Source of the DNA: Janibacter terrae NBRC 107853
GTDB lineage: Bacteria; Actinomycetota; Actinomycetes; Actinomycetales; Dermatophilaceae
Length of the DNA stretch: 64,000 nt
NCBI RefSeq assembly: GCF_001591405.1
Contig: NZ_BCUV01000010.1
Coordinates: 1-64,000, forward strand
Direction of reading: 5' to 3'
The position numbers were made by a program, and so were the translations under genes. This document shows, piece by piece, positions 1 through 64,000 of the stretch (its first letter is position 1; each line of letters opens with the position of its first letter). The notes under the pieces were generated by a model. The model did not search any database. It was not told the origin of the DNA and saw nothing but the letters and a program-made list of their open reading frames with translations.

Positions 1-65
1 CTAAGGGGCGAACAACACCGCGGCTCGCGCCTACACGGCGAGGCAAGGTGAGACCGAGTGCTCGG

Positions 66-614
66 TCAGCCGCGCCTTGCCCAAGGTCGCAGCCGGCGCT
101 GGGGCTCCTGAGCCGGTGGTGGGCCGTGGTCGGCAACGGAGTACGCCACCCAGTCGCTGGTCTTCGCGTCGCCCACCGCCAAGTTGAGCCTTCCCCGGAT
201 GGTCCCTCCGTAGGTCATCGAGAGCGCTGTGATGAGGCGCTCGACCTCGTCGATCACGATGTAGAAGGAGACAGAAGACCCGGGCTCAAGCCGGTGCGGC
301 AGCTGCGGGTTGATCCCGGCGCCCGCTACCGAATAGGAGCCTCCTCCCTTGAGGTCGATGTAGAAGCCGGTGACGTCGATGGGTGAGCGGCCGCCGTTCG
401 CTCCCGTGACCACGAAGATCGGGGTGTCGACTCCTGCGTGCCGGAAGTTCTCCAAGCTGCCCGTGATGGGTGCCGACGCGACACGTCCCTGACCCATCGC
501 TCCCCAGTGGAGCTCGACGGCGACGCGCGCTCCGGACAGGGCGTGCTGACGTACCTGCCACGCGGTGTTGACGACGGACAGGACCAGGCCGAGCACAGCG
601 ATCACCAGGGTCAC
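66..614 (-). CDS. putative membrane-anchored protein, unknown function
   Basis: Open frame of 182 residues starting at a GTG. The first 20 or so residues are hydrophobic (TLVIAVLGLVLSVV) and look like a single N-terminal membrane anchor. The rest is soluble, with alternating short hydrophobic strands and glycines (for example GGRSPIDVTGFYIDLKGGG), suggesting a beta-rich domain outside or beneath the membrane; the C-terminus is Arg/Pro rich. I recognise no family. There is no strong ribosome binding site before the GTG, so the start is uncertain. It runs away from the two-gene unit at 1031-2853. Confidence 0.5.
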   Translation of the reverse strand: MTLVIAVLGLVLSVVNTAWQVRQHALSGARVAVELHWGAMGQGRVASAPITGSLENFRHAGVDTPIFVVTGANGGRSPIDVTGFYIDLKGGGSYSVAGAGINPQLPHRLEPGSSVSFYIVIDEVERLITALSMTYGGTIRGRLNLAVGDAKTSDWVAYSVADHGPPPAQEPQRRLRPWARRG

Positions 615-1030
615 AGGCGACCACCCTGGTCACGGCCGGTTCGCCAGCACAGACACCACATGTCGACCACCTCTCTGCCCTCGTCTGCCTATGACGGTAG
701 GCGAGCGTGGTGACATCCCAGCGGCGCATGCCACGCGGTGGCGCCCTCTCGCCGGGGCACCTACGGTCGAGCGCATGGGGCGGCGATCGACGTGCAGGAC
801 GCACCTGCGGTGGCCGCCGATCGTGTCGGGCTCTCGCAGCGCCGGCCCCTCATGCCGAACGTCGCACCGGGACGGACCAGGACCTGCTCGGCGCTGCTTC
901 GAGCGATCACACCGACCCCGCGGGGGCTACTGGCGATGTCAGTCCGACCCGGCACCGTGAGAGCAACACGACTCCCCGACCGTGCCGCTGACCCGTGTGA
1001 CCACCTACCCAGCACAGGAGGACGCCCCGC
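615..1030. other. intergenic region with no convincing gene
   Basis: Roughly 415 bases between divergent genes. Frames are open here only because of high GC, and their translations are Arg/Pro-rich without family resemblance. It should carry the promoters of both flanking units. The only clear element is an AGGAGG-type ribosome binding site just before 1031. Confidence 0.5.
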
Positions 1031-1435
1031 ATGAAGATCTACGACTCCCTCGACGAGCTCTCCGCCGCGATCGGCCTGCCCGTCCTCGAGCCGAGCACCG
1101 ACGACCGCACCGGAGGGGCTCCCGCCGAGAGCGACTGGGGCTTCCGCCTGCGCGGACAAGGTCCGCCCGGCGGGATGCCGCACGGCGGGTGGCTGCTCAC
1201 CTTCGCCCGCAAGCGCTTCAACGCCTCCACCGGGCACCTCATCGCATACGAGATCAGTCCTCAGAACAGCAAGACCGGCCGCTGCGCCCTGCTGCGCTCC
1301 CCATGGGATGAAGAGACCAACGACTCGGAGCGAGCCCGCACCTACGCCTCACCGATCTGGTCGGGGTCGATGCATGACCTCGGCGGCGAAGCCGACCTCG
1401 CCGCCGTCGACGACTTCGTGGCTGAGCAGCGATGA
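1031..1435 (+). CDS. conserved-looking hypothetical protein (134 aa)
   Basis: ATG start preceded by CAGGAGG at about 10 bases, a strong ribosome binding site. The 134-residue product is soluble and acidic, with no membrane segment, signal peptide or recognisable motif. Its stop overlaps the start of the next gene as ATGA (1432-1435), so the two are almost certainly co-translated. Codon use shows the normal GC-rich third position of a real actinobacterial gene. Function unknown. Confidence 0.7.
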   Translation: MKIYDSLDELSAAIGLPVLEPSTDDRTGGAPAESDWGFRLRGQGPPGGMPHGGWLLTFARKRFNASTGHLIAYEISPQNSKTGRCALLRSPWDEETNDSERARTYASPIWSGSMHDLGGEADLAAVDDFVAEQR

Positions 1436-2853
1436 CCCAGACGCCGGACACCGCAGAGCGCCTCTTCGAGGACTTCATGGGCTGGTACAACGCCCTGTCG
1501 GAGCGCTTCACCCCCAAGGACCCCACGGGCTCGGCCCAAGAGAAGCTCGTCTGGTCCCCCCACGAGCAGATGGTGCAGGACACCGTAGAGCTGCTCTCCG
1601 TCGCCACCGGGTTGGCGCACTACCGCGGCGATCAAGAAGAGGACCTCGAGCAGACCTGCGGGGCGATGCACCTGCAGGCACTGCGACGCGCCGTCGACAA
1701 CACCGACGCCGAGCGCGCCCGCGCGTTCTGCACCGAGCTGTCCCGGCTGGTCGCACAACAGCGCAGCACCGACGACGTCGACGTCGACGAGCTGAAGCTT
1801 CTGGCTGATCGCCTCATGGACTGCACCCGGCAGCTGCGCGACGCGGCGATGGCCGTCGGCAACCGCGCCGACGAGGAGAGCACCCGACGCATGCTCACCG
1901 GGTTCGAGATGGCAGCCCGAGACACCCCAGGAGTGCAGCTCCGCGTCACCGAAGTGATGCAAGGCCCCGACGGCCGCGACACCGTCCTGCGCGACACCAT
2001 GGCGATCGGCCCCGACGCCGACAACCCGGCACCGGCTCTGGGCTTCCGCCGCTCGAGCACCCAGGTCAAGGCCCTCGGAATGGACCACGACCGCGCCGCA
2101 ACCGACGCCGAGCGGGTCTTCAACCGACGCATGCAGCTGGCCACCGACCGGCTAAGCCTGACCTCGAGCACAGCAGCGAACCACGACACCATCCGCGAGC
2201 ACCTCGTCGACCACACCCTGCGCGACGCCCAGATCTCCTCGGTGATCGGCGACACCCCCCACCCCATGCTCAACCTCCTCCCCGGTCACGCCCACGCGCT
2301 GCGGATGAACCTTCTCGAGATCGCCCGACGCGGACTAGAAGAGGGCGCAGTCCGCGGCGCTCGCGGTGATGCCAGCGCTGCCCACGCGGGCTGGCAGCTG
2401 GCCGCGGTCGGCCTGGCCCTGACGCAGGCGGCGGTGTACTACCTGCCGGCGGGCCGGCTCGCGCAGACACGCACGTCGGCGCCGGCGCGCCTGTCCCCGG
2501 GAGAGCACCTCGTCTTCCACGACAGTCCCCTGGCGGGGCCGGCGGGGATGGACATGCTCGCCTGGGTCTTCTCCACCGACGAGGCCGGCCTGGTCGACGA
2601 CGTCGCGCACGTCGTGACGGTCGAGCAGCCAGGGTCCCTCGAGATGGCCCTGGTCAACCTAGCTGCCGGAGATGCCGCCGTGCTGGGCCGGCGGGTGTTG
2701 GCCACCCTCACCGACCGGTCCTGGTCGACCACGAAGCGACGTCGGCTGCCCGGGCGCCCCGGCGACCACGCCTGGACCTCGACGCTCGGTCGGGTCAGCA
2801 CCTCCGAGCTACGCACCGGCTCCCTGGCCCGCGTGCACCAGATCAACGACTGA
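1432..2853 (+). CDS. hypothetical plasmid protein (473 aa)
   Basis: Second gene of the 1031-2853 unit, coupled by ATGA. The first half is strongly helical and charged, with many Glu/Arg/Asp residues and possible coiled-coil character around residues 60-150. The C-terminal third is more mixed (LSPGEHLVFHDSPLAGP region). I see no nucleotide-binding, DNA-binding or catalytic signature and no membrane segment. Third-position GC is high throughout, which supports a genuine gene. It converges on the small gene at 2929-3108. Confidence 0.7.
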   Translation: MTQTPDTAERLFEDFMGWYNALSERFTPKDPTGSAQEKLVWSPHEQMVQDTVELLSVATGLAHYRGDQEEDLEQTCGAMHLQALRRAVDNTDAERARAFCTELSRLVAQQRSTDDVDVDELKLLADRLMDCTRQLRDAAMAVGNRADEESTRRMLTGFEMAARDTPGVQLRVTEVMQGPDGRDTVLRDTMAIGPDADNPAPALGFRRSSTQVKALGMDHDRAATDAERVFNRRMQLATDRLSLTSSTAANHDTIREHLVDHTLRDAQISSVIGDTPHPMLNLLPGHAHALRMNLLEIARRGLEEGAVRGARGDASAAHAGWQLAAVGLALTQAAVYYLPAGRLAQTRTSAPARLSPGEHLVFHDSPLAGPAGMDMLAWVFSTDEAGLVDDVAHVVTVEQPGSLEMALVNLAAGDAAVLGRRVLATLTDRSWSTTKRRRLPGRPGDHAWTSTLGRVSTSELRTGSLARVHQIND

Positions 2854-2928
2854 CAGGTCCAACCCCGCGCGCGGAAGATCTGAGCGCAGGTCGTGCCGGT
2901 CTGAGCGAGCCCCTCGGCGCAGCTGAGG

Positions 2929-3108
2929 TCAGGGTCGTCCTGATGCGAGGTCGCGGATGCGCTGGGATACCGGCTCGCCGGCCTTCTCGCTCGCTTTGAC
3001 GTAGACCTTCGCGGCCGCGCGTTGAGTCTTGGCAGAGATGAACCGACCGGACTTGGTCTGCACCCTCGAGTTCGTCACCGATGCGCCCTTACGAGCGTGC
3101 TTAGCCAT
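2929..3108 (-). CDS. small basic protein (59 aa)
   Basis: I chose the ATG at 3108 because AGGACGAGGAGGACGACC precedes it, giving a strong GAGGAGG site; a longer upstream extension in frame is Pro/Thr-rich and unconvincing. The 59-residue product begins MAKHARKGASVTNSR and is rich in Lys, Arg, Ser and Ala, as in small nucleic-acid-binding or accessory proteins. I do not recognise it. It sits just downstream (in its own strand's sense) of the CRISPR array, whose last repeat ends 65 bases before its start. Confidence 0.55.
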   Translation of the reverse strand: MAKHARKGASVTNSRVQTKSGRFISAKTQRAAAKVYVKASEKAGEPVSQRIRDLASGRP

Positions 3109-3172
3109 GGTCGTCCTCCTCGTCCTGGCCCTCAGTATCGACGTCGTCGGGGTCGGTGTCTGACGCTGTGCC

Positions 3173-3443
3173 GGACCACCCCCGCTCGCGCGGAGCGGAC
3201 TGCCTTCGCGCTGAGGTAGGTCAGCATCATCAGGGACCACCCCCGCTCGCGTAGAGCGGACTCAAGGGTGCCGCGCATCATCTGGTCGATGAACGGACCA
3301 CCCCCGCTCGCGCGGAGCGGACTGGCCTGCTGGAGCTGCTCGGGCTGGTGCGGGGGACCACCCCCGCTCGCGCGGAGCGGACAGGGCCCGCACGATGGCG
3401 GTCAGTTCCGCCTCGGGACCACCCCCGCTCGCGCGGAGCGGAC
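3173..3443 (-). CRISPR. orphan mini-CRISPR array, 5 repeats and 4 spacers, type I-E-like repeat
   Basis: Five 28-bp repeats lie at 3173-3200, 3234-3261, 3295-3322, 3355-3382 and 3416-3443. Four are identical; the second has a CG-to-TA change. On the minus strand the unit starts GTCCGCTCC and ends GGGGGTGGTCC, with a CCGCTC/GAGCGG stem around CGCGC. Spacers are 33, 33, 32 and 33 bases, so the period is 60-61. Length, stem and period match type I-E repeats known from actinobacteria. No cas1, cas2, cas3 or Cascade gene is in the window. Several spacers stay open in one frame when reversed, as expected for captured coding DNA. Strand is inferred from the repeat orientation; the TnpB remnant ends 16 bases beyond the last repeat. 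Confidence 0.88.
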
Positions 3444-3459
3444 GCTTCGTGACCTGGGG

Positions 3460-4209
3460 TTATGCCGCGGGTGCGGCCGTATCAGGCTGGGTTTGTGGGG
3501 GTGGCCGACCGGTTCCCCGGTCGGGGTGGCCGGTACCCGGGGGGTCCTGGCCTTCCTCACATCTGCGGCTTGTCGCGGACGTGTCCGCGCCTGGGCCTCC
3601 GTGGGCGTTTCGTGACTCCTGCTTTCCGCGGGCGTCGTCGAGCATCACCGCGGCGGCGAGGATGTTCCGGGCTGCGTTGAGGTCCCGGTCGATCCGTGTG
3701 TCGCACGTGGTGCAGTGGTACTCCCGCTCGGCCAGGGGCAGCGTGGCTCTTGCTGTGCCGCAGGTCGAGCAGGTCTTGCTGGTCGGTTCCCACCGGTCGA
3801 TGACGGCCAGGCGGGACCCGTACCAAGCTGCCTTGTACGTGAGCTGGCGGCGGATCTCGCCGAAGCCGACGTCAAGTATGGAACGGTTGAGGCCGGCCTT
3901 GGCGCGCACGTTGCTGCCGGACTGCTCGAGGGTGCCTCTGGCGGTGCGGGTCATCCCGGCGACGTTGAGGTCCTCGATCGCGACGACGTCGTGGGAGGTG
4001 GACAGGCGCTTGGTCAGTGCGTGCTGGGTCGTGGCGCGGCGCTCGGCGAGGTCGGCGTGAGCTCGCGCGACCTGGGCCTGGGACTTGAGCCGTCTCGTGG
4101 TGGGTCTGCGGCGCTGCCCGCGGCGCGGTGTGCGGGTGAACCCGACGATGGTGTCGTCGCTGTCGAGGAGCCACCATCCGGTGCGTGAGAGGGCCTGCTG
4201 GGCCTTGAC
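3460..4209 (-). pseudogene. IS200/IS605-type TnpB, N-terminally truncated
   Basis: The C-terminal part is clearly TnpB: the RuvC-II motif VVAIEDLNVAGM with its Glu, a zinc ribbon (CSTCG then YHCTTC), and the RuvC-III motif IDRDLNAARNI with its Asp, followed by a basic tail containing RGKQES. The RuvC-I block with the first catalytic Asp and the N-terminal DNA-binding region are absent. Upstream of about 4209 the frame stays open to 4548 but gives low-complexity Arg/Pro sequence crossed by three hairpins, so it is probably not coding. TnpB proteins are RNA-guided nucleases whose guide RNA overlaps the gene's 3' end; here that end abuts the CRISPR array. I treat it as inactive. Confidence 0.75.
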
Positions 4210-4223
4210 CCGTTCCTCTCCGC

Positions 4224-4278
4224 GGGCAGCGCTCCGCGCTGCCCGCCGGCCTTCGGCCGGGGCCCGCCCCGGCGGGCC
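4224..4278. repeat. three tandem perfect hairpins
   Basis: Three adjacent palindromes: GGGCAGCGC/GCGCTGCCC with a 3-base loop (4224-4244), CCGGCC/GGCCGG with loop TTC (4246-4260), and GGCCCGCC/GGCGGGCC with a 2-base loop (4261-4278). They lie just upstream of the recognisable TnpB region. They could be a remnant of a structured insertion-sequence end or terminator; I cannot assign a function. Confidence 0.6.
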
Positions 4279-4704
4279 CTTGGGGTCGGTCTGGGGGTGG
4301 GGTCGGTCGTGAGGGTGCCGGCCGGTCCGTGGTCGAGGGTCCGGGGTGGGGACGGTCTGCCCGCCGGCGGTCGGTCCGTGCTCGAGGACCAGCCAGACCC
4401 GTCTTCGCGCGCCTGCGCGACTCCATCGAGGCGCACCTGACGAGACCCTGCGGCCCCTCCGCTCCGCGGTCATCACGACCGGAGACGCCACCACCGTTGC
4501 CCCGCCTGCCATCTCACCGCAGGCCGCTGAGCTGCTTCGAGCGCTCAACCCGGGTGGTCACTAAGGGCGGTAATGCCAGGGAGGGCGGAGTCGTTCATCT
4601 CGCGGAAGCGGAGCATCGGTGTGGGCCAACCCAAGCAACCTTTGCATCGTCAACGTCGACGCCCGCCCGGATCGGCGATCCTCTACCAGATGCGCCGAAC
4701 CACA
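4279..4704. other. no recognisable gene; junk between TnpB and IS21 remnants
   Basis: GC-rich sequence with only spurious open frames. The stretch 4561-4704 is open on the minus strand (ending RPPWHYRP) but has no start site or family resemblance. It is probably a piece of a gene destroyed by the neighbouring insertions. It does not match the far flank of the IS21 remnant. Confidence 0.4.
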
Positions 4705-4725
4705 TGTCGACGACGCGTGAAAACT

Positions 4726-6122
4726 GGCTCTCCTGACTGATCCGTGGGTCATTTCCGGCCTGGGAGGACGGGTCGGTGGCCGCCGAGGTTGAGCATGGCG
4801 AGGGCGATGAGGGCTTCGGGGGACTTGAAGCCGAAGGCGACGCGGGTGATGAGTCGGATCTTGGTGTTCACGGATTCGATGCGTCCGTTGGACAGGCCGT
4901 GCTCGATGGCGGCGAGGATCGAGGCCTTGTGCTTGACGATGCGGCGTTGGAGCTCGACGAAGGCGGGGATGCGGCAGCGTCGGGCCCAGCCGATCCAGCG
5001 TTCCAGGGCCGTCTCGGCCTCGTCGGCGGGTAGCTGGAAGACCAGGCGCAGTCCTTCCTTGAGCAGGTAGGCCCGGTGCAGGCGCGGGTCGGTCTTGGCG
5101 ACCCAGGCGAGCTTGGCCTGCTGCCGGGTGGTGAGGTTCTCGGGGTTCTTCCACAGCGCGTACCGGGCGTGCTTGAGCGCCTTGGCGTGCCCGCTGGCCC
5201 GCCCGGCCCGGCGCTGCCGGACGGCGCCGCGGGCTTCGTTCCACGCCTGGCGACGGACCTCGTCCAGGGCGTCGGTGGCCCACTTGACGATGTGGAACGG
5301 ATCGGCGCAGCGCACCGCGTTCGGGCACCGCTGGGCGACCACGGCGGCGATCCAGTCCGCCCCGTCGGCGCTGACGTGGGTGATCGCGGCGCACCGGTCG
5401 GGCCCGAGGGCCTCGAAGAACCTCGCCAGGGTGGGCTTGTCCCGGCCCGGGGCGGCCCAGACGAGCCGGCCGGTGTCGTGGTCGACCACGATCGTGAGGT
5501 AGCGGTGGCCCTTCTTGTAGGAGATCTCATCGATGCCGATCCGTCGCAGGCCGGCGAACCGGTCGCCGAGGGCCTCCACGTCGGTCCAGACCCGGGTGAT
5601 GATCGCCCCGACGGTGCGCCAGGCGATGCGCATCAGCTCGGTGACCGCGGACTTGGAGCACTGCGTGGCCAGCCAGGCCACCTGCTCGTCGAAGACCAGG
5701 GTGTGGCCGGCCCCGTGCCTGGCCCACGGGACGGCGGCCACCGTGGGGCCGTGCTGGCGGCAGGCCACCCGCGGGGCGTCGGCCTCGAGGTAGACCTGCA
5801 CCGTGCCCAGATCCAGGGCCCGCCACCGCCGCCGACCCTCGCCACGGTCGTACCCGGGCGACCTGCGCCCGCACCGTCCGCACCGGCCACGCACCCGAGC
5901 CCGGGGACGGACATGAGCCACCAGCAGCTGGTCGTCCTCATCGAACTCGATGTCCTCCACGACCGTCTTCTCGACGCCCAGCAAGGACCGCCATAGGCTT
6001 GCGTTCCGCACGCCGTTCTCCGCTCTTCAGGTAACTGACCTCAACAGCCAGAAACCTAGGCAGAGAGCGGCGTGCCCTCGTCAACGGCTCGCGAAAACAC
6101 CCACGGAAGCGTCAGGAGAGCC
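4726..6122 (-). mobile_element. ISL3-family insertion sequence, copy 1
   Basis: 1397-bp element with terminal inverted repeats GGCTCTCCTGAC (4726 onwards; complement ending at 6122), each followed inwards by CCGTGGGT. It is flanked by a perfect 8-bp target duplication TGAAAACT at 4718-4725 and 6123-6130. It carries a single transposase gene and is the same length as copy 2 at 8465-9861, in opposite orientation. It sits inside the left end of the IS21 remnant. Confidence 0.95.
4749..6011 (-). CDS. ISL3-family transposase (420 aa)
   Basis: DDE transposase of the ISL3 (IS204/IS1001/IS1096/IS1165) family. An N-terminal zinc-binding region (GRCGRCGRRSPGY) precedes a helix-turn-helix region and a catalytic core with the acidic residues in IGIDEIS (about residue 158), ADPFHIVK (about 235) and NGRIESVN (about 374). 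The start is GTG and the frame is intact, so this copy should be active. The protein is identical to that of copy 2. It cuts at the GGCTCTCCTGAC ends and makes 8-bp target duplications. Confidence 0.95.
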   Translation of the reverse strand: MRNASLWRSLLGVEKTVVEDIEFDEDDQLLVAHVRPRARVRGRCGRCGRRSPGYDRGEGRRRWRALDLGTVQVYLEADAPRVACRQHGPTVAAVPWARHGAGHTLVFDEQVAWLATQCSKSAVTELMRIAWRTVGAIITRVWTDVEALGDRFAGLRRIGIDEISYKKGHRYLTIVVDHDTGRLVWAAPGRDKPTLARFFEALGPDRCAAITHVSADGADWIAAVVAQRCPNAVRCADPFHIVKWATDALDEVRRQAWNEARGAVRQRRAGRASGHAKALKHARYALWKNPENLTTRQQAKLAWVAKTDPRLHRAYLLKEGLRLVFQLPADEAETALERWIGWARRCRIPAFVELQRRIVKHKASILAAIEHGLSNGRIESVNTKIRLITRVAFGFKSPEALIALAMLNLGGHRPVLPGRK

Positions 6123-6180
6123 TGAAAACTGGGCAGTAATCGACGGGTGAAAGTTGAGCACCCCGAGTACGCCTTGGGGT

Positions 6181-6938
6181 GTGATCACGTTGGAGAACTG
6201 GGCCGATTCGTCGGCTGTACAAGTCCGAGGGGCTCTCGCAGTCCGCTATTGCACGCGAGTTGGGGATCGCGAGGAACACGGTCGCGTCGGCGCTGAAGAC
6301 CGACACGCCACCGCGGTACGTGCGGCCGCCGAAGGGGTCGCTGGTCGACGCCGTCGAGCCGCAGATCCGGTTGCTGCTGAAGGAGCATCCGAAGATGCCG
6401 GCCACGGTGATCGCCGAGCGCGTCGGCTGGCAGCACTCGATGACGATCCTCAAGGAACGAGTCCGTGAGCTGCGGCCCTTGTTCGTCGGTGTCGACCCGA
6501 CCGATCGGGTCGTGTACGAGCCCGGTCAGGTCGCTCAATGCGACCTGTGGTTCCCGCCCCTGCTGATCCCTGTCGGCGGCGGTCAGGCACAGATCCTGCC
6601 GGTGTTGGCGATGACGTGCGGCTACTCGCGGATCACGGGTGGCGCGATGATCCCGTCGCGTCAGGGCGGCGACATTCTGGCCGGCATGTGGGCCATCCTC
6701 GGCGCCTGGGGCGCGAGCCCGCGGACGCTGGTGTGGGACCGTGAAGTGGCGATCGGTGGCACCGGCAAGCTCACTGTGCTGCGACCTTCGTCGGCACCTG
6801 GGGGTGCGGATCAAGCTCGCCCCGCCACGTGACCCGGAGTTCAAGGGCCTGGTCGAGCGCCGCAACGGGTTCTTCGAGACCTCGTTCCTACCCGGGCGCA
6901 CCTTCACTGGCCCCGGCGATTTCAACGACCAGTTCACT
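6181..6938 (+). pseudogene. istA: istA transposase fragment (IS21)
   Basis: 5' part of an IS21 istA gene with the same sequence as the copy at 24829. It contains the first DDE Asp (VAQCDLWFPP), the second (LVWDRE) and the Glu region (GLVERRNGFFE), then stops at the deletion joint at 6938. It also carries the same two frameshifts as the other copy: after ENWA near the start, and near TGKLTVL. It cannot make a functional transposase. Confidence 0.85.
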
Positions 6939-6949
6939 CGCCGTTGACA

Positions 6950-7036
6950 GGAGGAGCGCTCGATCTCGACGAGCTCGCACAGTCGCTTCACCTCGAAGGT
7001 GGCGGAGTTGTCGGCGACGAACTGGAAGCGACTCAC
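6950..7036 (-). pseudogene. IS3-family orfB, 5' fragment
   Basis: Begins with a GTG overlapping the orfA stop (GTGA at 7033-7036) and encodes SRFQFVADNSATFEVKRLC then ELVEIERSS, the typical beginning of an IS3 orfB (integrase-core transposase). It is cut at about 6950 by the right terminus of the IS21 remnant. The missing part is not next to it; a similar 3' end occurs at 8071-8222. Confidence 0.7.
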
Positions 7037-7416
7037 CAGCGCGTCTCCCCGGCGAAATACTTGGCCGCCCGCTGCAGGATCTCCCGCTCGGTGGTGAGCT
7101 TGGTGGTCTCGGCCCGCAGCGCCGCGTTCTCGGCCTCCAGTCGGTCGATCTTCTGCTCCGGCGTCTCACCTTCAGGCGCCGAGGAGTTCTTCTTCGACGG
7201 CCTGGACTGCAGTGGGCTGGAGGTCAACGTCCCGTCAGCAGCGGTCTTCTTGCCGGTCCCGTAGACCTCGAGCCAACCCCGCAGCGTGCCATGCACGATG
7301 CCGAGGTCCTCGGCGATGCCGCGGACCGTGGCACCCGGGGTGGACTCGTACAAGTCGACGGCCCTGACGACGGAACTCCTCGGAATAGTTCTTCCTAGCC
7401 ATGATTCTCGGATCAT
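7033..7416 (-). CDS. IS3-family transposase OrfA (127 aa)
   Basis: Small helix-turn-helix protein (VVRAVDLYESTPGATVRGIA) followed by a leucine-zipper coiled coil (QKIDRLEAENAALRAE) and the usual C-terminus ILQRAAKYFAGETRW. In IS3 elements OrfA binds the ends and joins OrfB by frameshifting. Here orfB is truncated, so the element is dead although orfA is intact. An IS3-like end (TGACCCCGG... TGGACAC) lies at about 7469, upstream of the gene. Confidence 0.85.
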   Translation of the reverse strand: MIRESWLGRTIPRSSVVRAVDLYESTPGATVRGIAEDLGIVHGTLRGWLEVYGTGKKTAADGTLTSSPLQSRPSKKNSSAPEGETPEQKIDRLEAENAALRAETTKLTTEREILQRAAKYFAGETRW

Positions 7417-7470
7417 CTCGCTTCCCCAGCACCACGTGCTGGATTCAGCGTGTCCAAGAACCGGGGTCAG

Positions 7471-7625
7471 GCCCCGACAGCCGCTATCTCACGGCCGCGC
7501 TGAAGGCCCTGGTCGACGAGGAGGTCCACCTCTCCGCCTCGGGCACACTGCGCCCGGTCCGCTTCGAGAGCCCCACCGACCCCGACCGCGTGGTCATCGT
7601 TCAGCCGATCCGCCGGGCTCTCTGA
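7471..7625 (+). pseudogene. C-terminal fragment of a DnaN-like sliding clamp
   Basis: The frame encodes DSRYLTAALKALVDEEVHLS, a short segment, then RVVIVQPIRRAL and a stop. This matches the third domain and C-terminal strand of beta clamps (the E. coli protein ends NVKYVLDVLNALK...YVVMPMRL). The 5' two-thirds is missing and the fragment begins exactly at the IS3 end. A plasmid-borne clamp paralogue was probably cut by the IS3 insertion. The call rests on pattern resemblance only. Confidence 0.5.
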
Positions 7626-8041
7626 CCCGGACCCCGAACCGGTGGCGGGGTGCCCCGTCGACCCCGAGCACGACCCCGACCCGGCAGCACTACGTCGTCC
7701 TCGAACTCACCGGTGCCGCCGCCGTGGACCGCTTCTACCTCGGACCGACCCAGGATCTCGTGGAGCGGCGAAGCGCAGATCGTCACTCACGCCCTCGAGC
7801 ACGGCTGCGCCGGGATCAGCGCCGAGCAGGCGGCCGCCGTCGGTGCATGGCTGCTGCTTGGCGTGGGACGTGATGCTCGAGGAGCTGACGGTGGTGTTCT
7901 CGCCGTGGCGAGGTGGGAGCACCGGGTGAGGGGGGAGCGCGGAGCGCTTCCCCCTTCGTCTCCCGTGGGGCCCCGCGGATCGTCCGTCATCGGGTAGACC
8001 GACCCGATCCGAGACCGACCCACCCGTCGTCGGGCCTTGGC
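7626..8041. other. degraded coding sequence, unidentified
   Basis: Two short plus-strand stretches look protein-like but lie in different frames: YVVLELTGAAAVDRFYLG (about 7690-7745) and IVTHALEHGCAGISAEQAAA (about 7778-7840). They may be one gene broken by a frameshift. I do not recognise it and find no start site. Confidence 0.35.
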
Positions 8042-8070
8042 CCTTGATCGTGGACACGGTGTCGGTTCGG

Positions 8071-8222
8071 TTATGCCGCTTCCGCGAGCGTAGCGGAGCG
8101 CGCGGCTTCGTAGGCGTTCGGGCTGATGTTGCCGATCGCGGAGTGGCGCCGGCGAGTGTTGTAGCGGTTCGCCCACCGGAACACGGCCCGGTAGGCGGTG
8201 GCCTGGTCCGGGAACGCTGACC
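8071..8222 (-). pseudogene. IS3-family orfB, 3' fragment
   Basis: Encodes the last 45 or so residues of an IS3 integrase-core transposase: AVFRWANRYNTRRRHSAIGN and SPNAYEAA before the stop at 8071. The YNxRRRHS motif is diagnostic. An IS3-like terminus (TGATCGTGGACAC) follows at about 8045. It begins abruptly at about 8222, where a dehydrogenase fragment on the other strand starts. It may or may not come from the same element as the orfA at 7033. Confidence 0.7.
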
Positions 8223-8394
8223 GGCGACGGACAAGACGGTGGACGCGGAGGGCAAGGCCTGGCAGGTCGGCAACGCGCTCATTCAACGCCCCGGCACGGG
8301 CGAGGACATCGCGTACATGGCGCTCTACCTGGCCTCCGACGAGTCCTCTTGGGTGACCGGACAGAACTACAGCGTCGACGGCGGCGCGACCGGT
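8223..8394 (+). pseudogene. 3' fragment of a short-chain dehydrogenase gene
   Basis: The frame encodes [20 protein letters not shown] then [11 protein letters not shown] and YSVDGGAT, the standard C-terminal section of an SDR (conserved pattern before the last strand, ending VDGG). Everything upstream, including the Rossmann motif and the Tyr-Lys pair, is missing. It is fused at about 8222 to the IS3 remnant. It is not part of flnC, which is intact on the other strand. Confidence 0.7.
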
Positions 8395-8442
8395 GACGGA
8401 CGGGAGGCACGGTGCCAGCTGACACCGTGCCTCCCGTCCGTC
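8395..8442. terminator. perfect 20-bp hairpin, bidirectional terminator
   Basis: A 20-bp stem (GACGGACGGG... at 8395-8414, complement at 8423-8442) with the 8-base loop CCAGCTGA. Before ISL3 copy 2 inserted, it lay about 20 bases from the stop codons of both the SDR fragment (plus) and flnC (minus), so it probably ended both units. No U-run is needed for many actinobacterial terminators. Confidence 0.7.
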
Positions 8443-8464
8443 GTGGCCACCTCGTCTAAATCGC

Positions 8465-9861
8465 GGCTCTCCTGACGCTTCCGTGGGTGTTTTCGCGAGC
8501 CGTTGACGAGGGCACGCCGCTCTCTGCCTAGGTTTCTGGCTGTTGAGGTCAGTTACCTGAAGAGCGGAGAACGGCGTGCGGAACGCAAGCCTATGGCGGT
8601 CCTTGCTGGGCGTCGAGAAGACGGTCGTGGAGGACATCGAGTTCGATGAGGACGACCAGCTGCTGGTGGCTCATGTCCGTCCCCGGGCTCGGGTGCGTGG
8701 CCGGTGCGGACGGTGCGGGCGCAGGTCGCCCGGGTACGACCGTGGCGAGGGTCGGCGGCGGTGGCGGGCCCTGGATCTGGGCACGGTGCAGGTCTACCTC
8801 GAGGCCGACGCCCCGCGGGTGGCCTGCCGCCAGCACGGCCCCACGGTGGCCGCCGTCCCGTGGGCCAGGCACGGGGCCGGCCACACCCTGGTCTTCGACG
8901 AGCAGGTGGCCTGGCTGGCCACGCAGTGCTCCAAGTCCGCGGTCACCGAGCTGATGCGCATCGCCTGGCGCACCGTCGGGGCGATCATCACCCGGGTCTG
9001 GACCGACGTGGAGGCCCTCGGCGACCGGTTCGCCGGCCTGCGACGGATCGGCATCGATGAGATCTCCTACAAGAAGGGCCACCGCTACCTCACGATCGTG
9101 GTCGACCACGACACCGGCCGGCTCGTCTGGGCCGCCCCGGGCCGGGACAAGCCCACCCTGGCGAGGTTCTTCGAGGCCCTCGGGCCCGACCGGTGCGCCG
9201 CGATCACCCACGTCAGCGCCGACGGGGCGGACTGGATCGCCGCCGTGGTCGCCCAGCGGTGCCCGAACGCGGTGCGCTGCGCCGATCCGTTCCACATCGT
9301 CAAGTGGGCCACCGACGCCCTGGACGAGGTCCGTCGCCAGGCGTGGAACGAAGCCCGCGGCGCCGTCCGGCAGCGCCGGGCCGGGCGGGCCAGCGGGCAC
9401 GCCAAGGCGCTCAAGCACGCCCGGTACGCGCTGTGGAAGAACCCCGAGAACCTCACCACCCGGCAGCAGGCCAAGCTCGCCTGGGTCGCCAAGACCGACC
9501 CGCGCCTGCACCGGGCCTACCTGCTCAAGGAAGGACTGCGCCTGGTCTTCCAGCTACCCGCCGACGAGGCCGAGACGGCCCTGGAACGCTGGATCGGCTG
9601 GGCCCGACGCTGCCGCATCCCCGCCTTCGTCGAGCTCCAACGCCGCATCGTCAAGCACAAGGCCTCGATCCTCGCCGCCATCGAGCACGGCCTGTCCAAC
9701 GGACGCATCGAATCCGTGAACACCAAGATCCGACTCATCACCCGCGTCGCCTTCGGCTTCAAGTCCCCCGAAGCCCTCATCGCCCTCGCCATGCTCAACC
9801 TCGGCGGCCACCGACCCGTCCTCCCAGGCCGGAAATGACCCACGGATCAGTCAGGAGAGCC
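8465..9861 (+). mobile_element. ISL3-family insertion sequence, copy 2
   Basis: 1397 bp with ends GGCTCTCCTGAC at 8465 and its complement ending at 9861. It is flanked by the perfect 8-bp duplication TAAATCGC (8457-8464 and 9862-9869). It is inverted relative to copy 1, 2.3 kb away. Because each copy still has its own matching duplication, the two have not recombined with each other. Its right end falls exactly at the stop codon of flnC. Confidence 0.95.
8576..9838 (+). CDS. ISL3-family transposase (420 aa)
   Basis: Same protein as the transposase at 4749-6011, with GTG start, zinc-binding N-terminus and intact DDE residues (IGIDEIS, ADPFHIVK, NGRIESVN). The identity of the two copies indicates recent transposition. 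Both are probably functional. Confidence 0.95.
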   Translation: MRNASLWRSLLGVEKTVVEDIEFDEDDQLLVAHVRPRARVRGRCGRCGRRSPGYDRGEGRRRWRALDLGTVQVYLEADAPRVACRQHGPTVAAVPWARHGAGHTLVFDEQVAWLATQCSKSAVTELMRIAWRTVGAIITRVWTDVEALGDRFAGLRRIGIDEISYKKGHRYLTIVVDHDTGRLVWAAPGRDKPTLARFFEALGPDRCAAITHVSADGADWIAAVVAQRCPNAVRCADPFHIVKWATDALDEVRRQAWNEARGAVRQRRAGRASGHAKALKHARYALWKNPENLTTRQQAKLAWVAKTDPRLHRAYLLKEGLRLVFQLPADEAETALERWIGWARRCRIPAFVELQRRIVKHKASILAAIEHGLSNGRIESVNTKIRLITRVAFGFKSPEALIALAMLNLGGHRPVLPGRK

Positions 9862-10619
9862 TAAATCGCGAGGTACCCGCCGTCGACGGCGAACTGCGAG
9901 CCGGTCGCGAAGGCGGCCGCGTCGGAACCGAGCCACGCGACCATCTCGGCGATGTCGTGCGGCGTGCCGAGTCGGCCGATCGGGTGCTTCGTCAGCAGCG
10001 CGTCCTTGAAGCCGGGGTAGGTCTCCTCCAGCGCGTCTATCATTGGCGTCTGGATCACCCCGGGCAGCACTGCGTTCACGCGGATGCCTTTGTCGGAGTA
10101 CTCCACCGCGGCGGCTCGGGTGAGGCCGATGACGCCGTGCTTCGACGTGACGTAGGCGGACTGGTGGGCGATGGCGGCCTGCCCGAGGGACGAGGCGGTG
10201 TTGATGATGGATCCGCCGCCCTGCGCCAGCATCTGCGGGATCTCGGCCTTCATGCTGATGAACACTCCGGTGAGGTTGACGGCGATCACCTTGTCGAACT
10301 GCTCCACCGTGACGTCGGCGAGGTCGGGGCCGGTGACCTCGATGCCGGCGTTGTTGTGCGCGATGTCGAGTCGGCCGTAGCGGTCCACCGCGGCCTGGAC
10401 CAGGTGCTGCATCGACGCGAGGTCGGTCACGTCCGCCCGGACGAACGCCACGGCGTCTCCGCCGTCGATGTACTCGAGCGTCCCGTTGCCGGCATCCTCG
10501 GACAGGTCGGCGACGACGACCCGTGCGCCATGGTCGACGAGGACCTTCGCGGTCTCGCGCCCGATCCCTCCGCCACCACCGGTGACGAGTGCGACCTTGC
10601 CATCGAGCGAGTTTGACAT
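9861..10619 (-). CDS. flnC: short-chain dehydrogenase, probable FlnC (252 aa)
   Basis: Classical SDR: nucleotide-binding TGGGGGIG near residue 15, NNAG near residue 90, catalytic Ser in NTASSLG, and YVTSK with the Tyr-Lys pair; ends DGGYLAI. AGAGAAAGAAG precedes the ATG. In the Terrabacter DBF63 fluorene cluster a dehydrogenase in this position is flnC. Oxidation of 9-fluorenol to 9-fluorenone is a plausible role, though FlnB can do the same step. The stop codon TAG spans the boundary of ISL3 copy 2, yet the original stop is preserved. A ParA remnant separates the gene from the rest of the operon. Confidence 0.8.
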   Translation of the reverse strand: MSNSLDGKVALVTGGGGGIGRETAKVLVDHGARVVVADLSEDAGNGTLEYIDGGDAVAFVRADVTDLASMQHLVQAAVDRYGRLDIAHNNAGIEVTGPDLADVTVEQFDKVIAVNLTGVFISMKAEIPQMLAQGGGSIINTASSLGQAAIAHQSAYVTSKHGVIGLTRAAAVEYSDKGIRVNAVLPGVIQTPMIDALEETYPGFKDALLTKHPIGRLGTPHDIAEMVAWLGSDAAAFATGSQFAVDGGYLAI

Positions 10620-10665
10620 TGTGTGCTTCTTTCTCTCAGGGAGCGGCGTCGGTCGGCGCCGCTCG

Positions 10666-10913
10666 TTCAGTGCGGGAGCTGCGACGCGGTGTCGGCTGTG
10701 AGCCGGCGGACGTCGCGATCCAAGGTGGGGCGGTCGATGCCGACAGTCATCACCGGGTTGCCTTCGGATGCCGCGGCCCAGTCGCGCGCGCTACCCTTCC
10801 GGGTCGGAGTCGATCAGGGTCGTGTTCAACCCGTCGAGTTGGTAAGCCCGGGCGAGGTGCGTGGCGGTCGTCGTTTTGCCCGCGCCGCCCTCGAGAGCGC
10901 GAGCGGAGAGAAC
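10666..10913 (-). pseudogene. ParA-family partition ATPase remnant
   Basis: The fragment reads VLSARALEGGAGKTTTATHL (deviant Walker A), then LIDSDPEG (Walker A' region). After a one-base insertion near 10797 it continues SARDWAAASEGNPVMTVGID and PTLDRDVRRLTAD before a stop. This is the N-terminal third of a small ParA, frameshifted and truncated. It is unlike the intact ParA at 62720. It lies inside the fln operon between ORF16 and flnC, marking an old recombination joint with a plasmid partition locus. Confidence 0.75.
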
Positions 10914-10984
10914 CTGCTGAACGGCGTAGCCGGCCGCCAACATCGGCGGTAGCACGTCATGAACCGGGGCACAGGGCGTACCGG

Positions 10985-11557
10985 TCACCTCCGCCTCATG
11001 GAGTCGTCCTCGACCGCGGTTGCCACCGCGTCCGGGGATACTCCGTCGGTCACCGGCCGCGCCTCGTGCAGCGATGGCTCCTCCACCGGGGGGTCGAGGA
11101 CGGTGATGGCCCGCACCGGGCAGCTTGCGGCGGCCTCGAGCGCTAAGGCGTGGGTGCGGGGGCCACCGGCAACAGGCTCCAGAACGACGGCGACGCTGCG
11201 CTCGTCATCGAGGTCGAAGAGCTCGGGCGCGGTCACGACGCACGAGGCGAAGCCCTCACACCGCTGGTGGTCTACCGTGATGTTCATCGTCGCCTCCGTG
11301 GTTAGGTCATGGGCAGTCTGTTCGGCGGCGAAGCGCCGCATCGGATCGATCCTGAGCGCACCGGCCAGCTGCATGATCAGCAGTGGGTGGGCGCCCCTTT
11401 GATGGAGGGTGACCAGGTCGCCCTCCAGGACGGCCGCAAGATCGGCCAGCCGTACGCCTGCGAGGTCGGCCGCGAGCTGGCCCGACTCTTCCGCAATGGA
11501 ACGAAACTCCGGATCCCGGATGACCCGGCGGATGACCTGGTCCAGGGGTAAGTTCAC
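10985..11557 (-). CDS. LigA-like ring-cleavage subunit fused to a 3Fe-4S ferredoxin (ORF16-like)
   Basis: 190 residues. Residues 1 to about 85 resemble the small (alpha) subunit of LigAB-type extradiol dioxygenases (QRGAHPLLIMQLAGALRID). From about residue 91, beginning MNITVDHQRC, it is a ferredoxin with CEGFASC and a later CPVRAI, the cysteine pattern of 3Fe-4S ferredoxins. GTG start, coupled by GTGA to flnD1 and preceded by GAGGAGGAACC. An internal CGGAGGCGACG lies before the ATG of the ferredoxin half, so ferredoxin may also be made alone. In Terrabacter DBF63, FlnD is described as FlnD1 plus ORF16, and the ORF16b ferredoxin (DbfA3) feeds the angular dioxygenase. Confidence 0.8.
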   Translation of the reverse strand: MNLPLDQVIRRVIRDPEFRSIAEESGQLAADLAGVRLADLAAVLEGDLVTLHQRGAHPLLIMQLAGALRIDPMRRFAAEQTAHDLTTEATMNITVDHQRCEGFASCVVTAPELFDLDDERSVAVVLEPVAGGPRTHALALEAAASCPVRAITVLDPPVEEPSLHEARPVTDGVSPDAVATAVEDDSMRRR

Positions 11558-12450
11558 GGTTCCTCCTCGGGGGCCAACCGAGCCAGCGCGATCCCGGTCG
11601 CCCAGTCCGGGACGGACTCGTAGGCCAGGACGACCCCTCTCGGCCCACGGGCCGTCGGCTCCCCCCCCGATCTGGGCCTCCGCTCAGGCTCCGACACTCC
11701 CCAGCCCTCCTGACTGGACGCGGCGGCCATCGCGGTGACCCAGTTGCGGATCTCCGGGGCACCATTGCCGGCCTCAGCGAGGACGTCGGCGGTCTTCATG
11801 ACGAGGATCGCGCCGAGGTCCCCTGCGCGCACGTGCTGCAGGAACCGCTCGTCGAAGGCGGAGTTGATCTGGCCCATCTCCGGCGTGCCGACCCAGTGGG
11901 AGAGCCCGCCGGTCCCGAGCACGACCACTGTTTCGGCTGCGGGCCGTCGCGTGATGACGTCGCGCAGCAGTTTCCCCAGTTGGGCGCTGCGCCACAGGGG
12001 TGGCAGAGGCTCGGTGTTGGCGTTCTGGAACACCGGGACCACCGGGATGTCCATCTCTGGTCGGATGAGGGTCAATGGTGCCATGAACGCATGGTCGAGC
12101 TTCGGGTTGGCGGAGAACGCGAGGTCGAACCCGGTGGCCACCCCCTCGGAGAGCAGTTGGGCAGCGAAGGCGCCAGCAAGTGGGACCTCGGCGCTGGCCA
12201 CTCCTCCATCGCCCCAACCGGTGGCTATCTCTCCGATTCCGACGCATATCTGCGGAAAGCTGTCGTAGCTGAAGGATTTTAGGTGCTCGCTGCTGACGAC
12301 GACGAGCACGTCAGGGGACAGCCGGTCAACCTCCGCACGCACCTGAGCGAAGGCCTGATGGACTGCGGCGTGCACGTCGTTGTCCGGTTGAAACTTTCGG
12401 ATCATCATCGCCGTGTGGGACGTCGCGTACGCACCTACCAGGCTGCCCAT
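11554..12450 (-). CDS. flnD1: LigB-type (class III) extradiol dioxygenase, catalytic subunit
   Basis: 298 residues from the ATG at 12450, which overlaps the stop of flnE (TGATG). The N-terminus MGSLVGAYATSHTAMM and later SSEHLKSFS, PKLDHAFMAPL and GTGGLSHW carry the His/Glu iron ligands and active-site His of the LigB superfamily. The expected substrate is 2'-carboxy-2,3-dihydroxybiphenyl from the fluorene route, cleaved meta to the hydroxyls. Translation of the partner subunit is coupled. A longer upstream reading frame is Arg-rich and overlaps flnE, so I reject it. Confidence 0.88.
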   Translation of the reverse strand: MGSLVGAYATSHTAMMIRKFQPDNDVHAAVHQAFAQVRAEVDRLSPDVLVVVSSEHLKSFSYDSFPQICVGIGEIATGWGDGGVASAEVPLAGAFAAQLLSEGVATGFDLAFSANPKLDHAFMAPLTLIRPEMDIPVVPVFQNANTEPLPPLWRSAQLGKLLRDVITRRPAAETVVVLGTGGLSHWVGTPEMGQINSAFDERFLQHVRAGDLGAILVMKTADVLAEAGNGAPEIRNWVTAMAAASSQEGWGVSEPERRPRSGGEPTARGPRGVVLAYESVPDWATGIALARLAPEEEP

Positions 12451-13436
12451 CAGCGGGCCGCCCGTTGCCGGTTGGTGGCCGGATCCGTGGGGCCGCCGTC
12501 GCCGTCGCCGTCGGTGCGCCCACCTCGGCGCCCCGCGGTGACCGAACGCAGGAAACCGCCGACGACAGCGTGGAACTCCGCCGGCTTCTCGAACTGCGGC
12601 CAGTGACCAGCGTCCTCCATCAGACGGAACGTTGCATCGGGAATGATCCGGCTGGCCGCCTCCCCCACCGGCCACGGCATGGTCGGGTTCTGCCGGGTCC
12701 ACAGCACGAGCGTCGGGCAGTTGATCGTCGCGAGCCGCTCGGCGGTCAGCAGTTCCTCCGGCCGGGGCCGGGAGGTGAATGCGGCGACCATGTCACCGGC
12801 GGTGGCGGCGAAGTCCGGGCTGGCGTAGATCCGGTACCGGGTCTCCACCAGTTCGTCGGTGACCACGGACGGGTCATGCACCAGCCATTCCAGCCGAGTC
12901 CGGACCTTCTCCCGGGTCGGGGTGTCCAGAGCCTTGGTGGTGGCCTCCGCGACCTGTCGGCCGACGTTCTCGGTCAGCGTGGCACCGTCGGCGTCCACCT
13001 GCAGCCCCGCCCCGGTGACGCTGACGAGCGAGGCGACCCGCTCGGGGTGGTGGACGGCGAGAAACGCCGCGACCCAGCCACCGAGAGACTGCCCGACCAG
13101 GTGGGCTCGCGAGGCGCCGATCTCGTCGAGGAAGCCGAGCACGTGCTCGGCGAGCGCGCGGATCGAGTACTCGATCTGCGGCTTGTCGGTGAAGCCGTGA
13201 CCCAGCATGTCAATGGCATGCACGCGGAAGTCCCGGCCGAGGACGGCGACGTTGCGCACCCAGGTCTCGGCGTGCCCGCTCACGCCGTGCAGCAGGACTA
13301 CCGGCTCACCGGCGCCTGCCTCGATGCTGCGGGTGCGGTAAGAGCTCGCCTGGCGGTACCGGACCTCGGTTCCCAGCAGGTCCACCCAGAACGAGTTCCC
13401 CTGGGGCTGGGCCGTTCCCCCTTCAGCGCTCGTCAC
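12450..13436 (-). CDS. flnE: alpha/beta hydrolase for meta-cleavage product, FlnE-like (328 aa)
   Basis: C-C bond hydrolase of the BphD/CarC type: HGVSGHAETW (oxyanion loop), nucleophile in GQSLGG (about residue 113), late Asp, and the catalytic His in DAGHWPQ. The last 35 or so residues form an Arg/Asp/Gly-rich tail not needed for the fold. In the fluorene pathway this enzyme splits the ring-fission product to phthalate. It lies between the dioxygenase genes and flnD1 and overlaps flnD1 by one base. Confidence 0.85.
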   Translation of the reverse strand: MTSAEGGTAQPQGNSFWVDLLGTEVRYRQASSYRTRSIEAGAGEPVVLLHGVSGHAETWVRNVAVLGRDFRVHAIDMLGHGFTDKPQIEYSIRALAEHVLGFLDEIGASRAHLVGQSLGGWVAAFLAVHHPERVASLVSVTGAGLQVDADGATLTENVGRQVAEATTKALDTPTREKVRTRLEWLVHDPSVVTDELVETRYRIYASPDFAATAGDMVAAFTSRPRPEELLTAERLATINCPTLVLWTRQNPTMPWPVGEAASRIIPDATFRLMEDAGHWPQFEKPAEFHAVVGGFLRSVTAGRRGGRTDGDGDGGPTDPATNRQRAAR

Positions 13437-13484
13437 GTTGAGGCTCCTCTCTGTTCGGCCGTGCGGCCGGTGCGGGATGGTCGG

Positions 13485-13796
13485 TCACTCCGGTCCGAAC
13501 GGCTCGGTGAGCAATGTCGTGTAGGCCCTCTCGTCGAGCCAAGTGAGGCTCTCCAGCTGCAGCGCGTCAAGGAAGACCTCGCGGCCGGTGCGCAGGCTAC
13601 GGATGGCCAGGCGAAGGTCGTTGCCGTCTCGGTCGGCGCGTACCCGCACCCGGGCGAACTCGTTGCTGACTACGAGCTCGCCGTCGGCAGAGCCGGTGCG
13701 CAGCCAAGAACTCGGCTCTGGTGCGCCATCAGCCCCGACGTCCCGACTGCCGTCGAGGTCAGCCGCCTGGGCCTCAGAAGAAGATGGAGATGGCAC
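13485..13796 (-). CDS. small accessory protein of the angular dioxygenase locus (about 103 aa)
   Basis: The frame overlaps the end of dbfA2; I propose the GTG at 13796, but other starts are possible. The C-terminal 65 residues (VVSNEFARVRVRADRDGN, then LDALQLESLTW) match the product of 21695-22078, encoded at the same place in the phthalate operon (ANEFAEVRV, then LDPLELEALTW). The N-terminus is Ser/Asp-rich and unlike the paralogue. No known family comes to mind. The repeated pairing with a Rieske beta subunit suggests a role in oxygenase assembly or stability. Confidence 0.65.
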   Translation of the reverse strand: MPSPSSSEAQAADLDGSRDVGADGAPEPSSWLRTGSADGELVVSNEFARVRVRADRDGNDLRLAIRSLRTGREVFLDALQLESLTWLDERAYTTLLTEPFGPE

Positions 13797-14277
13797 GGGG
13801 CAGCACCCGGTGGTCGAGGAGCACGGTCCGTTCGGCGATCTTCCAGTTCTCACCGGAGGTCACGATCCGGTCGCGACGGGAGCCGACGAAGAACTGCTCG
13901 GAGTTGGCCCGCCGGGACTGGAAGACGATGAAGTTGCACTCCGCTACCAGGTCGCCGTCCGGCCCGGGGGTGACCAGGACGTTGCTGATGAACCGACGCG
14001 TCCGCGACCGCGGCTGCTCCGAGTGGGCAAGGCCACCGGCCAAGCGCTCCATCCGCTTGGCGAGGAAGCGGGCGTCCTCCTCCATGAGCGACCACTCGCC
14101 GGGGACGTGGTCCCGGTGCTGCCGCACCTCACGGGTCTCCGTGATCGGCATCCAGTAATGGACATCCTCGGTGAACAGGTCGAGCCACTCGTCGTAGCGT
14201 TGCTCGTCGAGCATCTTGGCCTCGCTGTAGAGGAAGTCCTCTACGTCGCGGCGCAGATCGGTGAGGGAAGTGGTCAT
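13774..14277 (-). CDS. dbfA2: angular dioxygenase beta subunit (167 aa)
   Basis: Small subunit of an aromatic-ring-hydroxylating dioxygenase: SnoaL/NTF2-like fold with DVEDFLYSEAKMLDEQRYDE and the usual ISNVLV and SRRDRIV segments; it has no cofactor. Overlaps dbfA1 by ATGA. It forms the alpha3-beta3 oxygenase with DbfA1. A homologous but diverged beta subunit is encoded at 22075-22668. Confidence 0.9.
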   Translation of the reverse strand: MTTSLTDLRRDVEDFLYSEAKMLDEQRYDEWLDLFTEDVHYWMPITETREVRQHRDHVPGEWSLMEEDARFLAKRMERLAGGLAHSEQPRSRTRRFISNVLVTPGPDGDLVAECNFIVFQSRRANSEQFFVGSRRDRIVTSGENWKIAERTVLLDHRVLPRAISIFF

Positions 14278-15605
14278 TTCTGCTCTCCCGGGGTGGTCAT
14301 GAGTTCGAGCCAGTAGCGATAGAAGTTGCGGTGGTTCTGCTCCGAGTAGTGGGGCCCCAAATGGCCGGGGTATCCCTCCTCGTGGATCTCGCCCTCGTGC
14401 CCCAGGCCCATCGCGTAGTTGAAATCCCGGGTCTGGGAGACCACCCCGCGGGCGGACTCGGTGATTTGCTCGAAGTTCTCGCCATCGTCCTGGCCGAAGA
14501 TCCCGGCCGCGGCATTCTCCTGGGACATCTGGGTGCGGGCGACGTCCTTGACCGACTGCGGCGCGTCGCGGTCGAAGAGCGCCGTCTGCCAGACCTCGAT
14601 CTCACCCGGTCCCCTCGGGTGCCATTGGAAGAGCCCGAAGACGTGGAAGACGCCGAACTTGATCCATGACAGGTTCGGGAAGATATTGCCCTGACCGAGC
14701 CCGTGCATCTCCGCCTGCAGCGGGGAGACCCGGGCCTTGAGCCGCTCGTGCACGGCGTTGACGTACTCGATCGCCTCCGGCCCGAGGAACTGAGCCATCC
14801 CGACGTCGTTCTGATAGGCCCGGCCGGGCTTGCCGATGTCGCCCATCCCGTGGCCGTGGTCGAAATGTGCGATGTAGTCGCCGAGCGTGTCGTAATCGGG
14901 GAGGAAGCCGATCTGGAAGGCCGACCCATGTGTGTAGAGCACGTGGTAGTCGTCGCCGGCGAAGTTCTCCGCCGCCAGCTTCCAGTTGGCCTTGATCCGG
15001 AACTTCATCGTGGGGCCGATCACCTCGAGCCCGCCGAGCGGCGCCTCGAAGGCCAGGTCCAGATACCAGAGCTGGTCAGCGCCGAGGTAGTCCACCAGCG
15101 GGATGGCGTCCTCGTCCCAATTGGCGAAGATGAAGCCCTTGTAGTTCTCCACCCGCGGAACGGCCTTCAGACCTAGCCGCGACTTGTCCAGCTCGCCATG
15201 GTAGACGGTATCTGCGCGCGGTACACCGATCAGATCGCCGTTGTTGCTGTAGGTCCAGCCGTGGTAGGGGCAGCGGAAGAACTTCGAGGACCCGGCGTCG
15301 GTGCTACACACGGCCATGCCCCGGTGGGCGCAGGAGTTGAGCATCACCCGGATCACTCCGTCCGCACCGCGAGTGGCGATCACAGGGTCCTCGCCCATGA
15401 AGTTCGTCAGGTAGTCGCCCGGCTCACTCAACTGGGACTCGTGGCCGATGAACAACCACGTCTTGGTGAATACCCGGTCCAATTCCTTGCGGTAGATTGC
15501 CTCGTCGACGAAGACCGTTCGGCTGACGGCGCCCTCGTCGGGCTTCACCAGGTCGTGCAGTCCTGCGGAGGCCACGTCAACGGGGCGTTCGCTAATGCTG
15601 GTCAT
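14274..15605 (-). CDS. dbfA1: angular dioxygenase alpha subunit, Rieske type (443 aa)
   Basis: Rieske cluster ligands in CAHRGM (about residue 90) and CPYHGW (about residue 110). The mononuclear iron site is in AENFAGDDYHVLYTH (about residue 210), with a later Asp ligand region. It adds O2 at angular positions of fluorene or 9-fluorenone, and of dibenzofuran, in the family members studied. First oxygenase gene after flnB. No reductase lies in this operon; the ferredoxin is the C-terminal half of the ORF16-like gene and the reductase may be the pht one or a host enzyme. Substrate assignment comes from gene order, not from sequence alone. Confidence 0.88.
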   Translation of the reverse strand: MTSISERPVDVASAGLHDLVKPDEGAVSRTVFVDEAIYRKELDRVFTKTWLFIGHESQLSEPGDYLTNFMGEDPVIATRGADGVIRVMLNSCAHRGMAVCSTDAGSSKFFRCPYHGWTYSNNGDLIGVPRADTVYHGELDKSRLGLKAVPRVENYKGFIFANWDEDAIPLVDYLGADQLWYLDLAFEAPLGGLEVIGPTMKFRIKANWKLAAENFAGDDYHVLYTHGSAFQIGFLPDYDTLGDYIAHFDHGHGMGDIGKPGRAYQNDVGMAQFLGPEAIEYVNAVHERLKARVSPLQAEMHGLGQGNIFPNLSWIKFGVFHVFGLFQWHPRGPGEIEVWQTALFDRDAPQSVKDVARTQMSQENAAAGIFGQDDGENFEQITESARGVVSQTRDFNYAMGLGHEGEIHEEGYPGHLGPHYSEQNHRNFYRYWLELMTTPGEQK

Positions 15606-15704
15606 GATCGGGTCCTCTCGGGGTCTGACGGGTTGCGTGAGGTGAGATGGGAGGGCGGACCCGAACGGCCCACCTGTAAGCGGATCGTCTGGGCGTCTGC
15701 GGTA

Positions 15705-16778
15705 TCACTGAGCGCTGTCATTGCTGGTCCAACTGTTCTGGGCCCCGAGGTTAGCCATGCCCGCGGCGTACAGGGCGCCCTGCGCGTCGAAGGGGAGGTG
15801 GGCCACGCCGGCCCGCTCGTATGACGGGGTCGCGGCTTCCAGCCGGCTGTAGATCTCCTCCATGTCCGGAGGCAGCTCATGGTCCTGCCACGCGGCGTAG
15901 TCCCCGTAGCCGTGGTCGTAGTTCCACTCCGGCACGTAGTAGAGGCGCCCGGACGCCCCCGCGCTGTCCTGGGCTGCGAGGAAGAGCGAGATCGGCAGCA
16001 GGTGCTCGGGAATCGCCGGGCGCATGAAGTAGGCGATGCCCTGCTCGTTGAAGGCCCGGGCGGTGGCGTCGAACCACGACGCTCGGGTGTGCCCCGGCAT
16101 GATCGCGTTAACCGCGACCCCGTCGCCGCGCACCTCCTCGGCGAGGTAGAAGGTCAGCGCCATCACGGCGGCCTTGGTGGCCTGGTAAGGCATCTCGACC
16201 GTCCACGGGCGCAGCCCGTGGTAGCCGCCGCCGGCGGCGACGGCCAGGACGCCACTGCTGACGACGTTGACGATGCTGCCCCGCTGCTGGGCCCGCATCG
16301 GCTCGATGAACCGGCGGATGGCCTTCAGCGTGCCGAACACGTTGACGCCGAACATCACCTCCCAGTCGCGGTCGGTCGTGTCAAGGGTGTTCCGGTGGCC
16401 TGTGGGCGGGAAGAGGGTTTCGGAGACCAGAGACGCGTTGTTCACTAGGACGTCGACGGTCCCGAACCTGTCGATTACAGCGTCTCGGGCGGCGTCGAGG
16501 GCGTCGTCGTCGGTGATGTCCATGTCGACGGCCATGCCGCTGCCGTCCGACTCCAGCTGCTTGCGGAAGTCGTCAGCGTCGTCCCACGTCAGGTCCGCTG
16601 CAACGACCTTGGCGCCGGCGCGCAACAGTCCCTCGCAGAGGGAACGGCCGATGCCGCGGGCTCCACCGGTGACAACGATGACTCGACCCGCCACCTCGCC
16701 CTGCCACTCACCGAGTGCCCGCTCGACCAGCTGACGCTGCCGCGCAGTGGCCACGGTTCCTCCACCAGACTCCGACAT
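15705..16778 (-). CDS. flnB: short-chain dehydrogenase FlnB-like (357 aa)
   Basis: Long SDR: VTGGARGIGRS cofactor loop near residue 36, NNAS, Ser in NVVSSGV, and the catalytic YQATK. The C-terminus is about 90 residues longer than in usual SDRs and contains an aromatic stretch (YVPEWNYDHGYGDY). AAGGAGAATTGG precedes the ATG. In strain DBF63, FlnB oxidises 9-fluorenol and 1,1a-dihydroxy-1-hydro-9-fluorenone; here it heads the operon in the same way. Divergent from a LysR regulator. Confidence 0.85.
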   Translation of the reverse strand: MSESGGGTVATARQRQLVERALGEWQGEVAGRVIVVTGGARGIGRSLCEGLLRAGAKVVAADLTWDDADDFRKQLESDGSGMAVDMDITDDDALDAARDAVIDRFGTVDVLVNNASLVSETLFPPTGHRNTLDTTDRDWEVMFGVNVFGTLKAIRRFIEPMRAQQRGSIVNVVSSGVLAVAAGGGYHGLRPWTVEMPYQATKAAVMALTFYLAEEVRGDGVAVNAIMPGHTRASWFDATARAFNEQGIAYFMRPAIPEHLLPISLFLAAQDSAGASGRLYYVPEWNYDHGYGDYAAWQDHELPPDMEEIYSRLEAATPSYERAGVAHLPFDAQGALYAAGMANLGAQNSWTSNDSAQ

Positions 16779-16905
16779 CCAATTCTCCTTAAGGTAGGAC
16801 GACTTTCTGCCTTGCAGTACACGTAGGAGCGTATGACCCTCATCACGCGCTGTCTACGGTCTATTCTGGGATCGAGCTATTCACTGGTGTAACTAGGAGC
16901 CATGC
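16779..16905. promoter_or_regulatory. divergent promoter region of flnB operon and lysR gene
   Basis: 127 bases between divergent starts. It is more AT-rich than its surroundings. CTATTC occurs twice 16 bases apart (16861-16866 and 16877-16882), near the lysR start. LysR proteins usually bind such shared intergenic regions, so this is the expected control site of the upper pathway. No binding site is proven by sequence. Confidence 0.5.
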
Positions 16906-17820
16906 GTGGAGCTGCGTCAACTCAGGTATCTCCATGCGGTGGCCCGCGAGGGGTCGTTCCTCCGCGCCGCCGCCACCCTCGACGTGCCGCAGCCCTCGCT
17001 GTGGCGTTCGGTCAAGGCGCTGGAGGCGGAGCTGGGCATCGCCCTCTTCGAGAGGTCCGGCCGCGGAGTACAGCTCACCGGTGCCGGGAATCAATTGCTG
17101 CCCCGCGCCGACTACCTGCTGAATCGAGCGGAGTCGGTCTCCCAGTTTGCCCACGAACTCGCTCGCGGTCGAGCGGGCGTCGTCACGGTGGCCTGCGCAT
17201 ATCCGCACGTGCCACGGTTCCTCGCGCCCCTGATCGGCACCTTCCGGTCGGCGCATCCCGCTATCCACGTCGCCGTCCACGAGTACTCGGGCCTGCCCGC
17301 GATCGAACAGGTGCTTAACGGGGACGTCGATCTCGTGACGGGCCTCGGGCAGGCCGACCAGCGTCTTGCGGGCCACCAGCTCGGCGACGTGCGGCTGGCG
17401 GTGGTGACCTCCGACGACCACGCGTGGCGGGGCCGGAGCCACGTCTCGGTCGCTGAATTGCGTGACCAGCCGGTGCTCACCGGGTCCGCCGATAGCCTCA
17501 CCCGGCGCCTGCTGGAGCCGGCGCTGCGGGCAGGGGGCTTCGGGCTCGACATCACGTCGGAGAGCGTCAACGCCACCACACTCGTTGCGCTCGCCCGGGC
17601 CGGGCTGGGCGTGGCCGTCATCGCCGACGACAACCTCAGTGCCGACGACTCGGCGAGATGGCCAGCGCTGGTCGACGAGCACACCCCGATGAGCGCCCCG
17701 CTGTGGATCTACTGGTCACGCGAAGGAGGCATCGCCCCGGCGGTGCGGTCCTTTGTGCGCCACGTCCAGGGGACCGGCAACCGGCTGGACCGGGACGGCG
17801 GGCAGCCCAGTCCCGCCTGA
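16906..17820 (+). CDS. LysR-family transcriptional regulator (304 aa)
   Basis: N-terminal winged helix (MELRQLRYLHAVAREGSFLR, then PSLWRSVKALEAELG) and a periplasmic-binding-like effector domain from about residue 90. The GTG at 16906 is chosen because AGGAG precedes it and it gives the standard MELRQL start; the ATG at 16902 is in another frame. Divergent from flnB, so it is the likely regulator of the fln/dbf operon, responding to an aromatic intermediate. The Ser/Pro-rich last 15 residues are atypical but not unusual. Confidence 0.9.
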   Translation: MELRQLRYLHAVAREGSFLRAAATLDVPQPSLWRSVKALEAELGIALFERSGRGVQLTGAGNQLLPRADYLLNRAESVSQFAHELARGRAGVVTVACAYPHVPRFLAPLIGTFRSAHPAIHVAVHEYSGLPAIEQVLNGDVDLVTGLGQADQRLAGHQLGDVRLAVVTSDDHAWRGRSHVSVAELRDQPVLTGSADSLTRRLLEPALRAGGFGLDITSESVNATTLVALARAGLGVAVIADDNLSADDSARWPALVDEHTPMSAPLWIYWSREGGIAPAVRSFVRHVQGTGNRLDRDGGQPSPA

Positions 17821-17851
17821 GGCCCAGCCGACCTCGGACTGACCACGCCGA

Positions 17852-18646
17852 TCAGAGCAGGAGGTGGTCGATCTCCTCCGCCGCAGCTACCAGCCGAGTG
17901 AGGATGTCCTGCTCGGTCGCCGAGCTCATGCGACTGAGCGGCAGCGAGGCGTTGACCGCCAACCGCGGAGAGCGGGTCGAGGCCAGCGCGACGGCGAGGG
18001 AGGCGACACCCTCCTCGCTCTCCTCCTTGCTCGTCGCGAACCCCCGGGAACGGATCGTGCGCACCGCGTCGAGAAGCTCGGTCCGGGTGCCTAGCGAATG
18101 CGGGGTGAGCTGGATGAGCCGCTCGTCGGGATACAGCAGATGTAGCTCATCGTCAGTCAGCATGGCCAGCAGCGCCTTGCCGGTGGAAGTGCAATGGGCG
18201 GGCATGCTGCGCCCGAGCCGGTTGGCCACTCGCAGGGCCCGATCACTCTCGATGGAATCGATAAAGTGGACCTCGTTCCCCTCGAGCCGGCCCAGGTGCA
18301 CCGTCTCCCCCAGATCGTTGTTGAGCCGCTCGAGCACCGGCCGTGCCCGGTCTCGGGCGTCGAGTCGGCGCAGCAGACCGAAGGCCAGCGAGTCCAGGGT
18401 CGGCCCCGGGACGTAACTGCGCGTCGCGGCATCCTGCCGGACGTAGCCGCGGTACTGGAGCATGGCAAGCAGCCGGTGGGCAGTGGATGATGCCACCCCC
18501 AGGTACTTGCTGACGTCCGTCAGCCGCAGGCTGGGGTGCTCCCCCAGCAGCAGCACCACCCGGAGTGCGTTGTCCACCGACTCGATCGGGTACTGCGGCG
18601 CCGAGCCAAATTCCGGTGTCGGCGGCAGGTTCGACATCGCTCTCAT
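17852..18646 (-). CDS. phtR: IclR-family regulator, PhtR-like (264 aa)
   Basis: Winged helix at residues 25-75 (ALRVVLLLGEHPSLRLTDVS, VASSTAHRLLAML) followed by the IclR effector domain (HCTSTGKALLAML). It is the last gene of the phthalate operon, 63 bases after phtC, as in Terrabacter and other actinobacterial pht clusters. A candidate operator palindrome lies before phtA1. Start at 18646 or the ATG nine bases downstream; neither has a strong ribosome binding site. Confidence 0.82.
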   Translation of the reverse strand: MRAMSNLPPTPEFGSAPQYPIESVDNALRVVLLLGEHPSLRLTDVSKYLGVASSTAHRLLAMLQYRGYVRQDAATRSYVPGPTLDSLAFGLLRRLDARDRARPVLERLNNDLGETVHLGRLEGNEVHFIDSIESDRALRVANRLGRSMPAHCTSTGKALLAMLTDDELHLLYPDERLIQLTPHSLGTRTELLDAVRTIRSRGFATSKEESEEGVASLAVALASTRSPRLAVNASLPLSRMSSATEQDILTRLVAAAEEIDHLLL

Positions 18647-18709
18647 GGGTCTGAGGCTACGGGGTGTCTGCTGCGCAGGGACCGACGCCGAGGACCTGCG
18701 CCCCGGCGG

Positions 18710-19429
18710 TCACCCCATCCTGGCGACTTCATGCCGCCACGCCACGCCCTCGTTGAAGCCCGGTCCGAGGTCGGGCAGCGCCGCCAAGTCCTCGGCCGGC
18801 AGATCCGCTTGCGCCCCTCCCGCCGCGGCGATCTGGAGGGACAGCCGGGCCAGAGAGTCCACGCTGATCGCCCGCAGGACCGCTTCCTGGACCGATCCAC
18901 CGCTGCTAGTCAAGCCGTGCCCGCGGAGCACGACGACCGGCCGCTTACCCATGGCCGCCACCATCTCCAAGGCCAGGCCACGGCTCCGAACGAGCACGCC
19001 ACGCGGGTAGACGGGCACCCCGCCGGCGGCCAGCTTGGCGCCCGGGATGTCGAACGCACCGACGATGGGGCGGATCGCGAGGCCAGCCAGGTCTGCTGCG
19101 ACTACCGCCCGCGGGTGCACGTGGACGACTGAGGCGGCCTCCGGCCGGGAACGCAGCACCTCCACATGCAGCGGCAATTCGTTCGGTGGAGACCATCCAT
19201 CGAGCTCGCCCGGAGCTCCAGGGGCGCCGCCCTGGTCAACGAGGTGGACGTCGGCGGCCGTCGTCCAGGCCAAGCCCCGCTCCTGAGGGCCGCGGCAGCG
19301 GATCAACAAGCGTTCCTCGTCGATCCGCAGGCTGACGTGGCCCAGGAACCCGTCGGACAGCCCACGAGCTGCGGCGACCCGACATGCATCCGCGACGAGC
19401 TGCCGCTCAGCGGCGTACCCACCGCTCAT
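18710..19429 (-). CDS. phtC: class II aldolase-fold decarboxylase, PhtC-like (239 aa)
   Basis: Class II aldolase/adducin fold. Metal-binding histidines are in VVHVHPRAVV and later RGHGLTS, with Ser/Asn phosphate-loop positions earlier. In pht operons this protein decarboxylates 3,4-dihydroxyphthalate to protocatechuate, the compound consumed by the pca genes at 29 kb. Start overlaps the stop of phtA4 (ATGA). Confidence 0.85.
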   Translation of the reverse strand: MSGGYAAERQLVADACRVAAARGLSDGFLGHVSLRIDEERLLIRCRGPQERGLAWTTAADVHLVDQGGAPGAPGELDGWSPPNELPLHVEVLRSRPEAASVVHVHPRAVVAADLAGLAIRPIVGAFDIPGAKLAAGGVPVYPRGVLVRSRGLALEMVAAMGKRPVVVLRGHGLTSSGGSVQEAVLRAISVDSLARLSLQIAAAGGAQADLPAEDLAALPDLGPGFNEGVAWRHEVARMG

Positions 19430-20664
19430 GCCGGCGCCGCCCCCGCGGCCGACAGCCGGTCGAGCTGGGCGACGACGTCGTCGAACGACGCGCCCGCACC
19501 CACCGCCCTCCGGCAGACCAGCAACGCCTTGGGCCAGTTAACCGCGACCGCTCCCCGCAGGTCCCCGCTGTCATCGGTGTAGACCGCCGCTCCGCGGGGA
19601 TGGGCACTAGTCAGGTCCCCCACCAGCGTGTGCCGGGTCGCCCCAACCGGCCGGCCGACGATCTGAATCTTCCAGTCGTACTGGTCGCTCCACACGTACT
19701 CGACCGGGCAGTGGGACCGCAGCTCCTCGGGGTGGGCGATGTTGTGTGCCACCACGGCAGCGGACTCAACCGCGTTGGTCCAGTGCTCGACTCGCACATG
19801 CTCTCCGTGTCCCGGGTGGAACCACCGCAGCACGTCACCGACGGCGTACACGTCGGCGGCGTCGACCGCCCGGCAGTGCTCGTCGCAGACGACGCCGTCG
19901 TCCACGAGGAGGCCCGAGCCCGCCAGCCAGCCGTCGTTGGGAACGGCGCCGATCCCGACCACGACGGTCCCCGCCGCCAACTGCGAACCGTCGGTCAACT
20001 GCACCGTTAGGTCACCGGCTTCGCCCTCGACCGACTCGACACCCACCCCGAACTTCGTGGTCACGCCGTGCCGGGTGTGCAGGTCGACGAACAACTCTCC
20101 GACCTCTCGGCCGACGACGCGTCCGATCGGAGCGGAAAGGGGATCGACGACGGTGACTTCTCTGCCCAGGGCGTGCGCGGTGGCTGCCACCTCCGCGCCA
20201 ATAAAGCCCCCGCCGATGATCACAACTGGCCGGTCGACCTCCAGGTCGTCACGCAGCGCGCGTGCGTCGGCCATGGAACGCAGCACATGCACCCCCGATG
20301 TGGCCGACCACGGGGCGGGGCGCGCGGCAGCACCGGTGGCGAGCACCGCAGCGTCGTAGTCGATCGTGCTCCCATCAATCAGCACCACCTGCCGGTCGGC
20401 GACGTCCAGACGCTGCGCCGCGACCCCCAGGCACAGCTCGATCCCGGCTGCTGCCGCCGCCTCGGCGGTCAGCAGCGCGATCCGTTCAACGGACCAACAG
20501 CCGGTCAAGAATTGCTTGGACAGCGGCGGCTTGTCATAGGGCAGGTCCGGCTCGTCGCCCACGAGGACGATGCGACCGCCGAAGCCCTCGGTACGCAGAG
20601 ACTGGGCCGTCCGCACGCCGGCGACCGACGCTCCGACGACGACTACGGTCCGGGGATCCGTCAT
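19426..20664 (-). CDS. phtA4: ferredoxin reductase of phthalate dioxygenase (412 aa)
   Basis: FAD/NAD(P)-dependent reductase of the BphA4 type: FAD motif VVVVGASVAGVRTA at the start, NAD motif VVIIGGGFIGAEVAATA at about residues 145-160, and VYAVGDVLRW late FAD motif. The ATG at 20664 overlaps the ferredoxin stop (TGATG). The reading frame extends upstream but would overlap the ferredoxin gene completely. It passes electrons from NAD(P)H to PhtA3 and possibly to the upper-pathway ferredoxin, which has no reductase of its own. Confidence 0.9.
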   Translation of the reverse strand: MTDPRTVVVVGASVAGVRTAQSLRTEGFGGRIVLVGDEPDLPYDKPPLSKQFLTGCWSVERIALLTAEAAAAAGIELCLGVAAQRLDVADRQVVLIDGSTIDYDAAVLATGAAARPAPWSATSGVHVLRSMADARALRDDLEVDRPVVIIGGGFIGAEVAATAHALGREVTVVDPLSAPIGRVVGREVGELFVDLHTRHGVTTKFGVGVESVEGEAGDLTVQLTDGSQLAAGTVVVGIGAVPNDGWLAGSGLLVDDGVVCDEHCRAVDAADVYAVGDVLRWFHPGHGEHVRVEHWTNAVESAAVVAHNIAHPEELRSHCPVEYVWSDQYDWKIQIVGRPVGATRHTLVGDLTSAHPRGAAVYTDDSGDLRGAVAVNWPKALLVCRRAVGAGASFDDVVAQLDRLSAAGAAPA

Positions 20665-20858
20665 CAGCCCTCGATGCTCAGCGCGTTGGCCGGACAACTG
20701 CGCGCGGCTTCCTCGACCCGCGGCCGGTCGGCGTCGCTGATCTCCTCGGTCAGGAGCACAACCTTGCCGTCGTCGTCGATGTCGTAGACGTCGGGTGCGC
20801 CGGTGATGCAGTTGCCGTATCCCTGACAGGCCTTGACGTCGGCCAACAACCGGGGCAT
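20664..20858 (-). CDS. phtA3: 3Fe-4S type ferredoxin (64 aa)
   Basis: Small acidic ferredoxin: CQGYGNC, with an Ala/Asn-type gap where a 4Fe-4S protein would keep its extra Cys, and CPANAL near the end. It is the electron carrier between the reductase encoded directly downstream and the phthalate dioxygenase. AAAAGGAGAGCTC before the ATG is a strong ribosome binding site. Confidence 0.92.
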   Translation of the reverse strand: MPRLLADVKACQGYGNCITGAPDVYDIDDDGKVVLLTEEISDADRPRVEEAARSCPANALSIEG

Positions 20859-20888
20859 GAGCTCTCCTTTTGTTCGATGGGGGGTGGG

Positions 20889-21698
20889 TCAGGAACGTTT
20901 CCTGGGGGAAGCGGAGACGCCGATCCCGCCGTCGGGGTGGACCACCCCGCCGGTGATGCCACGGGACCGGTCGGAGGCTAGGAACACGTAGCTCCACGCG
21001 TGGTCCGCAGCCGTCAGCGCGACCTGCAGCGGTACCCGGGACGCCACTTCCTCGGCGCGGCCCGGGATGTCGCCCAGGCTGCGCCCCGCAGTTCCCAGGC
21101 TAGGCAACCCACGCAGGTCGGTGCCCAGCGTGCCGCCCGGTGCGACCCCGTTGACCCGCACCTCCGGCGCCAGGTCGTGGGCGAGCGCCGTGACGATCCC
21201 GCGGACGGCGAACTTCGAGGACAGGTACAGAACGCCGCCTCGACCCGGGAAATAGGAGGACGTCGACTCTGTAAGGAGCACCACTCCGCGCCCCGACGCC
21301 TGCAGATGGGGCAGTGCCGCTTTCACGGACTGCAAGTGGGAAAGCACATTGGTGCGGAACATCTCGTCGAAGGCGACGTCTAGCACGTCGGCGTCGAGGT
21401 CGAGAAGACTGCGGTAGAAGTCGAACACCCCCACGCAGTTGACCAGAACGTCCAGCCCCCCGAAGGCCTCGACCGCCGCGGTGACCGCGGCGTCGTTGGC
21501 CTGACGGGTGACCGCGTCGCCGACGGTGACCGGGACTTCGGGCAGGGCCGCCCCGATCGCCGCGCTCTTGTCCGGATCGCGCTCCAGGACCGCGACTCGC
21601 GCTCCCTCGGCGAGGAAGACGTCCACAACCGCCCGGCCGATGCCCGAGCCCGCGCCCACGACCAGCGCTCGCCGCCCCTCGAGCCAGCCGGCGGTCAC
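20889..21698 (-). CDS. phtB: cis-dihydrodiol dehydrogenase, SDR type (269 aa)
   Basis: SDR with VVGAGSGIGRA cofactor loop, a CVGV motif where NNAG is usual, Ser in LTESTSSY, and YLSSK. It resembles BphB-type dihydrodiol dehydrogenases. In the operon it would oxidise the phthalate 3,4-cis-dihydrodiol to 3,4-dihydroxyphthalate. GTG start overlapping the stop of the small gene upstream (GTGA). Confidence 0.85.
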   Translation of the reverse strand: MTAGWLEGRRALVVGAGSGIGRAVVDVFLAEGARVAVLERDPDKSAAIGAALPEVPVTVGDAVTRQANDAAVTAAVEAFGGLDVLVNCVGVFDFYRSLLDLDADVLDVAFDEMFRTNVLSHLQSVKAALPHLQASGRGVVLLTESTSSYFPGRGGVLYLSSKFAVRGIVTALAHDLAPEVRVNGVAPGGTLGTDLRGLPSLGTAGRSLGDIPGRAEEVASRVPLQVALTAADHAWSYVFLASDRSRGITGGVVHPDGGIGVSASPRKRS

Positions 21699-22078
21699 TG
21701 GCTGCCACCCCCGGGCGGGTGCTGCGGCGGCTCGTTGCCGCCCTCAGGGACCGCGCCGTCTTCGCAGATGCCGGCGGTTCCGTCGGTGACCAGCGAGCCG
21801 AAGGGGTTGCCGATCATCGCCGAGAAGGTGGCGGTGCTCTGCCAAGTCAGAGCCTCGAGCTCTAGGGGGTCCAGCGCTACCCACTGCCCGGACTTCGGTG
21901 ACTCGACCAGGAGCCGGGAACCGTTGCGGGTATCGACGCGGACCACCCGCACCTCGGCGAACTCGTTCGCGATGGTGGTGGCGCCGCCGCGGACGCCCGC
22001 GAGCAACGCGTCGCGCTCGGCTGCGGCGCGCCGCGCAGCCCGGGCATCAGCCTCCTCGCCCTCCCAGTGCAGCGTCAC
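21695..22078 (-). CDS. small accessory protein of the phthalate dioxygenase locus (about 127 aa)
   Basis: GTG start overlapping the phtA2 stop (GTGA). The middle section ANEFAEVRV ... SGQWVALDPLELEALTW is clearly paralogous to the protein at 13485-13796, followed here by a longer Gly/Pro/Glu-rich tail. The position directly after the beta subunit is the same in both dioxygenase operons. Not a known dioxygenase component; a chaperone-like or subunit-stabilising role is a guess. Confidence 0.7.
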   Translation of the reverse strand: MTLHWEGEEADARAARRAAAERDALLAGVRGGATTIANEFAEVRVVRVDTRNGSRLLVESPKSGQWVALDPLELEALTWQSTATFSAMIGNPFGSLVTDGTAGICEDGAVPEGGNEPPQHPPGGGSQ

Positions 22079-22668
22079 AGGAATATCGCCAGGTTCTGCA
22101 TCCGCATGACCGAGTCGTCCACGAGGATCGTGCGACGGGCCAATTTCCACCCCTCGGGAGTGCGGCGTAGGACGTCCTCGCGCCCGGCGGAGACGAACGA
22201 GCCCTCGCGGACGTCGCCACGACTGCGGAAAAGCAGGGTCGCCGACTCGACCACCAGGTGGTCCTCCACCAGATGCCCGTCCAGATCGGCGGCGAAGGCG
22301 CGCACGTTACTGAGGTGGTGGCGCAGGCGGGACGGCGGGTCCTCGGTCCATGCGTGCTCGGTGAGGAACCGGGCGACCCGCCGGGACAGGGAGTACTTGT
22401 CCTCGTCGAAGTGGGCCATCCCCGGAGAGGTGTCGTAGCCGGCGCCCAGCGCGGTTGTGACCCGCACCGGCATCAGGTAGTGAATGTCGTCGGTGAGAAG
22501 GTCCAGCCAGTCGGAGTAGGACTGGGCGTCGAGCATCCACGCCTCGTCGACCAGCCACTGGTGGGCCATCAAGTGCCGCTGGTCCCCGAAGGGCAGCGAC
22601 CGCCCGGTCCGCTGAACACGGGAGGCGTTCCTGCCGAGCACAGAACTCGCGGAATGAGTGTCGGTCAT
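22075..22668 (-). CDS. phtA2: phthalate dioxygenase beta subunit (197 aa)
   Basis: Ring-hydroxylating dioxygenase beta subunit with the NTF2-like core (EAWMLDAQSYSDWLDLL, then LSNVRAFAADLDGHLV). The N-terminus is about 30 residues longer than DbfA2. Overlaps phtA1 by ATGA. It has no cofactor; it scaffolds the alpha subunit. Confidence 0.9.
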   Translation of the reverse strand: MTDTHSASSVLGRNASRVQRTGRSLPFGDQRHLMAHQWLVDEAWMLDAQSYSDWLDLLTDDIHYLMPVRVTTALGAGYDTSPGMAHFDEDKYSLSRRVARFLTEHAWTEDPPSRLRHHLSNVRAFAADLDGHLVEDHLVVESATLLFRSRGDVREGSFVSAGREDVLRRTPEGWKLARRTILVDDSVMRMQNLAIFL

Positions 22669-24116
22669 GCCTGCGCGGCCGTCCCGTGCGACGCGGCGGC
22701 GACATCGCCGGCCGCGGTCGAGATTTTTGCGGAGGCATCTGGGGCGCCCTCCCGCGGTCCACCCACCTCGACCGTGGCCGCGATGGACATCGGCGTTTCC
22801 AGGTCGTCGGCCCAGCGGCTGAGCAGTGCTCGCTGGTTGTACTCGCTGTAGCCGGTGTGCGCCGACCCCGGACCGTGAAACTGCTCGACGGTGAGCTGCG
22901 GGATCACCTCAGTGTCGTCCTCAAGGATGCCCATCCGGCTGTTCAACCGCAGTCGGCGGGCCATGGAGCCAGCTGCGGTGTTGGTCAGAGAGACCCAGTT
23001 CTCCACGTCATCCTGCTCGAACATGCCTGTCGAGCCGAAGCACATCAAGTACGCCTTGTAGGACAACGCCTTGAACTCCTCCGGCGCCTCGGCGTCGACG
23101 GCGAACCACGACAGCACCTCGGTCTCATCCTCGCTGATCGGCTGCCATTGCCGGATGGAGATGAAGGGCAGCACGTTCTCGGAGTCGGCCACCCGCGGCC
23201 AGTTGTGCACGAGGGAGAGGTTCGGGTAGATAGACGCCGCGCTGATCATGAAGCCGTCGTCGCCGATAACCTTGAGCTGATCGGACGACAGATGCTGCTT
23301 CATCCGGTCCACCATTTCCTGCGGATACCCGACGTAGCGCAGCCGCTCGTCGAGGTCGCCCTCGGGGAGCTTGTAGGTCGTCCCGCCCCCGGCGCCCGCC
23401 CAGTAGGTGGCCCCGTCCTTGCGCTTCTCGGCCTTGGGCTCCCGGAACAGCCCGATCTCCACCACCGAGGTGTGGGTCTGCGGCGTGTGGTACATGTCGC
23501 CGGCGAAGTTCTCCGCTCCGATCTTCCAGTTGGCCTTGACCCGCCAGCGCTGCGGGCCGCGCAGCTCGATGCCGCTGCCGCTCTGCTTGGTGTAGTAGTC
23601 CAGGTAGAAGCGGAAGTCGCCGAGGAACTCCTCCAGGGGTGGCGCGTTCGGGTCCAGCGACACGAAGATCAACCCGTTGTAGGTCGCCAGGTTAGGCGCC
23701 GACAGTAGGCGCTGCCCATTGCGCTTGAACCCCGCCTCGCCGCCGTAAGCGTCTTGGTGGAATGGGAGGCCGACGATCCGCCCGTCATTGCGGTAGGACC
23801 AGCCGTGGTACGGGCAGCGGAAGTGCGAGGCGTTGCCCATCTCCGCCCGGCACACCTGCATCCCGCGGTGCAGGCACATGTTGAAGTGCGCCCGGATCTC
23901 GCCCTCCTCGTCCCGGGTGACGATGAAAGAGTCCTGCAGCACCCGGCGCACCACGTAGTCGCCGGGCTGGGCGATCTCCGACTCGTGACCGACGAACACC
24001 CAGGCACGGGCGAAGACCCGCTCCTTCTCGAGCTCGAAGATCTCGCGGTCGTTGTAGACGTGCGCGGGGATCATCCCGCGCCGCACATCGGCGAGCATGC
24101 CGGTCTGGTCGGTCAT
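22665..24116 (-). CDS. phtA1: phthalate dioxygenase alpha subunit, Rieske type (483 aa)
   Basis: Rieske ligands in CLHRGM (about residue 79) and CPYHGW (about residue 98); non-haem iron site in ENFAGDMYHTPQTH (about residue 198). I use the ATG at 24116, which has GAGGAG upstream, rather than an in-frame ATG 33 bases earlier. Operon order alpha, beta, small gene, dehydrogenase, ferredoxin, reductase, decarboxylase, regulator equals the phtA1A2BA3A4CR order of DBF63 plus the small gene. Expected product: cis-3,4-dihydrodiol of phthalate. Confidence 0.88.
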   Translation of the reverse strand: MTDQTGMLADVRRGMIPAHVYNDREIFELEKERVFARAWVFVGHESEIAQPGDYVVRRVLQDSFIVTRDEEGEIRAHFNMCLHRGMQVCRAEMGNASHFRCPYHGWSYRNDGRIVGLPFHQDAYGGEAGFKRNGQRLLSAPNLATYNGLIFVSLDPNAPPLEEFLGDFRFYLDYYTKQSGSGIELRGPQRWRVKANWKIGAENFAGDMYHTPQTHTSVVEIGLFREPKAEKRKDGATYWAGAGGGTTYKLPEGDLDERLRYVGYPQEMVDRMKQHLSSDQLKVIGDDGFMISAASIYPNLSLVHNWPRVADSENVLPFISIRQWQPISEDETEVLSWFAVDAEAPEEFKALSYKAYLMCFGSTGMFEQDDVENWVSLTNTAAGSMARRLRLNSRMGILEDDTEVIPQLTVEQFHGPGSAHTGYSEYNQRALLSRWADDLETPMSIAATVEVGGPREGAPDASAKISTAAGDVAAASHGTAAQA

Positions 24117-24164
24117 CTGAATCAGTCTCCTCGGGCGGCCTATAGTCAATCGCCGTTTCCTGCC

Positions 24165-24181
24165 CCTCTGTTGACCAGAGG
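24165..24181. promoter_or_regulatory. inverted repeat upstream of phtA1, candidate PhtR operator
   Basis: CCTCTG-TTGAC-CAGAGG, a perfect 6-bp inverted repeat about 50 bases before the phtA1 start. IclR-type regulators bind such palindromes close to promoters. Between it and the gene, on the minus strand, lies TTGACTATAGG, which could be promoter sequence. Confidence 0.45.
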
Positions 24182-24239
24182 CGCGTTCTGCTCAGTAGAC
24201 CACGCATGGGCTGGCGGGGCAAGCACACCCGCTCGTCGG

Positions 24240-24595
24240 CCGATAGCTCGGCGACAACGTGGCCGGGCCTTGAGCTCACGGTTCTCCTGCTTAAGCGCCT
24301 TCATCTTCGCCGCATCGCTGTGCTGACCCCCGGCAAGTAGCCCCGTCGATGTCGGCCTGACGCACCCAGGACCGGACCGATTCGGTGTGCCGCACCCGAG
24401 TTGGGTTGCGACTGTCGACAGCGACGCGCTGGATCGTGCGGTGCTCAGCGCCCAGCTCGGCACGCAGCGTCCTGACCATCCGCACTGCAGCGGCCTTCTC
24501 ATCCGGGCCGCCTTCCCATCCGGGCTGTAGCGGCGCGTCGCGGGCTTCCCCGCGGTGGTGTCCTTCGGCCTGAATCCATCCTCGTTTCCAAACGA
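24240..24595 (-). pseudogene. IS3-family orfA remnant
   Basis: Broken reading frames together give the typical OrfA: DEKAAAVRMVRTLRAELGAE, then TESVRSWVRQADID in one frame and MKALKQENRELKA in another. Several frameshifts are present and no orfB follows. Old debris between the pht operon and the nested insertion sequences. Limits are approximate. Confidence 0.7.
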
Positions 24596-24624
24596 TGGAG
24601 AACCCAGGATGCTTCATTGTCGCG

Positions 24625-24708
24625 TCAAGCCGCTGACGGCATGGCCTCGCGGCCAGGGTAAGCTGCGGCGAGCGTTCGGAAGATCTGCCGGCTGATGTAG
24701 CGCTTGAG
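24625..24708 (-). pseudogene. IS110-type transposase remnant A, 3' end
   Basis: Minus-strand frame ELKRYISRQIFRTLAAAYPG ending MPSAA and a stop at 24625. Read together with 28326-28409, after removing the intervening elements, it gives EIGRCLKRYISRQIF, a pattern I associate with the C-terminus of actinobacterial IS110-like transposases. The split is at the codons for Cys-Leu/Lys. Confidence 0.6.
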
Positions 24709-24828
24709 CTCTCTTGGTCAAGTCGCTGCGGCAAGGAGCCGTTCGCCGCGGTGTCGCGTGTCGACGACGCGTGAAACTGGGCAGTAATCGACGGGTGAAA
24801 GTTGAGCACCCCGAGTACGCCTTGGGGT

Positions 24829-26096
24829 GTGATCACGTTGGAGAACTGGGCCGATTCGTCGGCTGTACAAGTCCGAGGGGCTCTCGCAGTCCGCTATTGC
24901 ACGCGAGTTGGGGATCGCGAGGAACACGGTCGCGTCGGCGCTGAAGACCGACACGCCACCGCGGTACGTGCGGCCGCCGAAGGGGTCGCTGGTCGACGCC
25001 GTCGAGCCGCAGATCCGGTTGCTGCTGAAGGAGCATCCGAAGATGCCGGCCACGGTGATCGCCGAGCGCGTCGGCTGGCAGCACTCGATGACGATCCTCA
25101 AGGAACGAGTCCGTGAGCTGCGGCCCTTGTTCGTCGGTGTCGACCCGACCGATCGGGTCGTGTACGAGCCCGGTCAGGTCGCTCAATGCGACCTGTGGTT
25201 CCCGCCCCTGCTGATCCCTGTCGGCGGCGGTCAGGCACAGATCCTGCCGGTGTTGGCGATGACGTGCGGCTACTCGCGGATCACGGGTGGCGCGATGATC
25301 CCGTCGCGTCAGGGCGGCGACATTCTGGCCGGCATGTGGGCCATCCTCGGCGCCTGGGGCGCGAGCCCGCGGACGCTGGTGTGGGACCGTGAAGTGGCGA
25401 TCGGTGGCACCGGCAAGCTCACTGTGCTGCGACCTTCGTCGGCACCTGGGGGTGCGGATCAAGCTCGCCCCGCCACGTGACCCGGAGTTCAAGGGCCTGG
25501 TCGAGCGCCGCAACGGGTTCTTCGAGACCTCGTTCCTACCCGGGCGCACCTTCACTGGCCCCGGCGATTTCAACGACCAGTTCACTGACTGGATCGACAC
25601 GAAGGCCAACCGGCGCCACCTGCGCGCGATCGGCGCCACCCCGCGTGAGCGGTGGGACGACGACAAGTCTGCGATGGTCGCCCTGCCACCGTTCAGTCCG
25701 CCGGTGGGGCTGACGAACAGGATCCGCCTGGGTCGGGACTACTACGTGCGGATCGGCTCGAACGACTACTCCGTGGACCCGTCCGCGGTCGGCAGGTTCG
25801 TCGAGGTGGTCGCGACTCCTGACGTCGTCGCGGTCACCTGCGAGGACCGGATCGTCGCGACCCATGCCCGGCATTGGGGAAGCGGCGCCACGATCACCGA
25901 CCCGGACCACGTCGCGACGGCGAAGGAGCTGCGGGGCTCGTTCAATGCGGCGCGTGCTGCTGCGGCGGCACGTAAGACCACCCGCGCCCACGGCGACGGG
26001 CACGTCGTCGCGCTACGCGCCCTGCCCGACTACGACGACCTCTTCGGCGTCGACTTCCACCACACCCCCGACCTGCAAGGAGTCCACACCTCATGA
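24829..26096 (+). pseudogene. istA: istA transposase of IS21, two frameshifts
   Basis: The parts in order: VITLENWA; then, after a shift near 24855, RRLYKSEGLSQSAIARELG (HTH) through AQCDLWFPP and LVWDRE; then, after a shift near 25430, HLGVRIKLAPPRDPEFKG, VERRNGFFE and the C-terminal half. All DDE residues are present but in three frames. The same shifts occur in the remnant at 6181. Either the element was already dead when duplicated or translation uses frameshifting. Confidence 0.85.
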
Positions 26097-26869
26097 CCGC
26101 TATCGCCACCGATGTGTCGTCGAAGATCGCCTACCTGGCCCGCGCACTGAAGACCCCCACCATTGCCCGCACGTGGGAAGACATCGCGGTCCAAGCGCGC
26201 GACCTGGGCTGGTCGCATGAGGAGTACCTCGCCGCGGTCCTGGAACGCCAGAACAGCGAACGCGAGGCATCGGGGGCGATGATGCGGATCAAGACCGCTC
26301 ACTTCCCGGCCATCAACACCCTCGAGGACTTCAACTACGACCACCTGCCGTCGCTGCGCCGCGACATTCTCGCGCACCTAGCCACCGCGACCTACGTCGC
26401 GAAGGCCGAGAACGTGATCCTGCTCGGCCCGCCCGGGATCGGCAAGACACACCTCGCGATCGGGCTGGGCGTCAAGGCCGCACAGAACGGCCACTCCGTG
26501 CTGTTCGACACCGCGAGCAACTGGATCACCCGGCTGGCCGGCGCGCACCAGGCCGGAACGCTGGACGCCGAGCTCAAAAAGATCCGCCGCTACAAGCTCA
26601 TCATCATCGACGAGGTCGGCTACATCCCCTTCGACACCGACGCCGCGAACCTGTTCTTCCAACTCATCGCGACCCGCTACGAGCAAGGCTCGATCATCGT
26701 CACATCGAACCTGCCATTCGGACGCTGGGGCGAGGCCTTCAGCGACGACGTCGTGGCCGCCGCGATGATCGACCGACTCGTCCACCACGCCGAGGTCATC
26801 GCCCTGTCAGGAGAGTCCTACAGAACCCGCGCCCGACGCGAACTCCTCGCCAAGAACGGCAACAAGTAG
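26093..26869 (+). CDS. istB: IstB, IS21 helper ATPase (258 aa)
   Basis: AAA+ ATPase related to DnaC: Walker A LLGPPGIGKTHLA (about residue 115), Walker B KLIIIDEVGYIPF (about residue 170), sensor TSNLPFGRWGE. ATG overlaps the istA stop (ATGA). It selects targets and activates IstA. The frame is intact, so it could assist a functional IstA supplied in trans. Confidence 0.93.
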   Translation: MTAIATDVSSKIAYLARALKTPTIARTWEDIAVQARDLGWSHEEYLAAVLERQNSEREASGAMMRIKTAHFPAINTLEDFNYDHLPSLRRDILAHLATATYVAKAENVILLGPPGIGKTHLAIGLGVKAAQNGHSVLFDTASNWITRLAGAHQAGTLDAELKKIRRYKLIIIDEVGYIPFDTDAANLFFQLIATRYEQGSIIVTSNLPFGRWGEAFSDDVVAAAMIDRLVHHAEVIALSGESYRTRARRELLAKNGNK

Positions 26870-26929
26870 ACGACCAGGTGCTCAAATTTCACCCGTCGAA
26901 ACCTGCTCAATTTTCAGCCGCCGTTGACA

Positions 26930-28104
26930 TCGCGAGGGGTCGTAGACGCTGTCGGTGGTCCAGCATGCCCAGATGACTCGGATCCATCCGCGGGCGAGGA
27001 TCCGGACGGCGTGAGGATGTCGGGCGCCGCGCGCACGTGCTCGTTGGTAGGCGTCGGCCGCCCAGGACGAGGAGTGTCGGGAGTTGTCGGCGAAGCTGGT
27101 GATTGCGACGCGTGCAGGCTTGTTGGCGGTGTAGCGGAACCCGACGGTGCGGGACTTGCCCGAGGCGCGGGTGACGGGGACGGCACCACACATGGCGGCG
27201 ACCTGTTCGGGGTTGTCGCAACGCTCAAGCAGAGCCCCGATCTCCGCAATCAGTGCTGCCAGGCTGACCGTGGCAGCACGGGGAAGCGTCTGGAGCAAGG
27301 TCGTCTTGGGGCGAGCCGCGAGCGCGCTGGCGAGGTCGCGTTCCAGACGGGTGATCTCGGTGTTGAGCAGCCCAATCTGAGCGACCGAGCCATGGACGAC
27401 TGATTCGAGGATCCTCGGTGCGAGCGGGCTCGCGCTGGCAGGAGCCGCCCGGAGCCGGCTGAGGAGCTCTGCCGGGGACTTGCCGCCGCGGTAGCTGTGT
27501 CGACGGCAGAACTGACCCATCCGCCGCTCGCCAAGCAGTGCTGCGGCCTGAGGTGTCGGATAGTCGCTCAAGAACGCGAGCGCGATCTGAGAGGTCAGCT
27601 TCTGGAAGACCACAGCGGCGCCGGGCCAGTGCTCGGCCAGGACAGCCCACAGCTGGTTGGACGCCGCGGTGCGCGCCTCGACCAGTGCCGTTCGTGCCCG
27701 CACCAACGCGGCGAGTTCACGAGTCGCCTGCTCAACGGGCTCGACCCGGCGCAGCCGATGGCCGTCGGTTCTGGCGTAGTCGGCGAGCATGAACGCGTCA
27801 CGAGATCTGACTTCGCACCGGCCAAGCCCCACCGTGGACGGGCGGCCTTGAAAGCGGCAGACTCGACCATCCAGACCGGGTGACCAGCGCCAGCGATCAA
27901 GCCGACGACCAAGCCTTCTCCGCGTTCGATCGCGACCGGCACTTGCGCCACGTCGCCTCCCTCGACGAGCTCGGCAAGTTCGCAGAACAACTTCATGAGT
28001 TGGTCCTCGGTGTGCTGAACCAGCCATCTCTTGATAACCGCGCCCTGGTCATCGATGAGGCACACCGCGTGCACGGTCGAGCCCCAGTCCGATCCACAGA
28101 ACAT
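26930..28104 (-). pseudogene. IS110-family transposase (element B), frameshifted and truncated
   Basis: N-terminus FCGSDWGSTVHAVCLIDDQG (DEDD-type catalytic start), ending in AGAKSD; after a one-base loss near 27810 the frame resumes SRDAFMLADYARTDGHRLRR. The tail holds the serine region CGAVPVTRASGKSRTVGF and IWACWTTDSVYDPSR. The reading stops at the IS21 insertion. Removing IS21 and one TCGCG restores YDPSRHRGERLLAAAT and a stop at 24718. Two independent lesions make it inactive. Confidence 0.85.
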
Positions 28105-28325
28105 CTGTTGACCTCCCGGCCGGACATCGCCGCTGGAGCCGGGCCGACCGTCGGATCCTCATTGTTCGGTCCTCACCGGGGCTGCTCTCTCGCGCCGATC
28201 AGGGGACCCGGCAACGACGAGGGCGACCAGCTCAAACAGGCCATCGAGTGGCGAGACATCGAGGCCGTCCCTCGCCGTTCCCGACGAACAGACCAACCTG
28301 GCCTGCCGGGCCATACTCGTCCAAT
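28105..28325 (-). ncRNA. candidate IS110 bridge RNA region
   Basis: About 220 non-coding bases between the transposase start and the outer boundary of IS110 B. Known IS110 elements encode their target- and donor-specifying bridge RNA in this position. I infer it from location and length only; I have not folded it. If the family rule holds, its target loop should resemble the outer remnant around TGCCTCAAGCG. Confidence 0.4.
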
Positions 28326-28409
28326 GAGGCAGCGGCCGATCTCCTTGCTGGTCTTGCCTTCGGCCAGCCGTCGCTCGATGTAGGCGCGGGTCGCAGGATC
28401 GATACGCAA
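28326..28409 (-). pseudogene. IS110-type transposase remnant A, upstream part
   Basis: Minus-strand frame MRIDPATRAYIERRLAEGKT then SKEIGRCL, broken by element B. Continues at 24708 as KRYISRQIF. Only the C-terminal region is left: the frame is not open upstream (TGA just before LRIDP) and the pcaR gene starts nearby. It is the oldest layer of the nest. Confidence 0.6.
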
Positions 28410-28443
28410 TCATGTCAGGAGTTCTGGGTTCATGCCGGACTGA

Positions 28444-29217
28444 TTAACTCAACTCCTCCAACGACCGGCCGATACCCTGAGCGGCCACCTGGAGGGCCGC
28501 GACCAGGCGGGGGCGGTGCCGCTTGAGTGTGGGTACGACGACGCCGATGGCCGCGACCACTTCGCCGCCGGCTGCGCTGCGGTGTACGGGCACCGCGACT
28601 GAGCAGGCACCGAGGGTCATCTCCTCCTCGGTGATCGCGTAGCCGTCGCGGCGGACCCGCGCCAGTTGCCCGCACAGCAAGGAGCGCTGTGTGATGGTGT
28701 AAGGCGTCATCCGCGACAGGTCACCCAGCACCTGTTCTTGCATCCGCGCGGGTGCATGGGCCAGCAGCACTTTGCCGACACCGGTGGCGTGCAGCGGCAA
28801 CCGCGATCCGGCCGTGCTGACCACCGGCACGGATGCGCGGCCGGAGAGCCGGTCGACGTATAGCGCCTGCGTGCGGTCCCGGACGGCGAGATGCACCGTC
28901 GCCAGCGTGGCGGCGTGCAGGTCGTTGAGGAACGGCGAGGCGATCTCACGGAGGCCAGACTGCAGCGGGGCTAGCAGGCCGAGGTCCCAGAGCCGACGGC
29001 CGATGACGTACTCCCCGGACGGCCGGCGCACGAGCATCCCCCCGCGCACCAGCTCGCCGGCCAGCCGGTACGCCGTGGGGGTGGGTAGATCGGCCCGTCG
29101 GGCCATGTCGCTCAAGGTTAGATGCCGGTGGGCGGTGTCAAAGGCGGACAGCAGCGCGAGCGCCCGGGAGACCACGGTGGCGCCGGGTGTGGAGGTGTTG
29201 CCTGCCATTTGATCCAT
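28444..29217 (-). CDS. pcaR: IclR-family regulator PcaR (257 aa)
   Basis: Winged helix (SRALALLSAFDTAHRHLTLS, then PTAYRLAGELVRGGM) and IclR effector domain (LHATGVGKVLLAHAP). Divergent from pcaH, with two overlapping palindromes in the 63-bp gap. Same order as pcaRHGBDCFIJ on pDBF1. Likely controls the whole pca operon in response to a pathway metabolite. Confidence 0.9.
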   Translation of the reverse strand: MDQMAGNTSTPGATVVSRALALLSAFDTAHRHLTLSDMARRADLPTPTAYRLAGELVRGGMLVRRPSGEYVIGRRLWDLGLLAPLQSGLREIASPFLNDLHAATLATVHLAVRDRTQALYVDRLSGRASVPVVSTAGSRLPLHATGVGKVLLAHAPARMQEQVLGDLSRMTPYTITQRSLLCGQLARVRRDGYAITEEEMTLGACSVAVPVHRSAAGGEVVAAIGVVVPTLKRHRPRLVAALQVAAQGIGRSLEELS

Positions 29218-29219
29218 GT

Positions 29220-29251
29220 CTTTCGCTCAGCGAAAGTTCAGTGTCGCTGAG
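29220..29251. promoter_or_regulatory. overlapping palindromes in the pcaR-pcaH gap
   Basis: CTTTCGC-TCA-GCGAAAG (29220-29236) is a perfect 7-bp palindrome. CTCAGCGA (29226-29233) and TCGCTGAG (29244-29251) form an 8-bp inverted repeat 10 bases apart. Both lie immediately before the pcaR start and about 30-60 bases before pcaH, an ideal place for PcaR to control both genes. Confidence 0.6.
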
Positions 29252-29280
29252 AGAGGTGGGGCACGTCTACCTTGAGGACC

Positions 29281-30054
29281 GTGAGCACACCGCAGAGTCC
29301 CGACCTGGCGCCCCAGTCGGTCATCAGCGAGGAGATCGGGAAGATCCACGCGGATGCCCCGGCCGGCGAGACCCAGCCCATGATCGACTTCCCGCCGTAC
29401 CGCAGTTCACTGCTGCGGCACCCCACCAAAGGCCTCCACCACGCCGACCCCGAGGGCATCGAGCTGATGGCACCGGTATTCGGCCATTCCGACGTCGACC
29501 CACTCGAGGCGGACCTCACGATCCAGGGCGGCGGCGACCCGATCGGCGAGCGGATGGTCGTCACGGGGCGCATCACCGACAGCGACGGTCGGCCGGTGCG
29601 CCACCAGCTCGTGGAGATCTGGCAGGCCAACGCCGCCGGTCGTTACGTCCACAAGCGTGACCAGCATCCCGCGCCACTCGACCCGCACTTCACGGGCACC
29701 GGCCGCTGCCTCACCGATGCCGACGGCTCCTACCACTTCACCACGATCAAGCCAGGTCCCTATCCGTGGCGCAACCATCACAACGCCTGGCGCCCCGCGC
29801 ACATCCACTTCTCGCTTTTCGGCACCGAGTTCACCCAACGGATGATCACCCAGATGTACTTCCCCGGGGACCCGCTTTTCGCACTCGACCCGATCTACCA
29901 GTCGATCACCGACCAGGCGGCGCGCGACCGACTGGTGGCGGCCTACGACCACAACGTCACCTCACACGAGTTGGCGACCGGCTACCGCTGGGACATCGTG
30001 CTCACCGGCAGCCACGCCACCCCGCTGGAGCGAGAGGGTCACCACGATGCCTGA
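29281..30054 (+). CDS. pcaH: protocatechuate 3,4-dioxygenase beta subunit (257 aa)
   Basis: Intradiol dioxygenase with the iron-binding chain: HQLVEIWQANAAGRYVH, then the Tyr/His ligand block PYPWRNHHNAWRPAHIHFS and TQMYFPGDPLF. It opens protocatechuate between the hydroxyls to 3-carboxy-cis,cis-muconate. GTG at 29281 preferred; an in-frame TTG at 29272 with a better-spaced GAGAGGTGGGG is possible. Its 3' end overlaps pcaG by 8 bases. Confidence 0.95.
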   Translation: MSTPQSPDLAPQSVISEEIGKIHADAPAGETQPMIDFPPYRSSLLRHPTKGLHHADPEGIELMAPVFGHSDVDPLEADLTIQGGGDPIGERMVVTGRITDSDGRPVRHQLVEIWQANAAGRYVHKRDQHPAPLDPHFTGTGRCLTDADGSYHFTTIKPGPYPWRNHHNAWRPAHIHFSLFGTEFTQRMITQMYFPGDPLFALDPIYQSITDQAARDRLVAAYDHNVTSHELATGYRWDIVLTGSHATPLEREGHHDA

Positions 30055-30601
30055 GCAGTTGCCCGCTACCCCGGGTCAGACCATCGGCCCCTTCTTCCAC
30101 TACGCGCTGCCCTACGAGGGGGGCCACGAACTGGTGCCGGCCGCCACGCTGGGAGCGGTCCGCCTCCGCGGCACCGTGTACGACGGCAACGGGTCACCTC
30201 TGCCCGACGCGATGCTGGAGATCCGGCAGGCCGACCCGGGCGGGACCATCCCGCAGCTCGAGGGTTCGTGGCGCCGGGACCGCGATTTCACCGGATGGGG
30301 CCGCTGCGCCACCGACCCGGCTGGACGCTACTCCTTCACGACGCTCGAGCCCGGCGCCGTCGACGGAGGCGCGCCCTTCTTCGCGGTCGTGGTCTTCGCA
30401 CGTGGTCTGCTCAACCGGCTCTTCACGCGGGCCTACCTGCCCGGTGAAGCGGTCGGGTCCGATCCCTTCCTGGCTGGGCTCTCCGCCGAGCAGCGCGAAA
30501 CGCTGATGGTGGTCCGCGAGGACGACGGGAGTCTGCGCTTCGACGTCCACCTGCAGGGTGACCGGGAGACTCTCTTCCTGGCCTTTCCGGGGCACGCATG
30601 A
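30047..30601 (+). CDS. pcaG: protocatechuate 3,4-dioxygenase alpha subunit (184 aa)
   Basis: Intradiol dioxygenase fold without iron ligands: TPGQTIGPFFHYALPY near the start, LPDAMLEIRQADPGG, and ARGLLNRLFTRAYLPG. Usual length for PcaG. It overlaps pcaH upstream and pcaB downstream (ATGA), consistent with equimolar synthesis. Confidence 0.95.
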   Translation: MPEQLPATPGQTIGPFFHYALPYEGGHELVPAATLGAVRLRGTVYDGNGSPLPDAMLEIRQADPGGTIPQLEGSWRRDRDFTGWGRCATDPAGRYSFTTLEPGAVDGGAPFFAVVVFARGLLNRLFTRAYLPGEAVGSDPFLAGLSAEQRETLMVVREDDGSLRFDVHLQGDRETLFLAFPGHA

Positions 30602-31803
30602 CGGGCTACTCCCTGCTGACCCCCGGCTCCCATCGCAGCGCCGGGGCCCTAGAAGACGCCGCGTTGGTCGGGGCGATGCTCCAGGTGGAGGTTGCCTGGC
30701 TGCGTGCGCTGGCTCGGGTCGGTGCCGTCGACGGCGACCTCGCCGGGCAGGTGGCGAAGGTCACGCAGGACTGGGAGGTCGACATGGCGGCGCTGGCCGC
30801 GGAGTCTGAGTCCGCCGGCAACGCCGTCGTCCCGCTGGTGAGACTTTTCCAGGAGGCCGTGGGCCAGGACGCCGCGCAGGTCGTGCACCGCGGGCTGACC
30901 AGCCAAGACGTTGTGGACACCGCGCTGGTGCTGTTGGCCCGCGACGCGCTGATGCGGATGGGTGACGACCTCGCCGCCACCTCGCGCGCGCTCGCGGCGC
31001 TCGCCGGTCGGCACCGTTCGACGCTCATGGTCGGGCGCACGCTCACCCAGCACGCAGTGCCGATCACGTTCGGGCTGAAAGCCGCCCAGTGGCTCGCCGG
31101 TGTCCTCGATGCTGTGGCGCAGGTCGACGACGTTCTCGGGACGCTGCCGGTGCAGTGCGGTGGTGCGGCGGGAACCCTGGCCATGGTCGGCGAGCTCACC
31201 GACGAGCCACTCGCCGCAGCGCGGGCCTTCGCCGACGAGCTGGCCTTGGACTGGCCAGGTGTGCCGTGGCATACCAACCGTTCCGTGATCACCCGCATCG
31301 GCTCGGCCGTGGTGAGCACCTGCGACGCCCTCGGGGTGGTGGCCGCCGACGTCTCCACGCTGTCCCGGCCCGAGATCGGCGAGCTGCGCGAGGGCACGGT
31401 CGCAGGTCGTGGCGGCTCCTCGACCATGCCGCACAAGCGCAACCCGGTGCTCAGCGTGCTGATCCGCAGCGTCGCACTGCAGGCACCGCTGCTCGGTGCC
31501 CAGCTCCATCTCGCCGCGGCCCAGGCGGTCGACGAGCGACCGGACGGTGCCTGGCACTCCGAGTGGCCTGCGCTGGTCCGGCTGCTGGAGGCGGGCGTGA
31601 CCGCGGCGTCTCAGGCCGCGGAGCTGACCGCCGGGCTGGAGGTCGACGGGAAACGGATGGGAGACCGTGTGGCTGCCGCCGCCGACGAACTTCTGTCCGA
31701 GCGGGGTGGCGGGGGGAAGCCCGCCGACTACCTCGGCTCGACCGACGCCTTCATCGACACCGTGCTCGCCCGCGTGCCCGAGGGAAGGGCTGCGCATGGC
31801 TGA
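30598..31803 (+). CDS. pcaB: 3-carboxy-cis,cis-muconate cycloisomerase (401 aa)
   Basis: Fumarase/aspartase superfamily with the signature GGSSTMPHKRNPV (about residue 272), plus HRGLTSQDVVDTA with the family His. Converts carboxymuconate to gamma-carboxymuconolactone. Somewhat shorter than proteobacterial homologues. Overlaps pcaG (ATGA) and pcaD (8 bases). Confidence 0.94.
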   Translation: MTGYSLLTPGSHRSAGALEDAALVGAMLQVEVAWLRALARVGAVDGDLAGQVAKVTQDWEVDMAALAAESESAGNAVVPLVRLFQEAVGQDAAQVVHRGLTSQDVVDTALVLLARDALMRMGDDLAATSRALAALAGRHRSTLMVGRTLTQHAVPITFGLKAAQWLAGVLDAVAQVDDVLGTLPVQCGGAAGTLAMVGELTDEPLAAARAFADELALDWPGVPWHTNRSVITRIGSAVVSTCDALGVVAADVSTLSRPEIGELREGTVAGRGGSSTMPHKRNPVLSVLIRSVALQAPLLGAQLHLAAAQAVDERPDGAWHSEWPALVRLLEAGVTAASQAAELTAGLEVDGKRMGDRVAAAADELLSERGGGGKPADYLGSTDAFIDTVLARVPEGRAAHG

Positions 31804-32584
31804 GCCGGACCTGACCGCGACTCGCCTCGCCGGAGGACCTGAGTCACCTCGGCTGCTGGTCGTCGGCCCATCTCTTGGCACCTCGGTCGAGGCACTGTGG
31901 GAGGCGACAGCACGCCGCCTCGTCTATGACTTCGAGGTCGTCGGCTGGGACCTGCCTGGGCACGGCCGCAGCAAGCCGGCGACCGGGCCGTTCACGGTCG
32001 GCGAGCTGGCCGCGGCGGTGCGCCGCCTCGCCGCCGACGTCGCTGGCGACCGACCCGCGGCGTACGCCGGCGTTTCGCTGGGAGGCGCCGTCGCGCTGGA
32101 ACTTGCCCTCGATCCCGGCGTGTTCACCGCAGTCGCTTGCATCGCGAGTGCGGCGAAGATCGGCGAGCCCTCTGCTTGGCATGAACGGGCCGCCCTGGTG
32201 CGCAAGGCCGGCACCTCCGTGATGGTCTCCGGCTCCTCCGAGCGCTGGTTCGCGCCCGGCTTCCTGATGCGCGACCCGGCCACCGGCACCCGGCTGCTCC
32301 TCTCGCTGGCCGACGCGGACAAGGACTCCTACGCCCTGGCCTGCGAGGCGCTCGCCGACTTCGACGTGCGGGACCGGCTCGCCGACGCCACGGTGCCGCT
32401 GCTCGTCGCCCCAGGCGACCAGGACGTCGTGATCTCCCCGCACACCGCCCGGAAGATCACCGCGGACCGTGCGCCGAACAGCTCGATGAACGTGTTCACC
32501 GGCTGTGGCCACCTGCCGCCGGCCGAGGACCCCGACGCGGTCGCCCGGGCCCTGAACGACTTTGCGACCGGAGGGAAACGATGA
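31796..32584 (+). CDS. pcaD: beta-ketoadipate enol-lactone hydrolase (262 aa)
   Basis: Alpha/beta hydrolase: nucleophile in YAGVSLGG (about residue 93), late Asp in APGDQDVVIS, His in GCGHLPP. The ATG at 31796 gives the usual length; the frame extends further upstream inside pcaB. It is separate from PcaC here, whereas many actinobacteria have a fused pcaL, so this arrangement is the proteobacterial-type one also noted on pDBF1. Confidence 0.93.
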   Translation: MAEPDLTATRLAGGPESPRLLVVGPSLGTSVEALWEATARRLVYDFEVVGWDLPGHGRSKPATGPFTVGELAAAVRRLAADVAGDRPAAYAGVSLGGAVALELALDPGVFTAVACIASAAKIGEPSAWHERAALVRKAGTSVMVSGSSERWFAPGFLMRDPATGTRLLLSLADADKDSYALACEALADFDVRDRLADATVPLLVAPGDQDVVISPHTARKITADRAPNSSMNVFTGCGHLPPAEDPDAVARALNDFATGGKR

Positions 32585-32964
32585 GCGACACCTACGACGA
32601 CGGCATGCGGGTGCGCCGCGAGGTGCTCGGAGACGCGCACGTCGACCGCGCCGAGGCACACAAGACACCGTTCACCACCGACTTCCAGGAGCTGATCACC
32701 CGCTACGCGTGGGGCAGCGTCTGGACCCGCCCCGGCCTCGACCGGCGTACCCGCAGCGTCGCGGTGCTCACCGCGATGATCGCGCTCGGCCACTGGGAGG
32801 AGTTCGCCATGCACGTGCGCGCCGCGCGCACCAACGGGCTGACTCCTGAGCAGATCGCCGAGGTCATCATCCAAGCAGGCATCTACTGCGGCGTGCCTGC
32901 CGCCAACCACGCCTTCGCCGTCGCACAAGGGACGCTCGACTCCCTGGAGACCCCTGATGAATGA
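32581..32964 (+). CDS. pcaC: 4-carboxymuconolactone decarboxylase (127 aa)
   Basis: Full CMD domain: VDRAEAHKTPFTTDFQELIT, RSVAVLTAMIALGHWEEF, and PEQIAEVIIQAGIYCGVPAA. Removes CO2 from the lactone to form the enol-lactone for PcaD. ATGA overlap with pcaD and 8-base overlap with pcaF. Confidence 0.95.
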   Translation: MSDTYDDGMRVRREVLGDAHVDRAEAHKTPFTTDFQELITRYAWGSVWTRPGLDRRTRSVAVLTAMIALGHWEEFAMHVRAARTNGLTPEQIAEVIIQAGIYCGVPAANHAFAVAQGTLDSLETPDE

Positions 32965-34147
32965 CGCGTTCGTGTACGACGCTGTCCGCACCCCCTTCGG
33001 CAGGTACGGCGGGGCGCTTGCGGCGGTGCGCCCCGACGACTTGGCAGCCCTGGTGATCCGCACGCTCGTGGAGCGGACCGGTCTCGAGGGGGGCCAGGTC
33101 GACGAGGTCGTGTTCGGCAACGCCAACGGGGCCGGCGAGGACAACCGCAACGTCGCCCGGATGGCCGGTCTGCTCGCCGGGCTGCCCCCCTCGGTTCCCG
33201 CCTCGACGGTGAACCGGCTGTGCGGCTCCAGCCTGGACGCCACCATCGCCGGCGCCCGCCAGCTCACGCTCGGGGAGTCCGACGTGGTGCTGGTCGGTGG
33301 TGTCGAGTCGATGTCCCGCGCCCCGTGGGTGCTGCCCAAGCCCGAGCGGCCCTACCCGGCGGGCAACGCGGAGCTGGTCTCGACCGCGCTGGGGTGGCGG
33401 CTGGTCAACCCGGCGATGCCGACGGAGTGGACGGTCTCACTCGGTGAGGCCACCGAACAGCTCCGAGAGCGCGAGGGCGTGGCCCGCGAGGACCAGGACG
33501 AGTTCGCGCTCCGCTCGCACCAGGCTGCGGCGAAGGCGTGGGACAGCGGCTTCTACGACCAGCTGGTCGTGGCCGTCCCCGGCGTGGACCTCCCGCGTGA
33601 CGAGTCGATCCGCCCCGACTCCACGCTGGACAAGCTCGCCGGATTGAAGCCGGTCTTCCGCAAAGATGGGACGGTCACCGCAGGCAACGCCTCACCCCTC
33701 AACGACGGGGCGTCCGCCGCACTCCTCGGCAGCGCCAACGCCGCCCGGCAGATCGGCACCGAGCCGCTGGCGCGAATCGCAGCCTGGGGTGCGTTCGCTA
33801 ACGAGCCACAGTTCTTCGGCTTTGCGCCGGTAGAAGCGGCGAACATCGCCCTGCGCCGCGCCGGCATCACCTGGCACGACGTCGCAGCAGTCGAGCTCAA
33901 CGAGGCCTTCGCCGCCCAGTCGCTGATTTGCATCCGTGCCTGGGACATCGACCCCCACATCATCAATCGGCACGGCGGCGCCATCTCGATCGGCCACCCC
34001 CTCGGCGCGTCCGGCACCCGGATCCTCGGCACCCTGGCCCGCTCGCTCGAGTCCACCGGCGAACGCTGGGGCGTAGCCGCGATCTGCATCGGCGTGGGCC
34101 AGGGCCTGGCCGTCGTCCTAGAGAGCACCCGGGGAGCCGTCGCGTGA
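32957..34147 (+). CDS. pcaF: beta-ketoadipyl-CoA thiolase (396 aa)
   Basis: Thiolase with catalytic Cys in NRLCGSSLDA (about residue 88), GNASPLNDGA, the His region HGGAISIGHPLGASGTR and the second Cys in AICIGVGQG. Splits beta-ketoadipyl-CoA into succinyl-CoA and acetyl-CoA, the last step. Overlaps pcaI (GTGA). Confidence 0.95.
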   Translation: MNDAFVYDAVRTPFGRYGGALAAVRPDDLAALVIRTLVERTGLEGGQVDEVVFGNANGAGEDNRNVARMAGLLAGLPPSVPASTVNRLCGSSLDATIAGARQLTLGESDVVLVGGVESMSRAPWVLPKPERPYPAGNAELVSTALGWRLVNPAMPTEWTVSLGEATEQLREREGVAREDQDEFALRSHQAAAKAWDSGFYDQLVVAVPGVDLPRDESIRPDSTLDKLAGLKPVFRKDGTVTAGNASPLNDGASAALLGSANAARQIGTEPLARIAAWGAFANEPQFFGFAPVEAANIALRRAGITWHDVAAVELNEAFAAQSLICIRAWDIDPHIINRHGGAISIGHPLGASGTRILGTLARSLESTGERWGVAAICIGVGQGLAVVLESTRGAVA

Positions 34148-34851
34148 GCGAGACCCAGTTCGTCGAGACCGCCAAGGAGGCGGTCGCCGACATCGCCGCC
34201 GGAGCCACCGTGATGATCAGCGGCTTCGGCACCGCCGGTCAGCCGGTGGAGCTGATCGAGGCACTGCTCGAGTCCGGGGCCAAGGACCTCACCGTGGTCA
34301 ACAACAACGCCGGCAACGGCGACCGCGGCCTCGCTGCGCTCATCCGCGAGGGTCGGGTCGGCAAGATCATCTGCTCCTTCCCCCGGCAGTCCGACTCCCA
34401 CCACTTCGACGAGAAGTACCGCACCGGGAAGATCGAACTCGAGCTCGTCGCGCAGGGCAACCTCGCCGAACGGATCCGCGCTGCAGGTGCCGGCATCGGC
34501 GCCTTCTTCACACCCACCGGCTACAACACGCCGCTGGCCGAGGGCAAGGAGGTCCGCGAGATCGACGGCCGCCACTACGTGCTGGAATACCCGATCCACG
34601 CAGACGTCGCACTAATCAAGGCCTACGCCGCCGACCGGCTCGGCAACCTCGTCTACCGCAAGACCGCCCGCAACTTCGGGCCAATAATGGCCGCCGCCGC
34701 GAAGACCACGGTCGTACAGGTGCACGAGATCCGCTCTCTCGGCGGCATCGACCCCGAACATGTGGTGACCCCGTCCATCTACGTCGACCGCGTGATCGAG
34801 GTGCCGTCCGAGCGCCCGACGATCCCGAGGAGGGTCAGTGAGCAACACTGA
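34144..34851 (+). CDS. pcaI: 3-oxoadipate CoA-transferase, subunit A (235 aa)
   Basis: Family I CoA-transferase alpha subunit: ATVMISGFGTAGQPVELIEA and NNNAGNGDRGLAALI. GTG start at 34144. Moves CoA from succinyl-CoA to 3-oxoadipate together with PcaJ. Overlaps pcaJ by 14 bases. Confidence 0.95.
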   Translation: MSETQFVETAKEAVADIAAGATVMISGFGTAGQPVELIEALLESGAKDLTVVNNNAGNGDRGLAALIREGRVGKIICSFPRQSDSHHFDEKYRTGKIELELVAQGNLAERIRAAGAGIGAFFTPTGYNTPLAEGKEVREIDGRHYVLEYPIHADVALIKAYAADRLGNLVYRKTARNFGPIMAAAAKTTVVQVHEIRSLGGIDPEHVVTPSIYVDRVIEVPSERPTIPRRVSEQH

Positions 34852-35494
34852 GGAACTTATGGGCTCCGACCAGCTCGCCGCGATCGTCGCTCAAGACATC
34901 CCACCGGGTTCGTTCGTGAACCTCGGCATCGGCCAGCCCACCAAGGTCTCCAACCACCTCGACCCTACAGCCGGCGTCATCCTGCACACCGAGAACGGCA
35001 TGCTCGGCATGGGTCCCGAGGCGCACGGCGACGAGGTCGACCTTGACCTCATCAACGCCGGCAAGGTCCCGGTCACCGAGCTGCCTGGTGCGTCGTACCT
35101 CCACCACGCCGACTCGTTCGCGATGATGCGCGGCGGCCACCTCGACTACTGCGTGCTCGGAGCCTTCCAGGTCTCCACCACCGGCGACCTAGCCAACTGG
35201 CACACCGGCAAGCCCGACGCCATCCCGGCCGTGGGCGGAGCGATGGACCTCGCCATCGGCGCCAAGCACACGTTCGTGATGATGAGCCTGCTCACCCGGG
35301 ACGGAAGGTCCAAGCTGGTGCCCGAGTGCACTATGCCGCTGACCGGCGTCGGCTGCGTGAGCCGTGTCTACACTGACCACGGGGTGTTCCTCCTCGAGCC
35401 GCAGGGCGTGGCCGTGCGCGAACTCTTCGGCATTGCCTTCTCCGATCTCCAGGAGCTCGTCGAGGTCCCCCTCACCGACAGGACGGACACCTGA
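34838..35494 (+). CDS. pcaJ: 3-oxoadipate CoA-transferase, subunit B (218 aa)
   Basis: CoA-transferase beta subunit with the catalytic Glu in [12 protein letters not shown] and the [14 protein letters not shown] region. GTG start. Last intact gene of the pca operon; its stop overlaps the start of a pobA fragment (TGATG). Confidence 0.95.
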
Positions 35495-35634
35495 TGGCAC
35501 TCACCCGGACCCAGGTCAGCATCGTCGCCGGCGGGCCCGCAGGCCTGATGCTCTCGCATCTTCTGCACCGCGCCGGCATCGACTCGGTCGTCGCGCCCCC
35601 CGCGCCCTGGGCCGCTCTCCAATTCGCGCCATGA
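35494..35634 (+). pseudogene. pobA: pobA (4-hydroxybenzoate 3-monooxygenase) 5' fragment
   Basis: Starts ATGGCACTCACC, overlapping the pcaJ stop. It encodes [20 protein letters not shown] then [13 protein letters not shown], the FAD-binding N-terminus of PobA. In the first GxGxxG position it reads AGGPAG rather than GAGPAG. After about 31 residues the similarity ends and the frame closes at 35634. Operon position suggests that a full pobA once supplied protocatechuate from 4-hydroxybenzoate. Confidence 0.75.
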
Positions 35635-35768
35635 CCGCCAACCACGATCACGACATCATCCGCACCGCCATCAAGTCCAGGAACGGCGACATCACACGGG
35701 TCGCCGTGGAGTCACACATCATGAGCACCGTTGCGCTGTTCGCGGACACCCTCGACGAACCGGCCTAG
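35631..35768 (+). pseudogene. short frame, probable 3' fragment of an unknown gene
   Basis: ATG overlapping the previous stop (ATGA); 45 residues beginning [20 protein letters not shown] and ending DTLDEPA. It looks protein-like with normal codon bias, but has no own ribosome binding site and I do not recognise it. It lies between two truncated genes, so it is most likely the tail of a gene lost by deletion. Confidence 0.35.
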
Positions 35769-35770
35769 CA

Positions 35771-35911
35771 GTGCAGGAGACACTAGCACCCGGTCCGGAG
35801 ACCGTACTCGGAAAGATGATGAAGGTACTGCTGGCCTTCACCGTGGAGGACACGGTGCTCGGCTTCGCCGACCTGCAGCTCCGCACGGGCCTGGCGAAGG
35901 CGACGTTGCAC
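35771..35911 (+). pseudogene. IclR-family regulator, N-terminal fragment
   Basis: GTG start, then VLGKMMKVLLAFTVEDTVLG and LRTGLAKATLHA, the first two-thirds of an IclR winged helix. The similarity ends at about 35911, where a backbone gene on the other strand is also cut. This is the right-hand end of the catabolic cassette. Confidence 0.65.
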
Positions 35912-36265
35912 GCCCGTCCACTTCCACGGCAGGGTCGCGCAGAGGTCGGTAACCGCCTCGGCGTACCCGTCGGCCAGGTCCAGCGGCTGCCGGGTACCAA
36001 ACTCGTCGAGCCAGGCCACCGGCACCGACCCGTCGTCCTGGTCGCTCGCACCGACGACCAGCCAGTGGGCCCGAGGCTCAGCCGAGCCCAGCAGCACCCC
36101 GAGCGCCCGCACGCTGCGCACGTACCCCGTGCGCCGCGCCTCGCTCGACGCATCCAGGACGTCACGCGCTCGGTCGTAGGCCACCTGGGACTGTGCGTCC
36201 AGAAGCACCCCACCCTGGTCCTGATCTGGGCTCGACGGGGCCTGTGCCCCACGAAGAACAGTCAT
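35912..36265 (-). pseudogene. backbone gene truncated by the cassette
   Basis: ATG at 36265 with GAGGAG seven bases upstream. The product begins MTVLRGAQAPSSPDQDQGGV and is intact for about 118 residues (to LPWKWTGVQR), then runs into the cassette. Mixed helical, with no family I recognise. Its missing 3' end should lie on the far side of the acquired region; I did not find it in the window. Confidence 0.55.
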
Positions 36266-36352
36266 CACGAATCTCCTCACATCGGTCGCCAGGGCTGGTC
36301 AGACCCGGCACGGTTGGACACTCCCGACGCTACCCACGCAGCGACACCCCCG

Positions 36353-36388
36353 CCCCTGCCCCGGTGCTCAGGGCACCGGGGGCAGGGG
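36353..36388. promoter_or_regulatory. long hairpin upstream of the methyltransferase gene
   Basis: CCCCTGCCCCGGTGC (36353-36367) pairs with GCACCGGGGGCAGGGG (36373-36388), one bulged G, 5-base loop. It lies 18 bases before the ATG at 36407 and in the gap between two divergent genes. It could be a terminator, an operator or a structure shielding the start. Confidence 0.5.
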
Positions 36389-36406
36389 CTCCGTTAGCGT
36401 TCGTCC

Positions 36407-39400
36407 ATGACCAAGGCCGGCTCGACCCGTACATCGCTGATCGAGCGGCTGGTGAACAAGGCTGGCGGGGTGCGGTCCGAGGCGACGATCCAGTCGGACG
36501 TACGGATGCTGCTGCTCGACCCCGAGCTCGGTCTCGAAGACGACGACCTGGAGGTCCACCTCGAGGCCCAGGTCGGGCCGGGCCGGCGCATCGACGTCGA
36601 GATCGGCTGCACGGTCATCGAGGTCAAGAAGTCCTTGGCCAGCCCGTCCACCATCGCGGCCGCCACGACCCAGCTCGCGGGGTACGTCCAGACCCGTGCC
36701 CAGGAGATGGGTCGCCGCTACGTCGGGATCCTCACCGACGGCCGGCTCTGGATCGCCTTCCACGAGGTCGACGACGAGCTGGTGGAAGCGACCCGTCACA
36801 CCGCGACCGTCGGCGTAGCCGGCGCCACGGCACTCCTGCGCTGGCTCGAGGGAGTGCTGGCGACCAAGCGGGCAGTCAAGCCGACCCCGACCGAGATCGC
36901 GGACCGCCTCGGCGCTGCGAGCTCCTCGCACGCCCTGGACTACTCCACACTGGCCTCGTTGTACGCCGACAGCCGAGACCTGCCGACCGTGGTCCTCAAG
37001 CGCGAGCTGTGGGCCAACCTCCTGCGCAGCGCCCTGGGCACGCAGTTCACCGACGACGACGAGCTCTTCCTCGAGCACACGCTCCTGGTCAACAGCGCCG
37101 AGATCATCGCCCACCTCGTGCTGGGGCTCGACGCCGAGGGGCTCTCGGCCGCGACCCTGCTCTCCGGGGACCAGTTCGCCGTCGCCGGCCTGCACGGCGT
37201 CGTCGACCGCGACTTCTTCGACTGGGTCCTCGAGGTACCCGGCGGCGAAGGGTTCGTCACCTCCCTGGCCCGGCGCCTTGCCCGCTTCGACTGGTCTGCC
37301 GTCGAGCACGACGTCCTGAAGGTCCTTTACGAGTCCGTCATCTCCCCCGAAACCCGCAAGGCCCTCGGCGAGTACTACACCCCCGACTGGCTGGCCCACC
37401 GCGTCGTCTCCGAGGTCGTGACCGACCCGCTCAACCAGCGTGTGCTCGACCCGTCCTGCGGGTCCGGGACCTTCATCTTCTACGCGGTACGCCGCTTCCT
37501 GAACGCGGCCGACGAAGGGGGCCTTTCCCTCGCAGACTCGATGGGCCTTGTCTCCTCCCGCGTCATGGGCATCGACCTGCACCCCGTCGCCGTCGCCCTG
37601 GCCCGGGCCACCTACCTCCTGGCGCTCGGCCGCGACCGGCTCAACGCGAAGGACCGCGGCGTGCTGTCCGTGCCGATCTACCTCGGTGACTCGCTCGGGT
37701 GGGACCAGCGGGAGGACCTGCTGACCCAGGACCAGCTCGTCATCCCCACCGAGGTCGGCGACCAGCTCCTCTCCGGCGAGCTCGTCTTCGGGGAGCACCT
37801 GCTGGAGAACGCCGCAGCATTCGACGACCTTGTCCAAACCCTCGTCGACGAGTCCGGCCGCGCCGCCGGCAAGGCGACCAACAAACTCTCCGAGGGGACT
37901 ATCCGCCGGCTCGCGCTGACCGAGACCGACCTGCCCGACCTCAACGCCAACTTCCGCCGGCTCAAAGAGCTCCACGAGGCCAACCGGAACCACATCTGGT
38001 CGTACTACATCCGCAACGTCGCCCGCCCGGCCTGGCTCGCCCGCGAGGAGAACCGCGTCGACGTGCTCGTAGGCAACCCGCCGTGGCTGTCCTACCGGCA
38101 CATGACCGATTCGATGCAGAAGCGGTTCAAGACCCTGGCCAAGGACCGGGGGTTCTGGCACAACGAGACCACCGCCACCCACCAGGACCTCGCCGGCCTC
38201 TTCGTCGCCCGCGCCGTCGAGCGATATCTCAAGACCGGCGGCCACCTCGGCTTCGTCGTCCCCAACTCCGTCATCGACCGCGACTACTGGTCGGGCTTCC
38301 GCGCCGGGCGGTTCGACGGCGCTGCGGTCACCTTCACCGCCAGCTGGGATCTGCGCCGGATCCGTCCCCACCTCTTCCCCCGCGGCTCCGCGGTCATCTT
38401 CGGCGCACGCACCGCCGAGCCGGGGGCTATGCCTGGCCACGCCCTGGTGTGGACCGGGCGAGCCCCGCGCCGCCACGCCAGCACCGAAGAGGCTCTCCTG
38501 CTCCACCAGAAGGTCGCCGAACTGGCGATCGGCGCCGAGGACGACCAGAGGTCGCCCTATGCCTCCCGGTTCAGCCAGGGCGCGAACCTTGTGCCGCGGG
38601 TGCTGTTTCGGGTCGAGCCAGCCAAAACGACCTCGCTCGGGGTGCCCAGCGGCCGCGCGGCGGTGCAGTCCAAGCGCTCGGTCAGCGAGAAGAAGCCGTG
38701 GAAGGAGCTGCCCAACCTGGAAGGGACCGTCGAGACCCAGTTCATCTGGCCGGTGGCCCTCGGCGAGCAGGTCGTTCCCTTCGTCATGCGCGAGCCCGAG
38801 CAGTTCGTCATCCCGCTCACCCAGAAGGGCGAGGTCCTCGGCGGTGACCACCCCAGCATCGACGGCTACCCAGGGCTCGCCGATTGGACCCGCAAGGCTG
38901 AAGAACTATGGGAGCTACACGGCAAGTCGAAGTTGAGGCTGGATCAACAGATTGACCACATGAGCAAGCTGTCCCAACAGGTACCTTGTCCTCCGGTCCG
39001 AGTGGTGTACGCCAAAGCGGGTATGCACGTCTCCGCTGCAGTGATTGACGACCCCCGCGTGATCATCGACCACAAGCTCTATTGGGCCGCGGTCTCCACT
39101 CTGGCTGAGGGCCACTACCTCGTAGGGATTCTCAGCGCGCCGGTGCTCACCGAGCTGGTCCGACCGCTGATGTCGTACGGCAAGGACGAGCGCGATATCG
39201 ACAAGCACGTGTGGAAGCTGCCGATCCCCACCTTCGACCCAGGGGTCGAGCTGCACGCCGAGATCGCCACCCTCTCGGCCGAGATCGCCCAGGAGTTCGC
39301 CGACCTCGAGTTCGACACGACCAACTTCGTCACGATCCGCAAGCAGTTGCGCGCCCGGATCCTGGCCAGCGAGACGGGGCAGCGCCTTGATGTCCTGGTC

Positions 39401-40093
39401 GCGCGCCTGCTCGACGTCGACGCTGCCGCGGCCGAGGGAGTGGCCGCCGACCAGCAGCACCCGCTGCTGATCCGCACCAACTCCTCCGCCATCCCCGATG
39501 CGGCCGACGTCGAGATAGACGTCGACTGCGAGTTCGACGCCGAGGGCCGGGTCTACCTCTGGGGTGCCTTGGTCTCCCGCGGCGATGACGAACCGGCCTA
39601 CACGCACTTCGTAGACGCCTCAGCGGAGGTCGACGAGACCGCGCTCACCGAGCAGTTCGCCGCCTGGCTGACCGACCTCCTTGACCAGGAACAGTCGACC
39701 GGGCGATCGGTGTCGTGGTTCCACTACGGCCACGTCGAGACCACGCACCTGTCCCGGCTGCTGCCGGCGGCGGACGCGCAGCCCTTGATCGGGTGCGCGG
39801 TCGACCTGCTCGCCGATGTCGTCCGTCCGGGCTTCTACGCGCCTACCGGGTACGGGCTGAAGCACCTGGCGCCGGGTGCCGGCGCGAGGTGGCGCACCGA
39901 GGGCGCGACCGGCGCCGACACCCTCGGCTGGGTCGAGCAGGCCCGGGCTGGTCAGCCTGGGATGTGGGAGAAGTTGGTCGAGTACAACGAGGACGACACC
40001 CGCGCCACGCTGCTGCTACGTGCTGCTCTGCGGGGGGCCGGGCCGGTGGGATGGACCCTGGAGCCTCACCAGGACGGGTCGAGCGCGACCTGA
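36407..40093 (+). CDS. fused nuclease / N6-adenine methyltransferase / RNase H-like protein (1228 aa)
   Basis: Three parts. Residues about 20-120: PD-(D/E)xK-type nuclease (RRIDVEIGCTVIEVKKS). Residues about 320-640: adenine methyltransferase with motif I VLDPSCGSGTFIF (347) and motif IV VGNPPWLSY (555). A probable target-recognition region follows to about 1000. Residues about 1030-1228: RNase H-like exonuclease domain of the kind found at the end of TM0106-type RecB nucleases (EIDVDCEFD, YGLKHLAPG, LVEYNEDDTRATLLLR). The first two parts make a type IIG-like restriction-modification enzyme; the third is unusual. No partner gene lies beside it. Probable plasmid-borne defence against phage or foreign DNA. 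Confidence 0.8.
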   Translation: MTKAGSTRTSLIERLVNKAGGVRSEATIQSDVRMLLLDPELGLEDDDLEVHLEAQVGPGRRIDVEIGCTVIEVKKSLASPSTIAAATTQLAGYVQTRAQEMGRRYVGILTDGRLWIAFHEVDDELVEATRHTATVGVAGATALLRWLEGVLATKRAVKPTPTEIADRLGAASSSHALDYSTLASLYADSRDLPTVVLKRELWANLLRSALGTQFTDDDELFLEHTLLVNSAEIIAHLVLGLDAEGLSAATLLSGDQFAVAGLHGVVDRDFFDWVLEVPGGEGFVTSLARRLARFDWSAVEHDVLKVLYESVISPETRKALGEYYTPDWLAHRVVSEVVTDPLNQRVLDPSCGSGTFIFYAVRRFLNAADEGGLSLADSMGLVSSRVMGIDLHPVAVALARATYLLALGRDRLNAKDRGVLSVPIYLGDSLGWDQREDLLTQDQLVIPTEVGDQLLSGELVFGEHLLENAAAFDDLVQTLVDESGRAAGKATNKLSEGTIRRLALTETDLPDLNANFRRLKELHEANRNHIWSYYIRNVARPAWLAREENRVDVLVGNPPWLSYRHMTDSMQKRFKTLAKDRGFWHNETTATHQDLAGLFVARAVERYLKTGGHLGFVVPNSVIDRDYWSGFRAGRFDGAAVTFTASWDLRRIRPHLFPRGSAVIFGARTAEPGAMPGHALVWTGRAPRRHASTEEALLLHQKVAELAIGAEDDQRSPYASRFSQGANLVPRVLFRVEPAKTTSLGVPSGRAAVQSKRSVSEKKPWKELPNLEGTVETQFIWPVALGEQVVPFVMREPEQFVIPLTQKGEVLGGDHPSIDGYPGLADWTRKAEELWELHGKSKLRLDQQIDHMSKLSQQVPCPPVRVVYAKAGMHVSAAVIDDPRVIIDHKLYWAAVSTLAEGHYLVGILSAPVLTELVRPLMSYGKDERDIDKHVWKLPIPTFDPGVELHAEIATLSAEIAQEFADLEFDTTNFVTIRKQLRARILASETGQRLDVLVARLLDVDAAAAEGVAADQQHPLLIRTNSSAIPDAADVEIDVDCEFDAEGRVYLWGALVSRGDDEPAYTHFVDASAEVDETALTEQFAAWLTDLLDQEQSTGRSVSWFHYGHVETTHLSRLLPAADAQPLIGCAVDLLADVVRPGFYAPTGYGLKHLAPGAGARWRTEGATGADTLGWVEQARAGQPGMWEKLVEYNEDDTRATLLLRAALRGAGPVGWTLEPHQDGSSAT

Positions 40094-40767
40094 CGCAAGG
40101 CGTAGGCGCCTTCGGCCGTCAGCGGCCGATACCGAGCGTCTAGGCGGGGCGTGGGGGGAACCGTCGGCTCCTGCCCTTCCGCCCAGGCCCGCTCGTAGTC
40201 CAGGAGGGCTACCTGGTGTCCGCGGATCTGCTCCCACAGCGCGGCCTCGCGGTCCATCCGCTCGAGCATCGCCTGCCGCTCCTGGGCTCGCCGTGGGGCG
40301 TGGTGTCGGCGGTGGGCAGTGAGGAGCTCCTCGGAGTCGGGCCGGTCGAGGTAATCCTCCGCCACCGCGGCGATGATCTCGGCCATGCGGGTGCGGGTGC
40401 CGTCGGGTACCTCCCGGACGTCGTCCCCGAGGCGACGCTGGACCCGTAGCCACCATGACGATCGCCGGTCTACTGGGGAAGCGAGGTACTCCACGACGTC
40501 GTCGACGTCGACGAGCGCCGATCCTAGGATCTCGACCCCGAAGAGCACCGGGGCCTCGGGCAGCGGCCCGTGGTGGGGAACCAGTGAGGCCTCGCCGTCC
40601 CACCGCCCGAACGCCACTCTGAGGTGCTCGGCGTCCTTACCGGGGCGTGCGCCCGGGTCATAACCCACGGTCAGGACCCCGGTCCCTGCGACGTCGTAGT
40701 GGACGTTGCCTCCTGGGGTGGGCTCGGCGCAGGTGAACCGCGTCCGTCTCGTGGTGCTCGTGCTCAC
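40066..40767 (-). CDS. hypothetical protein (233 aa)
   Basis: GTG at 40767 overlapping the previous stop (GTGA). The N-terminal half is beta-rich (HYDVAGTGVLTVGYDPG); the C-terminal half is helical and highly charged (RAQERQAMLERMDREAALWE), probably a coiled coil. Its 3' end overlaps the end of the convergent gene at 40093 by 28 bases. No family recognised. Last gene of the minus-strand unit that begins near 41939. Confidence 0.65.
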   Translation of the reverse strand: MSTSTTRRTRFTCAEPTPGGNVHYDVAGTGVLTVGYDPGARPGKDAEHLRVAFGRWDGEASLVPHHGPLPEAPVLFGVEILGSALVDVDDVVEYLASPVDRRSSWWLRVQRRLGDDVREVPDGTRTRMAEIIAAVAEDYLDRPDSEELLTAHRRHHAPRRAQERQAMLERMDREAALWEQIRGHQVALLDYERAWAEGQEPTVPPTPRLDARYRPLTAEGAYALRQVALDPSW

Positions 40768-41518
40768 GCGATCGCCAGTTCCGGCTGCGAGAAATGCTTC
40801 TCCCTTGGGTGAGGGGTGCCCAGGGTGTCGGAGCATGACAGCTCCACCCACGGGATGCCGTGGACCGACATCGCGACGCCGGCGATTGCCACAGCGAAGG
40901 GGTCGATGTCCTGCAGGATCCAGCGGCGGGCCTCCGGCGCCGTGCCTGCTGCGCGCATCGCGCGGACTGCGGCGACAGCCAGGCCTCCCCCGCCGACGCA
41001 GGGGTCGGTGATCACGGCGCCCGCCGGCAGATCGGTGACCCCGGCCAGGGTTGAGAGCGCCCCGGCAAGTGAGGGCGGGGTGAAGAAGGCGCCGCGGACG
41101 GCGCGATCGCCGGGTGCGTCGATGAGGGTGAGGATCTGCCCGAGCAGGTCTCCGCGCACTGAGGGCCCCTCCGCGATCGCGAGTAGGTCGAGTGGGTGAG
41201 GTGGGTCAGCTGAGCACGTAGCGCGGCGAGGTGGTGCTCGGCCGGGTGTTCCAGCCAGCGCGTGAGCGGACCGATGTTGCCGTGCAGGTACGGGAAGGAC
41301 TGCTCCCACCGGCCCCAGATCCTCAGCAGCCCCGCGGCGAGATCCGGGCTGCCCGCCAGGGCGCGCAGGAGCGGCCCGCCTGTTGCATGGTCGACGCCGA
41401 GGAACAGCGCGGCGGTGCTCGCCGCCGTCAGGGCGGTGTCCTTGGCGGGCGCACCGTGGCGGGCCGCCAGGTCACGCAGGTCCTCGACGAGCTGCGGCAG
41501 CGAAAGGGGCGGGCTCAT
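40764..41518 (-). pseudogene. SAM-dependent methyltransferase-like protein, frameshifted
   Basis: N-terminal half in one frame (LVEDLRDLAARHGAPAKDTA to LRAQLTHLTH); after about 41200 it continues in another frame as PLDLLAIAEGPSV, GAFFTPPSLAGAL and ITDPCVGGGGLAVAAVRAM, a clear motif I of N6 methyltransferases. No NPPY/NPPW motif follows, so catalysis is doubtful even if the frame were restored. ATGA overlap with the gene upstream. The shift could be real, programmed or a sequencing error. Confidence 0.65.
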
Positions 41519-41718
41519 TCGATCTCGGAGAAGTCGATGCTCAGGACCTGGGCGTGGGCGGTGACGGTGTCGCCGTTGTCGTCGGCGAAGGTGATCGCCA
41601 CCTTGTCGTCGTCGATGCGCACCTCGTCGGCGTAGATGCCGTCGACTTCGTCGGCGCCAGCGAGGAACCGGGCGATGGCGTCAGTCGCGCGCTGGGTGTT
41701 GAGGTCCTTGACGTACAT
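41515..41718 (-). CDS. small acidic protein (67 aa)
   Basis: ATG at 41718, sequence MYVKDLNTQRATDAIARFLA, then a beta-rich acidic second half ending SIDFSEIE. Upstream extension of the frame is Pro/Arg-rich and rejected. Coupled to the methyltransferase-like gene by ATGA. Unknown role. Confidence 0.6.
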   Translation of the reverse strand: MYVKDLNTQRATDAIARFLAGADEVDGIYADEVRIDDDKVAITFADDNGDTVTAHAQVLSIDFSEIE

Positions 41719-41777
41719 CGGGAGCGCCTCTCTTCGGGGTGGGTGATGGGTTGTGTCCGGCCCCGGGCGGGGAGCTC

Positions 41778-41939
41778 TCATCGCTCCGCACGGGGCCGGG
41801 CTGTCACGGGGTGGAAGTCGACCTCGGGCAGGCCACCGCAGCGGCAGCACAGCTCTGGACGGTCGGGGTCACGATCGGGGACTACTTCGCCGCACCCGGC
41901 GCAGTTCTGCCACGCCGGCGCGTCGATGGCCTGGCTCAT
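41778..41939 (-). CDS. small zinc-ribbon protein (53 aa)
   Basis: ATG at 41939 preceded by GGAGGTGAGG. Two Cys pairs, CAGCGE and CCRCGG, about 17 residues apart, form a likely zinc ribbon. First gene downstream of promoter-motif copy A, so it heads the unit 41939-40066. Confidence 0.6.
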   Translation of the reverse strand: MSQAIDAPAWQNCAGCGEVVPDRDPDRPELCCRCGGLPEVDFHPVTARPRAER

Positions 41940-41984
41940 GATCCTCACCTCCACGGGCTCCCTGGTTTTGGTGCCCTCACTACT

Positions 41985-42016
41985 GAAGAGGTGGCCGCCG
42001 GCCGAGATTGTGGAAG
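41985..42016 (-). promoter_or_regulatory. backbone promoter motif, copy A
   Basis: On the minus strand CTTCCA-N17-CACCTCTTC, then CA-N3-GTGAG, 45 bases before the ATG at 41939. Same spacing and boxes as copies B, C and D. The 17-base gap suits -35/-10 promoter boxes. Confidence 0.7.
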
Positions 42017-42050
42017 CAGAAGACCGAGGCAACCTCGGCAGGGCGAGCCT

Positions 42051-42791
42051 CTAGGCCTTGGAGGTGCCCTTCTTCTTGCTGCTCCGGGCGGGCTGCCGCA
42101 GGCGACGATCAACGACCTTGGACAGCAGGACGGGCCCGGCGTCCTGACGCCACGTCTCGGTTCTCCCGGTGGGCACCAGTGCCCGCGGGGGGATGCATCG
42201 TGCGTCCTGCACCTGCTCCAGCACAGCAGCCTTGGCCAGCCGCGCGGCGTGCCTGTTCCTCACTACCAGGGTGTCGACGATTTCCCCCTTGGCGGCTCTG
42301 ATCTTGCGGGCGGTGTCGTCGGTCGACCCGCTGGCAACCCCATAGACCCGAGCGGCTGGGTAGTGCACCAAGTAGAGAGTGTGGGGAACCCGCCACGATG
42401 CCGGCGCCTGTTCAGGGTCCTCGATGATGAGCGCCAGGCCACGCTCCGCCTCACGTACCAACGCGATCTGACGCTCCCTGGAGGCCCTGTCCAACGGTGG
42501 CCACAGCAGGGCTCCGCGACCCCGCAGCGCCGCCAGCTGACGCAGCCGCGGCAGCGCACGGCGCGCCTGCTGCGGCATCCCGGTGGCGTCCGCCAGCTTG
42601 ATCCAGCGCCGCAGCGTCGAGTCGGAGATCTTCAGCGAGGCCGCGGCCCTCGCGACGTGGAGCCGGCCGTCCTTCGGCGGGATCGCCGCCCACAGCCAGC
42701 ACAGCAAGTCTGCCGTCGCTGGCGTGGGCGCCCCCAGCTCCTCGAGGATCACCTCTTCCCTCGGAGATGGTGGCGAGAACGTCGCCCTCAT
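42051..42791 (-). CDS. HTH protein with a possible GIY-YIG/T5orf172-like domain (246 aa)
   Basis: Residues about 40-75 hold a helix-turn-helix (HVARAAASLKISDSTLRRWI). The second half has LYLVHYPAARVYGVASG, a Lys/Arg-rich helix, an invariant-looking Glu (AAVLEQVQD) and PTGRTETWR; this order resembles GIY-YIG-type domains. The C-terminus is basic (KKKGTSKA). Third gene after tap and tpg, coupled by ATGA. The domain call is tentative. Confidence 0.5.
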   Translation of the reverse strand: MRATFSPPSPREEVILEELGAPTPATADLLCWLWAAIPPKDGRLHVARAAASLKISDSTLRRWIKLADATGMPQQARRALPRLRQLAALRGRGALLWPPLDRASRERQIALVREAERGLALIIEDPEQAPASWRVPHTLYLVHYPAARVYGVASGSTDDTARKIRAAKGEIVDTLVVRNRHAARLAKAAVLEQVQDARCIPPRALVPTGRTETWRQDAGPVLLSKVVDRRLRQPARSSKKKGTSKA

Positions 42792-43465
42792 AGGTTCTTC
42801 CAGCTGAAGTTCGTCAGGTCGATCTGCACGGAGCTGCCGAAGCCGTCGATGTTGCTCTCCAGGATCGACAGTGCCTTCTCCTCATCGCCGTCCATGAGCG
42901 CCTGGTTGAGCTGCTGGGTCTTCTCGGCGCTGAGGGTGAAGTTGAAGCTGCGTTCGTCGCCGTTGCGGGAGTCGAAGGTGTCGACCCAGATGTGCCCGGT
43001 GAGGGCGCCGCTGAACACAGCGTTGGGGGACGCCGAGCGCAGCGCCCGCCGCCGCTCCGGACTGACGCTGGCCCTGCGGCCGGCTGGGGAGTTCTCCCAG
43101 TTGCTGCGCAGCTTCGCCCCTGCCTCGGAGCGTGCCGGCAGCTTCCCGGAGTGGATCCACCGGCGCACCGTGGAAGGGTGCACGCCGAGCTCCTTGGCAG
43201 CCGCGGTGACGTTTGGTCCGCCCCGGGGGCCCTTGCCGTAGGTCTCGACGACCAGGCGCTTGGCTCGCGGCCGCGGGATCTTGTCTGCGATGGCCGAGAA
43301 GAGATGGCGTGTGCCCTTCTCCTCCGGGGTGGCGCCGCGGCGTTCCTTGCGTCGATGAGCGCCCGGGGTCTCGATCGGAGCGATCGCGCCGTCGTCTTTG
43401 GGCTCGTCATCTCCGATGTCCAGGCTGAAGGAGATCGGCTTGTCGTCGCCGTTGTCCGGGGTCAT
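42788..43465 (-). CDS. Tpg-like telomere terminal protein candidate (225 aa)
   Basis: Middle helix-turn-helix (NVTAAAKELGVHPSTVRRWI) in a basic context. The C-terminal third is HIWVDTFDSRNGDERSFNF, an acidic helix and VQIDLTNFSW, resembling the end of Streptomyces Tpg proteins (a strand ending in a T-D-D/N-Y-like pattern). It directly follows a Tap-like gene with an ATGA overlap, the order of tap-tpg operons. Tpg is the protein covalently bound to 5' ends of linear replicons. The call depends largely on the neighbour. Confidence 0.55.
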   Translation of the reverse strand: MTPDNGDDKPISFSLDIGDDEPKDDGAIAPIETPGAHRRKERRGATPEEKGTRHLFSAIADKIPRPRAKRLVVETYGKGPRGGPNVTAAAKELGVHPSTVRRWIHSGKLPARSEAGAKLRSNWENSPAGRRASVSPERRRALRSASPNAVFSGALTGHIWVDTFDSRNGDERSFNFTLSAEKTQQLNQALMDGDEEKALSILESNIDGFGSSVQIDLTNFSWKNL

Positions 43466-45831
43466 GCCTCACCGCCCAGGCTGATCGGTCGCAGGGCACC
43501 CATGCCCCGCTCGTAGTTCCAGCGTCGCGAACCGCCAGAAATTTCCGGCAGGTGCTCGGGCCCCCAGGTCTCCAGTGGTGCAACGCCCACTGGTTTCCAC
43601 TGGCCGGCGCCGGTGCCGAACTTCTCTGGCTTGCCGGGCCAGGCCTGCTCGGGGTCGTCGGTGTCGACGGCGAAGAGGACGGTGTCGCGGGAGACGACCA
43701 GCGGGGAGGCCCCGGTGCGCGTGTTGGCGTCGACCAGGGCGCTGAGCAGCGCGGTCCTGGCTGCGCCGACGATGTGGTCCCGAAACGCCGGCTGCCGCAG
43801 GTGGCGCTGAGTCGGGGGGTACTCCAGGGACGCGAACTTCTGCACCATCTGGGCGTAGACCTGCTTGACGGCCGCGGCTACCGGTGGGCTGCACTCGGCC
43901 CTGGCCCGCTTGAGGTTCTCCCCGACCCGGCTGAGGTAGCGGGCGTGGTCTCGCCACACCCAGGCCTCGCGGTAGGTCAGGCCGTCGGGGAAGTGCTCGT
44001 CGAGCAGCTTCAGCTGCTTGAGGGTGTGCGCGGTGACGATCCGCAGCCCCTCGGCCGGGACCATCCCGACCGCGTCACCGGGATCGGGCATGTCCCAGCG
44101 CGGGGCCTCCCAGGCGTCGACCACCCAGTAGCCAGGCACCTCGCGACCGTCCCAGCGGGCGTCATCGCCGACCAAGTGCTCGACGTCGCTGACGCCGAGC
44201 TCGAGGGAGGTGAAGGGGTTGAGGAAGTGCGAGCCGTGGTCGAAGGCCATGACGAAGGGGTGCTCGCGCTCGTCGCTGTGCAGCTGGGACCAGGGCCGGT
44301 ACCAGCTGAAGACCCGCTCTCCCTCGGTGAAGCGGGCGTCGCTGCGGCGCACCTGCGGGCGCAGGAAGTCGGGTTGGGCGGGGTCGGAGCCCCGGATGAG
44401 GTAGCCCGGTCGGGGGTCGCGGTCCGGGGGGGTCGGGGGGCGGAGGACGTCGACGAGATCGACGCCGGTCTGGCCGCCGCTGACCCTCCAGGTCATCCCG
44501 ACAGTGTCGGCGAACTCCTGGAGGCGGTCGACGAGCGTCGCCGGATCGACCAGGTCGTCGCGGCCCTCGTGCTCGTCGACGACGAAGAGCGCGTTCCCCT
44601 GGTAGGTGACCCAGGGCAGCACGGTGAGGTCGGCGCCGGCCGGGAGGATCTCGGGGTGGGTCAGGCGGGTGCGCACGTCCATGCGGTCTTCGTCGAGCTC
44701 CCAGCCAGCAGCCAGGGCATCCTGCACGATCGGCAGCGAGGTGAACTCACCGAAGATCTGCTCGCGGGCACGGGATCTGGCCTCTCGGGTGCCGTGGCCG
44801 GCCCGGGCGACCTCGAGGGGAAGGCCCATCTGCTCGAGCGCCGGCGGGTAGATAAAGATCTCGCCGCGGTCGGGCTTGGCTGCTCCGCCGCCGTGGCCGA
44901 GCCGGTGAGTGGGCACGAGCCGGGCGAGGTCACCGAGGTGGGTGATGTGCGGCAGGTCGTAGCTAAGGCCTCCGGGCAGGTACAGGACCTGTCCGTCCCA
45001 GGCGGCGACGGCGGCGGCGAAGCGTGAGCGGTCCGGGCCCTTGCTGCTGCTCTTCTTAGGAGGCTTGGGTGATGGGTGGGGCGAGGCGTCCGCGGACGGC
45101 GCGGACCGCTGCTCGGCGGCGGGCGTGCTGGGCGCAGGGGCTGCGTTGTCGTAGTCGTGGAGCCGGGCGCACTCTCCGCGGTGGAGCGGCACGCCTGCTC
45201 GGGTGTTCACGGCAGGGGTTCCGCACACGGCACAGGGCGCGCTGTGCCCGGTCGGCATCCGCACGAACTCCGCTGTGGCGGTGGGCGCCTGCTCGGGCTG
45301 GGCCTCAGCCTGGAGCGGCTGGGGCTTGGCAGCGACGTGGGCGCCTGCGTGGTCATCCTGGAGGAGTCGGCTGATGACGCTCGGGTCCAGGCCAGCGCTG
45401 CGGGCCCGGTCGGCGCGAGAAGAGGCAGCGGCTCGGGCGTGGTCGTAGCGGGCGCGAGTGGCCTTGAGCTGGGCTGCGTGCTCAAGCAGGTCGGCGCCGG
45501 CGTGAGGGTGCGCGCGGACGGCCTCCATACGCTGCTCCCAGGCTGTCCGCTCCCCTTCGCCGGCCCAGAGGGTGATCTGAAGGTGCTGTCCGTCCGGGTC
45601 GACCTGGAGCTCGGCCCCGAGGAGTCCGAGGTCGCGCAGCTGTTGGATCTGGGCCTGCAGGTCGGGGGTGGTGGACAGTGGGCCTTCTGGGCCGGGCTCG
45701 GGGCCGGAGGTGTAGCAGGTCAGCTGTGGCGGGGTCCCGGGGCGGACTCTCAGGTGGGAGAGCTGCTCGCGGGTACGGCCTGGGAGGCTCAGCAGTGCCT
45801 GCACGAGAGTGGGGTTGCTCTGATCGCTCAT
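43462..45831 (-). CDS. Tap-like telomere-associated protein (789 aa)
   Basis: A variable N-terminal 250 residues include a zinc-knuckle-like segment (CAVCGTPAVNT, about residue 195) and a Pro/Ser/Lys linker. The C-terminal 500 residues follow the Tap pattern: a YDLP-type entry (LSYDLPHITHLGDLARLVPT), a DHGSHFLNPF block, PGYWVVDAWEAP, EAWVWRDHARYLS, an HIVGAARTALLSAL helix and DTVLFAVDTDDPE. Tap binds telomeric single strands and recruits Tpg in Streptomyces. Heads the 45831-42051 unit; no promoter-motif copy lies before it. Confidence 0.65.
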   Translation of the reverse strand: MSDQSNPTLVQALLSLPGRTREQLSHLRVRPGTPPQLTCYTSGPEPGPEGPLSTTPDLQAQIQQLRDLGLLGAELQVDPDGQHLQITLWAGEGERTAWEQRMEAVRAHPHAGADLLEHAAQLKATRARYDHARAAASSRADRARSAGLDPSVISRLLQDDHAGAHVAAKPQPLQAEAQPEQAPTATAEFVRMPTGHSAPCAVCGTPAVNTRAGVPLHRGECARLHDYDNAAPAPSTPAAEQRSAPSADASPHPSPKPPKKSSSKGPDRSRFAAAVAAWDGQVLYLPGGLSYDLPHITHLGDLARLVPTHRLGHGGGAAKPDRGEIFIYPPALEQMGLPLEVARAGHGTREARSRAREQIFGEFTSLPIVQDALAAGWELDEDRMDVRTRLTHPEILPAGADLTVLPWVTYQGNALFVVDEHEGRDDLVDPATLVDRLQEFADTVGMTWRVSGGQTGVDLVDVLRPPTPPDRDPRPGYLIRGSDPAQPDFLRPQVRRSDARFTEGERVFSWYRPWSQLHSDEREHPFVMAFDHGSHFLNPFTSLELGVSDVEHLVGDDARWDGREVPGYWVVDAWEAPRWDMPDPGDAVGMVPAEGLRIVTAHTLKQLKLLDEHFPDGLTYREAWVWRDHARYLSRVGENLKRARAECSPPVAAAVKQVYAQMVQKFASLEYPPTQRHLRQPAFRDHIVGAARTALLSALVDANTRTGASPLVVSRDTVLFAVDTDDPEQAWPGKPEKFGTGAGQWKPVGVAPLETWGPEHLPEISGGSRRWNYERGMGALRPISLGGEA

Positions 45832-45911
45832 CCTCGGCTCCTCCTTGATCTGCGTGGGGGTGGTCAGTCCCCGTCTCGGTTGGATGGTGCTAACGGTAGG
45901 TGACGGTGGTG

Positions 45912-46691
45912 TCAGCGTTCAGGAGCTGGGACTGCGCTCTCCTCCGAGGTGGGCAGCACCTGGCCGGGGCAGCGGGTCAGTGCCTCACGCATCGCCGCCC
46001 GCTCCTGCGGGGTCACGCTCATCTCGTACTTGGTCTTGACGGCGATCTGTCGGGCGACCAGGTCGCAGCGCGCGGTGTCGCTGACCAGTGCCCCGATCGG
46101 GGTCGTTCCTGGCCAGCTCTGCGCAGGGCGGTCGCCCTTGCTGCGGTTCGTCGAGGACAGCGTGGCCAGCAGGTTCAACGGGTCGTTGGCGAACCTCTCC
46201 CGGCTGTGCTGATCGGCCGACCACGCTCCTGATCGCCACCCGTCGGCAAGGCTGACGACGTGGTCGATGTCGATGCTGGACTCTCCGCGCCGCTGATAGG
46301 TCCCCTGCTGCCCGGTGTAGGGGTCAAGGAGTCGACCGCTGGCCGGTGAGCATCCCTGGGTGCCCGGGTCGATCACGAGCTCCTGCAGATCACGGCGCAG
46401 GACATCAGAGCGGGTGTCGCACCCGTTGCGGGCTCCCGAGACCCCGGTGGCGGCGTCGCTCCACCGTTGACCGAAGTGCTCAGGGCGGTAGCCCGGACGC
46501 GCGGTGCGGCGCTCGGTGAGCGACTCCAGCGCTGAGGCCGCCGACCCCTTCATCGCCGGCGCGTCGACGCGCGTCGATGGCGTGGGCGCCAGGTCCCTGG
46601 GGAGGGTCCAGTTGGAGTCGCTCTGGCCCAGGACCGCAACCGCTGTGAGCGCGGCGGTGATCAGGGTCAACGCTTTGGCCTTGCTGGTCAT
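45912..46691 (-). CDS. secreted HNH endonuclease (259 aa)
   Basis: The ATG at 46691 has GAGAGGTGG upstream; the first 25 residues (MTSKAKALTLITAALTAVAV) form a signal peptide. The C-terminal domain is an HNH nuclease of the GmrSD/DUF1524 kind: DHVVSLADGW, NDPLNLLATLSSTNRSKGDR. Four Cys may form disulfides outside the cell. It follows the FtsK-like gene by 75 bases. It could degrade free DNA during transfer or act as a general exported nuclease. Confidence 0.8.
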   Translation of the reverse strand: MTSKAKALTLITAALTAVAVLGQSDSNWTLPRDLAPTPSTRVDAPAMKGSAASALESLTERRTARPGYRPEHFGQRWSDAATGVSGARNGCDTRSDVLRRDLQELVIDPGTQGCSPASGRLLDPYTGQQGTYQRRGESSIDIDHVVSLADGWRSGAWSADQHSRERFANDPLNLLATLSSTNRSKGDRPAQSWPGTTPIGALVSDTARCDLVARQIAVKTKYEMSVTPQERAAMREALTRCPGQVLPTSEESAVPAPER

Positions 46692-46766
46692 CTCGGTCCA
46701 CCTCTCATTACGCACTACTTTAGAGCGTTTAGCGTGGGGGGCGCCACTTCACCTCCAGCACGCGGG

Positions 46767-48968
46767 TCAGGTCAGATCCCCCAAGATCGACTCTTCTTCG
46801 TCGACGGGGATGGGCTTGCGCACCATGAACGGCTCGTCCTCCGGCACGGCCTCGGTGCCGTCGTCGACCCCGACGTTGGAACGCCAGGCGATAAGCGCCA
46901 GACCGGGGTCGTCGGGGTCGGGCGAGGGTTCTTCCTCCACGACACCCCAGCTGCCGTCCTCGAGTTCGATGAGGTCGCCGGGATTGAGCTCGTAGGCACC
47001 GGCCACCTGCTCCGGCTCGGCGTAGCCGGCGAACTCGTCGAGCTCGACCTCGCCCGGACCGACATCCGCGCTGGTCCCGCCGACGGCGTGCAGATGCCGG
47101 CGCGCTCGGGCCCCTTCCTCGGCCTCGCTCTCACCAGGGATCCGCTGCTGACCGACCCTCAGCACGGCGACCGGGGAGGCCGCGACGCGGCCATCGACGG
47201 GCTCTTCGCTGCCCCGGTGGAGAGGGTCGAGGTCTGGGCGTTCGTCGGCGTAGTGCCAGGCAGCGCTGACGTAGTCGTCGAAGGTCGGGATGATCTCGAC
47301 ACCGGTCTCGGGGTCCAGGGTGGGCCGAGGCACCTCGATGACCAGGCGCGGGTGTCGTCGCTCGGTGGGACGCACCGAGTCGATCAGCGCGCGCTCCTGG
47401 GTGCCGTCGGCGGCATCCATATCGGGGAAGCGGAAGAACTGCGCCTCCACCGGTTGCCCCTCGTGGCCGGTGACCATGCCTCGTTGGCGCATCGAGCGCG
47501 GGATCGCGACGCCGGTGGCTGCGTTCTGCCACATCATCACCGCGCCCTGTGGGTCGAGGCGGCCCACACTCATCCGGAAACCGAAGTTGGACCGAGCCTC
47601 ACCACCGCCGGCCCCGCCGCCGCCGAGCAGCGCGACGTCTGGGCGTTGCATCGCCACGACCAGGTGGATGCGTGCGGTGCGAGCCAGCCGCAGCAGGGAT
47701 CCGATCTGCTTCAGGGTCGGCGGCTTGTTCGCCTTGCCCGACTTCACATCGGGATACCAGGCCAGCAGGTTCTGCACGAGCTCGGCCAGCTCGTCGATGA
47801 CGACGACGAGAGGCTCGAAGTCGCTGATCTTGGCCCGGCCAGACTTGATCAGCGTGTAGCGCTCGTTCATCACGCGCTCGGCGGCGTCGATGACGGCGAC
47901 CTGCTCCTGGATGGAGGTCGCCACCATCTGCACGTTGGGCCAGTCCCGGAAGGCAAGGAACTCGATCTGCTTGCCGTCTGCGATCCACACCGGCCACCCG
48001 TGACGAGTGACCTCGGCCAGAAGCGCGTGCATCGTCGAGGTCTTGCCGGTGCCGGTGCCGCCGCTGATCAGGACCTGGGGCAAGATCGCCGGCGCCCACT
48101 CGACGATGTTCTGATCCTCGTCCATACCGACCCGAAAACGCACCCGGCCGTAGTCGGCGAGCAGGTCCTCCCCCACCTCGGGCGAGTCCTGGGGGATCCA
48201 CAGGCTGGTCGGCAGCGAGGGCCGGCGCTCGAAGCGAACCACGTCACCGGAGAGGTCCCACTTGGCCCGCCAGCGCTCGGGCTGGATCGTGGTCACACGG
48301 CTCTCGATGGCCCGGCGGATCGCCGGCTGAGCGAAGCGCGTGGGGTCCTCGTGCGCGGCGTCCAGCGCGACCAGGTGCCCCTCCTCGTCGAAGGCGACCC
48401 CGGCGATGCTGCCGGTCTCACCGAGGAGCTTGAGCACCGCGTCCTCGAGCCTGCGCTGCTCACGAGGCCGTTCGTCGACAGCACCGGGCTTTAGGCGCGT
48501 CGGGGCGAGCAGGATCCGACGGCGGGGCCCGTCGATGCTCTCGATGACGAACTGCTCACCCAGACGGGCCGAGACGGCCTCGGTGAGCCGGGCGCGCCAC
48601 TTGGGGTCGTAGTCGGCCTGGTGCGCGACGTAGGACAGGGTGATCGTCGAGATCTCCCGGCCGGAGTACCCGACCTTGACCATCTTGCGGGAGGGCCCGC
48701 CGATCAGCGGCGCCAGAGTCGTCGCGAGCGAGTCGCGGACGCGCTGCCTCTCCCAGGAACGTCGACCCTGGATGAAGGTGGTGGCCCCGAGGACGGCGCC
48801 CCCGGCCAGCGCCGGGACGTCCCATCCCGGGTAGCCCACGATCGGCAGCAGCCCCCAGCCGGCCACCCCGGCCCCGGCGAGCAGGCCTGCCTGCTGCCGG
48901 TAGTTGCGGGGCGGCTCGCGGAGCAGGTCGTACTGGTCGGCATCGCTGGAGCGCTCGACGAGGTTCAT
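46767..48968 (-). CDS. FtsK/SpoIIIE-type DNA-translocating ATPase, conjugative coupling protein (733 aa)
   Basis: Two hydrophobic segments near residues 25-60 (QAGLLAGAGVAGWGLLPIVG), then the ATPase: Walker A ISGGTGTGKTSTM (about residue 302), Walker B LVVVIDELAEL (about 384), and VVAMQRPDVALLG. The tail is acidic. This is the TcpA/TraB-like coupling protein of Gram-positive conjugation. I use the ATG at 48968, only 6 bases after motif copy B, so translation may be leaderless. Confidence 0.88.
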   Translation of the reverse strand: MNLVERSSDADQYDLLREPPRNYRQQAGLLAGAGVAGWGLLPIVGYPGWDVPALAGGAVLGATTFIQGRRSWERQRVRDSLATTLAPLIGGPSRKMVKVGYSGREISTITLSYVAHQADYDPKWRARLTEAVSARLGEQFVIESIDGPRRRILLAPTRLKPGAVDERPREQRRLEDAVLKLLGETGSIAGVAFDEEGHLVALDAAHEDPTRFAQPAIRRAIESRVTTIQPERWRAKWDLSGDVVRFERRPSLPTSLWIPQDSPEVGEDLLADYGRVRFRVGMDEDQNIVEWAPAILPQVLISGGTGTGKTSTMHALLAEVTRHGWPVWIADGKQIEFLAFRDWPNVQMVATSIQEQVAVIDAAERVMNERYTLIKSGRAKISDFEPLVVVIDELAELVQNLLAWYPDVKSGKANKPPTLKQIGSLLRLARTARIHLVVAMQRPDVALLGGGGAGGGEARSNFGFRMSVGRLDPQGAVMMWQNAATGVAIPRSMRQRGMVTGHEGQPVEAQFFRFPDMDAADGTQERALIDSVRPTERRHPRLVIEVPRPTLDPETGVEIIPTFDDYVSAAWHYADERPDLDPLHRGSEEPVDGRVAASPVAVLRVGQQRIPGESEAEEGARARRHLHAVGGTSADVGPGEVELDEFAGYAEPEQVAGAYELNPGDLIELEDGSWGVVEEEPSPDPDDPGLALIAWRSNVGVDDGTEAVPEDEPFMVRKPIPVDEEESILGDLT

Positions 48969-48974
48969 ACCCGT

Positions 48975-49006
48975 GAAGAGGTGCCCCTCGCAGGCCTTCC
49001 TGGAAG
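48975..49006 (-). promoter_or_regulatory. backbone promoter motif, copy B
   Basis: CTTCCA... boxes as in copy A: minus strand CTTCCA-N17-CACCTCTTC, then ACGGGT and the ATG of the FtsK-like gene. The GTGAG extension of the other copies is replaced by GTATGA here. Confidence 0.7.
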
Positions 49007-49077
49007 GGCCTGGGCGCACGAAAGGTGGCGGCGTTCGTGACGCCACCACCTCCGCGCACTGCTTATTCGTAGTGCCC

Positions 49078-49266
49078 TCAGGCTACCGATCCACCCCGCG
49101 AGGGGCCAGGAGATTCCTGGGTCCTCGTGGTGGCGTCGCTTGCCCCCTGTTCCGGGGATGCGGGCTTGGGTTGGTGCTGGCAGACGCACCCCCGGTACGT
49201 CAGGTGCGGGTGCTCGGTGTCGACGCATCGCTCGTGCTCAGCGGCACGGCAGGAAGGGCAGACCAC
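49078..49266 (-). CDS. small Cys/His-rich protein (62 aa)
   Basis: GTG start; CPSC near the start, then a Cys/His-rich block (ERCVDTEHPHLTYRGCVCQH) that could bind zinc; the C-terminus is Ser/Pro-rich. Follows the 60-aa gene by 18 bases. The ribosome binding site is weak. Confidence 0.45.
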   Translation of the reverse strand: MVCPSCRAAEHERCVDTEHPHLTYRGCVCQHQPKPASPEQGASDATTRTQESPGPSRGGSVA

Positions 49267-49284
49267 AACTCGCCTCGCAGCCCG

Positions 49285-49467
49285 TCAGGCGCCGGTCGGA
49301 GGCTGAGCCGGCGGAGGCTGGCTCGAGCGGCGGGGGGCCTCGTTGATTAGGAGACTCCGCGGGAAGACGAGCATGGGCCGGCCTCGGGAGTCTCGGCCAC
49401 GACTGGGGTCGCGCATCGGGATGACGTCGTCGTGCTCAGGCTTCTTCTTCGGCTTCTTCTCGGTCAT
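49285..49467 (-). CDS. small basic protein (60 aa)
   Basis: ATG at 49467 with GAAGGAG upstream. MTEKKPKKKPEHDDVIPMRD at the start and a Pro-rich end. No family. Lies 26 bases after the ART-like gene in the same unit. Confidence 0.5.
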   Translation of the reverse strand: MTEKKPKKKPEHDDVIPMRDPSRGRDSRGRPMLVFPRSLLINEAPRRSSQPPPAQPPTGA

Positions 49468-49492
49468 GACAACTCCTTCGTCGTTGCTCGGG

Positions 49493-50371
49493 TCACTCGG
49501 GGACATCGGTCAGCTGGACGACGGTTCGTTGCCCGGTGCTGCCGTCTGGACGGGTGTACCGCACGTGCTCCTTGCCGACGACGACGAGCTGCAAGCCGCG
49601 GGGCAGCAGGTGGTGGGTGTCCGTGCTCGCGGCTCCGCCACCGACGTAGGCGCCGCGGCGGGTGGCGATCTCGAAGGTGACGAGCTTGTCGTGTCCGATG
49701 ATCTCGTCCTCGGTCTCGTGGATGTTGTGCGCGGCCAGTGTGTAGCGGTCGAAGTCGATGACCTCCCCCTCGGCGAAGGACTTGGCGTAGGTCCGGGCGT
49801 CGGGGATCTCACCGGGGATCAGCACGTTGCTGTAGACGACGTGCGATCGGTCGTTGCGCCGCTCTGCCCGCTGGATCATCCGGTCCACCCGTCGCACGGT
49901 GCGTTCGTCCTCGGCGCTGAGCTCGTGCGCGTTTCCGGTCTTCTCAGAGAGGCTGTCGTTGACTCGTGCCCAGCGGTCGGGGTTTGACAGGTCGCTGGCG
50001 GCCTTGAGCTCTGTGCGGGGTGTCGCGCCCTGTGCCTCTTTGGCGGCCACGAGCCGCTGGCGCTTCTGCCACCCGCTGACCTGCTCGCGTCGGGTGCCGG
50101 GCTCGGGGAGCTTGCGTTCCTTGCGCGGGTGACCCAGCGGCGCTGTCTTCGAGGCGGGCATGTGGCGCTGGGAGTCGATGTGCGAGGGCGCGTAGCCCGG
50201 GGTCGCGGACATCTCTCGGTCCATCGCCCGGAGCTCATCGCGCTGGGCGTCTCGTTCGGCCTTGACGTCGGCGTCGACCCGCCGGGCTGCCTTGGTGCCG
50301 GGGTCGAGGCTGGCCCTGTCGGGGTCATAGACCCGTCGGGAGCGCGACTTGCGCGCGGTGGTGGTGCTCAC
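49493..50371 (-). CDS. conserved plasmid protein, possible ADP-ribosyltransferase fold (292 aa)
   Basis: GTG start with AGGAG upstream. Residues 1-150 are highly charged and probably disordered or helical. The C-terminal 120 residues read like an ART core: SHVVYSNVLIPGEIP, AEGEVIDFDRYTLAAHN, VTFEIATRRGAYVGGG, LLPRGLQLVVVGKEHV. No certain R-S-E triad can be marked. It is encoded among transfer genes behind whiB. Alternative: an unrelated conserved domain of conjugative plasmids. Confidence 0.55.
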   Translation of the reverse strand: MSTTTARKSRSRRVYDPDRASLDPGTKAARRVDADVKAERDAQRDELRAMDREMSATPGYAPSHIDSQRHMPASKTAPLGHPRKERKLPEPGTRREQVSGWQKRQRLVAAKEAQGATPRTELKAASDLSNPDRWARVNDSLSEKTGNAHELSAEDERTVRRVDRMIQRAERRNDRSHVVYSNVLIPGEIPDARTYAKSFAEGEVIDFDRYTLAAHNIHETEDEIIGHDKLVTFEIATRRGAYVGGGAASTDTHHLLPRGLQLVVVGKEHVRYTRPDGSTGQRTVVQLTDVPE

Positions 50372-50583
50372 GGCTTGCTCCTCTGGCTCGCGGTTGGGAC
50401 GAAGCCGGGCGCGTTACCCGTGAAGGTCACGCGCCCGGCCGTTGGCCGGAACCACCCGGCCGTTGTCCAACCGAGACCGAGGAGCGCAGCGTCTCCGCTG
50501 CGTCCGGGAAGGTTCCTCCGAGGAGGAGCCACTTCGGACTCGAATGTGCTTCCAGTGTAGGGGAGGAGAGCAGGTCGTGTCAT
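50368..50583 (-). CDS. possible small protein (71 aa)
   Basis: ATG at 50583 with GAAGGA eight bases upstream; ends in an ATGA-type overlap with the next gene. Composition (Pro, Arg, Thr, Gly) is ordinary for unselected GC-rich frames, and the DNA contains short CGGCCG repeats, so it may be noncoding leader instead. Confidence 0.3.
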   Translation of the reverse strand: MTRPALLPYTGSTFESEVAPPRRNLPGRSGDAALLGLGWTTAGWFRPTAGRVTFTGNAPGFVPTASQRSKP

Positions 50584-50599
50584 CGTCCGGTCCTTCGGC

Positions 50600-50929
50600 T
50601 CAGAGCGCGATGCGCAGGTGCTCGCGCTCGAGACGGCGGGCACGGCGCTGGAGCAGTTCGTTCTCGGTCGCGCGGGGCTGAGGGTCCTTGGCCGGTTCGG
50701 GGCATCGGCTGCAGTAGCAGCGGTTCGGGGCGCAGGTCCCGCCGTTGGTGCGAGGCGCCCAGTTCAGGCCGTGCCCCCACTCCCCCGGCTGCGGCGGGTG
50801 CTGCGCGCAGCGCCACTGCTCGGGCGCCTTCACCAGCGCGGGTTCCTGGCAGATCTCGCAGCGGGCGTCGAGCCGGTCGGTCAGCGGCCCGAGCTGTGCG
50901 AGCTCGTCCCATCCGCGGGGGCTGCTCAT
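50600..50929 (-). CDS. zinc-binding-type protein (109 aa)
   Basis: ATG overlapping the stop of the previous gene (ATGA). Four Cys pairs or near pairs: CEIC, CAQH, CAPNRCYCSRC; likely two zinc sites. Charged helical end (ENELLQRRARRLEREHLRIA). Member of the whiB-led unit. Unknown function. Confidence 0.6.
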   Translation of the reverse strand: MSSPRGWDELAQLGPLTDRLDARCEICQEPALVKAPEQWRCAQHPPQPGEWGHGLNWAPRTNGGTCAPNRCYCSRCPEPAKDPQPRATENELLQRRARRLEREHLRIAL

Positions 50930-51303
50930 CGGGGCTCACCGTGCTCGACCCAGGGCGCGATGGTGATGCGGCCCTGAGCCAGTGCTAGCTCGTCGATGTC
51001 GTCGACCCCGGCGCCGTCGGCGAGCACGGCTGCTCCACCGTCGACGACGGATCCTGCACGCACACCAGGGTGGAGGTAGGCGGTGGCACCGAGGCCGACG
51101 ACGAAGGGGGTCTGGGCGGAGTGGATCTCGAGGGTGATGTCCTCCAGCAGGAGCTCGTCGACCTCGAGGTCGTCGCTCTCCTCGGCGCGCACACGCAGCA
51201 CGTCGGGTCGCGTGCTGACCTCCGCCGCGCGCCCGAGGCTGACCGGGCGGACGCTGCTCAGCACCTCCGCTGTGATGTGGTCGAGGTGGATGACGTCAGC
51301 CAC
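50926..51303 (-). CDS. hypothetical beta-rich protein (125 aa)
   Basis: GTG at 51303 with AAGGAGG upstream. Acidic, with alternating short strands (DVLRVRAEESDDLEVDELLL, PFVVGLGATAYLHPGV). Overlaps the membrane protein gene by 8 bases and the zinc protein gene by ATGA. No family recognised. Confidence 0.6.
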   Translation of the reverse strand: MADVIHLDHITAEVLSSVRPVSLGRAAEVSTRPDVLRVRAEESDDLEVDELLLEDITLEIHSAQTPFVVGLGATAYLHPGVRAGSVVDGGAAVLADGAGVDDIDELALAQGRITIAPWVEHGEPR

Positions 51304-51571
51304 GGCGGGCCTCCTTGGTTCGGGATGAGCGGGCGTGCGCGACCCAGATGCCGGCAACCACCAGGACTGCCACGACGACGAGTCGGCGAAGGTCCAGCCC
51401 CGCGTCGAGGAATGGCACCGGGAGCAGGCTCGCCTCGGCGCCGACCAGGACCTGCTTCTCGAGCAGCCACCCCCGGACGGCCGCACGGACAGAGGGGAGC
51501 AGCGCGGGCAGGAAGAAGACCGCGAGGAAGAGCAGCAGCAGCTTGCTGGTGGCGTCCTCGTCCTGATTCAT
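51296..51571 (-). CDS. small membrane protein (91 aa)
   Basis: Two hydrophobic helices: KLLLLFLAVFFLPALLP (residues 10-26) and LVVVAVLVVAGIWVAHA (about 66-82). ATG overlaps the whiB stop (ATGA). May be an accessory of the transfer channel. Confidence 0.6.
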   Translation of the reverse strand: MNQDEDATSKLLLLFLAVFFLPALLPSVRAAVRGWLLEKQVLVGAEASLLPVPFLDAGLDLRRLVVVAVLVVAGIWVAHARSSRTKEARRG

Positions 51572-51831
51572 GCCGCCACCGGGGAGAAGGACGCGCTCTG
51601 GTTGACCGCCCGTGACCGCTCGTCCCGATCGGTGCCACCCCAGATCCCGAACTCGGGCTCGCCGTCCGCGTGCTTCTGGATCGCGAACTCGGCGCACGCT
51701 TGGAGCAGCGGGCACCCGGAGCAGGCCTTCTTCGCGGCGCGCTTGTCGCGGCGCAGCTCGGAGAACCACAGGTCCGGCTGCTGGGAGCAGGGGAGCTCGA
51801 TCGTGTGCTTGCTCTGCGGGTTGGGCCTCAT
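51568..51831 (-). CDS. WhiB-family Fe-S transcriptional regulator (87 aa)
   Basis: Four cysteines in WhiB spacing (PCSQQPDLWFS, then KACSGCPLLQACAEFA) bind a 4Fe-4S cluster; GIWGGTDRDER is the family turn and basic region. The ATG at 51831 has AAAGGAGG upstream. It is the first gene after promoter-motif copy C and probably regulates plasmid genes together with a sigma factor. WhiB proteins are restricted to actinobacteria and their phages. Confidence 0.92.
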   Translation of the reverse strand: MRPNPQSKHTIELPCSQQPDLWFSELRRDKRAAKKACSGCPLLQACAEFAIQKHADGEPEFGIWGGTDRDERSRAVNQSASFSPVAA

Positions 51832-51858
51832 CGGGGGGCCTCCTTTCCTCTCACTGAT

Positions 51859-51890
51859 GAAGAGGTGCAGCCCGTGGCCGATGTTGGAAG
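51859..51890 (-). promoter_or_regulatory. backbone promoter motif, copy C
   Basis: Minus strand CTTCCA-N17-CACCTCTTC followed by ATCAGTGAGAGG, 27 bases before the whiB start. Confidence 0.7.
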
Positions 51891-52014
51891 TCGCTCCGCA
51901 GGAATCGTCGGCGATCCCAGAAACTGCTTGCCTGGGGTCACTAGAATCGGCGCGTACGCTGCGACGTCGCCCGAAGGGCGCGCGCGAGGGAGCGGTCGAT
52001 TCGCTCCCCCCTCC

Positions 52015-52140
52015 AATATGACGTCGCATATGCATCGGCAGATGGGGCGGCAGAGGCACCCTCAGAGGTACCCGCAGAGGGGCAGGCAGGTGCTCACGCA
52101 GAGGACTGCGCTGATGGCACGGCATAGGCGGCTGCAGATG
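52015..52140 (-). repeat. 12-bp-spaced iteron array 2 (11 units), candidate parS-like site
   Basis: Hexamers at 52015, 52027, 52039, 52051, 52063, 52075, 52087, 52099, 52111, 52123 and 52135, each exactly 12 bp apart. On the plus strand they are AATATG, CATATG, CAGATG, CAGAGG (four times in all), CAGGTG, CTGATG, CATAGG, CAGATG. Their complements (CATCTG, CACCTG, CCTATG, CATATG) are the units of the array before parA. Lies between the T4SS terminator and the whiB promoter. Confidence 0.8.
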
Positions 52141-52171
52141 CGGAGCCGTGCAGAACGCCCCGGGATCGCGA

Positions 52172-52205
52172 AAGCCCCCGCGTGGCAGATCGCCGGCGGG
52201 GGCTT
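52172..52205 (-). terminator. hairpin terminator of the T4SS operon
   Basis: AAGCCCCCGC (52172-52181) pairs perfectly with GCGGGGGCTT (52196-52205) across a 14-base loop; on the minus strand TTTCGCG follows. Located 17 bases after the last T4SS gene. Confidence 0.75.
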
Positions 52206-52222
52206 CGTAGGGTCGGGGCGGG

Positions 52223-53812
52223 CTACTGGTAGCTGACGTGGACGTGATCCTTGTGGAGCAGGGTGTCCCCCGAGGTCGGGGCGTAGCGGGTGTACGGCCG
52301 CCACCCCTCGGAGTCTCGGTCGACCGACCAGATCTTGACGTCCCAGATCACGTACTTCACGCCGAGCTCCTGGGCGTGCTTGCGGGTCCACTGCGCCAAC
52401 TGCCAGCCTCGTTCCCGGCCGGCGGGCGTGCTGTAGGCGGGGATCATGAAGTCGACAGCCATCCCGGACCCGTGGTCGGAAGGTCCCTGCCGCTCCCCCA
52501 CCCCGTACATCGTCTCGACCCAGTCGAAGGACCCGCTGGTGCAGCGCAGGCCCCTCAACGCCACGGGCTGGAGCCCCTTCTCGGCGCTGCTGCCGGAGGC
52601 CTGGCAGCTCCCGGGGGCGCCCGGCATTCCCCGCACGACCTGCTCCCCATCGCAGCCAGCAGCGCTTCCGTCGCTTTTGGCCAGGGCGGCGGCCAGCGCC
52701 GGGTCGTCGGTGATCTGCGAGACCAGCGTGACGGCCTCGTTCCAGGACTTGGCGTAGTGGTTGGCGTCGGCGTTGCCCTGGGTGCGGTGGGCGGCCAACG
52801 TCGGGGAGAGGTCGCGGTACCCCTTGACCTTGACCAGGGCGTCGAAGAAGAGGAGAGCCGAGGAGTAGGCGTCCATGCGTTTGTTGAGGGGCCCCCAGCT
52901 GGTCCGCTGCTGGAAGACCCCTCTGCTGTCAGGGCCGGCTATGTCGCCGTGATCGAGCTCGCGCAGGTCGGACTCCCCGATGCCGGTCATGACCCCGACG
53001 GTGGCGCTCCACTGGTCGAGTCCGCGGGTGTTGGCCGCGCGGATGATCTCCATGGCCACCCTGACCTGGTCGGCGTTGAACCGGCCGAGGGATCGGGCGT
53101 TGCCCTTGGGTGCGTCGGCTGGGTCTTCGCCGCCGGAGCTGACGTCCGCGGTGACGACCTCGATGTCAGCAGCTGAGTCTGGGTCTGAGGTCGAGACGGA
53201 GGCTGCGGTCGCGGTCCCTCCTAGCGGGGGCATCTTCACGCCTTGCTGCTTCAGCCAGGCGATGGGGTCGACGGGTTGGCCGCCGCGGTGCACCTCGAAG
53301 TGGAGGTGATTGCCGGTGGACAGGCCTGTGGTGCCCTCAACACCGACGGCTCCTCCGGCGCTGATCTGCTGGCCCTGCGTTGCGCTGATGCTGGCCAGGT
53401 GGAAGTAGCGGGTGCGGATCCCGCCCCCGTGGTCGATCTCGACGAAGTTCCCCGCGCCGGGGTCTCCGTGGACCACTGTGGCGACCTTGCCGGCCTTGGC
53501 GGCGACGATCTTCCCGCCGGAGGGGACGGTGGTCAGGTCGGCGCCGGCGTGCAGCCGCCAGACCTGGAGGACGGGGTGGAAGCGCTGCCCGAAGGGCGAG
53601 CCGTACCGGAAGGTGCCGGCGATGGGCGCTCGAGCGGGCCCGCCGCTGGCCAGGACGACGTCCTGGCCGACGGTGTCGCAGCCCTCCATCGCGTGGGCCG
53701 CGGACGTTGAGGCGCTGAAGAACGCCATGGCCGCCATGGCGATGCCGACCGGGACGGCCACGACGGCGACGAGCAGCGGTGCCACGATCATCGCGACGTG
53801 CTTGGGCTGCAT
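52223..53812 (-). CDS. multidomain peptidoglycan hydrolase of the conjugation apparatus (529 aa)
   Basis: N-terminal membrane helix (MIVAPLLVAVVAVPVGIAMA). LytM/M23 endopeptidase with HAGAD (about residue 86) and HLHFEVH (about 169). A lysozyme/transglycosylase-like middle with GIGESDLRELDHGD and GVFQQRTSWG (about 275-300). The C-terminal domain has DHGSGMAVDFMIP (about 444) and KDHVHVSY (about 521), zinc-ligand patterns of M15/VanY-like or ARB_07466-type domains. Such enzymes open the cell wall for the transfer channel (TcpG/VirB1-like role). The ATG overlaps the previous stop (TGATG). Confidence 0.85.
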   Translation of the reverse strand: MQPKHVAMIVAPLLVAVVAVPVGIAMAAMAFFSASTSAAHAMEGCDTVGQDVVLASGGPARAPIAGTFRYGSPFGQRFHPVLQVWRLHAGADLTTVPSGGKIVAAKAGKVATVVHGDPGAGNFVEIDHGGGIRTRYFHLASISATQGQQISAGGAVGVEGTTGLSTGNHLHFEVHRGGQPVDPIAWLKQQGVKMPPLGGTATAASVSTSDPDSAADIEVVTADVSSGGEDPADAPKGNARSLGRFNADQVRVAMEIIRAANTRGLDQWSATVGVMTGIGESDLRELDHGDIAGPDSRGVFQQRTSWGPLNKRMDAYSSALLFFDALVKVKGYRDLSPTLAAHRTQGNADANHYAKSWNEAVTLVSQITDDPALAAALAKSDGSAAGCDGEQVVRGMPGAPGSCQASGSSAEKGLQPVALRGLRCTSGSFDWVETMYGVGERQGPSDHGSGMAVDFMIPAYSTPAGRERGWQLAQWTRKHAQELGVKYVIWDVKIWSVDRDSEGWRPYTRYAPTSGDTLLHKDHVHVSYQ

Positions 53813-54462
53813 CAGTGGACGCCTTCGGGGGCCCGGATCGAGGAGACCCGCCAGGTGCCGTCGTCGCGGTCCGTGGTCAGCAGGACGGTCCACTGGCCGA
53901 CGTCGGTGGGGACCAGGACAGCGACCTCTTCGTCTCCGTGCCCGTCGTCTGCGCCGGAGTCCTCGCCAAGGATCAGGTGGGCCCGGCCGGTGACCTTCCG
54001 GAAGGGGACCCGCTCGGGGTCGATGCCGATCATCTCGTTGCGGCCCTGCGCTGAGAGCAGACCTTCGGTGCGTGACCACCATGTCGAGTACCCGAGCTGC
54101 GGGGACTGGGCGAGCAGGCGCATGACCTGCTCGGCCCGCTCGGGTGCTCCTCGGGCGGACTTCTTGGCTGACTGGACGGCCGACGGGTCGATCCGGTCGT
54201 GGTCGTGCCCGCTGGCCGGGCTGGTGGCGCTGCGGGGCGGCTCTGAGGTCCCGGGGTGGGGGGGGGATCTCGATGGTCCCAGGCTCGGGCTGGGGGTCGA
54301 CGACGGCTGCGCCGAGTGGGTCGGCTGTGGCCCCGACTCGTCGCCGCGTCCCAGCAGCAGCATCACGGTCAGGAGCAGCGCGAGGCACACGAGGGCGGTC
54401 ACGACCGGGCCGCGGCGGAGGCGCACGGTCGGGAGGCCTTGATGAGGTCCGGGGCGACTCAT
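53812..54462 (-). CDS. membrane-anchored T4SS accessory protein (216 aa)
   Basis: One membrane helix (VVTALVCLALLLTVMLLLG, residues 19-37), a Ser/Pro linker, then a 120-residue domain likely outside the membrane (LGYSTWWSRTEGLLSAQG, VAVLVPTDVGQWTVLLT). Coupled on both sides. The fold resembles small NTF2-like or lipoprotein modules of conjugation operons; I cannot name it. Confidence 0.65.
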   Translation of the reverse strand: MSRPGPHQGLPTVRLRRGPVVTALVCLALLLTVMLLLGRGDESGPQPTHSAQPSSTPSPSLGPSRSPPHPGTSEPPRSATSPASGHDHDRIDPSAVQSAKKSARGAPERAEQVMRLLAQSPQLGYSTWWSRTEGLLSAQGRNEMIGIDPERVPFRKVTGRAHLILGEDSGADDGHGDEEVAVLVPTDVGQWTVLLTTDRDDGTWRVSSIRAPEGVH

Positions 54463-56681
54463 GACGCCTCCTTGATCGCGGCCAGGCGCAGGGCAGCGCC
54501 GTGGGAGGCCCCGAAGGGCTCCTTGCGGGTGGCCTGTCGCTCCTTCATGGCAGCGATGAGCCGGTCGGCCTTGTCGATGTCTCGGATCTTCTGCTCGCTG
54601 AGGTCAGGGGCTTTGACCTTCGGCAGCGACGTCGGTGAGGGGGTCGAGTTGGGTGCTGGCGTCGGTGTGGGACGTGAGCTGGGTGCCGTGGTCGGGTTGG
54701 GGCTAGTGGGGGCAGGTCGGTGCCGGGGTGTCTGGACCTGCGGAGCGCGGGGCGTGGTGGATGTACGCCCGAGGTGGACGGCGGCGCCGACAGCGGCCGA
54801 GGTGAGCGGGTCGGCGCCGAGCGAGAGAGCGGTCGTGGCGACCTTGCTGGCTCCGCTGTAGCGGCCCAGCGCTCGGGCACCGACCCCGAGGTTGTGGGCG
54901 TACTCGCGACCGAAGCTGGTGGCCTGGGCGCGCTTGGCGTCGACGCGCTGCGCGGTGTCCTGGCGTGCCTGGGCAAACTTCTCCCCCATCTGGGTGCGCT
55001 TGGCGCTCAGACCGGCCTTGGCGGCCCCGTACGCGCGCGGTGCGTAGACCGGTGCGCCGACGGTGGATGCCAGCCCGAGCTTGGTCGCTGACCAGGCGAG
55101 CTTGCCGGTGCCTTTGACGGCTGAGCCCAGCGTGGAGCCGGTCGGTTGCCGTGTGGGTCCGCCCGGCAGGGTCTGCCTCTCGCCCTCGGTGGCCCCTGGG
55201 GTGTTGCCCAGCCTGCGGGTGGCCATCATCGACGCGGCCGGGCTGGCCAGGCTGGCAGCGCTGGTCACCACGCGCATCGGGCTGGCCTTGGTGGTGTCGA
55301 CCGATCGTGCCTCCGGCATCGTCTTGGACTGGATCTTCTGGCCGAGCTTCTTGCCCTGCTTCCGGGCGCGCATCACGTAGGAGGTCATGACGACCAGAGC
55401 GACGACCAGGATGCAGTCGATGAGGATGTAGACCATCCGCGGGTCCAGTCCCTCAGCGGTCATGAGGGCCTCGAAGAGCAGCAGGAAGGCGCCGATGCCC
55501 ATCAAGGTGGCGACGATGTATCCCGCGACGACGCCGACGATGCAGATGGCCGACCAGATCTCGGCGGTGCCGCCGCCGGGGATGATGGCCTTGAGCATGA
55601 CCCAGGCGGCGCGGACGGCCTCGAACATGGCCAGGGCGATGAAGAAGTTGAGGACGACTGACAGGCCCACGAAGAAGAGGACGAGCGCCCCGCCGGAGGG
55701 GTACAAGAACGCCATCCCGATGAGCCCGTTGAGGGGGTTGTCTGCGGCCTCGAGGTAGGCCTTGTTGCACTTGCCCATGTTCTTGCGTGGCCGGTCGTCG
55801 TCACCGCCGTTGACGGGATAGCCCTTCTTGAGGTCCTCGTCGTAGACCTTGACGCACTTGGTGTCCTTGTCGATGGAGGCGCCGTAGTTGATGAGCTGGT
55901 GCGGGGTGCGGATGAAGACGTCGACGAGCTTGGCGCTGGAGCGTGACTGCAGCTCCGTGGCGTCGGTGGAGTCGCTCTCGCCTCCGCTGACGATCTGGGA
56001 GGACAGGCCCACCCCGAGGTCGCGGGAGCCCATGATGAGCCCACTGTCGCCTGCGATGACCTCCATGGGACGCACGGCGGCGGTGGTCAGCAGAGATCCC
56101 ATGAGCAGCGCGATGAAGAGGCCGGCCAGCCCGGAGGCCGCCTTCCCGGTCTGGATCCACACGGCGCAGATCCCGAAGGCGATGACGGTCAGGGCTGGGA
56201 TGACCCCGATCTGCCCGATGGTCTCCTGGAGGGCCCCGGCGATGGCGGCGGCGGGGCCGCGGAGGGTCTGGAGCATCTGGAACTGCAGGGCGTAGTCGAA
56301 CAGCCACAGCGCTGTGCCGACGTAGATCCGGTAGAGCTCCCACGCGAACTGGAGGAAGGTCGCCGCGAACATGTTCTTAGGGTTGGTCACTCCCCCTTCG
56401 TCGATCGAGAGCCGGTAGGAGCTCATCGGGATGCCCTGGGAGTCCTTGGTCTGGAAGGGGCTGACCCAGGAGTTGGCGGCGCCGTCGCCGGGGTCGGCGA
56501 TCGCCAGCCCGGCGGGCAGGACCACGAGCGCGGCCAGGGCAGCCAGGCCGAGGGTTAGACGGGTCCGGTTGCGGGTCAGCCGGTTTCGGGTGTTGACCCG
56601 GGCCACCCGTCGCACCAGCGCGCGGGTCTGCGCCGCACGATGGGTCAGTAGCCCGGTCAGGAGACGGCTGGGGGCGGCCAT
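54459..56681 (-). CDS. VirB6/TrbL-like polytopic channel protein (740 aa)
   Basis: An N-terminal signal-like segment, then at least six membrane helices between residues about 130 and 440 (for example VIPALTVIAFGICAVWI, ALVLFFVGLSVVLNFFIAL, IWSAICIVGVVAGYIVATLM, VYILIDCILVVALVVMT). The cytoplasmic C-terminal 300 residues are basic and Ala/Pro/Thr-rich. Position between the VirB4-like ATPase and the hydrolase matches the inner-membrane core of FATA-type T4SS. Confidence 0.85.
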   Translation of the reverse strand: MAAPSRLLTGLLTHRAAQTRALVRRVARVNTRNRLTRNRTRLTLGLAALAALVVLPAGLAIADPGDGAANSWVSPFQTKDSQGIPMSSYRLSIDEGGVTNPKNMFAATFLQFAWELYRIYVGTALWLFDYALQFQMLQTLRGPAAAIAGALQETIGQIGVIPALTVIAFGICAVWIQTGKAASGLAGLFIALLMGSLLTTAAVRPMEVIAGDSGLIMGSRDLGVGLSSQIVSGGESDSTDATELQSRSSAKLVDVFIRTPHQLINYGASIDKDTKCVKVYDEDLKKGYPVNGGDDDRPRKNMGKCNKAYLEAADNPLNGLIGMAFLYPSGGALVLFFVGLSVVLNFFIALAMFEAVRAAWVMLKAIIPGGGTAEIWSAICIVGVVAGYIVATLMGIGAFLLLFEALMTAEGLDPRMVYILIDCILVVALVVMTSYVMRARKQGKKLGQKIQSKTMPEARSVDTTKASPMRVVTSAASLASPAASMMATRRLGNTPGATEGERQTLPGGPTRQPTGSTLGSAVKGTGKLAWSATKLGLASTVGAPVYAPRAYGAAKAGLSAKRTQMGEKFAQARQDTAQRVDAKRAQATSFGREYAHNLGVGARALGRYSGASKVATTALSLGADPLTSAAVGAAVHLGRTSTTPRAPQVQTPRHRPAPTSPNPTTAPSSRPTPTPAPNSTPSPTSLPKVKAPDLSEQKIRDIDKADRLIAAMKERQATRKEPFGASHGAALRLAAIKEAS

Positions 56682-59266
56682 CAGGCTGCGCTCCGGGACT
56701 TCGGCGGGGTGGTGAAGACGGCCGCACGGCGGGAGGGGCGTGCAGGGGGAAGGATCTTGACCAGGCCGATGCCTCCGAAGGCGTCGCGCAGGAAGGCCTC
56801 GCCGCGTCGCTCGAGCGGCACCCCTTGGTCGCCCTGGACTGGGGAGAGGTCCTCGGTGACCTTCTTGAGCATGTCGGCCCAGGCGGGGTCGTCCTCCTTG
56901 ATGCCCAGCCAGCGCAGCCCGTTGGCGGCCAGCCCGGCGTCGCGGTGACGGACCAGGACGCGGGTGGGGATGAGCCCGGCGAGAACCTCGTCATGCAGGT
57001 CACCGACGTCGTGGGTGCCGGCCAGCAGCAGCGCCTTGGGGCGGCGGCCTCGGCGCAGGAAGTGCTGGATGTCGCCGACGTTCTCGCTGTTCTGGGTGAT
57101 GTCGTACATCTCGTCGGTGACGAACGCGGCCGCGCGGGAGCGGTCGGCGAAGCACAGGCGACGGGCCAGCCGACACAGCATCCGGTAGTAGGCGCGGCCG
57201 AAGACCTTCTCGGGTGGCAGCTGCTTGAAGAGGTGCTCGTTGGACATCTCCCGGTCCGTGGGCTGCTCCATGCCGTGGGTGCGCCACGCGGTCGCGGAGA
57301 CCGTCAGATCCACCGGCGGCAGTGAGTCGTCGAAGATCACTCGAGCGACCCCGGTCTTGGTCCAGTTCCGCATCGCCTGGCCGAGCTGACGCGCCAGGCG
57401 ACGGTCTTCCTCGTCGGGCAGGTCGCACCCGCCGTCGGCGAGGTGAGCGCACAGCTGGGCGCTGCTGGTGATCTGGTGCCCCTGGAGGTAGGTGGCCTCG
57501 GTGACCTGCCCCAGGACGACTCCCAGCCCGCCTGTGGTGTCGATGTTGAGCAGCTGGACCAGGAAGGTCCGCAGCACGTCCCCGGCCTGCTCTGCCGGCA
57601 GCGTCATCAACGGGTCCATAGTCACTTGGGGGTCCATGGCGTCGACGACCTGGTGGGACTCGAAGGTGCGTGCGAAGACGGCCCACTCGCCGTCTTCGGA
57701 CTTGTCGATGGCCCACCACTGGCCGCCCTTGTCGACCAGGTCGGAGGCGCAGGTCTTGAGCAGCACGCTCTTCCCGGCTCCCATCTCCCCGACGGCCAGG
57801 ATCGCCCCGGAGACGTCGAGCTCGGGGTAGCCGGCGAGGTCGACGTGGACGACCTGGGGCCGGGAGGTGCCCTTGTTCAGTGCGAACGCGGCACCCCTTT
57901 GCCCGCCGAGCTGGTTGCCGACGAACGGGACGAGCTTGGAGAAGTGCTCCGAAGAGGTGAACTGGGCGTAGGTCTTGATCATCGGGGTGCGCGGCGATCC
58001 AGGCTGCATCCCCCACCACAGCTCGCTCTGGTGCCCGGCGATCCGCTCGAGCCGCATCCCCACGGAGTCCTTGAGGGTCTTGGTCAGGGCGTGGGCGTGC
58101 TCGTCGACCAGGGACGTCAGCTCGGCATCGCTCTGCTCGGGGCTGGTCCGGGCCACCCCGAGGGCGAAGAGCATGGTGTGCTCGACCTCGACCTCGAGCT
58201 TGTCGTCGGCGAAGATCTTGTCGTACTCGGTGAGCAGCTCGGCGGCCAGCCGAAGGTCGTGCAGGCCGGTGCCCTGGGCCTCTTCCTTGTCGCGGTGGTC
58301 GAACTGCTCGTTGAGGTCCTTGACGGCCTTGCGGTTGCGCGGCAGAACCTTCTCCCGCGAGTTGATCCGCAGACGGATCGCCCAGTCGACGTCATAGCCC
58401 GTCTGATCCAGGTGCAGCAGGAACTCGCTGCCCGGGAAGGTCAGGCCCCCGCTGGGCGTTTCGGCAACGGCCAGGATCGCCTGGTGAGAGGCCGGTGTGG
58501 CTGGGTGAGCGACCTTGAGGACCCGCTGCCGCAGCACGTTGACCTTGGCGAAAGCGCCGGCGTCGACCAGGTCGGAGCGAGCCCCTTCGTCCAGGACCGG
58601 CTCGGAGATCACCGCTGCAGAGACCAGGTCGGCCCCGGGGTGCATGTCCTGCGGGATCTGCGCGGGGACCGGCTCGTCGAGCATCCCGCGGCGCTGAGCG
58701 TGGTTGGCGATCCAGGCCTGCTCGGCCACCGACACCTGCCGGGGACGAAACGGTGCCGGGATCAGCGACTCGATCTGCGCCGCCTGCACCACCCGCGCCT
58801 GCACATCTGCTGGCGTCCGGTGGGCCAGAGGCACATCCAGACGGTCCTTGAAGTCGCGCCAGGCGGCACGGCCGGCCGTGGTCCATCGCTCCCAGCCGGT
58901 GTTGGCAAGAGGCACGGCCAGCCAGTGGAACCGTTCCCCCATCGGGATGTCCTCCAGAGCATCGAGCGTGGCCTCGCACTCCTCGACCCACCCGGGGGTC
59001 TGGGCCAGGTCGACGCCCTCGATCATCCGCTCGACGACCTGCACTGGATCCTCGCTGAGCATGTACGACAGCAGCAGCGCCTCACCGTCCAAGGACCGGA
59101 TCAGCAGCCGGTGGAGGTCTCTCACAGCCCGCTTGTCGGCGATCGTGCCCGAGTAGCGCAGCCCGCTCAGCCGCCACGTCGCCCACACCGTGCCCGACCG
59201 GGTCCACATCAGGTGCCCGGCCAGGTCGGTCACCGGCGAACGGCGGATCCTCATGGTCGTGGTCAT
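56681..59266 (-). CDS. VirB4-like T4SS ATPase (861 aa)
   Basis: N-terminal 450-residue domain followed by the motor: Walker A VGEMGAGKSVLLK (about residue 491), WWAIDKSEDGEW, Walker B-like AAFVTDEMYDI and a final HRDAGLAANGL segment. GAGGAGACCCGAG precedes the ATG. It energises assembly of the transfer channel. Overlaps the VirB6-like gene (TGATG). Confidence 0.9.
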   Translation of the reverse strand: MTTTMRIRRSPVTDLAGHLMWTRSGTVWATWRLSGLRYSGTIADKRAVRDLHRLLIRSLDGEALLLSYMLSEDPVQVVERMIEGVDLAQTPGWVEECEATLDALEDIPMGERFHWLAVPLANTGWERWTTAGRAAWRDFKDRLDVPLAHRTPADVQARVVQAAQIESLIPAPFRPRQVSVAEQAWIANHAQRRGMLDEPVPAQIPQDMHPGADLVSAAVISEPVLDEGARSDLVDAGAFAKVNVLRQRVLKVAHPATPASHQAILAVAETPSGGLTFPGSEFLLHLDQTGYDVDWAIRLRINSREKVLPRNRKAVKDLNEQFDHRDKEEAQGTGLHDLRLAAELLTEYDKIFADDKLEVEVEHTMLFALGVARTSPEQSDAELTSLVDEHAHALTKTLKDSVGMRLERIAGHQSELWWGMQPGSPRTPMIKTYAQFTSSEHFSKLVPFVGNQLGGQRGAAFALNKGTSRPQVVHVDLAGYPELDVSGAILAVGEMGAGKSVLLKTCASDLVDKGGQWWAIDKSEDGEWAVFARTFESHQVVDAMDPQVTMDPLMTLPAEQAGDVLRTFLVQLLNIDTTGGLGVVLGQVTEATYLQGHQITSSAQLCAHLADGGCDLPDEEDRRLARQLGQAMRNWTKTGVARVIFDDSLPPVDLTVSATAWRTHGMEQPTDREMSNEHLFKQLPPEKVFGRAYYRMLCRLARRLCFADRSRAAAFVTDEMYDITQNSENVGDIQHFLRRGRRPKALLLAGTHDVGDLHDEVLAGLIPTRVLVRHRDAGLAANGLRWLGIKEDDPAWADMLKKVTEDLSPVQGDQGVPLERRGEAFLRDAFGGIGLVKILPPARPSRRAAVFTTPPKSRSAA

Positions 59267-59284
59267 CTCGGGTCTCCTCAGGGA

Positions 59285-59818
59285 TCAGCGCGCGAGCAGC
59301 GCAGCGAGCTTGTCCTCCACGGCAGCCGGTGAAGCAGGCTGCGGCGGGACAGGGGTCGGGTCAGGCTCCGCAGTGATCACGGGCCGGGAACGTGCAGCCA
59401 TCTCAGGCGCCCCAGGGAGGGCGTGCACGGCCAACTGGGAGCGCACACGGACCGGCTCTGCGCTCGTGACCGCGTAGCGGCCCCAGGTGCCGTGCGTGGG
59501 CCGCGAGGCGACCCGGGCGCTGCCGGAGATGTAGGCCAGGGGGTTTGTCGACCCGTGCGGGATGTACCGGGCCAGCCAGCCCAGCGCGTAGGCCGCACCG
59601 ATGACGACGGCGTAGTCAGCCAGGGGGTGGAAGTGCCCCCAGACGCCCATTGTCTTGACCCCGAGCGCGGCGGTTAGAACCGCGGTGCCGAGCTGGACAG
59701 GCCGGTAAGGCCCGCCCCAGATCCGCTCCCCCGAGGGGAGCTTGCCGATGAGCTTGGGGATGCGCAGGGCCGGGGTGTACCACCGGGCGACCTCGACCTG
59801 CTCGCGCCCCGAACTCAT
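59285..59818 (-). CDS. TcpE/SCO6880-type T4SS membrane protein (177 aa)
   Basis: Two membrane segments (GTAVLTAALGVKTMGVWG and LADYAVVIGAAYALGWLA) with a conserved-looking PLAYISGSARVASRP after them; Pro-rich C-terminus. Such proteins sit just upstream of VirB4 in Gram-positive conjugation operons. Overlaps the preceding gene by ATGA. Confidence 0.65.
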   Translation of the reverse strand: MSSGREQVEVARWYTPALRIPKLIGKLPSGERIWGGPYRPVQLGTAVLTAALGVKTMGVWGHFHPLADYAVVIGAAYALGWLARYIPHGSTNPLAYISGSARVASRPTHGTWGRYAVTSAEPVRVRSQLAVHALPGAPEMAARSRPVITAEPDPTPVPPQPASPAAVEDKLAALLAR

Positions 59819-60114
59819 GCCGAGCCGGGGGCGTCACCGACGACCACGGGTGCCCCGACGGTCTCAGAGACCGTATCGTCGAAGACCTGCCCGATGTCAT
59901 CGTTCTGGTACTGCTGGACCAGCCAGCCGACGAAGATGGCGGTCACGATCCCAGCGATCGAGGCCATGACGGTGGGTGCCTTGAAGACCTGCTTGATCAG
60001 GACGACGATGATGATCGCGCCGACGGCGGACAGGCCGAGGGACTCGATGTTCGAGAAGAAGTCTTGGCCGGCCTCGAAGATGTCGGCCGACGGCGGGGTG
60101 ATGAAGGGGTGCAT
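59815..60114 (-). CDS. small T4SS membrane protein (99 aa)
   Basis: MHPFITPPSADIFEAGQDFF, then two helices (AVGAIIIVVLIKQVF and VMASIAGIVTAIFVGWLV) and an acidic tail. Similar in size and topology to TcpD/VirB2-3-like subunits. The start at 60114 is just after the stop of the TcpC-like gene. Confidence 0.65.
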   Translation of the reverse strand: MHPFITPPSADIFEAGQDFFSNIESLGLSAVGAIIIVVLIKQVFKAPTVMASIAGIVTAIFVGWLVQQYQNDDIGQVFDDTVSETVGAPVVVGDAPGSA

Positions 60115-60116
60115 CG

Positions 60117-61211
60117 TTACTCCTTGGGTGTGGTGTTCCCCGCCGAGGCCTCGGCGGTGGTCTGGAAGGTCCCGTCGATGGCGGTGATCTCCCACCGACC
60201 GTCGCGGGCGGTCAGGGTCAGGGGCCACGACGCAGTGCGCTGACGCGCCACCTGGCTGCCCTCCCCCGGCTCAACGAGGCGGACTACGACCAGCGCCTGC
60301 AGCACCTGCCCCTCCTGCGGGGCCTGCCCGCTGCGCAGGTTCTCCACCCGCTCGGTGACCCGCACGTCCTGAACCGTCGTCAGTTCGTACTGCGCCTCGG
60401 CCGAGACAGCCTGCAAGGACGAGCCCGGAGTGACGTACCGGGCCACGTCTCCATCCCCGGTCAGATAGGCACTCATGAACGCCTGGAGACTCTCGTTGAC
60501 TGCGCTGCCCGACGGCACGCTGACGGTGTACGGCGAAGGAGGGACGGCTGCCGCCGGCGGAGCCTGCACGACCGCCGGAACGGCCTTGACCGAAGCCGCT
60601 GCGTCGCCAGCTCCCCCGTCGACCTGAACCGGGACCATGTAGAAACGCCGGCTCGGCTGCCCCTTCGGCGGGGCCACCGTCGCCGTGACCGTCACGGCCC
60701 ACACCCCAGGCGCCGTGGCGACCGCATCGACGACACGAACGTCCGTGGCAGTTCCGGCGGTCTTCGGCAACTCAACCGGCCCCGGCCACCACGCCCGCAG
60801 GTCCACGGCCCGGGAGGCTGGCGTCGTCAACCACGCCTGCACCCAAGCGGCCGCCTGCTCCGAGGCCAGGGCGCGCCGAGCGATGCTGTCGCGGGTGACC
60901 TCCGGCTTGGCCTGAGCCACCGGCGCCGTGTCGTCCCCCAGGACCTGCCGGCCCAGCGCGATAGGCCCAGCTGCAACCGCGCCCATGAGCAGCAGCGACA
61001 GACCCCGGGTCAGTATCGCGCTCCCCGTCGTCCACCGCTCCTGTACCGCGGGCGACGGCGCGCCCGCCTTCGTGCGGCGCCATCCCCACGCTCGGCTCGG
61101 GCGGTCCTCGACGTCGAGACGGTCGGGGTCGGCGGGCCCCGCCAGAGACCCGCCGAGCCCCGGCCGCGTTCCCTGTTCCCCCTTCGCGGGCCGCGTCAGC
61201 AAACCCTTCAT
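60117..61211 (-). CDS. TcpC/VirB8-like conjugation protein (364 aa)
   Basis: About 60 cytoplasmic residues, one membrane helix (LTRGLSLLLMGAVAAGPIAL), then an extracytoplasmic region of two NTF2-like domains (WVQAWLTTPASRAVDLRAWW; LQAFMSAYLTGDGDVARYVT ... WEITAIDGTF). This is the TcpC arrangement. It scaffolds the channel with VirB6 and VirB4. Coupled upstream by ATGA. Confidence 0.82.
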   Translation of the reverse strand: MKGLLTRPAKGEQGTRPGLGGSLAGPADPDRLDVEDRPSRAWGWRRTKAGAPSPAVQERWTTGSAILTRGLSLLLMGAVAAGPIALGRQVLGDDTAPVAQAKPEVTRDSIARRALASEQAAAWVQAWLTTPASRAVDLRAWWPGPVELPKTAGTATDVRVVDAVATAPGVWAVTVTATVAPPKGQPSRRFYMVPVQVDGGAGDAAASVKAVPAVVQAPPAAAVPPSPYTVSVPSGSAVNESLQAFMSAYLTGDGDVARYVTPGSSLQAVSAEAQYELTTVQDVRVTERVENLRSGQAPQEGQVLQALVVVRLVEPGEGSQVARQRTASWPLTLTARDGRWEITAIDGTFQTTAEASAGNTTPKE

Positions 61212-61408
61212 CGCGACCGCTCCTGCAGCCGACCCATCGCCTCACGCGCCTCGTCGACCCGGCCGCTGCGCAGGTAACGCTCAACAGCCTCGACACCACC
61301 GAAGTGCGGTGCGTCGATACCGCGGCGCAGCACGCCGTCCAGCTCCTCACGCACGCTCCGCACCCGGGCTGCGTCCATCAGCCGTAGCTGGCTCTCCTCG
61401 CAGGCCAT
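61208..61408 (-). CDS. small helical protein at the head of the T4SS operon (66 aa)
   Basis: ATG at 61408 with GAGGAGAACCCC upstream. Helical and charged (RVRSVREELDGVLRRGIDAP, VERYLRSGRVDEAREAMGRL). First gene after promoter-motif copy D; may be regulatory. No family recognised. Confidence 0.6.
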   Translation of the reverse strand: MACEESQLRLMDAARVRSVREELDGVLRRGIDAPHFGGVEAVERYLRSGRVDEAREAMGRLQERSR

Positions 61409-61444
61409 GGGGTTCTCCTCGCAGGTTGGGGACCTCTCACAGGT

Positions 61445-61476
61445 GAAGAGGTGCCCCGTTGCGGCGGTCCTGGAAG
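61445..61476 (-). promoter_or_regulatory. backbone promoter motif, copy D
   Basis: Minus strand CTTCCA-N17-CACCTCTTC followed by ACCTGTGAGAGG, 36 bases before the first gene of the T4SS operon. Divergent from the sigma-like gene at 61651. Confidence 0.7.
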
Positions 61477-61650
61477 GCGCCAGCGCAGATTTCTTCTCGG
61501 TGCCCCAAGAACCCCGGGAAATGGGGCGAAAGTCGCCTGTCTCCATCCCTCTTCCAGGCGCGGCACACCAATCCCTTTGGAGGTCTCTCAGGAGGGGGTG
61601 CTCTCCACGGTCGAACGGTCCAACCAACCGCTCACCGCCAGGAGCCAGGG

Positions 61651-62370
61651 ATGTACCAGACCATCGACACAGACCTCGATCGCCAGATCACCGACGAGTG
61701 GGCCAGCGCCTACGCAGACCAGCCACTCCCCCACGAGTGGACGGTCATCGACCCGACGCTTGCCGCTCTTCCCACCCTGGGCCACCTGCTTGACGCCATG
61801 GGCCCGCGCGGTGCGCTGGCCGACAGCGACCGCGTCTACCTCGCCCTGATCACCCGCGCCCAGGCCGGTGAGGCGATGGCGGGCAGGGTCCTGCTTCAGC
61901 GCCTCCAGCCGCGCTGCCGCCAGCTCTTCGGGACCGCCGCGAAGCGGGGCCTGGATGACGTGGCTGCCAGCGCCTACGCCGCCGCCTGGTCCGCGGTCAT
62001 GACCTATCCGCTGACCCGCACGACCAAGGTAAGGATCAACCTGTCCATGAGGGTGCTCAACGCCATCCCGGACGCTCACGAGGAGCCCACGCCCATCGCA
62101 GCCGACGACCTTGGACCGAGGATTGCCGACGACGCACCCGTGAGCGCGACCTGCGAGGCCGCTCGCCTCCTTCTCTGGGCGCTCGATCACGACGTCATCT
62201 CCCAGGACGAAGGGGCGCTGCTCTACCGCGCGACGCTCGACGCCAGCGCCTCGATCAACGCCGCTCTCACGGAGATCGCTGCCGAAGAGGGAGTGACCAG
62301 CCGTGCCATGCACGGTCGGTACTCCCGCGTGGTCGAGAAGATCACCGCGGCCGTTCTCGAGACGACCTGA
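61651..62370 (+). CDS. sigma-factor-like protein (239 aa)
   Basis: GCCAGGAGCCAGGG precedes the ATG. The middle reads like a degenerate sigma region 2 (ALITRAQAGEAMAGRVLLQR, then AASAYAAAWSAVMTYPLTRT). The end resembles region 4 with a helix-turn-helix (ISQDEGALLYRATLDASASI, then EEGVTSRAMHGRYSRVVEKI). No anti-sigma gene is adjacent. Divergent from the T4SS operon and promoter-motif copy D. It may direct RNA polymerase to the four backbone motifs; that is inference. Confidence 0.6.
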   Translation: MYQTIDTDLDRQITDEWASAYADQPLPHEWTVIDPTLAALPTLGHLLDAMGPRGALADSDRVYLALITRAQAGEAMAGRVLLQRLQPRCRQLFGTAAKRGLDDVAASAYAAAWSAVMTYPLTRTTKVRINLSMRVLNAIPDAHEEPTPIAADDLGPRIADDAPVSATCEAARLLLWALDHDVISQDEGALLYRATLDASASINAALTEIAAEEGVTSRAMHGRYSRVVEKITAAVLETT

Positions 62371-62416
62371 CTCCCCTGCCACCACCACTGGACTGAAGGT
62401 CTGGCTGCAAGCGCCT

Positions 62417-62649
62417 CATATGTCACCGCATATGTGTGCTCATATGCTTCCGTCTATGCCGCTTCGTATGTGTCCCCAGATGTGCCCCCCTATGCGCGTG
62501 CATCTGTGAGGTCATATGGCGCGGCATATGTGGCCCTTCTGCGTCTTCGTCTGCTTGCTCATATGCTTCCCCACCTGTTGCTGCGTCTGTTTATGCATAT
62601 GCCGCCGCATATGTGTCCTCATCTGCATCTTCTGATGTACCGTCATCTG
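62417..62649 (+). repeat. 12-bp-spaced iteron array 1 (20 units) before parA, candidate centromere
   Basis: Hexamers start at 62417, 429, 441, 453, 465, 477, 489, 501, 513, 525, then 536, 548, 560, 572, 584, 596, 608, 620, 632 and 644: 12-bp steps with a single 11-bp step. Units are CATATG (8), CATCTG (3), CGTCTG (2), and one each of TCTATG, CGTATG, CAGATG, CCTATG, CTTCTG, CACCTG and CTGATG. Flanking bases are free. Direct repeats upstream of parA are the usual parS of type Ib partition systems, bound by small ParB proteins. Confidence 0.88.
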
Positions 62650-62719
62650 CGTGCCCGGTTTACTTCCGATGGCGGCCTTGGATAAGCCGCCGATTGGGCA
62701 CCGGAGGGATGGGATCGAG

Positions 62720-63382
62720 ATGCCTGAGCCACAGCTCATCGTCGTCGCGGGTCAGAAGGGTGGGCCGGGGAAGTCGACGACCACAATCAACCTTGCGGCC
62801 TGCTTCGCAGCGGAGGGGGAGCGCGTCCTAGTCGTCGACATCGACCCCCAAGGCAGCGCGGTCGGGTGGGCGGAGACGGCCGGAGACGCACTGCCCTTCG
62901 ACTTCGCCGCCAGCGACGACCCCGGGCTGCTGTCATCCCTGAAGCAGGTCGACTACGACTACGTCCTCGTCGACACCCCCGGCTCGCTCGTCGAGGTCGA
63001 GAAGAACCAGGCCCTGATCCCGATCGCCGACTTCGTGGTCATCCCCTCGCTGGGGGACCCGCTGGGCATGGAGCCGCTGGCCCGTACCGTCCATCAGGTC
63101 CTCACACCGACAGGTGTCCCTTTCCGGGTGCTGCTCAACAACGTCTCCGACCGTCGGGGACCGGCCTGGCCGATCACCACGATCCACACGCTCGCCGCCG
63201 CCGGCCTCCCGTGCTTCCGGACCTACATCCGCTCCTACGTCACGCTGACCGACGCGCCCGGCACCGGGGCGGTGGTCACGCAGCTGACCGACGAGCCCGG
63301 CAAGAAGAGCGCCCGGCTCTACAAGCAGGTCGCCCAGGAGATCCGCGACATCCTCGCGGCCAACGACGGCGGCACGCGATGA
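62720..63382 (+). CDS. parA: ParA-type partition ATPase (220 aa)
   Basis: Deviant Walker [21 protein letters not shown] at the N-terminus, [25 protein letters not shown] (Walker B). Without an N-terminal DNA-binding domain it is a type Ib ParA. The ATG at 62720 is chosen; GGAGGG lies about 12 bases before it. A frame extension to 62651 would run into the iteron array. Coupled to parB by ATGA. Confidence 0.92.
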
Positions 63383-63975
63383 GCCGCCAGCAGAACCTGG
63401 CCAACCTCCTGGCCCGCGGCACAGCCAACGCCGCGCAGGCCGGCCCGATGGTCACCACAGACACCGAGCCCGCCACCAAGCCCACCCAGGCGACGCCCCG
63501 GAAGGCCCCGAAGAAGGCCGCGCCCAAGCCGGACAAGACCTCTCCGAAGACGAGTGTGGACGACGTCGCGGACGGGCCCATGGTGCGCGCCGCCAGCCTG
63601 ATCCCCGCCGACCTGCACAAGGAGATCTCTGAGCGGGCCGACGGCACCTTCGGCCAGCTCATCACCTGGTCGTGCATCGACTTCCCAGATCAGATCGTCG
63701 AGGACGTGCTGACCTCGCTCGGAGCCGGAGCTCAGGTCTCCCGCGCCCCGCGCATCAACCGTGGAGCAGCACCCAAGAGCAACACGAGACAGATCGCCCC
63801 AACCTTCCTGCCCAACGAGAACGCGATCGTGCTCGACCTCCTCGAGCAGATCAAGCAGTCCGCCGCCGACGCCGGCGTCGACCCCGGCACCGCAAAGCGG
63901 ATCACCCGAACCGTCCTGCACGCCGCAGCGCTGCGGCGCTGGGCCACGGAACATCCCCAGACCACCACCGACTGA
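63379..63975 (+). CDS. parB: ParB-like centromere-binding protein (198 aa)
   Basis: Basic, Pro/Lys/Thr-rich N-terminal 75 residues ([20 protein letters not shown]), then a helical domain ([20 protein letters not shown] and [17 protein letters not shown]) that may be ribbon-helix-helix-like. A second helical part ([19 protein letters not shown]) ends the protein. Its coupling to parA and the iterons make it the likely binder of both arrays. Confidence 0.75.
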
Positions 63976-63997
63976 CCCGCCCACCAAAGGGGGACCC

Positions 63998-64000
63998 ATG
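63998..64000 (+). CDS. start codon of a further gene, cut by the window end
   Basis: ATG preceded by AAAGGGGGACCC, a good ribosome binding site, 22 bases after the parB stop. Only the start codon is visible. Confidence 0.4.

Follow-up and report, generated by a model that had tools for sequence, protein, structure and literature searches.

A conjugation region with four copies of a two-box motif

The window, the whole 64,000-bp stretch of DNA analysed here, comprises bases 1-64000 of contig C10 (132,461 bp) of the Janibacter terrae genome (3.58 Mb, 11 contigs). On the minus strand it carries a T4SS operon, a whiB gene and a gene for an FtsK-like coupling ATPase; on the plus strand, divergent from the T4SS operon, lie a sigma-like gene and the opening of a run of Tad-pilus genes. 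The features of this region are as follows.

41985..42016, minus strand: motif copy A, 45 bp before the ATG at 41939; heads the gene of a 53-aa CxxC-type zinc-ribbon protein
46767..48968, minus strand: FtsK/SpoIIIE coupling ATPase (Pfam E=6e-10), target of copy B
48975..49006, minus strand: motif copy B, 6 nt before the ATG at 48968; heads the FtsK/TcpA-like (FtsK/SpoIIIE) coupling ATPase
51568..51831, minus strand: WhiB-family protein (Pfam Whib E=4e-13), target of copy C
51859..51890, minus strand: motif copy C, 27 bp before the ATG at 51831; heads whiB and co-directional small genes down to 49493
52223..53812, minus strand: M23 peptidoglycan hydrolase of the T4SS operon (Pfam E=4e-23)
54459..56681, minus strand: large T4SS-operon protein with no Pfam match, in the place of a VirB6-like membrane protein (position as in pXCEL01)
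56681..59266, minus strand: VirB4-like ATPase (AAA_10, Pfam E=2e-24), with homologues on 266 plasmids
60117..61211, minus strand: TcpC-like conjugation protein (Pfam TpcC E=5e-11)
61208..61408, minus strand: gene of a 66-aa soluble protein that by position opens the T4SS operon; other plasmids have a comparable small gene, of low sequence similarity, at this place
61445..61476, minus strand: motif copy D, 36 bp before the ATG at 61408; heads the T4SS operon via the 66-aa gene
61651..62370, plus strand: predicted divergent two-domain ECF-like sigma protein of 239 aa (residues ~5-146, regions 1.2-2; residues 164-239, region 4), the proposed reader of the motif
62720..63382, plus strand: ParA/TadZ-like ATPase, which opens the Tad-pilus gene run

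The window holds exactly four copies of the two-box motif CTTCCA-N17-CACCTCTTC, always on the minus strand and with 17 bases between the boxes; in copy A, CTTCCA is the -35-like box at the 5′ end and CACCTCTTC is the -10-like box. A sequence-only reading of this DNA had reported these copies, and our pattern scan of the window returns the same coordinates, strand and N17 spacing. The distance of 6-45 bases to a start codon given in that reading agrees with the distances measured above, the zinc-ribbon gene, FtsK-like ATPase, whiB and first T4SS gene that it named were all found again downstream, and the CA-N3-GTGAG extension that it attributed to three copies is present in A, C and D and missing from B. 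By a chance estimate, 1.5 sites with up to three mismatches are expected in the window; the four observed have none. The fifth-best match in the window (38692, two mismatches) lies inside a methylase gene.

The Tad-pilus run continues past the window, where CpaF, TadB and TadE are detected, and the Tad genes of this plasmid have no motif copy in front of them in a weight-matrix scan. No anti-sigma gene is recognisable beside the sigma-like gene. A small soluble protein, mostly of 66-112 aa, opens the T4SS operon in all 13 replicons inspected (the window and 12 others), with low mutual similarity and no known family; that it could be a feedback or anti-sigma partner is a guess only.

Three other features of the window were observed in passing. 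An array of CATATG-type hexamers, spaced mostly by ~12 bp, lies at 62400-62660 between the sigma-like gene and the ParA-like gene and could be a partition centromere; 36407-40093 encodes a restriction or defence-like protein of 1228 aa with Eco57I/N6 methylase and RNase_H_2 domains; and a tandem array of five imperfect ~60-bp units is found at about 3174-3440.

The motif is restricted to two contigs of the genome

Across the whole genome there are six exact copies of the 15-base two-box pattern, the four in the window and two on contig C11 (20,368 bp), and one further copy with a single mismatch at C10:75167-75198 on the plus strand. The exact copies outside the window are:

C11:10533-10564, minus strand: exact motif copy
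C11:16737-16768, plus strand: exact motif copy, followed after 6 nt by an in-frame GTG, as copy B is by its ATG

The remaining nine contigs hold no copy, an exact-sequence search did not find the motif in 187 other genomes of the family, and the reversed pattern, used as a control, occurs nowhere in the genome. In a weight-matrix scan the seven sites score 25-28 and the best of all else scores 18.9, a gap of about 6 bits. Given the restriction to C10 and C11, the absence from the other family genomes and this separation in score, we reject a chance repeat or coding coincidence.

We found no overlap between contig ends that would join C10 and C11 as one plasmid. Relatives of the gene behind the C11:16737 copy are found on pXCEL01 and a Nostocoides contig, where those replicons' own motifs head them, and on both of these the T4SS shares the replicon with that relative. 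A second dispersed two-box word, CTACGT-N18-CTACTC, unrelated to the motif described here, is present in four copies: C10:25742 (plus), 109721 (minus) and 115247 (minus), and one on C11.

The divergent gene encodes a putative ECF-like sigma factor

By itself, the protein encoded at 61651-62370 has no Pfam and no PHROG match, and a PLSDB search with it returns one distant plasmid relative. Whole-genome searches reveal four homologues in the family (whose genomes include Nostocoides sp. F2B08, Tetrasphaera australiensis and an Intrasporangium MAG). Across the order they reveal twelve strong homologues, and most lie on contigs of plasmid size; homologues number about 22 overall, with plasmids as their main location. 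Among 18 members of this protein family, Pfam at E<=1 detects the region-4 entries Sigma70_r4_2 in nine and Sigma70_r4 in eight (best of the two 9e-6), and Sigma70_r2 in one (4e-5). When the family profile is compared with PDB sequences, the top matches are ECF sigmas, specifically 5or5 (E=0.0015, over region 2) and CnrH (E=0.0076, over both domains).

Structure prediction provides a second line of evidence. The single-sequence fold of the protein is poor (pLDDT 53.7), and AlphaFold with an eight-sequence alignment yields a model with a pLDDT of 75.9. Searched with Foldseek and VIA-align, this model returns almost exclusively sigma factors, at weak Foldseek E-values (best 0.014) and at Z values that helical models can reach by chance. 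Residues 5-146 of the model superimpose on sigma regions 1.2-2 over ~100 residues at 3-4 A, and residues 164-239 on sigma region 4 (SigD, Taq region 4) over ~60-70 residues at 2-4 A. Residues 142-164 have a pLDDT under 50 and the model places no domain between regions 2 and 4, which predicts that a folded region 3 is missing. The region 2 and region 4 features of an ECF-type member of the sigma-70 family are thus found by both profile and model; although the single scores are modest, what makes the assignment persuasive is that two independent approaches, one by sequence and one by structure, concur for both domains. The sequence-only reading had suspected a divergent sigma-like protein here and proposed comparing its predicted structure with sigma factors. 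The family profile and the alignment of the model with regions 1.2-2 and 4 bear this out, and together they strongly support placing the 61651 product in a family of divergent, two-domain ECF-like sigma factors.

Other replicons have the same arrangement with motifs of their own

Seventeen other replicons carry a two-box element that shares this geometry but not this sequence, placed ahead of the T4SS operon, the FtsK-like ATPase or both; in some of them it also heads the whiB and Tad-pilus operons. FtsK homologues in most related replicons are preceded by the replicon's own motif. The repeated gapped-hexamer scan used here is unbiased in that no information on sigma genes was supplied to it; the motif of pKRAD01 emerged with the scan centred on the sigma-divergent region. 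The motifs it returned on pXCEL01, pKRAD01, G537 and the Brachybacterium-type replicons are present in the intergenic region divergent from the sigma gene and rank with the strongest words of their replicons. Plasmid pXCEL01 of Xylanimonas cellulosilytica has 12 convincing sites of the form GGTCAC-N17-CACCTTCC, some of them heading FtsK, whiB, a pilin-like gene and the operons of the T4SS and the Tad ATPase. On pKRAD01 of Kineococcus radiotolerans, GTCACA-N16-CACCTAC has seven sites, including those at FtsK, a gene beside the sigma gene and whiB. Seven sites of TGTCCG-N18-[AC]CCTCTTGT are found in G537, and two Brachybacterium plasmids and a sister replicon have seven each of GTCACA-N15/16 followed by (G)CGGTA. 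Smaller motif sets occur in the Nostocoides contig, the T. australiensis chromosome, G018 and G352. In five cases, our own replicon, G537 and the three Brachybacterium-type ones, no word elsewhere on the replicon outdoes the best one of the sigma-divergent intergenic region.

Five plasmids, pAP13, pLMV7, pBD2, one from Curtobacterium and one from Microbacterium, were picked solely by their VirB4. In all five, a member of the sigma family is divergent from the T4SS, and a two-box element is common to the T4SS and FtsK promoters; it takes the form TGTCACAG...GAACCTCCTCTCTT in pBD2 and is present in three exact copies in pLMV7, before Tad, T4SS and FtsK. In replicons treated by this paired comparison of promoters, the motif was chosen partly by eye. 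Several replicons fit the arrangement less well. G204 and G220 have two copies each, the box spacing is variable in G025 and G102, and in G352 the motif stands before FtsK and none was found beside the sigma gene. In G219, G257 and G449, neither an FtsK gene in the stretch nor a motif was found; a weak word in G257, GATGTTC-N17-CACGTA, has three copies away from the sigma gene and was left out. In T. australiensis Ben110 the sigma gene and motif are chromosomal (L018, L023, L032-L035), which suggests an integrated conjugative element of this plasmid family.

To compare elements within and between replicons, we scored each sigma-divergent region of 17 replicons against each FtsK upstream region by its best two-box match; some of these replicons are related and hence not all independent, and pCPRO01, whose stretch has no FtsK, was left out. 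The top score of 15 is reached by 10 of 17 own pairs and by 0 of 272 cross pairs, and the own-pair scores add up to 244, where 219 would be expected (permutation p about 1e-5). Because own pairs beat cross pairs, the element is common within a replicon and different between replicons. The sequence-only reading had expected the motif in plasmids with homologues of these genes: the exact sequence is absent from them, and in its place each has an equivalent motif of its own ahead of these genes. Among the relatives searched, the motif sequence is private to this genome; the architecture is not.

Some further words were seen on these plasmids. On pXCEL01 (NC_013531.1), seven copies of ACCAAC-N15-ACCACC at 1842-8011 and 82833-85333 form a second regulon-like element, and on pLMV7 (NC_022599.1) TTGCAC-N13-CATGTA occurs 11 times, mostly towards both ends of the linear plasmid. 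Comparison by eye of the region-4 recognition helix with the -35 box pairs Arg-x-Arg with GTCAC, Trp/Tyr with TGTCAG and, in the protein described here, His-Gly-Arg with CTTCCA; these independent cases are too few for a claim.

A proposed sigma regulon for plasmid transfer

From sequence comparison and the structural model, we consider it highly probable that the motif is a core promoter read by the plasmid-encoded, divergent ECF-like sigma (61651-62370), which would coordinate the transfer genes. In this mechanism, CTTCCA would be the -35 element, contacted by sigma region 4, and CACCTC(TTC) the -10 element, melted by sigma region 2; initiation would follow a few bases past the -10 element, in or near GTGAG, and the messages from copies B and C11:16737 would have little or no leader. 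A holoenzyme with the plasmid sigma would transcribe all its targets together, namely the T4SS and whiB operons, the FtsK-like coupling ATPase and several small genes, which would place transfer competence under a single switch. The analysis establishes the motif and its restriction to these replicons, where it stands and which genes it heads, the sigma-like fold, and an arrangement conserved among replicons that each use a motif of their own; we infer that the sigma associates with RNA polymerase and reads the motif, where transcription starts, and that conjugation is coordinated as a result.

Co-occurrence by itself would also fit another conserved DNA-binding protein. The motif might be the operator of a different plasmid regulator, either an activator or a repressor, with the real promoters nearby and read by sigma-A, and the sigma-like protein might be incidental or a degenerate, non-sigma DNA-binding protein. 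Dimeric regulators also typically use two-box sites of fixed spacing, and in pLMV7 and pXCEL01 the sigma-linked word is not the only strong repeated one. However, the boxes are neither inverted nor direct repeats and the sites are directional. Six of the seven sites have no TANNNT, the -10 element of sigma-A, in their surroundings, and at copy B and C11:16737 the start codon follows the motif after only 6 nt, which leaves little space for another promoter. In addition, the sigma family is the only regulator family identified at this place in all of the plasmids. We regard an operator as unlikely.

Considerably less likely still is a WhiB regulon, in which the reader of the motif would be WhiB (51568-51831), acting by itself or together with a host sigma. 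WhiB proteins act by binding sigma region 4, and whiB is headed by the motif in the window, pXCEL01 and pKRAD01, but six motif-bearing replicons (the two Brachybacterium plasmids and their sister, G537, pAP13 and pLMV7) have neither a WhiB homologue nor its cysteine signature, and this rejects WhiB as a general reader. Of the plasmid-specific sigma/WhiB regulon put forward by the sequence-only reading, the promoter and the sigma gene are thus strongly supported and WhiB as the mechanism is not; WhiB may be a feedback or timing element of the regulon. That the repeat is a DNA element for transfer or replication (oriT, centromere, iteron) or a coding coincidence is scarcely credible: the motif is restricted to two plasmid-like contigs, but its copies are dispersed, always point into the downstream gene and are nearly always intergenic, and its equivalent on other plasmids has the same placement and a different sequence.

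Relation to known systems

A motif-reading sigma at this locus would resemble the ECF (group IV) sigmas, such as CnrH, SigH and E. coli sigma-E, in which a linker without a region-3 domain connects regions 2 and 4, and which use two-box promoters of constant spacing; both profile and model match them. It differs from them in its strong divergence, in ~50 extra N-terminal residues that resemble region 1.2, in that no adjacent anti-sigma gene is recognised for the 61651 family and in that its targets are conjugation genes. Many ECF sigmas are autoregulated, whereas in all 12 replicons checked the strand of this family's sigma gene has no copy of the replicon's motif; with no promoter of its own type, the input to the regulon would lie upstream of the sigma.

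Already known are alternative sigma factors as a kind and one family member annotated as sigma-70. This protein, HS347_RS00240 of Rhodococcus erythropolis pBD2 (profile E 4.5e-46), is a 'sigma-70 family RNA polymerase sigma factor' in RefSeq; like 61651 it is divergent from the same T4SS and accompanies a two-box element common to the T4SS and FtsK promoters, unlike 61651 its promoter motif has a different sequence, and beyond the database annotation our literature search located no functional study of it. Tn916 Orf7 and UviA of pIP404 are likewise sigma-like proteins encoded by mobile elements and thought to drive the element's own genes, but these are Firmicute elements. The SetCD activator works with a host sigma. 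In SXT/R391 elements SetCD is a single element-encoded master activator that coordinates dispersed transfer operons (PMC4344509); the window plasmid would also use one element-encoded regulator, here proposed to be the sigma itself. A review of Gram-positive conjugation mentions a sigma factor only for the phrI gene of ICEBs1 (PMC6540685).

A literature search of open-access papers found no description of how conjugation is regulated in the large actinobacterial plasmids that carry a T4SS (Micrococcales, Kineococcus, Rhodococcus and others), or of such a regulon. We lean towards the view that conjugative plasmids of actinobacteria include a widespread family in which each plasmid has a private sigma with a promoter code that has diverged from one plasmid to the next, keeping the transfer programmes of co-resident plasmids orthogonal. 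One sigma regulon would then unite the T4SS with the coupling ATPase and, in several plasmids, with WhiB and the Tad pilus as well. If this is true, one gene would be the transfer switch, the sigma-promoter pairs would be usable as orthogonal expression parts for high-GC bacteria, and these plasmids would offer a natural series of such pairs, with both partners diverging, that would inform how region 4 picks its -35 sequence.

Follow-up and report, generated by a model that had tools for sequence, protein, structure and literature searches.

A 12-bp-phased hexamer array before parA on a Janibacter plasmid-type contig: a probable type Ib-like centromere with a second array in the transfer operon

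The par locus and array 1

The stretch of DNA analysed here, the window, comprises bases 1-64000 of contig C10 (132,461 bp) of the 3.58-Mb Janibacter terrae genome. From its gene content the contig is likely a plasmid; its ends do not overlap. A conserved gene of about 240 aa with no confident family (61651-62370, plus strand) is followed by array 1 (62417-62649, plus strand), a series of 20 CATMTG hexamers, and 70 bp beyond the end of the array parA begins (62720-63382, plus strand). The parA stop codon overlaps the start codon of the next gene (ATGA, 63379-63382). This gene (63379-63975, plus strand), the candidate parB or centromere-binding protein gene, lies directly downstream of parA and encodes the 198-aa 63379 product. 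Beyond it are a SAF-domain gene, a MinD-like gene (recognized by eye) and T2SSE/T2SSF genes. On the other side, upstream of the 240-aa gene, runs a divergent transfer operon (TcpC, AAA_10 ATPase, M23 peptidase, FtsK/SpoIIIE); its M23 peptidase gene occupies 52223-54388 and the gene of its FtsK/SpoIIIE-type ATPase, likely the coupling protein of the transfer system, 46767-49049, both on the minus strand. The same contig also encodes, at 36407-40093 (plus strand), a 1228-aa protein with Eco57I/N6 methylase and RNase H-like domains.

ParA is a short-form deviant Walker A ATPase of 220 aa with QKGGPGKST at residues 12-20 and without an N-terminal DNA-binding extension. It matches Pfam PF13614 (1e-20), PF01656 (2e-16) and VirC1 (2e-8), and reaches 1e-30 against NCBIfam NF041546, which is below the cut-off. 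A type III (TubZRC) system was rejected because the neighbour of the array is ParA, not a tubulin-like GTPase. What we found at the locus is what marks type Ib systems: a deviant Walker A ParA, the gene of a candidate centromere-binding protein directly downstream, and short repeats, here the putative centromere, upstream of the operon.

We found that the hexamers of array 1 start at 62417 + 12n (n = 0-9) and then at 62536 + 12n (n = 0-9). Eighteen of the steps are therefore 12 bp and one, from 62525 to 62536, is 11 bp; this single short step (62525-62541, plus strand) divides the array into 10 + 10 units. The earlier note on this DNA had described 20 hexamers every 12 bp over 233 bp with one 11-bp slip, and a de novo chain fit that was given the pitch but no unit coordinates returned the same 20 units and the same slip. 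Since the slip shifts the reading frame, the 12-bp period is not a coding repeat. The 12-bp peak that the note expected in an autocorrelation was present: values at lags 12, 24 and 36 were 0.55, 0.51 and 0.50 against a dinucleotide-shuffle mean of 0.27 (z 8.6, 7.1 and 6.5), and no other lag up to 40 exceeded z 4. The top value at any lag in 2000 shuffles was 0.43. On these shuffle statistics we rejected the array as a chance product. Eight of the nine CATATG occurrences in the window lie inside array 1. We found no sigma-70-like promoter in the interval from array 1 to parA.

The consensus of the unit is C-A-T-[AC]-T-G, in which TG is invariant (20/20), followed by C1 (19/20), T3 (17/20) and A2 (13/20). 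The right half (ATG or CTG) is thus more constant than the left, which makes the site a polar near-palindrome. The spacer had been called unconstrained. This is true of positions +7 and +8, which are free, but +6 is C or T in 19 of the 20 units (0.77 bit), +9 is C in 14 (0.92 bit) and +10 is C or T in 17 (0.59 bit).

The 63379 product has no Pfam or NCBIfam family match; PF18064, to which Pfam assigns the C-terminal domains of centromere-binding ParBs, gave none up to E 1. Searches with tblastn gave no convincing relatives in plasmids (E up to 10), in 186 genomes of the family and 396 of the order, or in viral contigs; a contig scan with ParA alone and viral-contig scans with tandem ParBs gave none either. 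Against every ParB profile that we built there was no significant sequence similarity. A single-sequence structure model was unreliable (pLDDT 43). The N-terminus fits the start M-x-R-x-x-L-x-x-L-L, which is found in most of the other ParBs of the group, long and short (for example MARKSLGSLV and MARADLSSLLG). In type Ib systems a flexible N-terminus has been implicated in ParA activation (PMC5016525).

Array pitch and ParB type in related plasmids

Plasmids of Microbacterium, Curtobacterium and Arthrobacter carry an array before parA, followed by parB, a SAF gene, a hypothetical gene and a T2SSE ATPase gene, and in several of these syntenic plasmids the upstream gene and a divergent transfer operon are present too. 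In L025, L031, L040 and L041 the matching place holds a gene similar in size to the 240-aa gene. The layout of the window is found in Microbacterium sp. No. 7 plasmid A, whose ParA is 47% identical, in M. paraoxydans, in Curtobacterium pC1c, where NlpC/P60 replaces M23, and in Arthrobacter pAL1. In pAL1 (L235:23165-35959) a BREX defence cassette lies between the transfer operon and the par locus, a junction that is short in the window and in the Microbacterium plasmids. Among the 185 other genomes of the family, none has an array like array 1 before a parA. The array had been considered unlike known parS iterons; this holds for its sequence, whereas its design, with phased short repeats immediately ahead of parA, is shared with known type Ib systems and recurs very commonly among related plasmids.

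We surveyed the period before parA in 46 loci, with 60 dinucleotide shuffles per locus. In the window this region scored z 13.0 against a maximum of 4.1 in its 60 shuffles. Loci with long ParBs had a significant period of 11 bp in L025, L031, L032, L040, L042, L057, L064, L067, L070, G535 and G241, and of 12 bp in the window and, less clearly, in G208 and G350, although lag 12 in G350 may stem from another repeat. The loci with short ParBs had a period of 8 bp, except two Cryobacterium loci at 7 (14) bp. Pitch therefore divides by ParB type: 11-12 bp accompanies ParBs of about 200 aa and 8 (7) bp short, single-domain ones. After near-copies had been thinned, 10 loci stood against 24 with no exception among the clearly significant ones (Fisher p 8e-9, for loci that are not independent). 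L041 and L043 showed no significant period before parA, and lag 9 in L029 falls partly inside a coding gene.

On the ParA tree the 11-bp class is polyphyletic and falls into two distant parts. One of them (L025, L057, L064, L067) is nested among 8-bp loci (97/98), while L040, L042, G535 and G241 stand across a very long, fully supported branch; the ParA of the window sits on a long branch of unsure placement. The scatter of the 11-bp loci indicates that the array and its pitch go with ParB, not with ParA. The core of the array differs by plasmid (GCGC, TTGCA, CATATG).

L064 (JAFEGM010000121.1), a contig catalogued under a Verrucomicrobia MAG, has a ParAB locus nearly identical to that of the Microbacterium plasmids and is probably a misbinned plasmid contig. 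The Agreia plasmid pCOWG (L026:2683-2922) has, ahead of parA, a near-perfect tandem array with a 16-bp unit made up of two 8-bp half units. It exceeds the other arrays in uniformity by far and has perhaps expanded recently. The Micrococcus linear plasmids (L043-L045) encode long, two-RHH-like ParBs with repA adjoining and, in L043, which was tested, no significant array before parA; their centromere may be elsewhere.

The 8-bp arrays of Microbacteriaceae and Micrococcaceae plasmids (L027, L033, L055, L059, L024 and others) share with the window the order array-parA-parB, a ParA about 40-47% identical and, in most, the N-terminal motif of ParB. They differ in the 8-bp unit and in a short ParB with the motif RKExRLRxDQ...GERITENTLIRVAIDLLL. 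The 11-bp plasmids with long ParBs (Microbacterium No. 7 plasmid A, M. paraoxydans, Curtobacterium pC1c, Arthrobacter pAL1) share the synteny, the array before parA, a ParB of about 200 aa and a second cluster before the FtsK gene, described below. They differ in their 11-bp pitch and GCGC or TTGCA core, and the similarity of their ParBs to the 63379 product is not significant. The pCXC100 ParB of Leifsonia xyli subsp. cynodontis likewise belongs to a type Ib system of an actinobacterial plasmid with a centromere of direct repeats only (PMC5016525). The 63379 product differs from ParBs of this type in having no match to PF18064; the Microbacterium proteolyticum ParB (L036) matches that family.

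For the relatives with 11-bp arrays, structure prediction suggests what such a ParB may look like. The L057 ParB, predicted from four sequences, shows beta-alpha-alpha twice (E91-96 H97-110 H114-146; E165-170 H174-187 H192-203), with block-mean pLDDT of 80-91 over most of both halves and 64 overall. In a Foldseek search of the PDB the first eleven rows were F-plasmid relaxosome chains, which we take to be TraY; the E-value of 0.09 is weak by itself. VIA-align gave Z 9.1 over 95 residues at 3.0 A for the F relaxosome chain, about 3 for single ribbon-helix-helix (RHH) proteins such as CopG, and 2.8 for VirC2. Eleven rows agree, the topology has two motifs, and RHH proteins appear among the viral matches of the structure search; these ParBs are therefore likely composed of two RHH motifs in one chain, with a predicted fold closest to that of F-plasmid TraY. 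By length, order and hydrophobic pattern in an alignment, the 63379 product could fit this tandem-RHH group (L025, L031, L057, L040, L042), but its HMM score of 5.9 is below the best shuffles and the hhalign probability was 0.2 per cent.

A second array in the transfer operon

The earlier note overlooked a second array, and with it the picture shifts from one centromere to a two-site system that reaches into the transfer operon. Array 2 (52015-52140, minus strand) lies between the M23 peptidase gene and a whiB-like regulator gene directly downstream of it (51568-51831, minus strand; PF02467, E 4e-13). A scan in 12-bp phase gave 11 hexamers of the array 1 motif in strict phase: CATCTG, CCTATG, CATCAG, CCTCTG, CACCTG, CCTCTG, CCTCTG, CCTCTG, CATCTG, CATATG and CATATT. 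Chain scores on the contig were 129 for array 1, 52.6 for array 2 and about 10 for everything else, and permuted motifs reached at most 15.6. When the whole 3.58-Mb genome was searched with the pattern, arrays 1 and 2 were the only two places found, so both are confined to one plasmid-type 132-kb contig.

The lag-12 signal of array 2 is also high (z 11.1). Codon periodicity inflates lags that are multiples of 3, and array 2 was therefore judged by its motif instead. For the same reason, lag-12 signals at four other places on the contig (55491, 120181, 59841 and 58151; z 6.6-7.9) were set aside.

Second clusters are also present in the relatives. In L231, L233 and L234, we searched with each plasmid's own 11-bp unit and took no account of position; the runner-up chain fell in the gap, about 400 bp long, that precedes the FtsK gene. 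For pAL1 this gap was predicted beforehand, and we then found in it the chains ranked second and third on the plus strand and second on the minus strand. In G535 the runner-up on the plus strand precedes an FtsK-like gene (a weak Pfam match) by 167 bp, but the one on the minus strand is situated elsewhere. For the four annotated gaps together, a naive calculation puts the chance at about 2e-7, a figure that shared ancestry and the base composition of the gaps raise. These clusters are short, of 3-13 units, and each alone is modest evidence. Together they repeat the layout of the window: an array of 11-12 bp pitch ahead of parA, and another cluster in the stretch from the M23 gene to the FtsK gene. 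The core varies between plasmids and the second cluster uses its own plasmid's unit, as expected of a site that co-evolves with one trans-acting protein.

On the simplest reading, we infer that array 2 is a second binding site of the 63379 product in the transfer operon. It would either regulate whiB and the transfer genes, much as several promoters are overlapped by omega sites on pSM19035 (PMC5016525), or mark the plasmid for transfer as TraY and VirC2 do.

In L231 (13716-14297) and L233 (14506-15099) the stretch from the M23 gene to the FtsK gene also encodes a protein that contains two similar repeats, with the endings NDGQPFPP and YNAGSPFPP; L234 (19550-19906) has one repeat. By eye the repeats resemble the C-terminal part of the PF18064 ParB of L036, and the L231 protein had no Pfam match. 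This protein is a candidate for a second DNA-binding protein beside the second cluster.

Partition, regulation and transfer

The earlier note had proposed a candidate centromere of the parAB pair, and the comparative evidence of position, synteny and pitch by ParB class supports this proposal well. We consider array 1, with a probability of roughly 0.85, to be the parS centromere of a type Ib-like ParABS system for plasmid partition, in which it probably also serves as the operator for autoregulation. Type Ib systems with RHH ParBs such as pSM19035 delta-omega resemble the window in a ParA without N-terminal extension, a centromere-binding protein, contiguous phased short repeats before the par genes, and several sites over the replicon that overlap promoters (PMC9499535, PMC5016525).

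The arrays might instead serve mainly conjugation, as sites of a relaxosome-type accessory protein (such as TraY or VirC2) or of the FtsK-like ATPase, as the clt repeats are of Streptomyces TraB. ParA and ParB would then not partition the plasmid but deliver it to the transfer apparatus, in the manner of VirC1-VirC2. The fold predicted for the relatives' ParB, closest to the F relaxosome chains and weakly matched by VirC2, is consistent with such a role, as are the VirC1 score of ParA and the location, in four related plasmids, of the second cluster in the gap ahead of the FtsK gene. TraY combines two RHH units in one chain, and VirC2 of the Ti plasmid is encoded with a ParA-like protein. However, transfer origins are where these proteins act, with no long phased array ahead of a parA gene, and a common fold shows no function. 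The larger array always precedes parA rather than lying in the transfer operon, many plasmids with other neighbours have 8-bp parA-array pairs beside short ParBs, and no FtsK gamma domain was found in the FtsK protein of the window. We regard a role mainly in conjugation as unlikely.

Each array immediately precedes an operon, read in the direction of its transcription, and array 1 might be no centromere but just the transcriptional operator of parAB, with array 2 as the operator for whiB and the transfer operon. The omega repeats of pSM19035 do overlap promoters (PMC5016525, PMC9499535), but operator and centromere are commonly the same DNA in type Ib systems, and 20 units over 233 bp far exceed what an operator needs. 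A ParA ATPase also needs a centromere, and the only other array of the motif on the contig is array 2. An operator without a centromere role is accordingly still less probable than a device for conjugation. Least probable of all, and by our estimate very improbable, is a replication-origin iteron array. Phased short repeats occur at iteron origins too, which is general knowledge and not something to which a result of ours points. No replication gene adjoins the array in the window or in the array-bearing syntenic relatives, the unit class follows ParB, and the Micrococcus plasmids have repA beside parB, yet in L043, the one tested, no significant array was found before parA.

If array 1 is a centromere, the 63379 product would bind every CATMTG unit and coat the array in a regular protein-DNA filament. 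Through a flexible N-terminal peptide it would contact nucleoid-bound ParA and trigger ATP hydrolysis, so that the plasmid would follow the ParA gradient; by binding the array it probably also regulates its own operon. On pSM19035, full ParA activation needs four or more contiguous heptads (PMC9499535), and an array of 10 + 10 units would amply meet such a need. Omega binds the 7-bp sequence WATCACW, one small RHH dimer per heptad, in a left-handed spiral. The window differs from it in the 12-bp unit, the CATMTG core in place of WATCACW, the 198-aa protein and the opposite angular step. At 10.5 bp per turn the steps are about +51 degrees for 12 bp, -120 for the 7-bp omega repeats and -86 for 8 bp. 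A 12-bp step, one turn plus about 51 degrees, would thus advance right-handed with seven sites per turn of the spiral, opposite in sense to the 7-8 bp arrays. A spiral of small ParB dimers, as the earlier note envisaged, is the weak part of its proposal: the partner has 198 aa, and the 11-12 bp relatives encode predicted single-chain tandem-RHH proteins, so each unit may be occupied by one chain and not by a dimer of small ones.

The feature is real and familiar in kind; it is new in its sequence, its pitch class and its two-site layout, and is probably a variant of type Ib partition, possibly one coupled to transfer. We tentatively propose, as an idea that may well prove wrong, a class of actinobacterial conjugative plasmids in which a single-chain tandem-RHH ParB would read 11-12 bp phased arrays at two fixed places, a centromere before parA and a further site in the transfer operon before an FtsK-like gene, and so couple partition with the control or start of conjugation; the unit sequence would drift fast while the pitch and the two-site layout stay. 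The findings yield a testable rule: partition sites would take their pitch from the architecture of the protein that binds them, 7-8 bp for a single RHH and 11-12 bp for a probable tandem RHH. They also offer a way to find centromeres in plasmids whose ParB defies sequence recognition, and plasmids with paired partition and transfer sites are a direct test bed for the long-standing question of the coordination between partition and conjugation.
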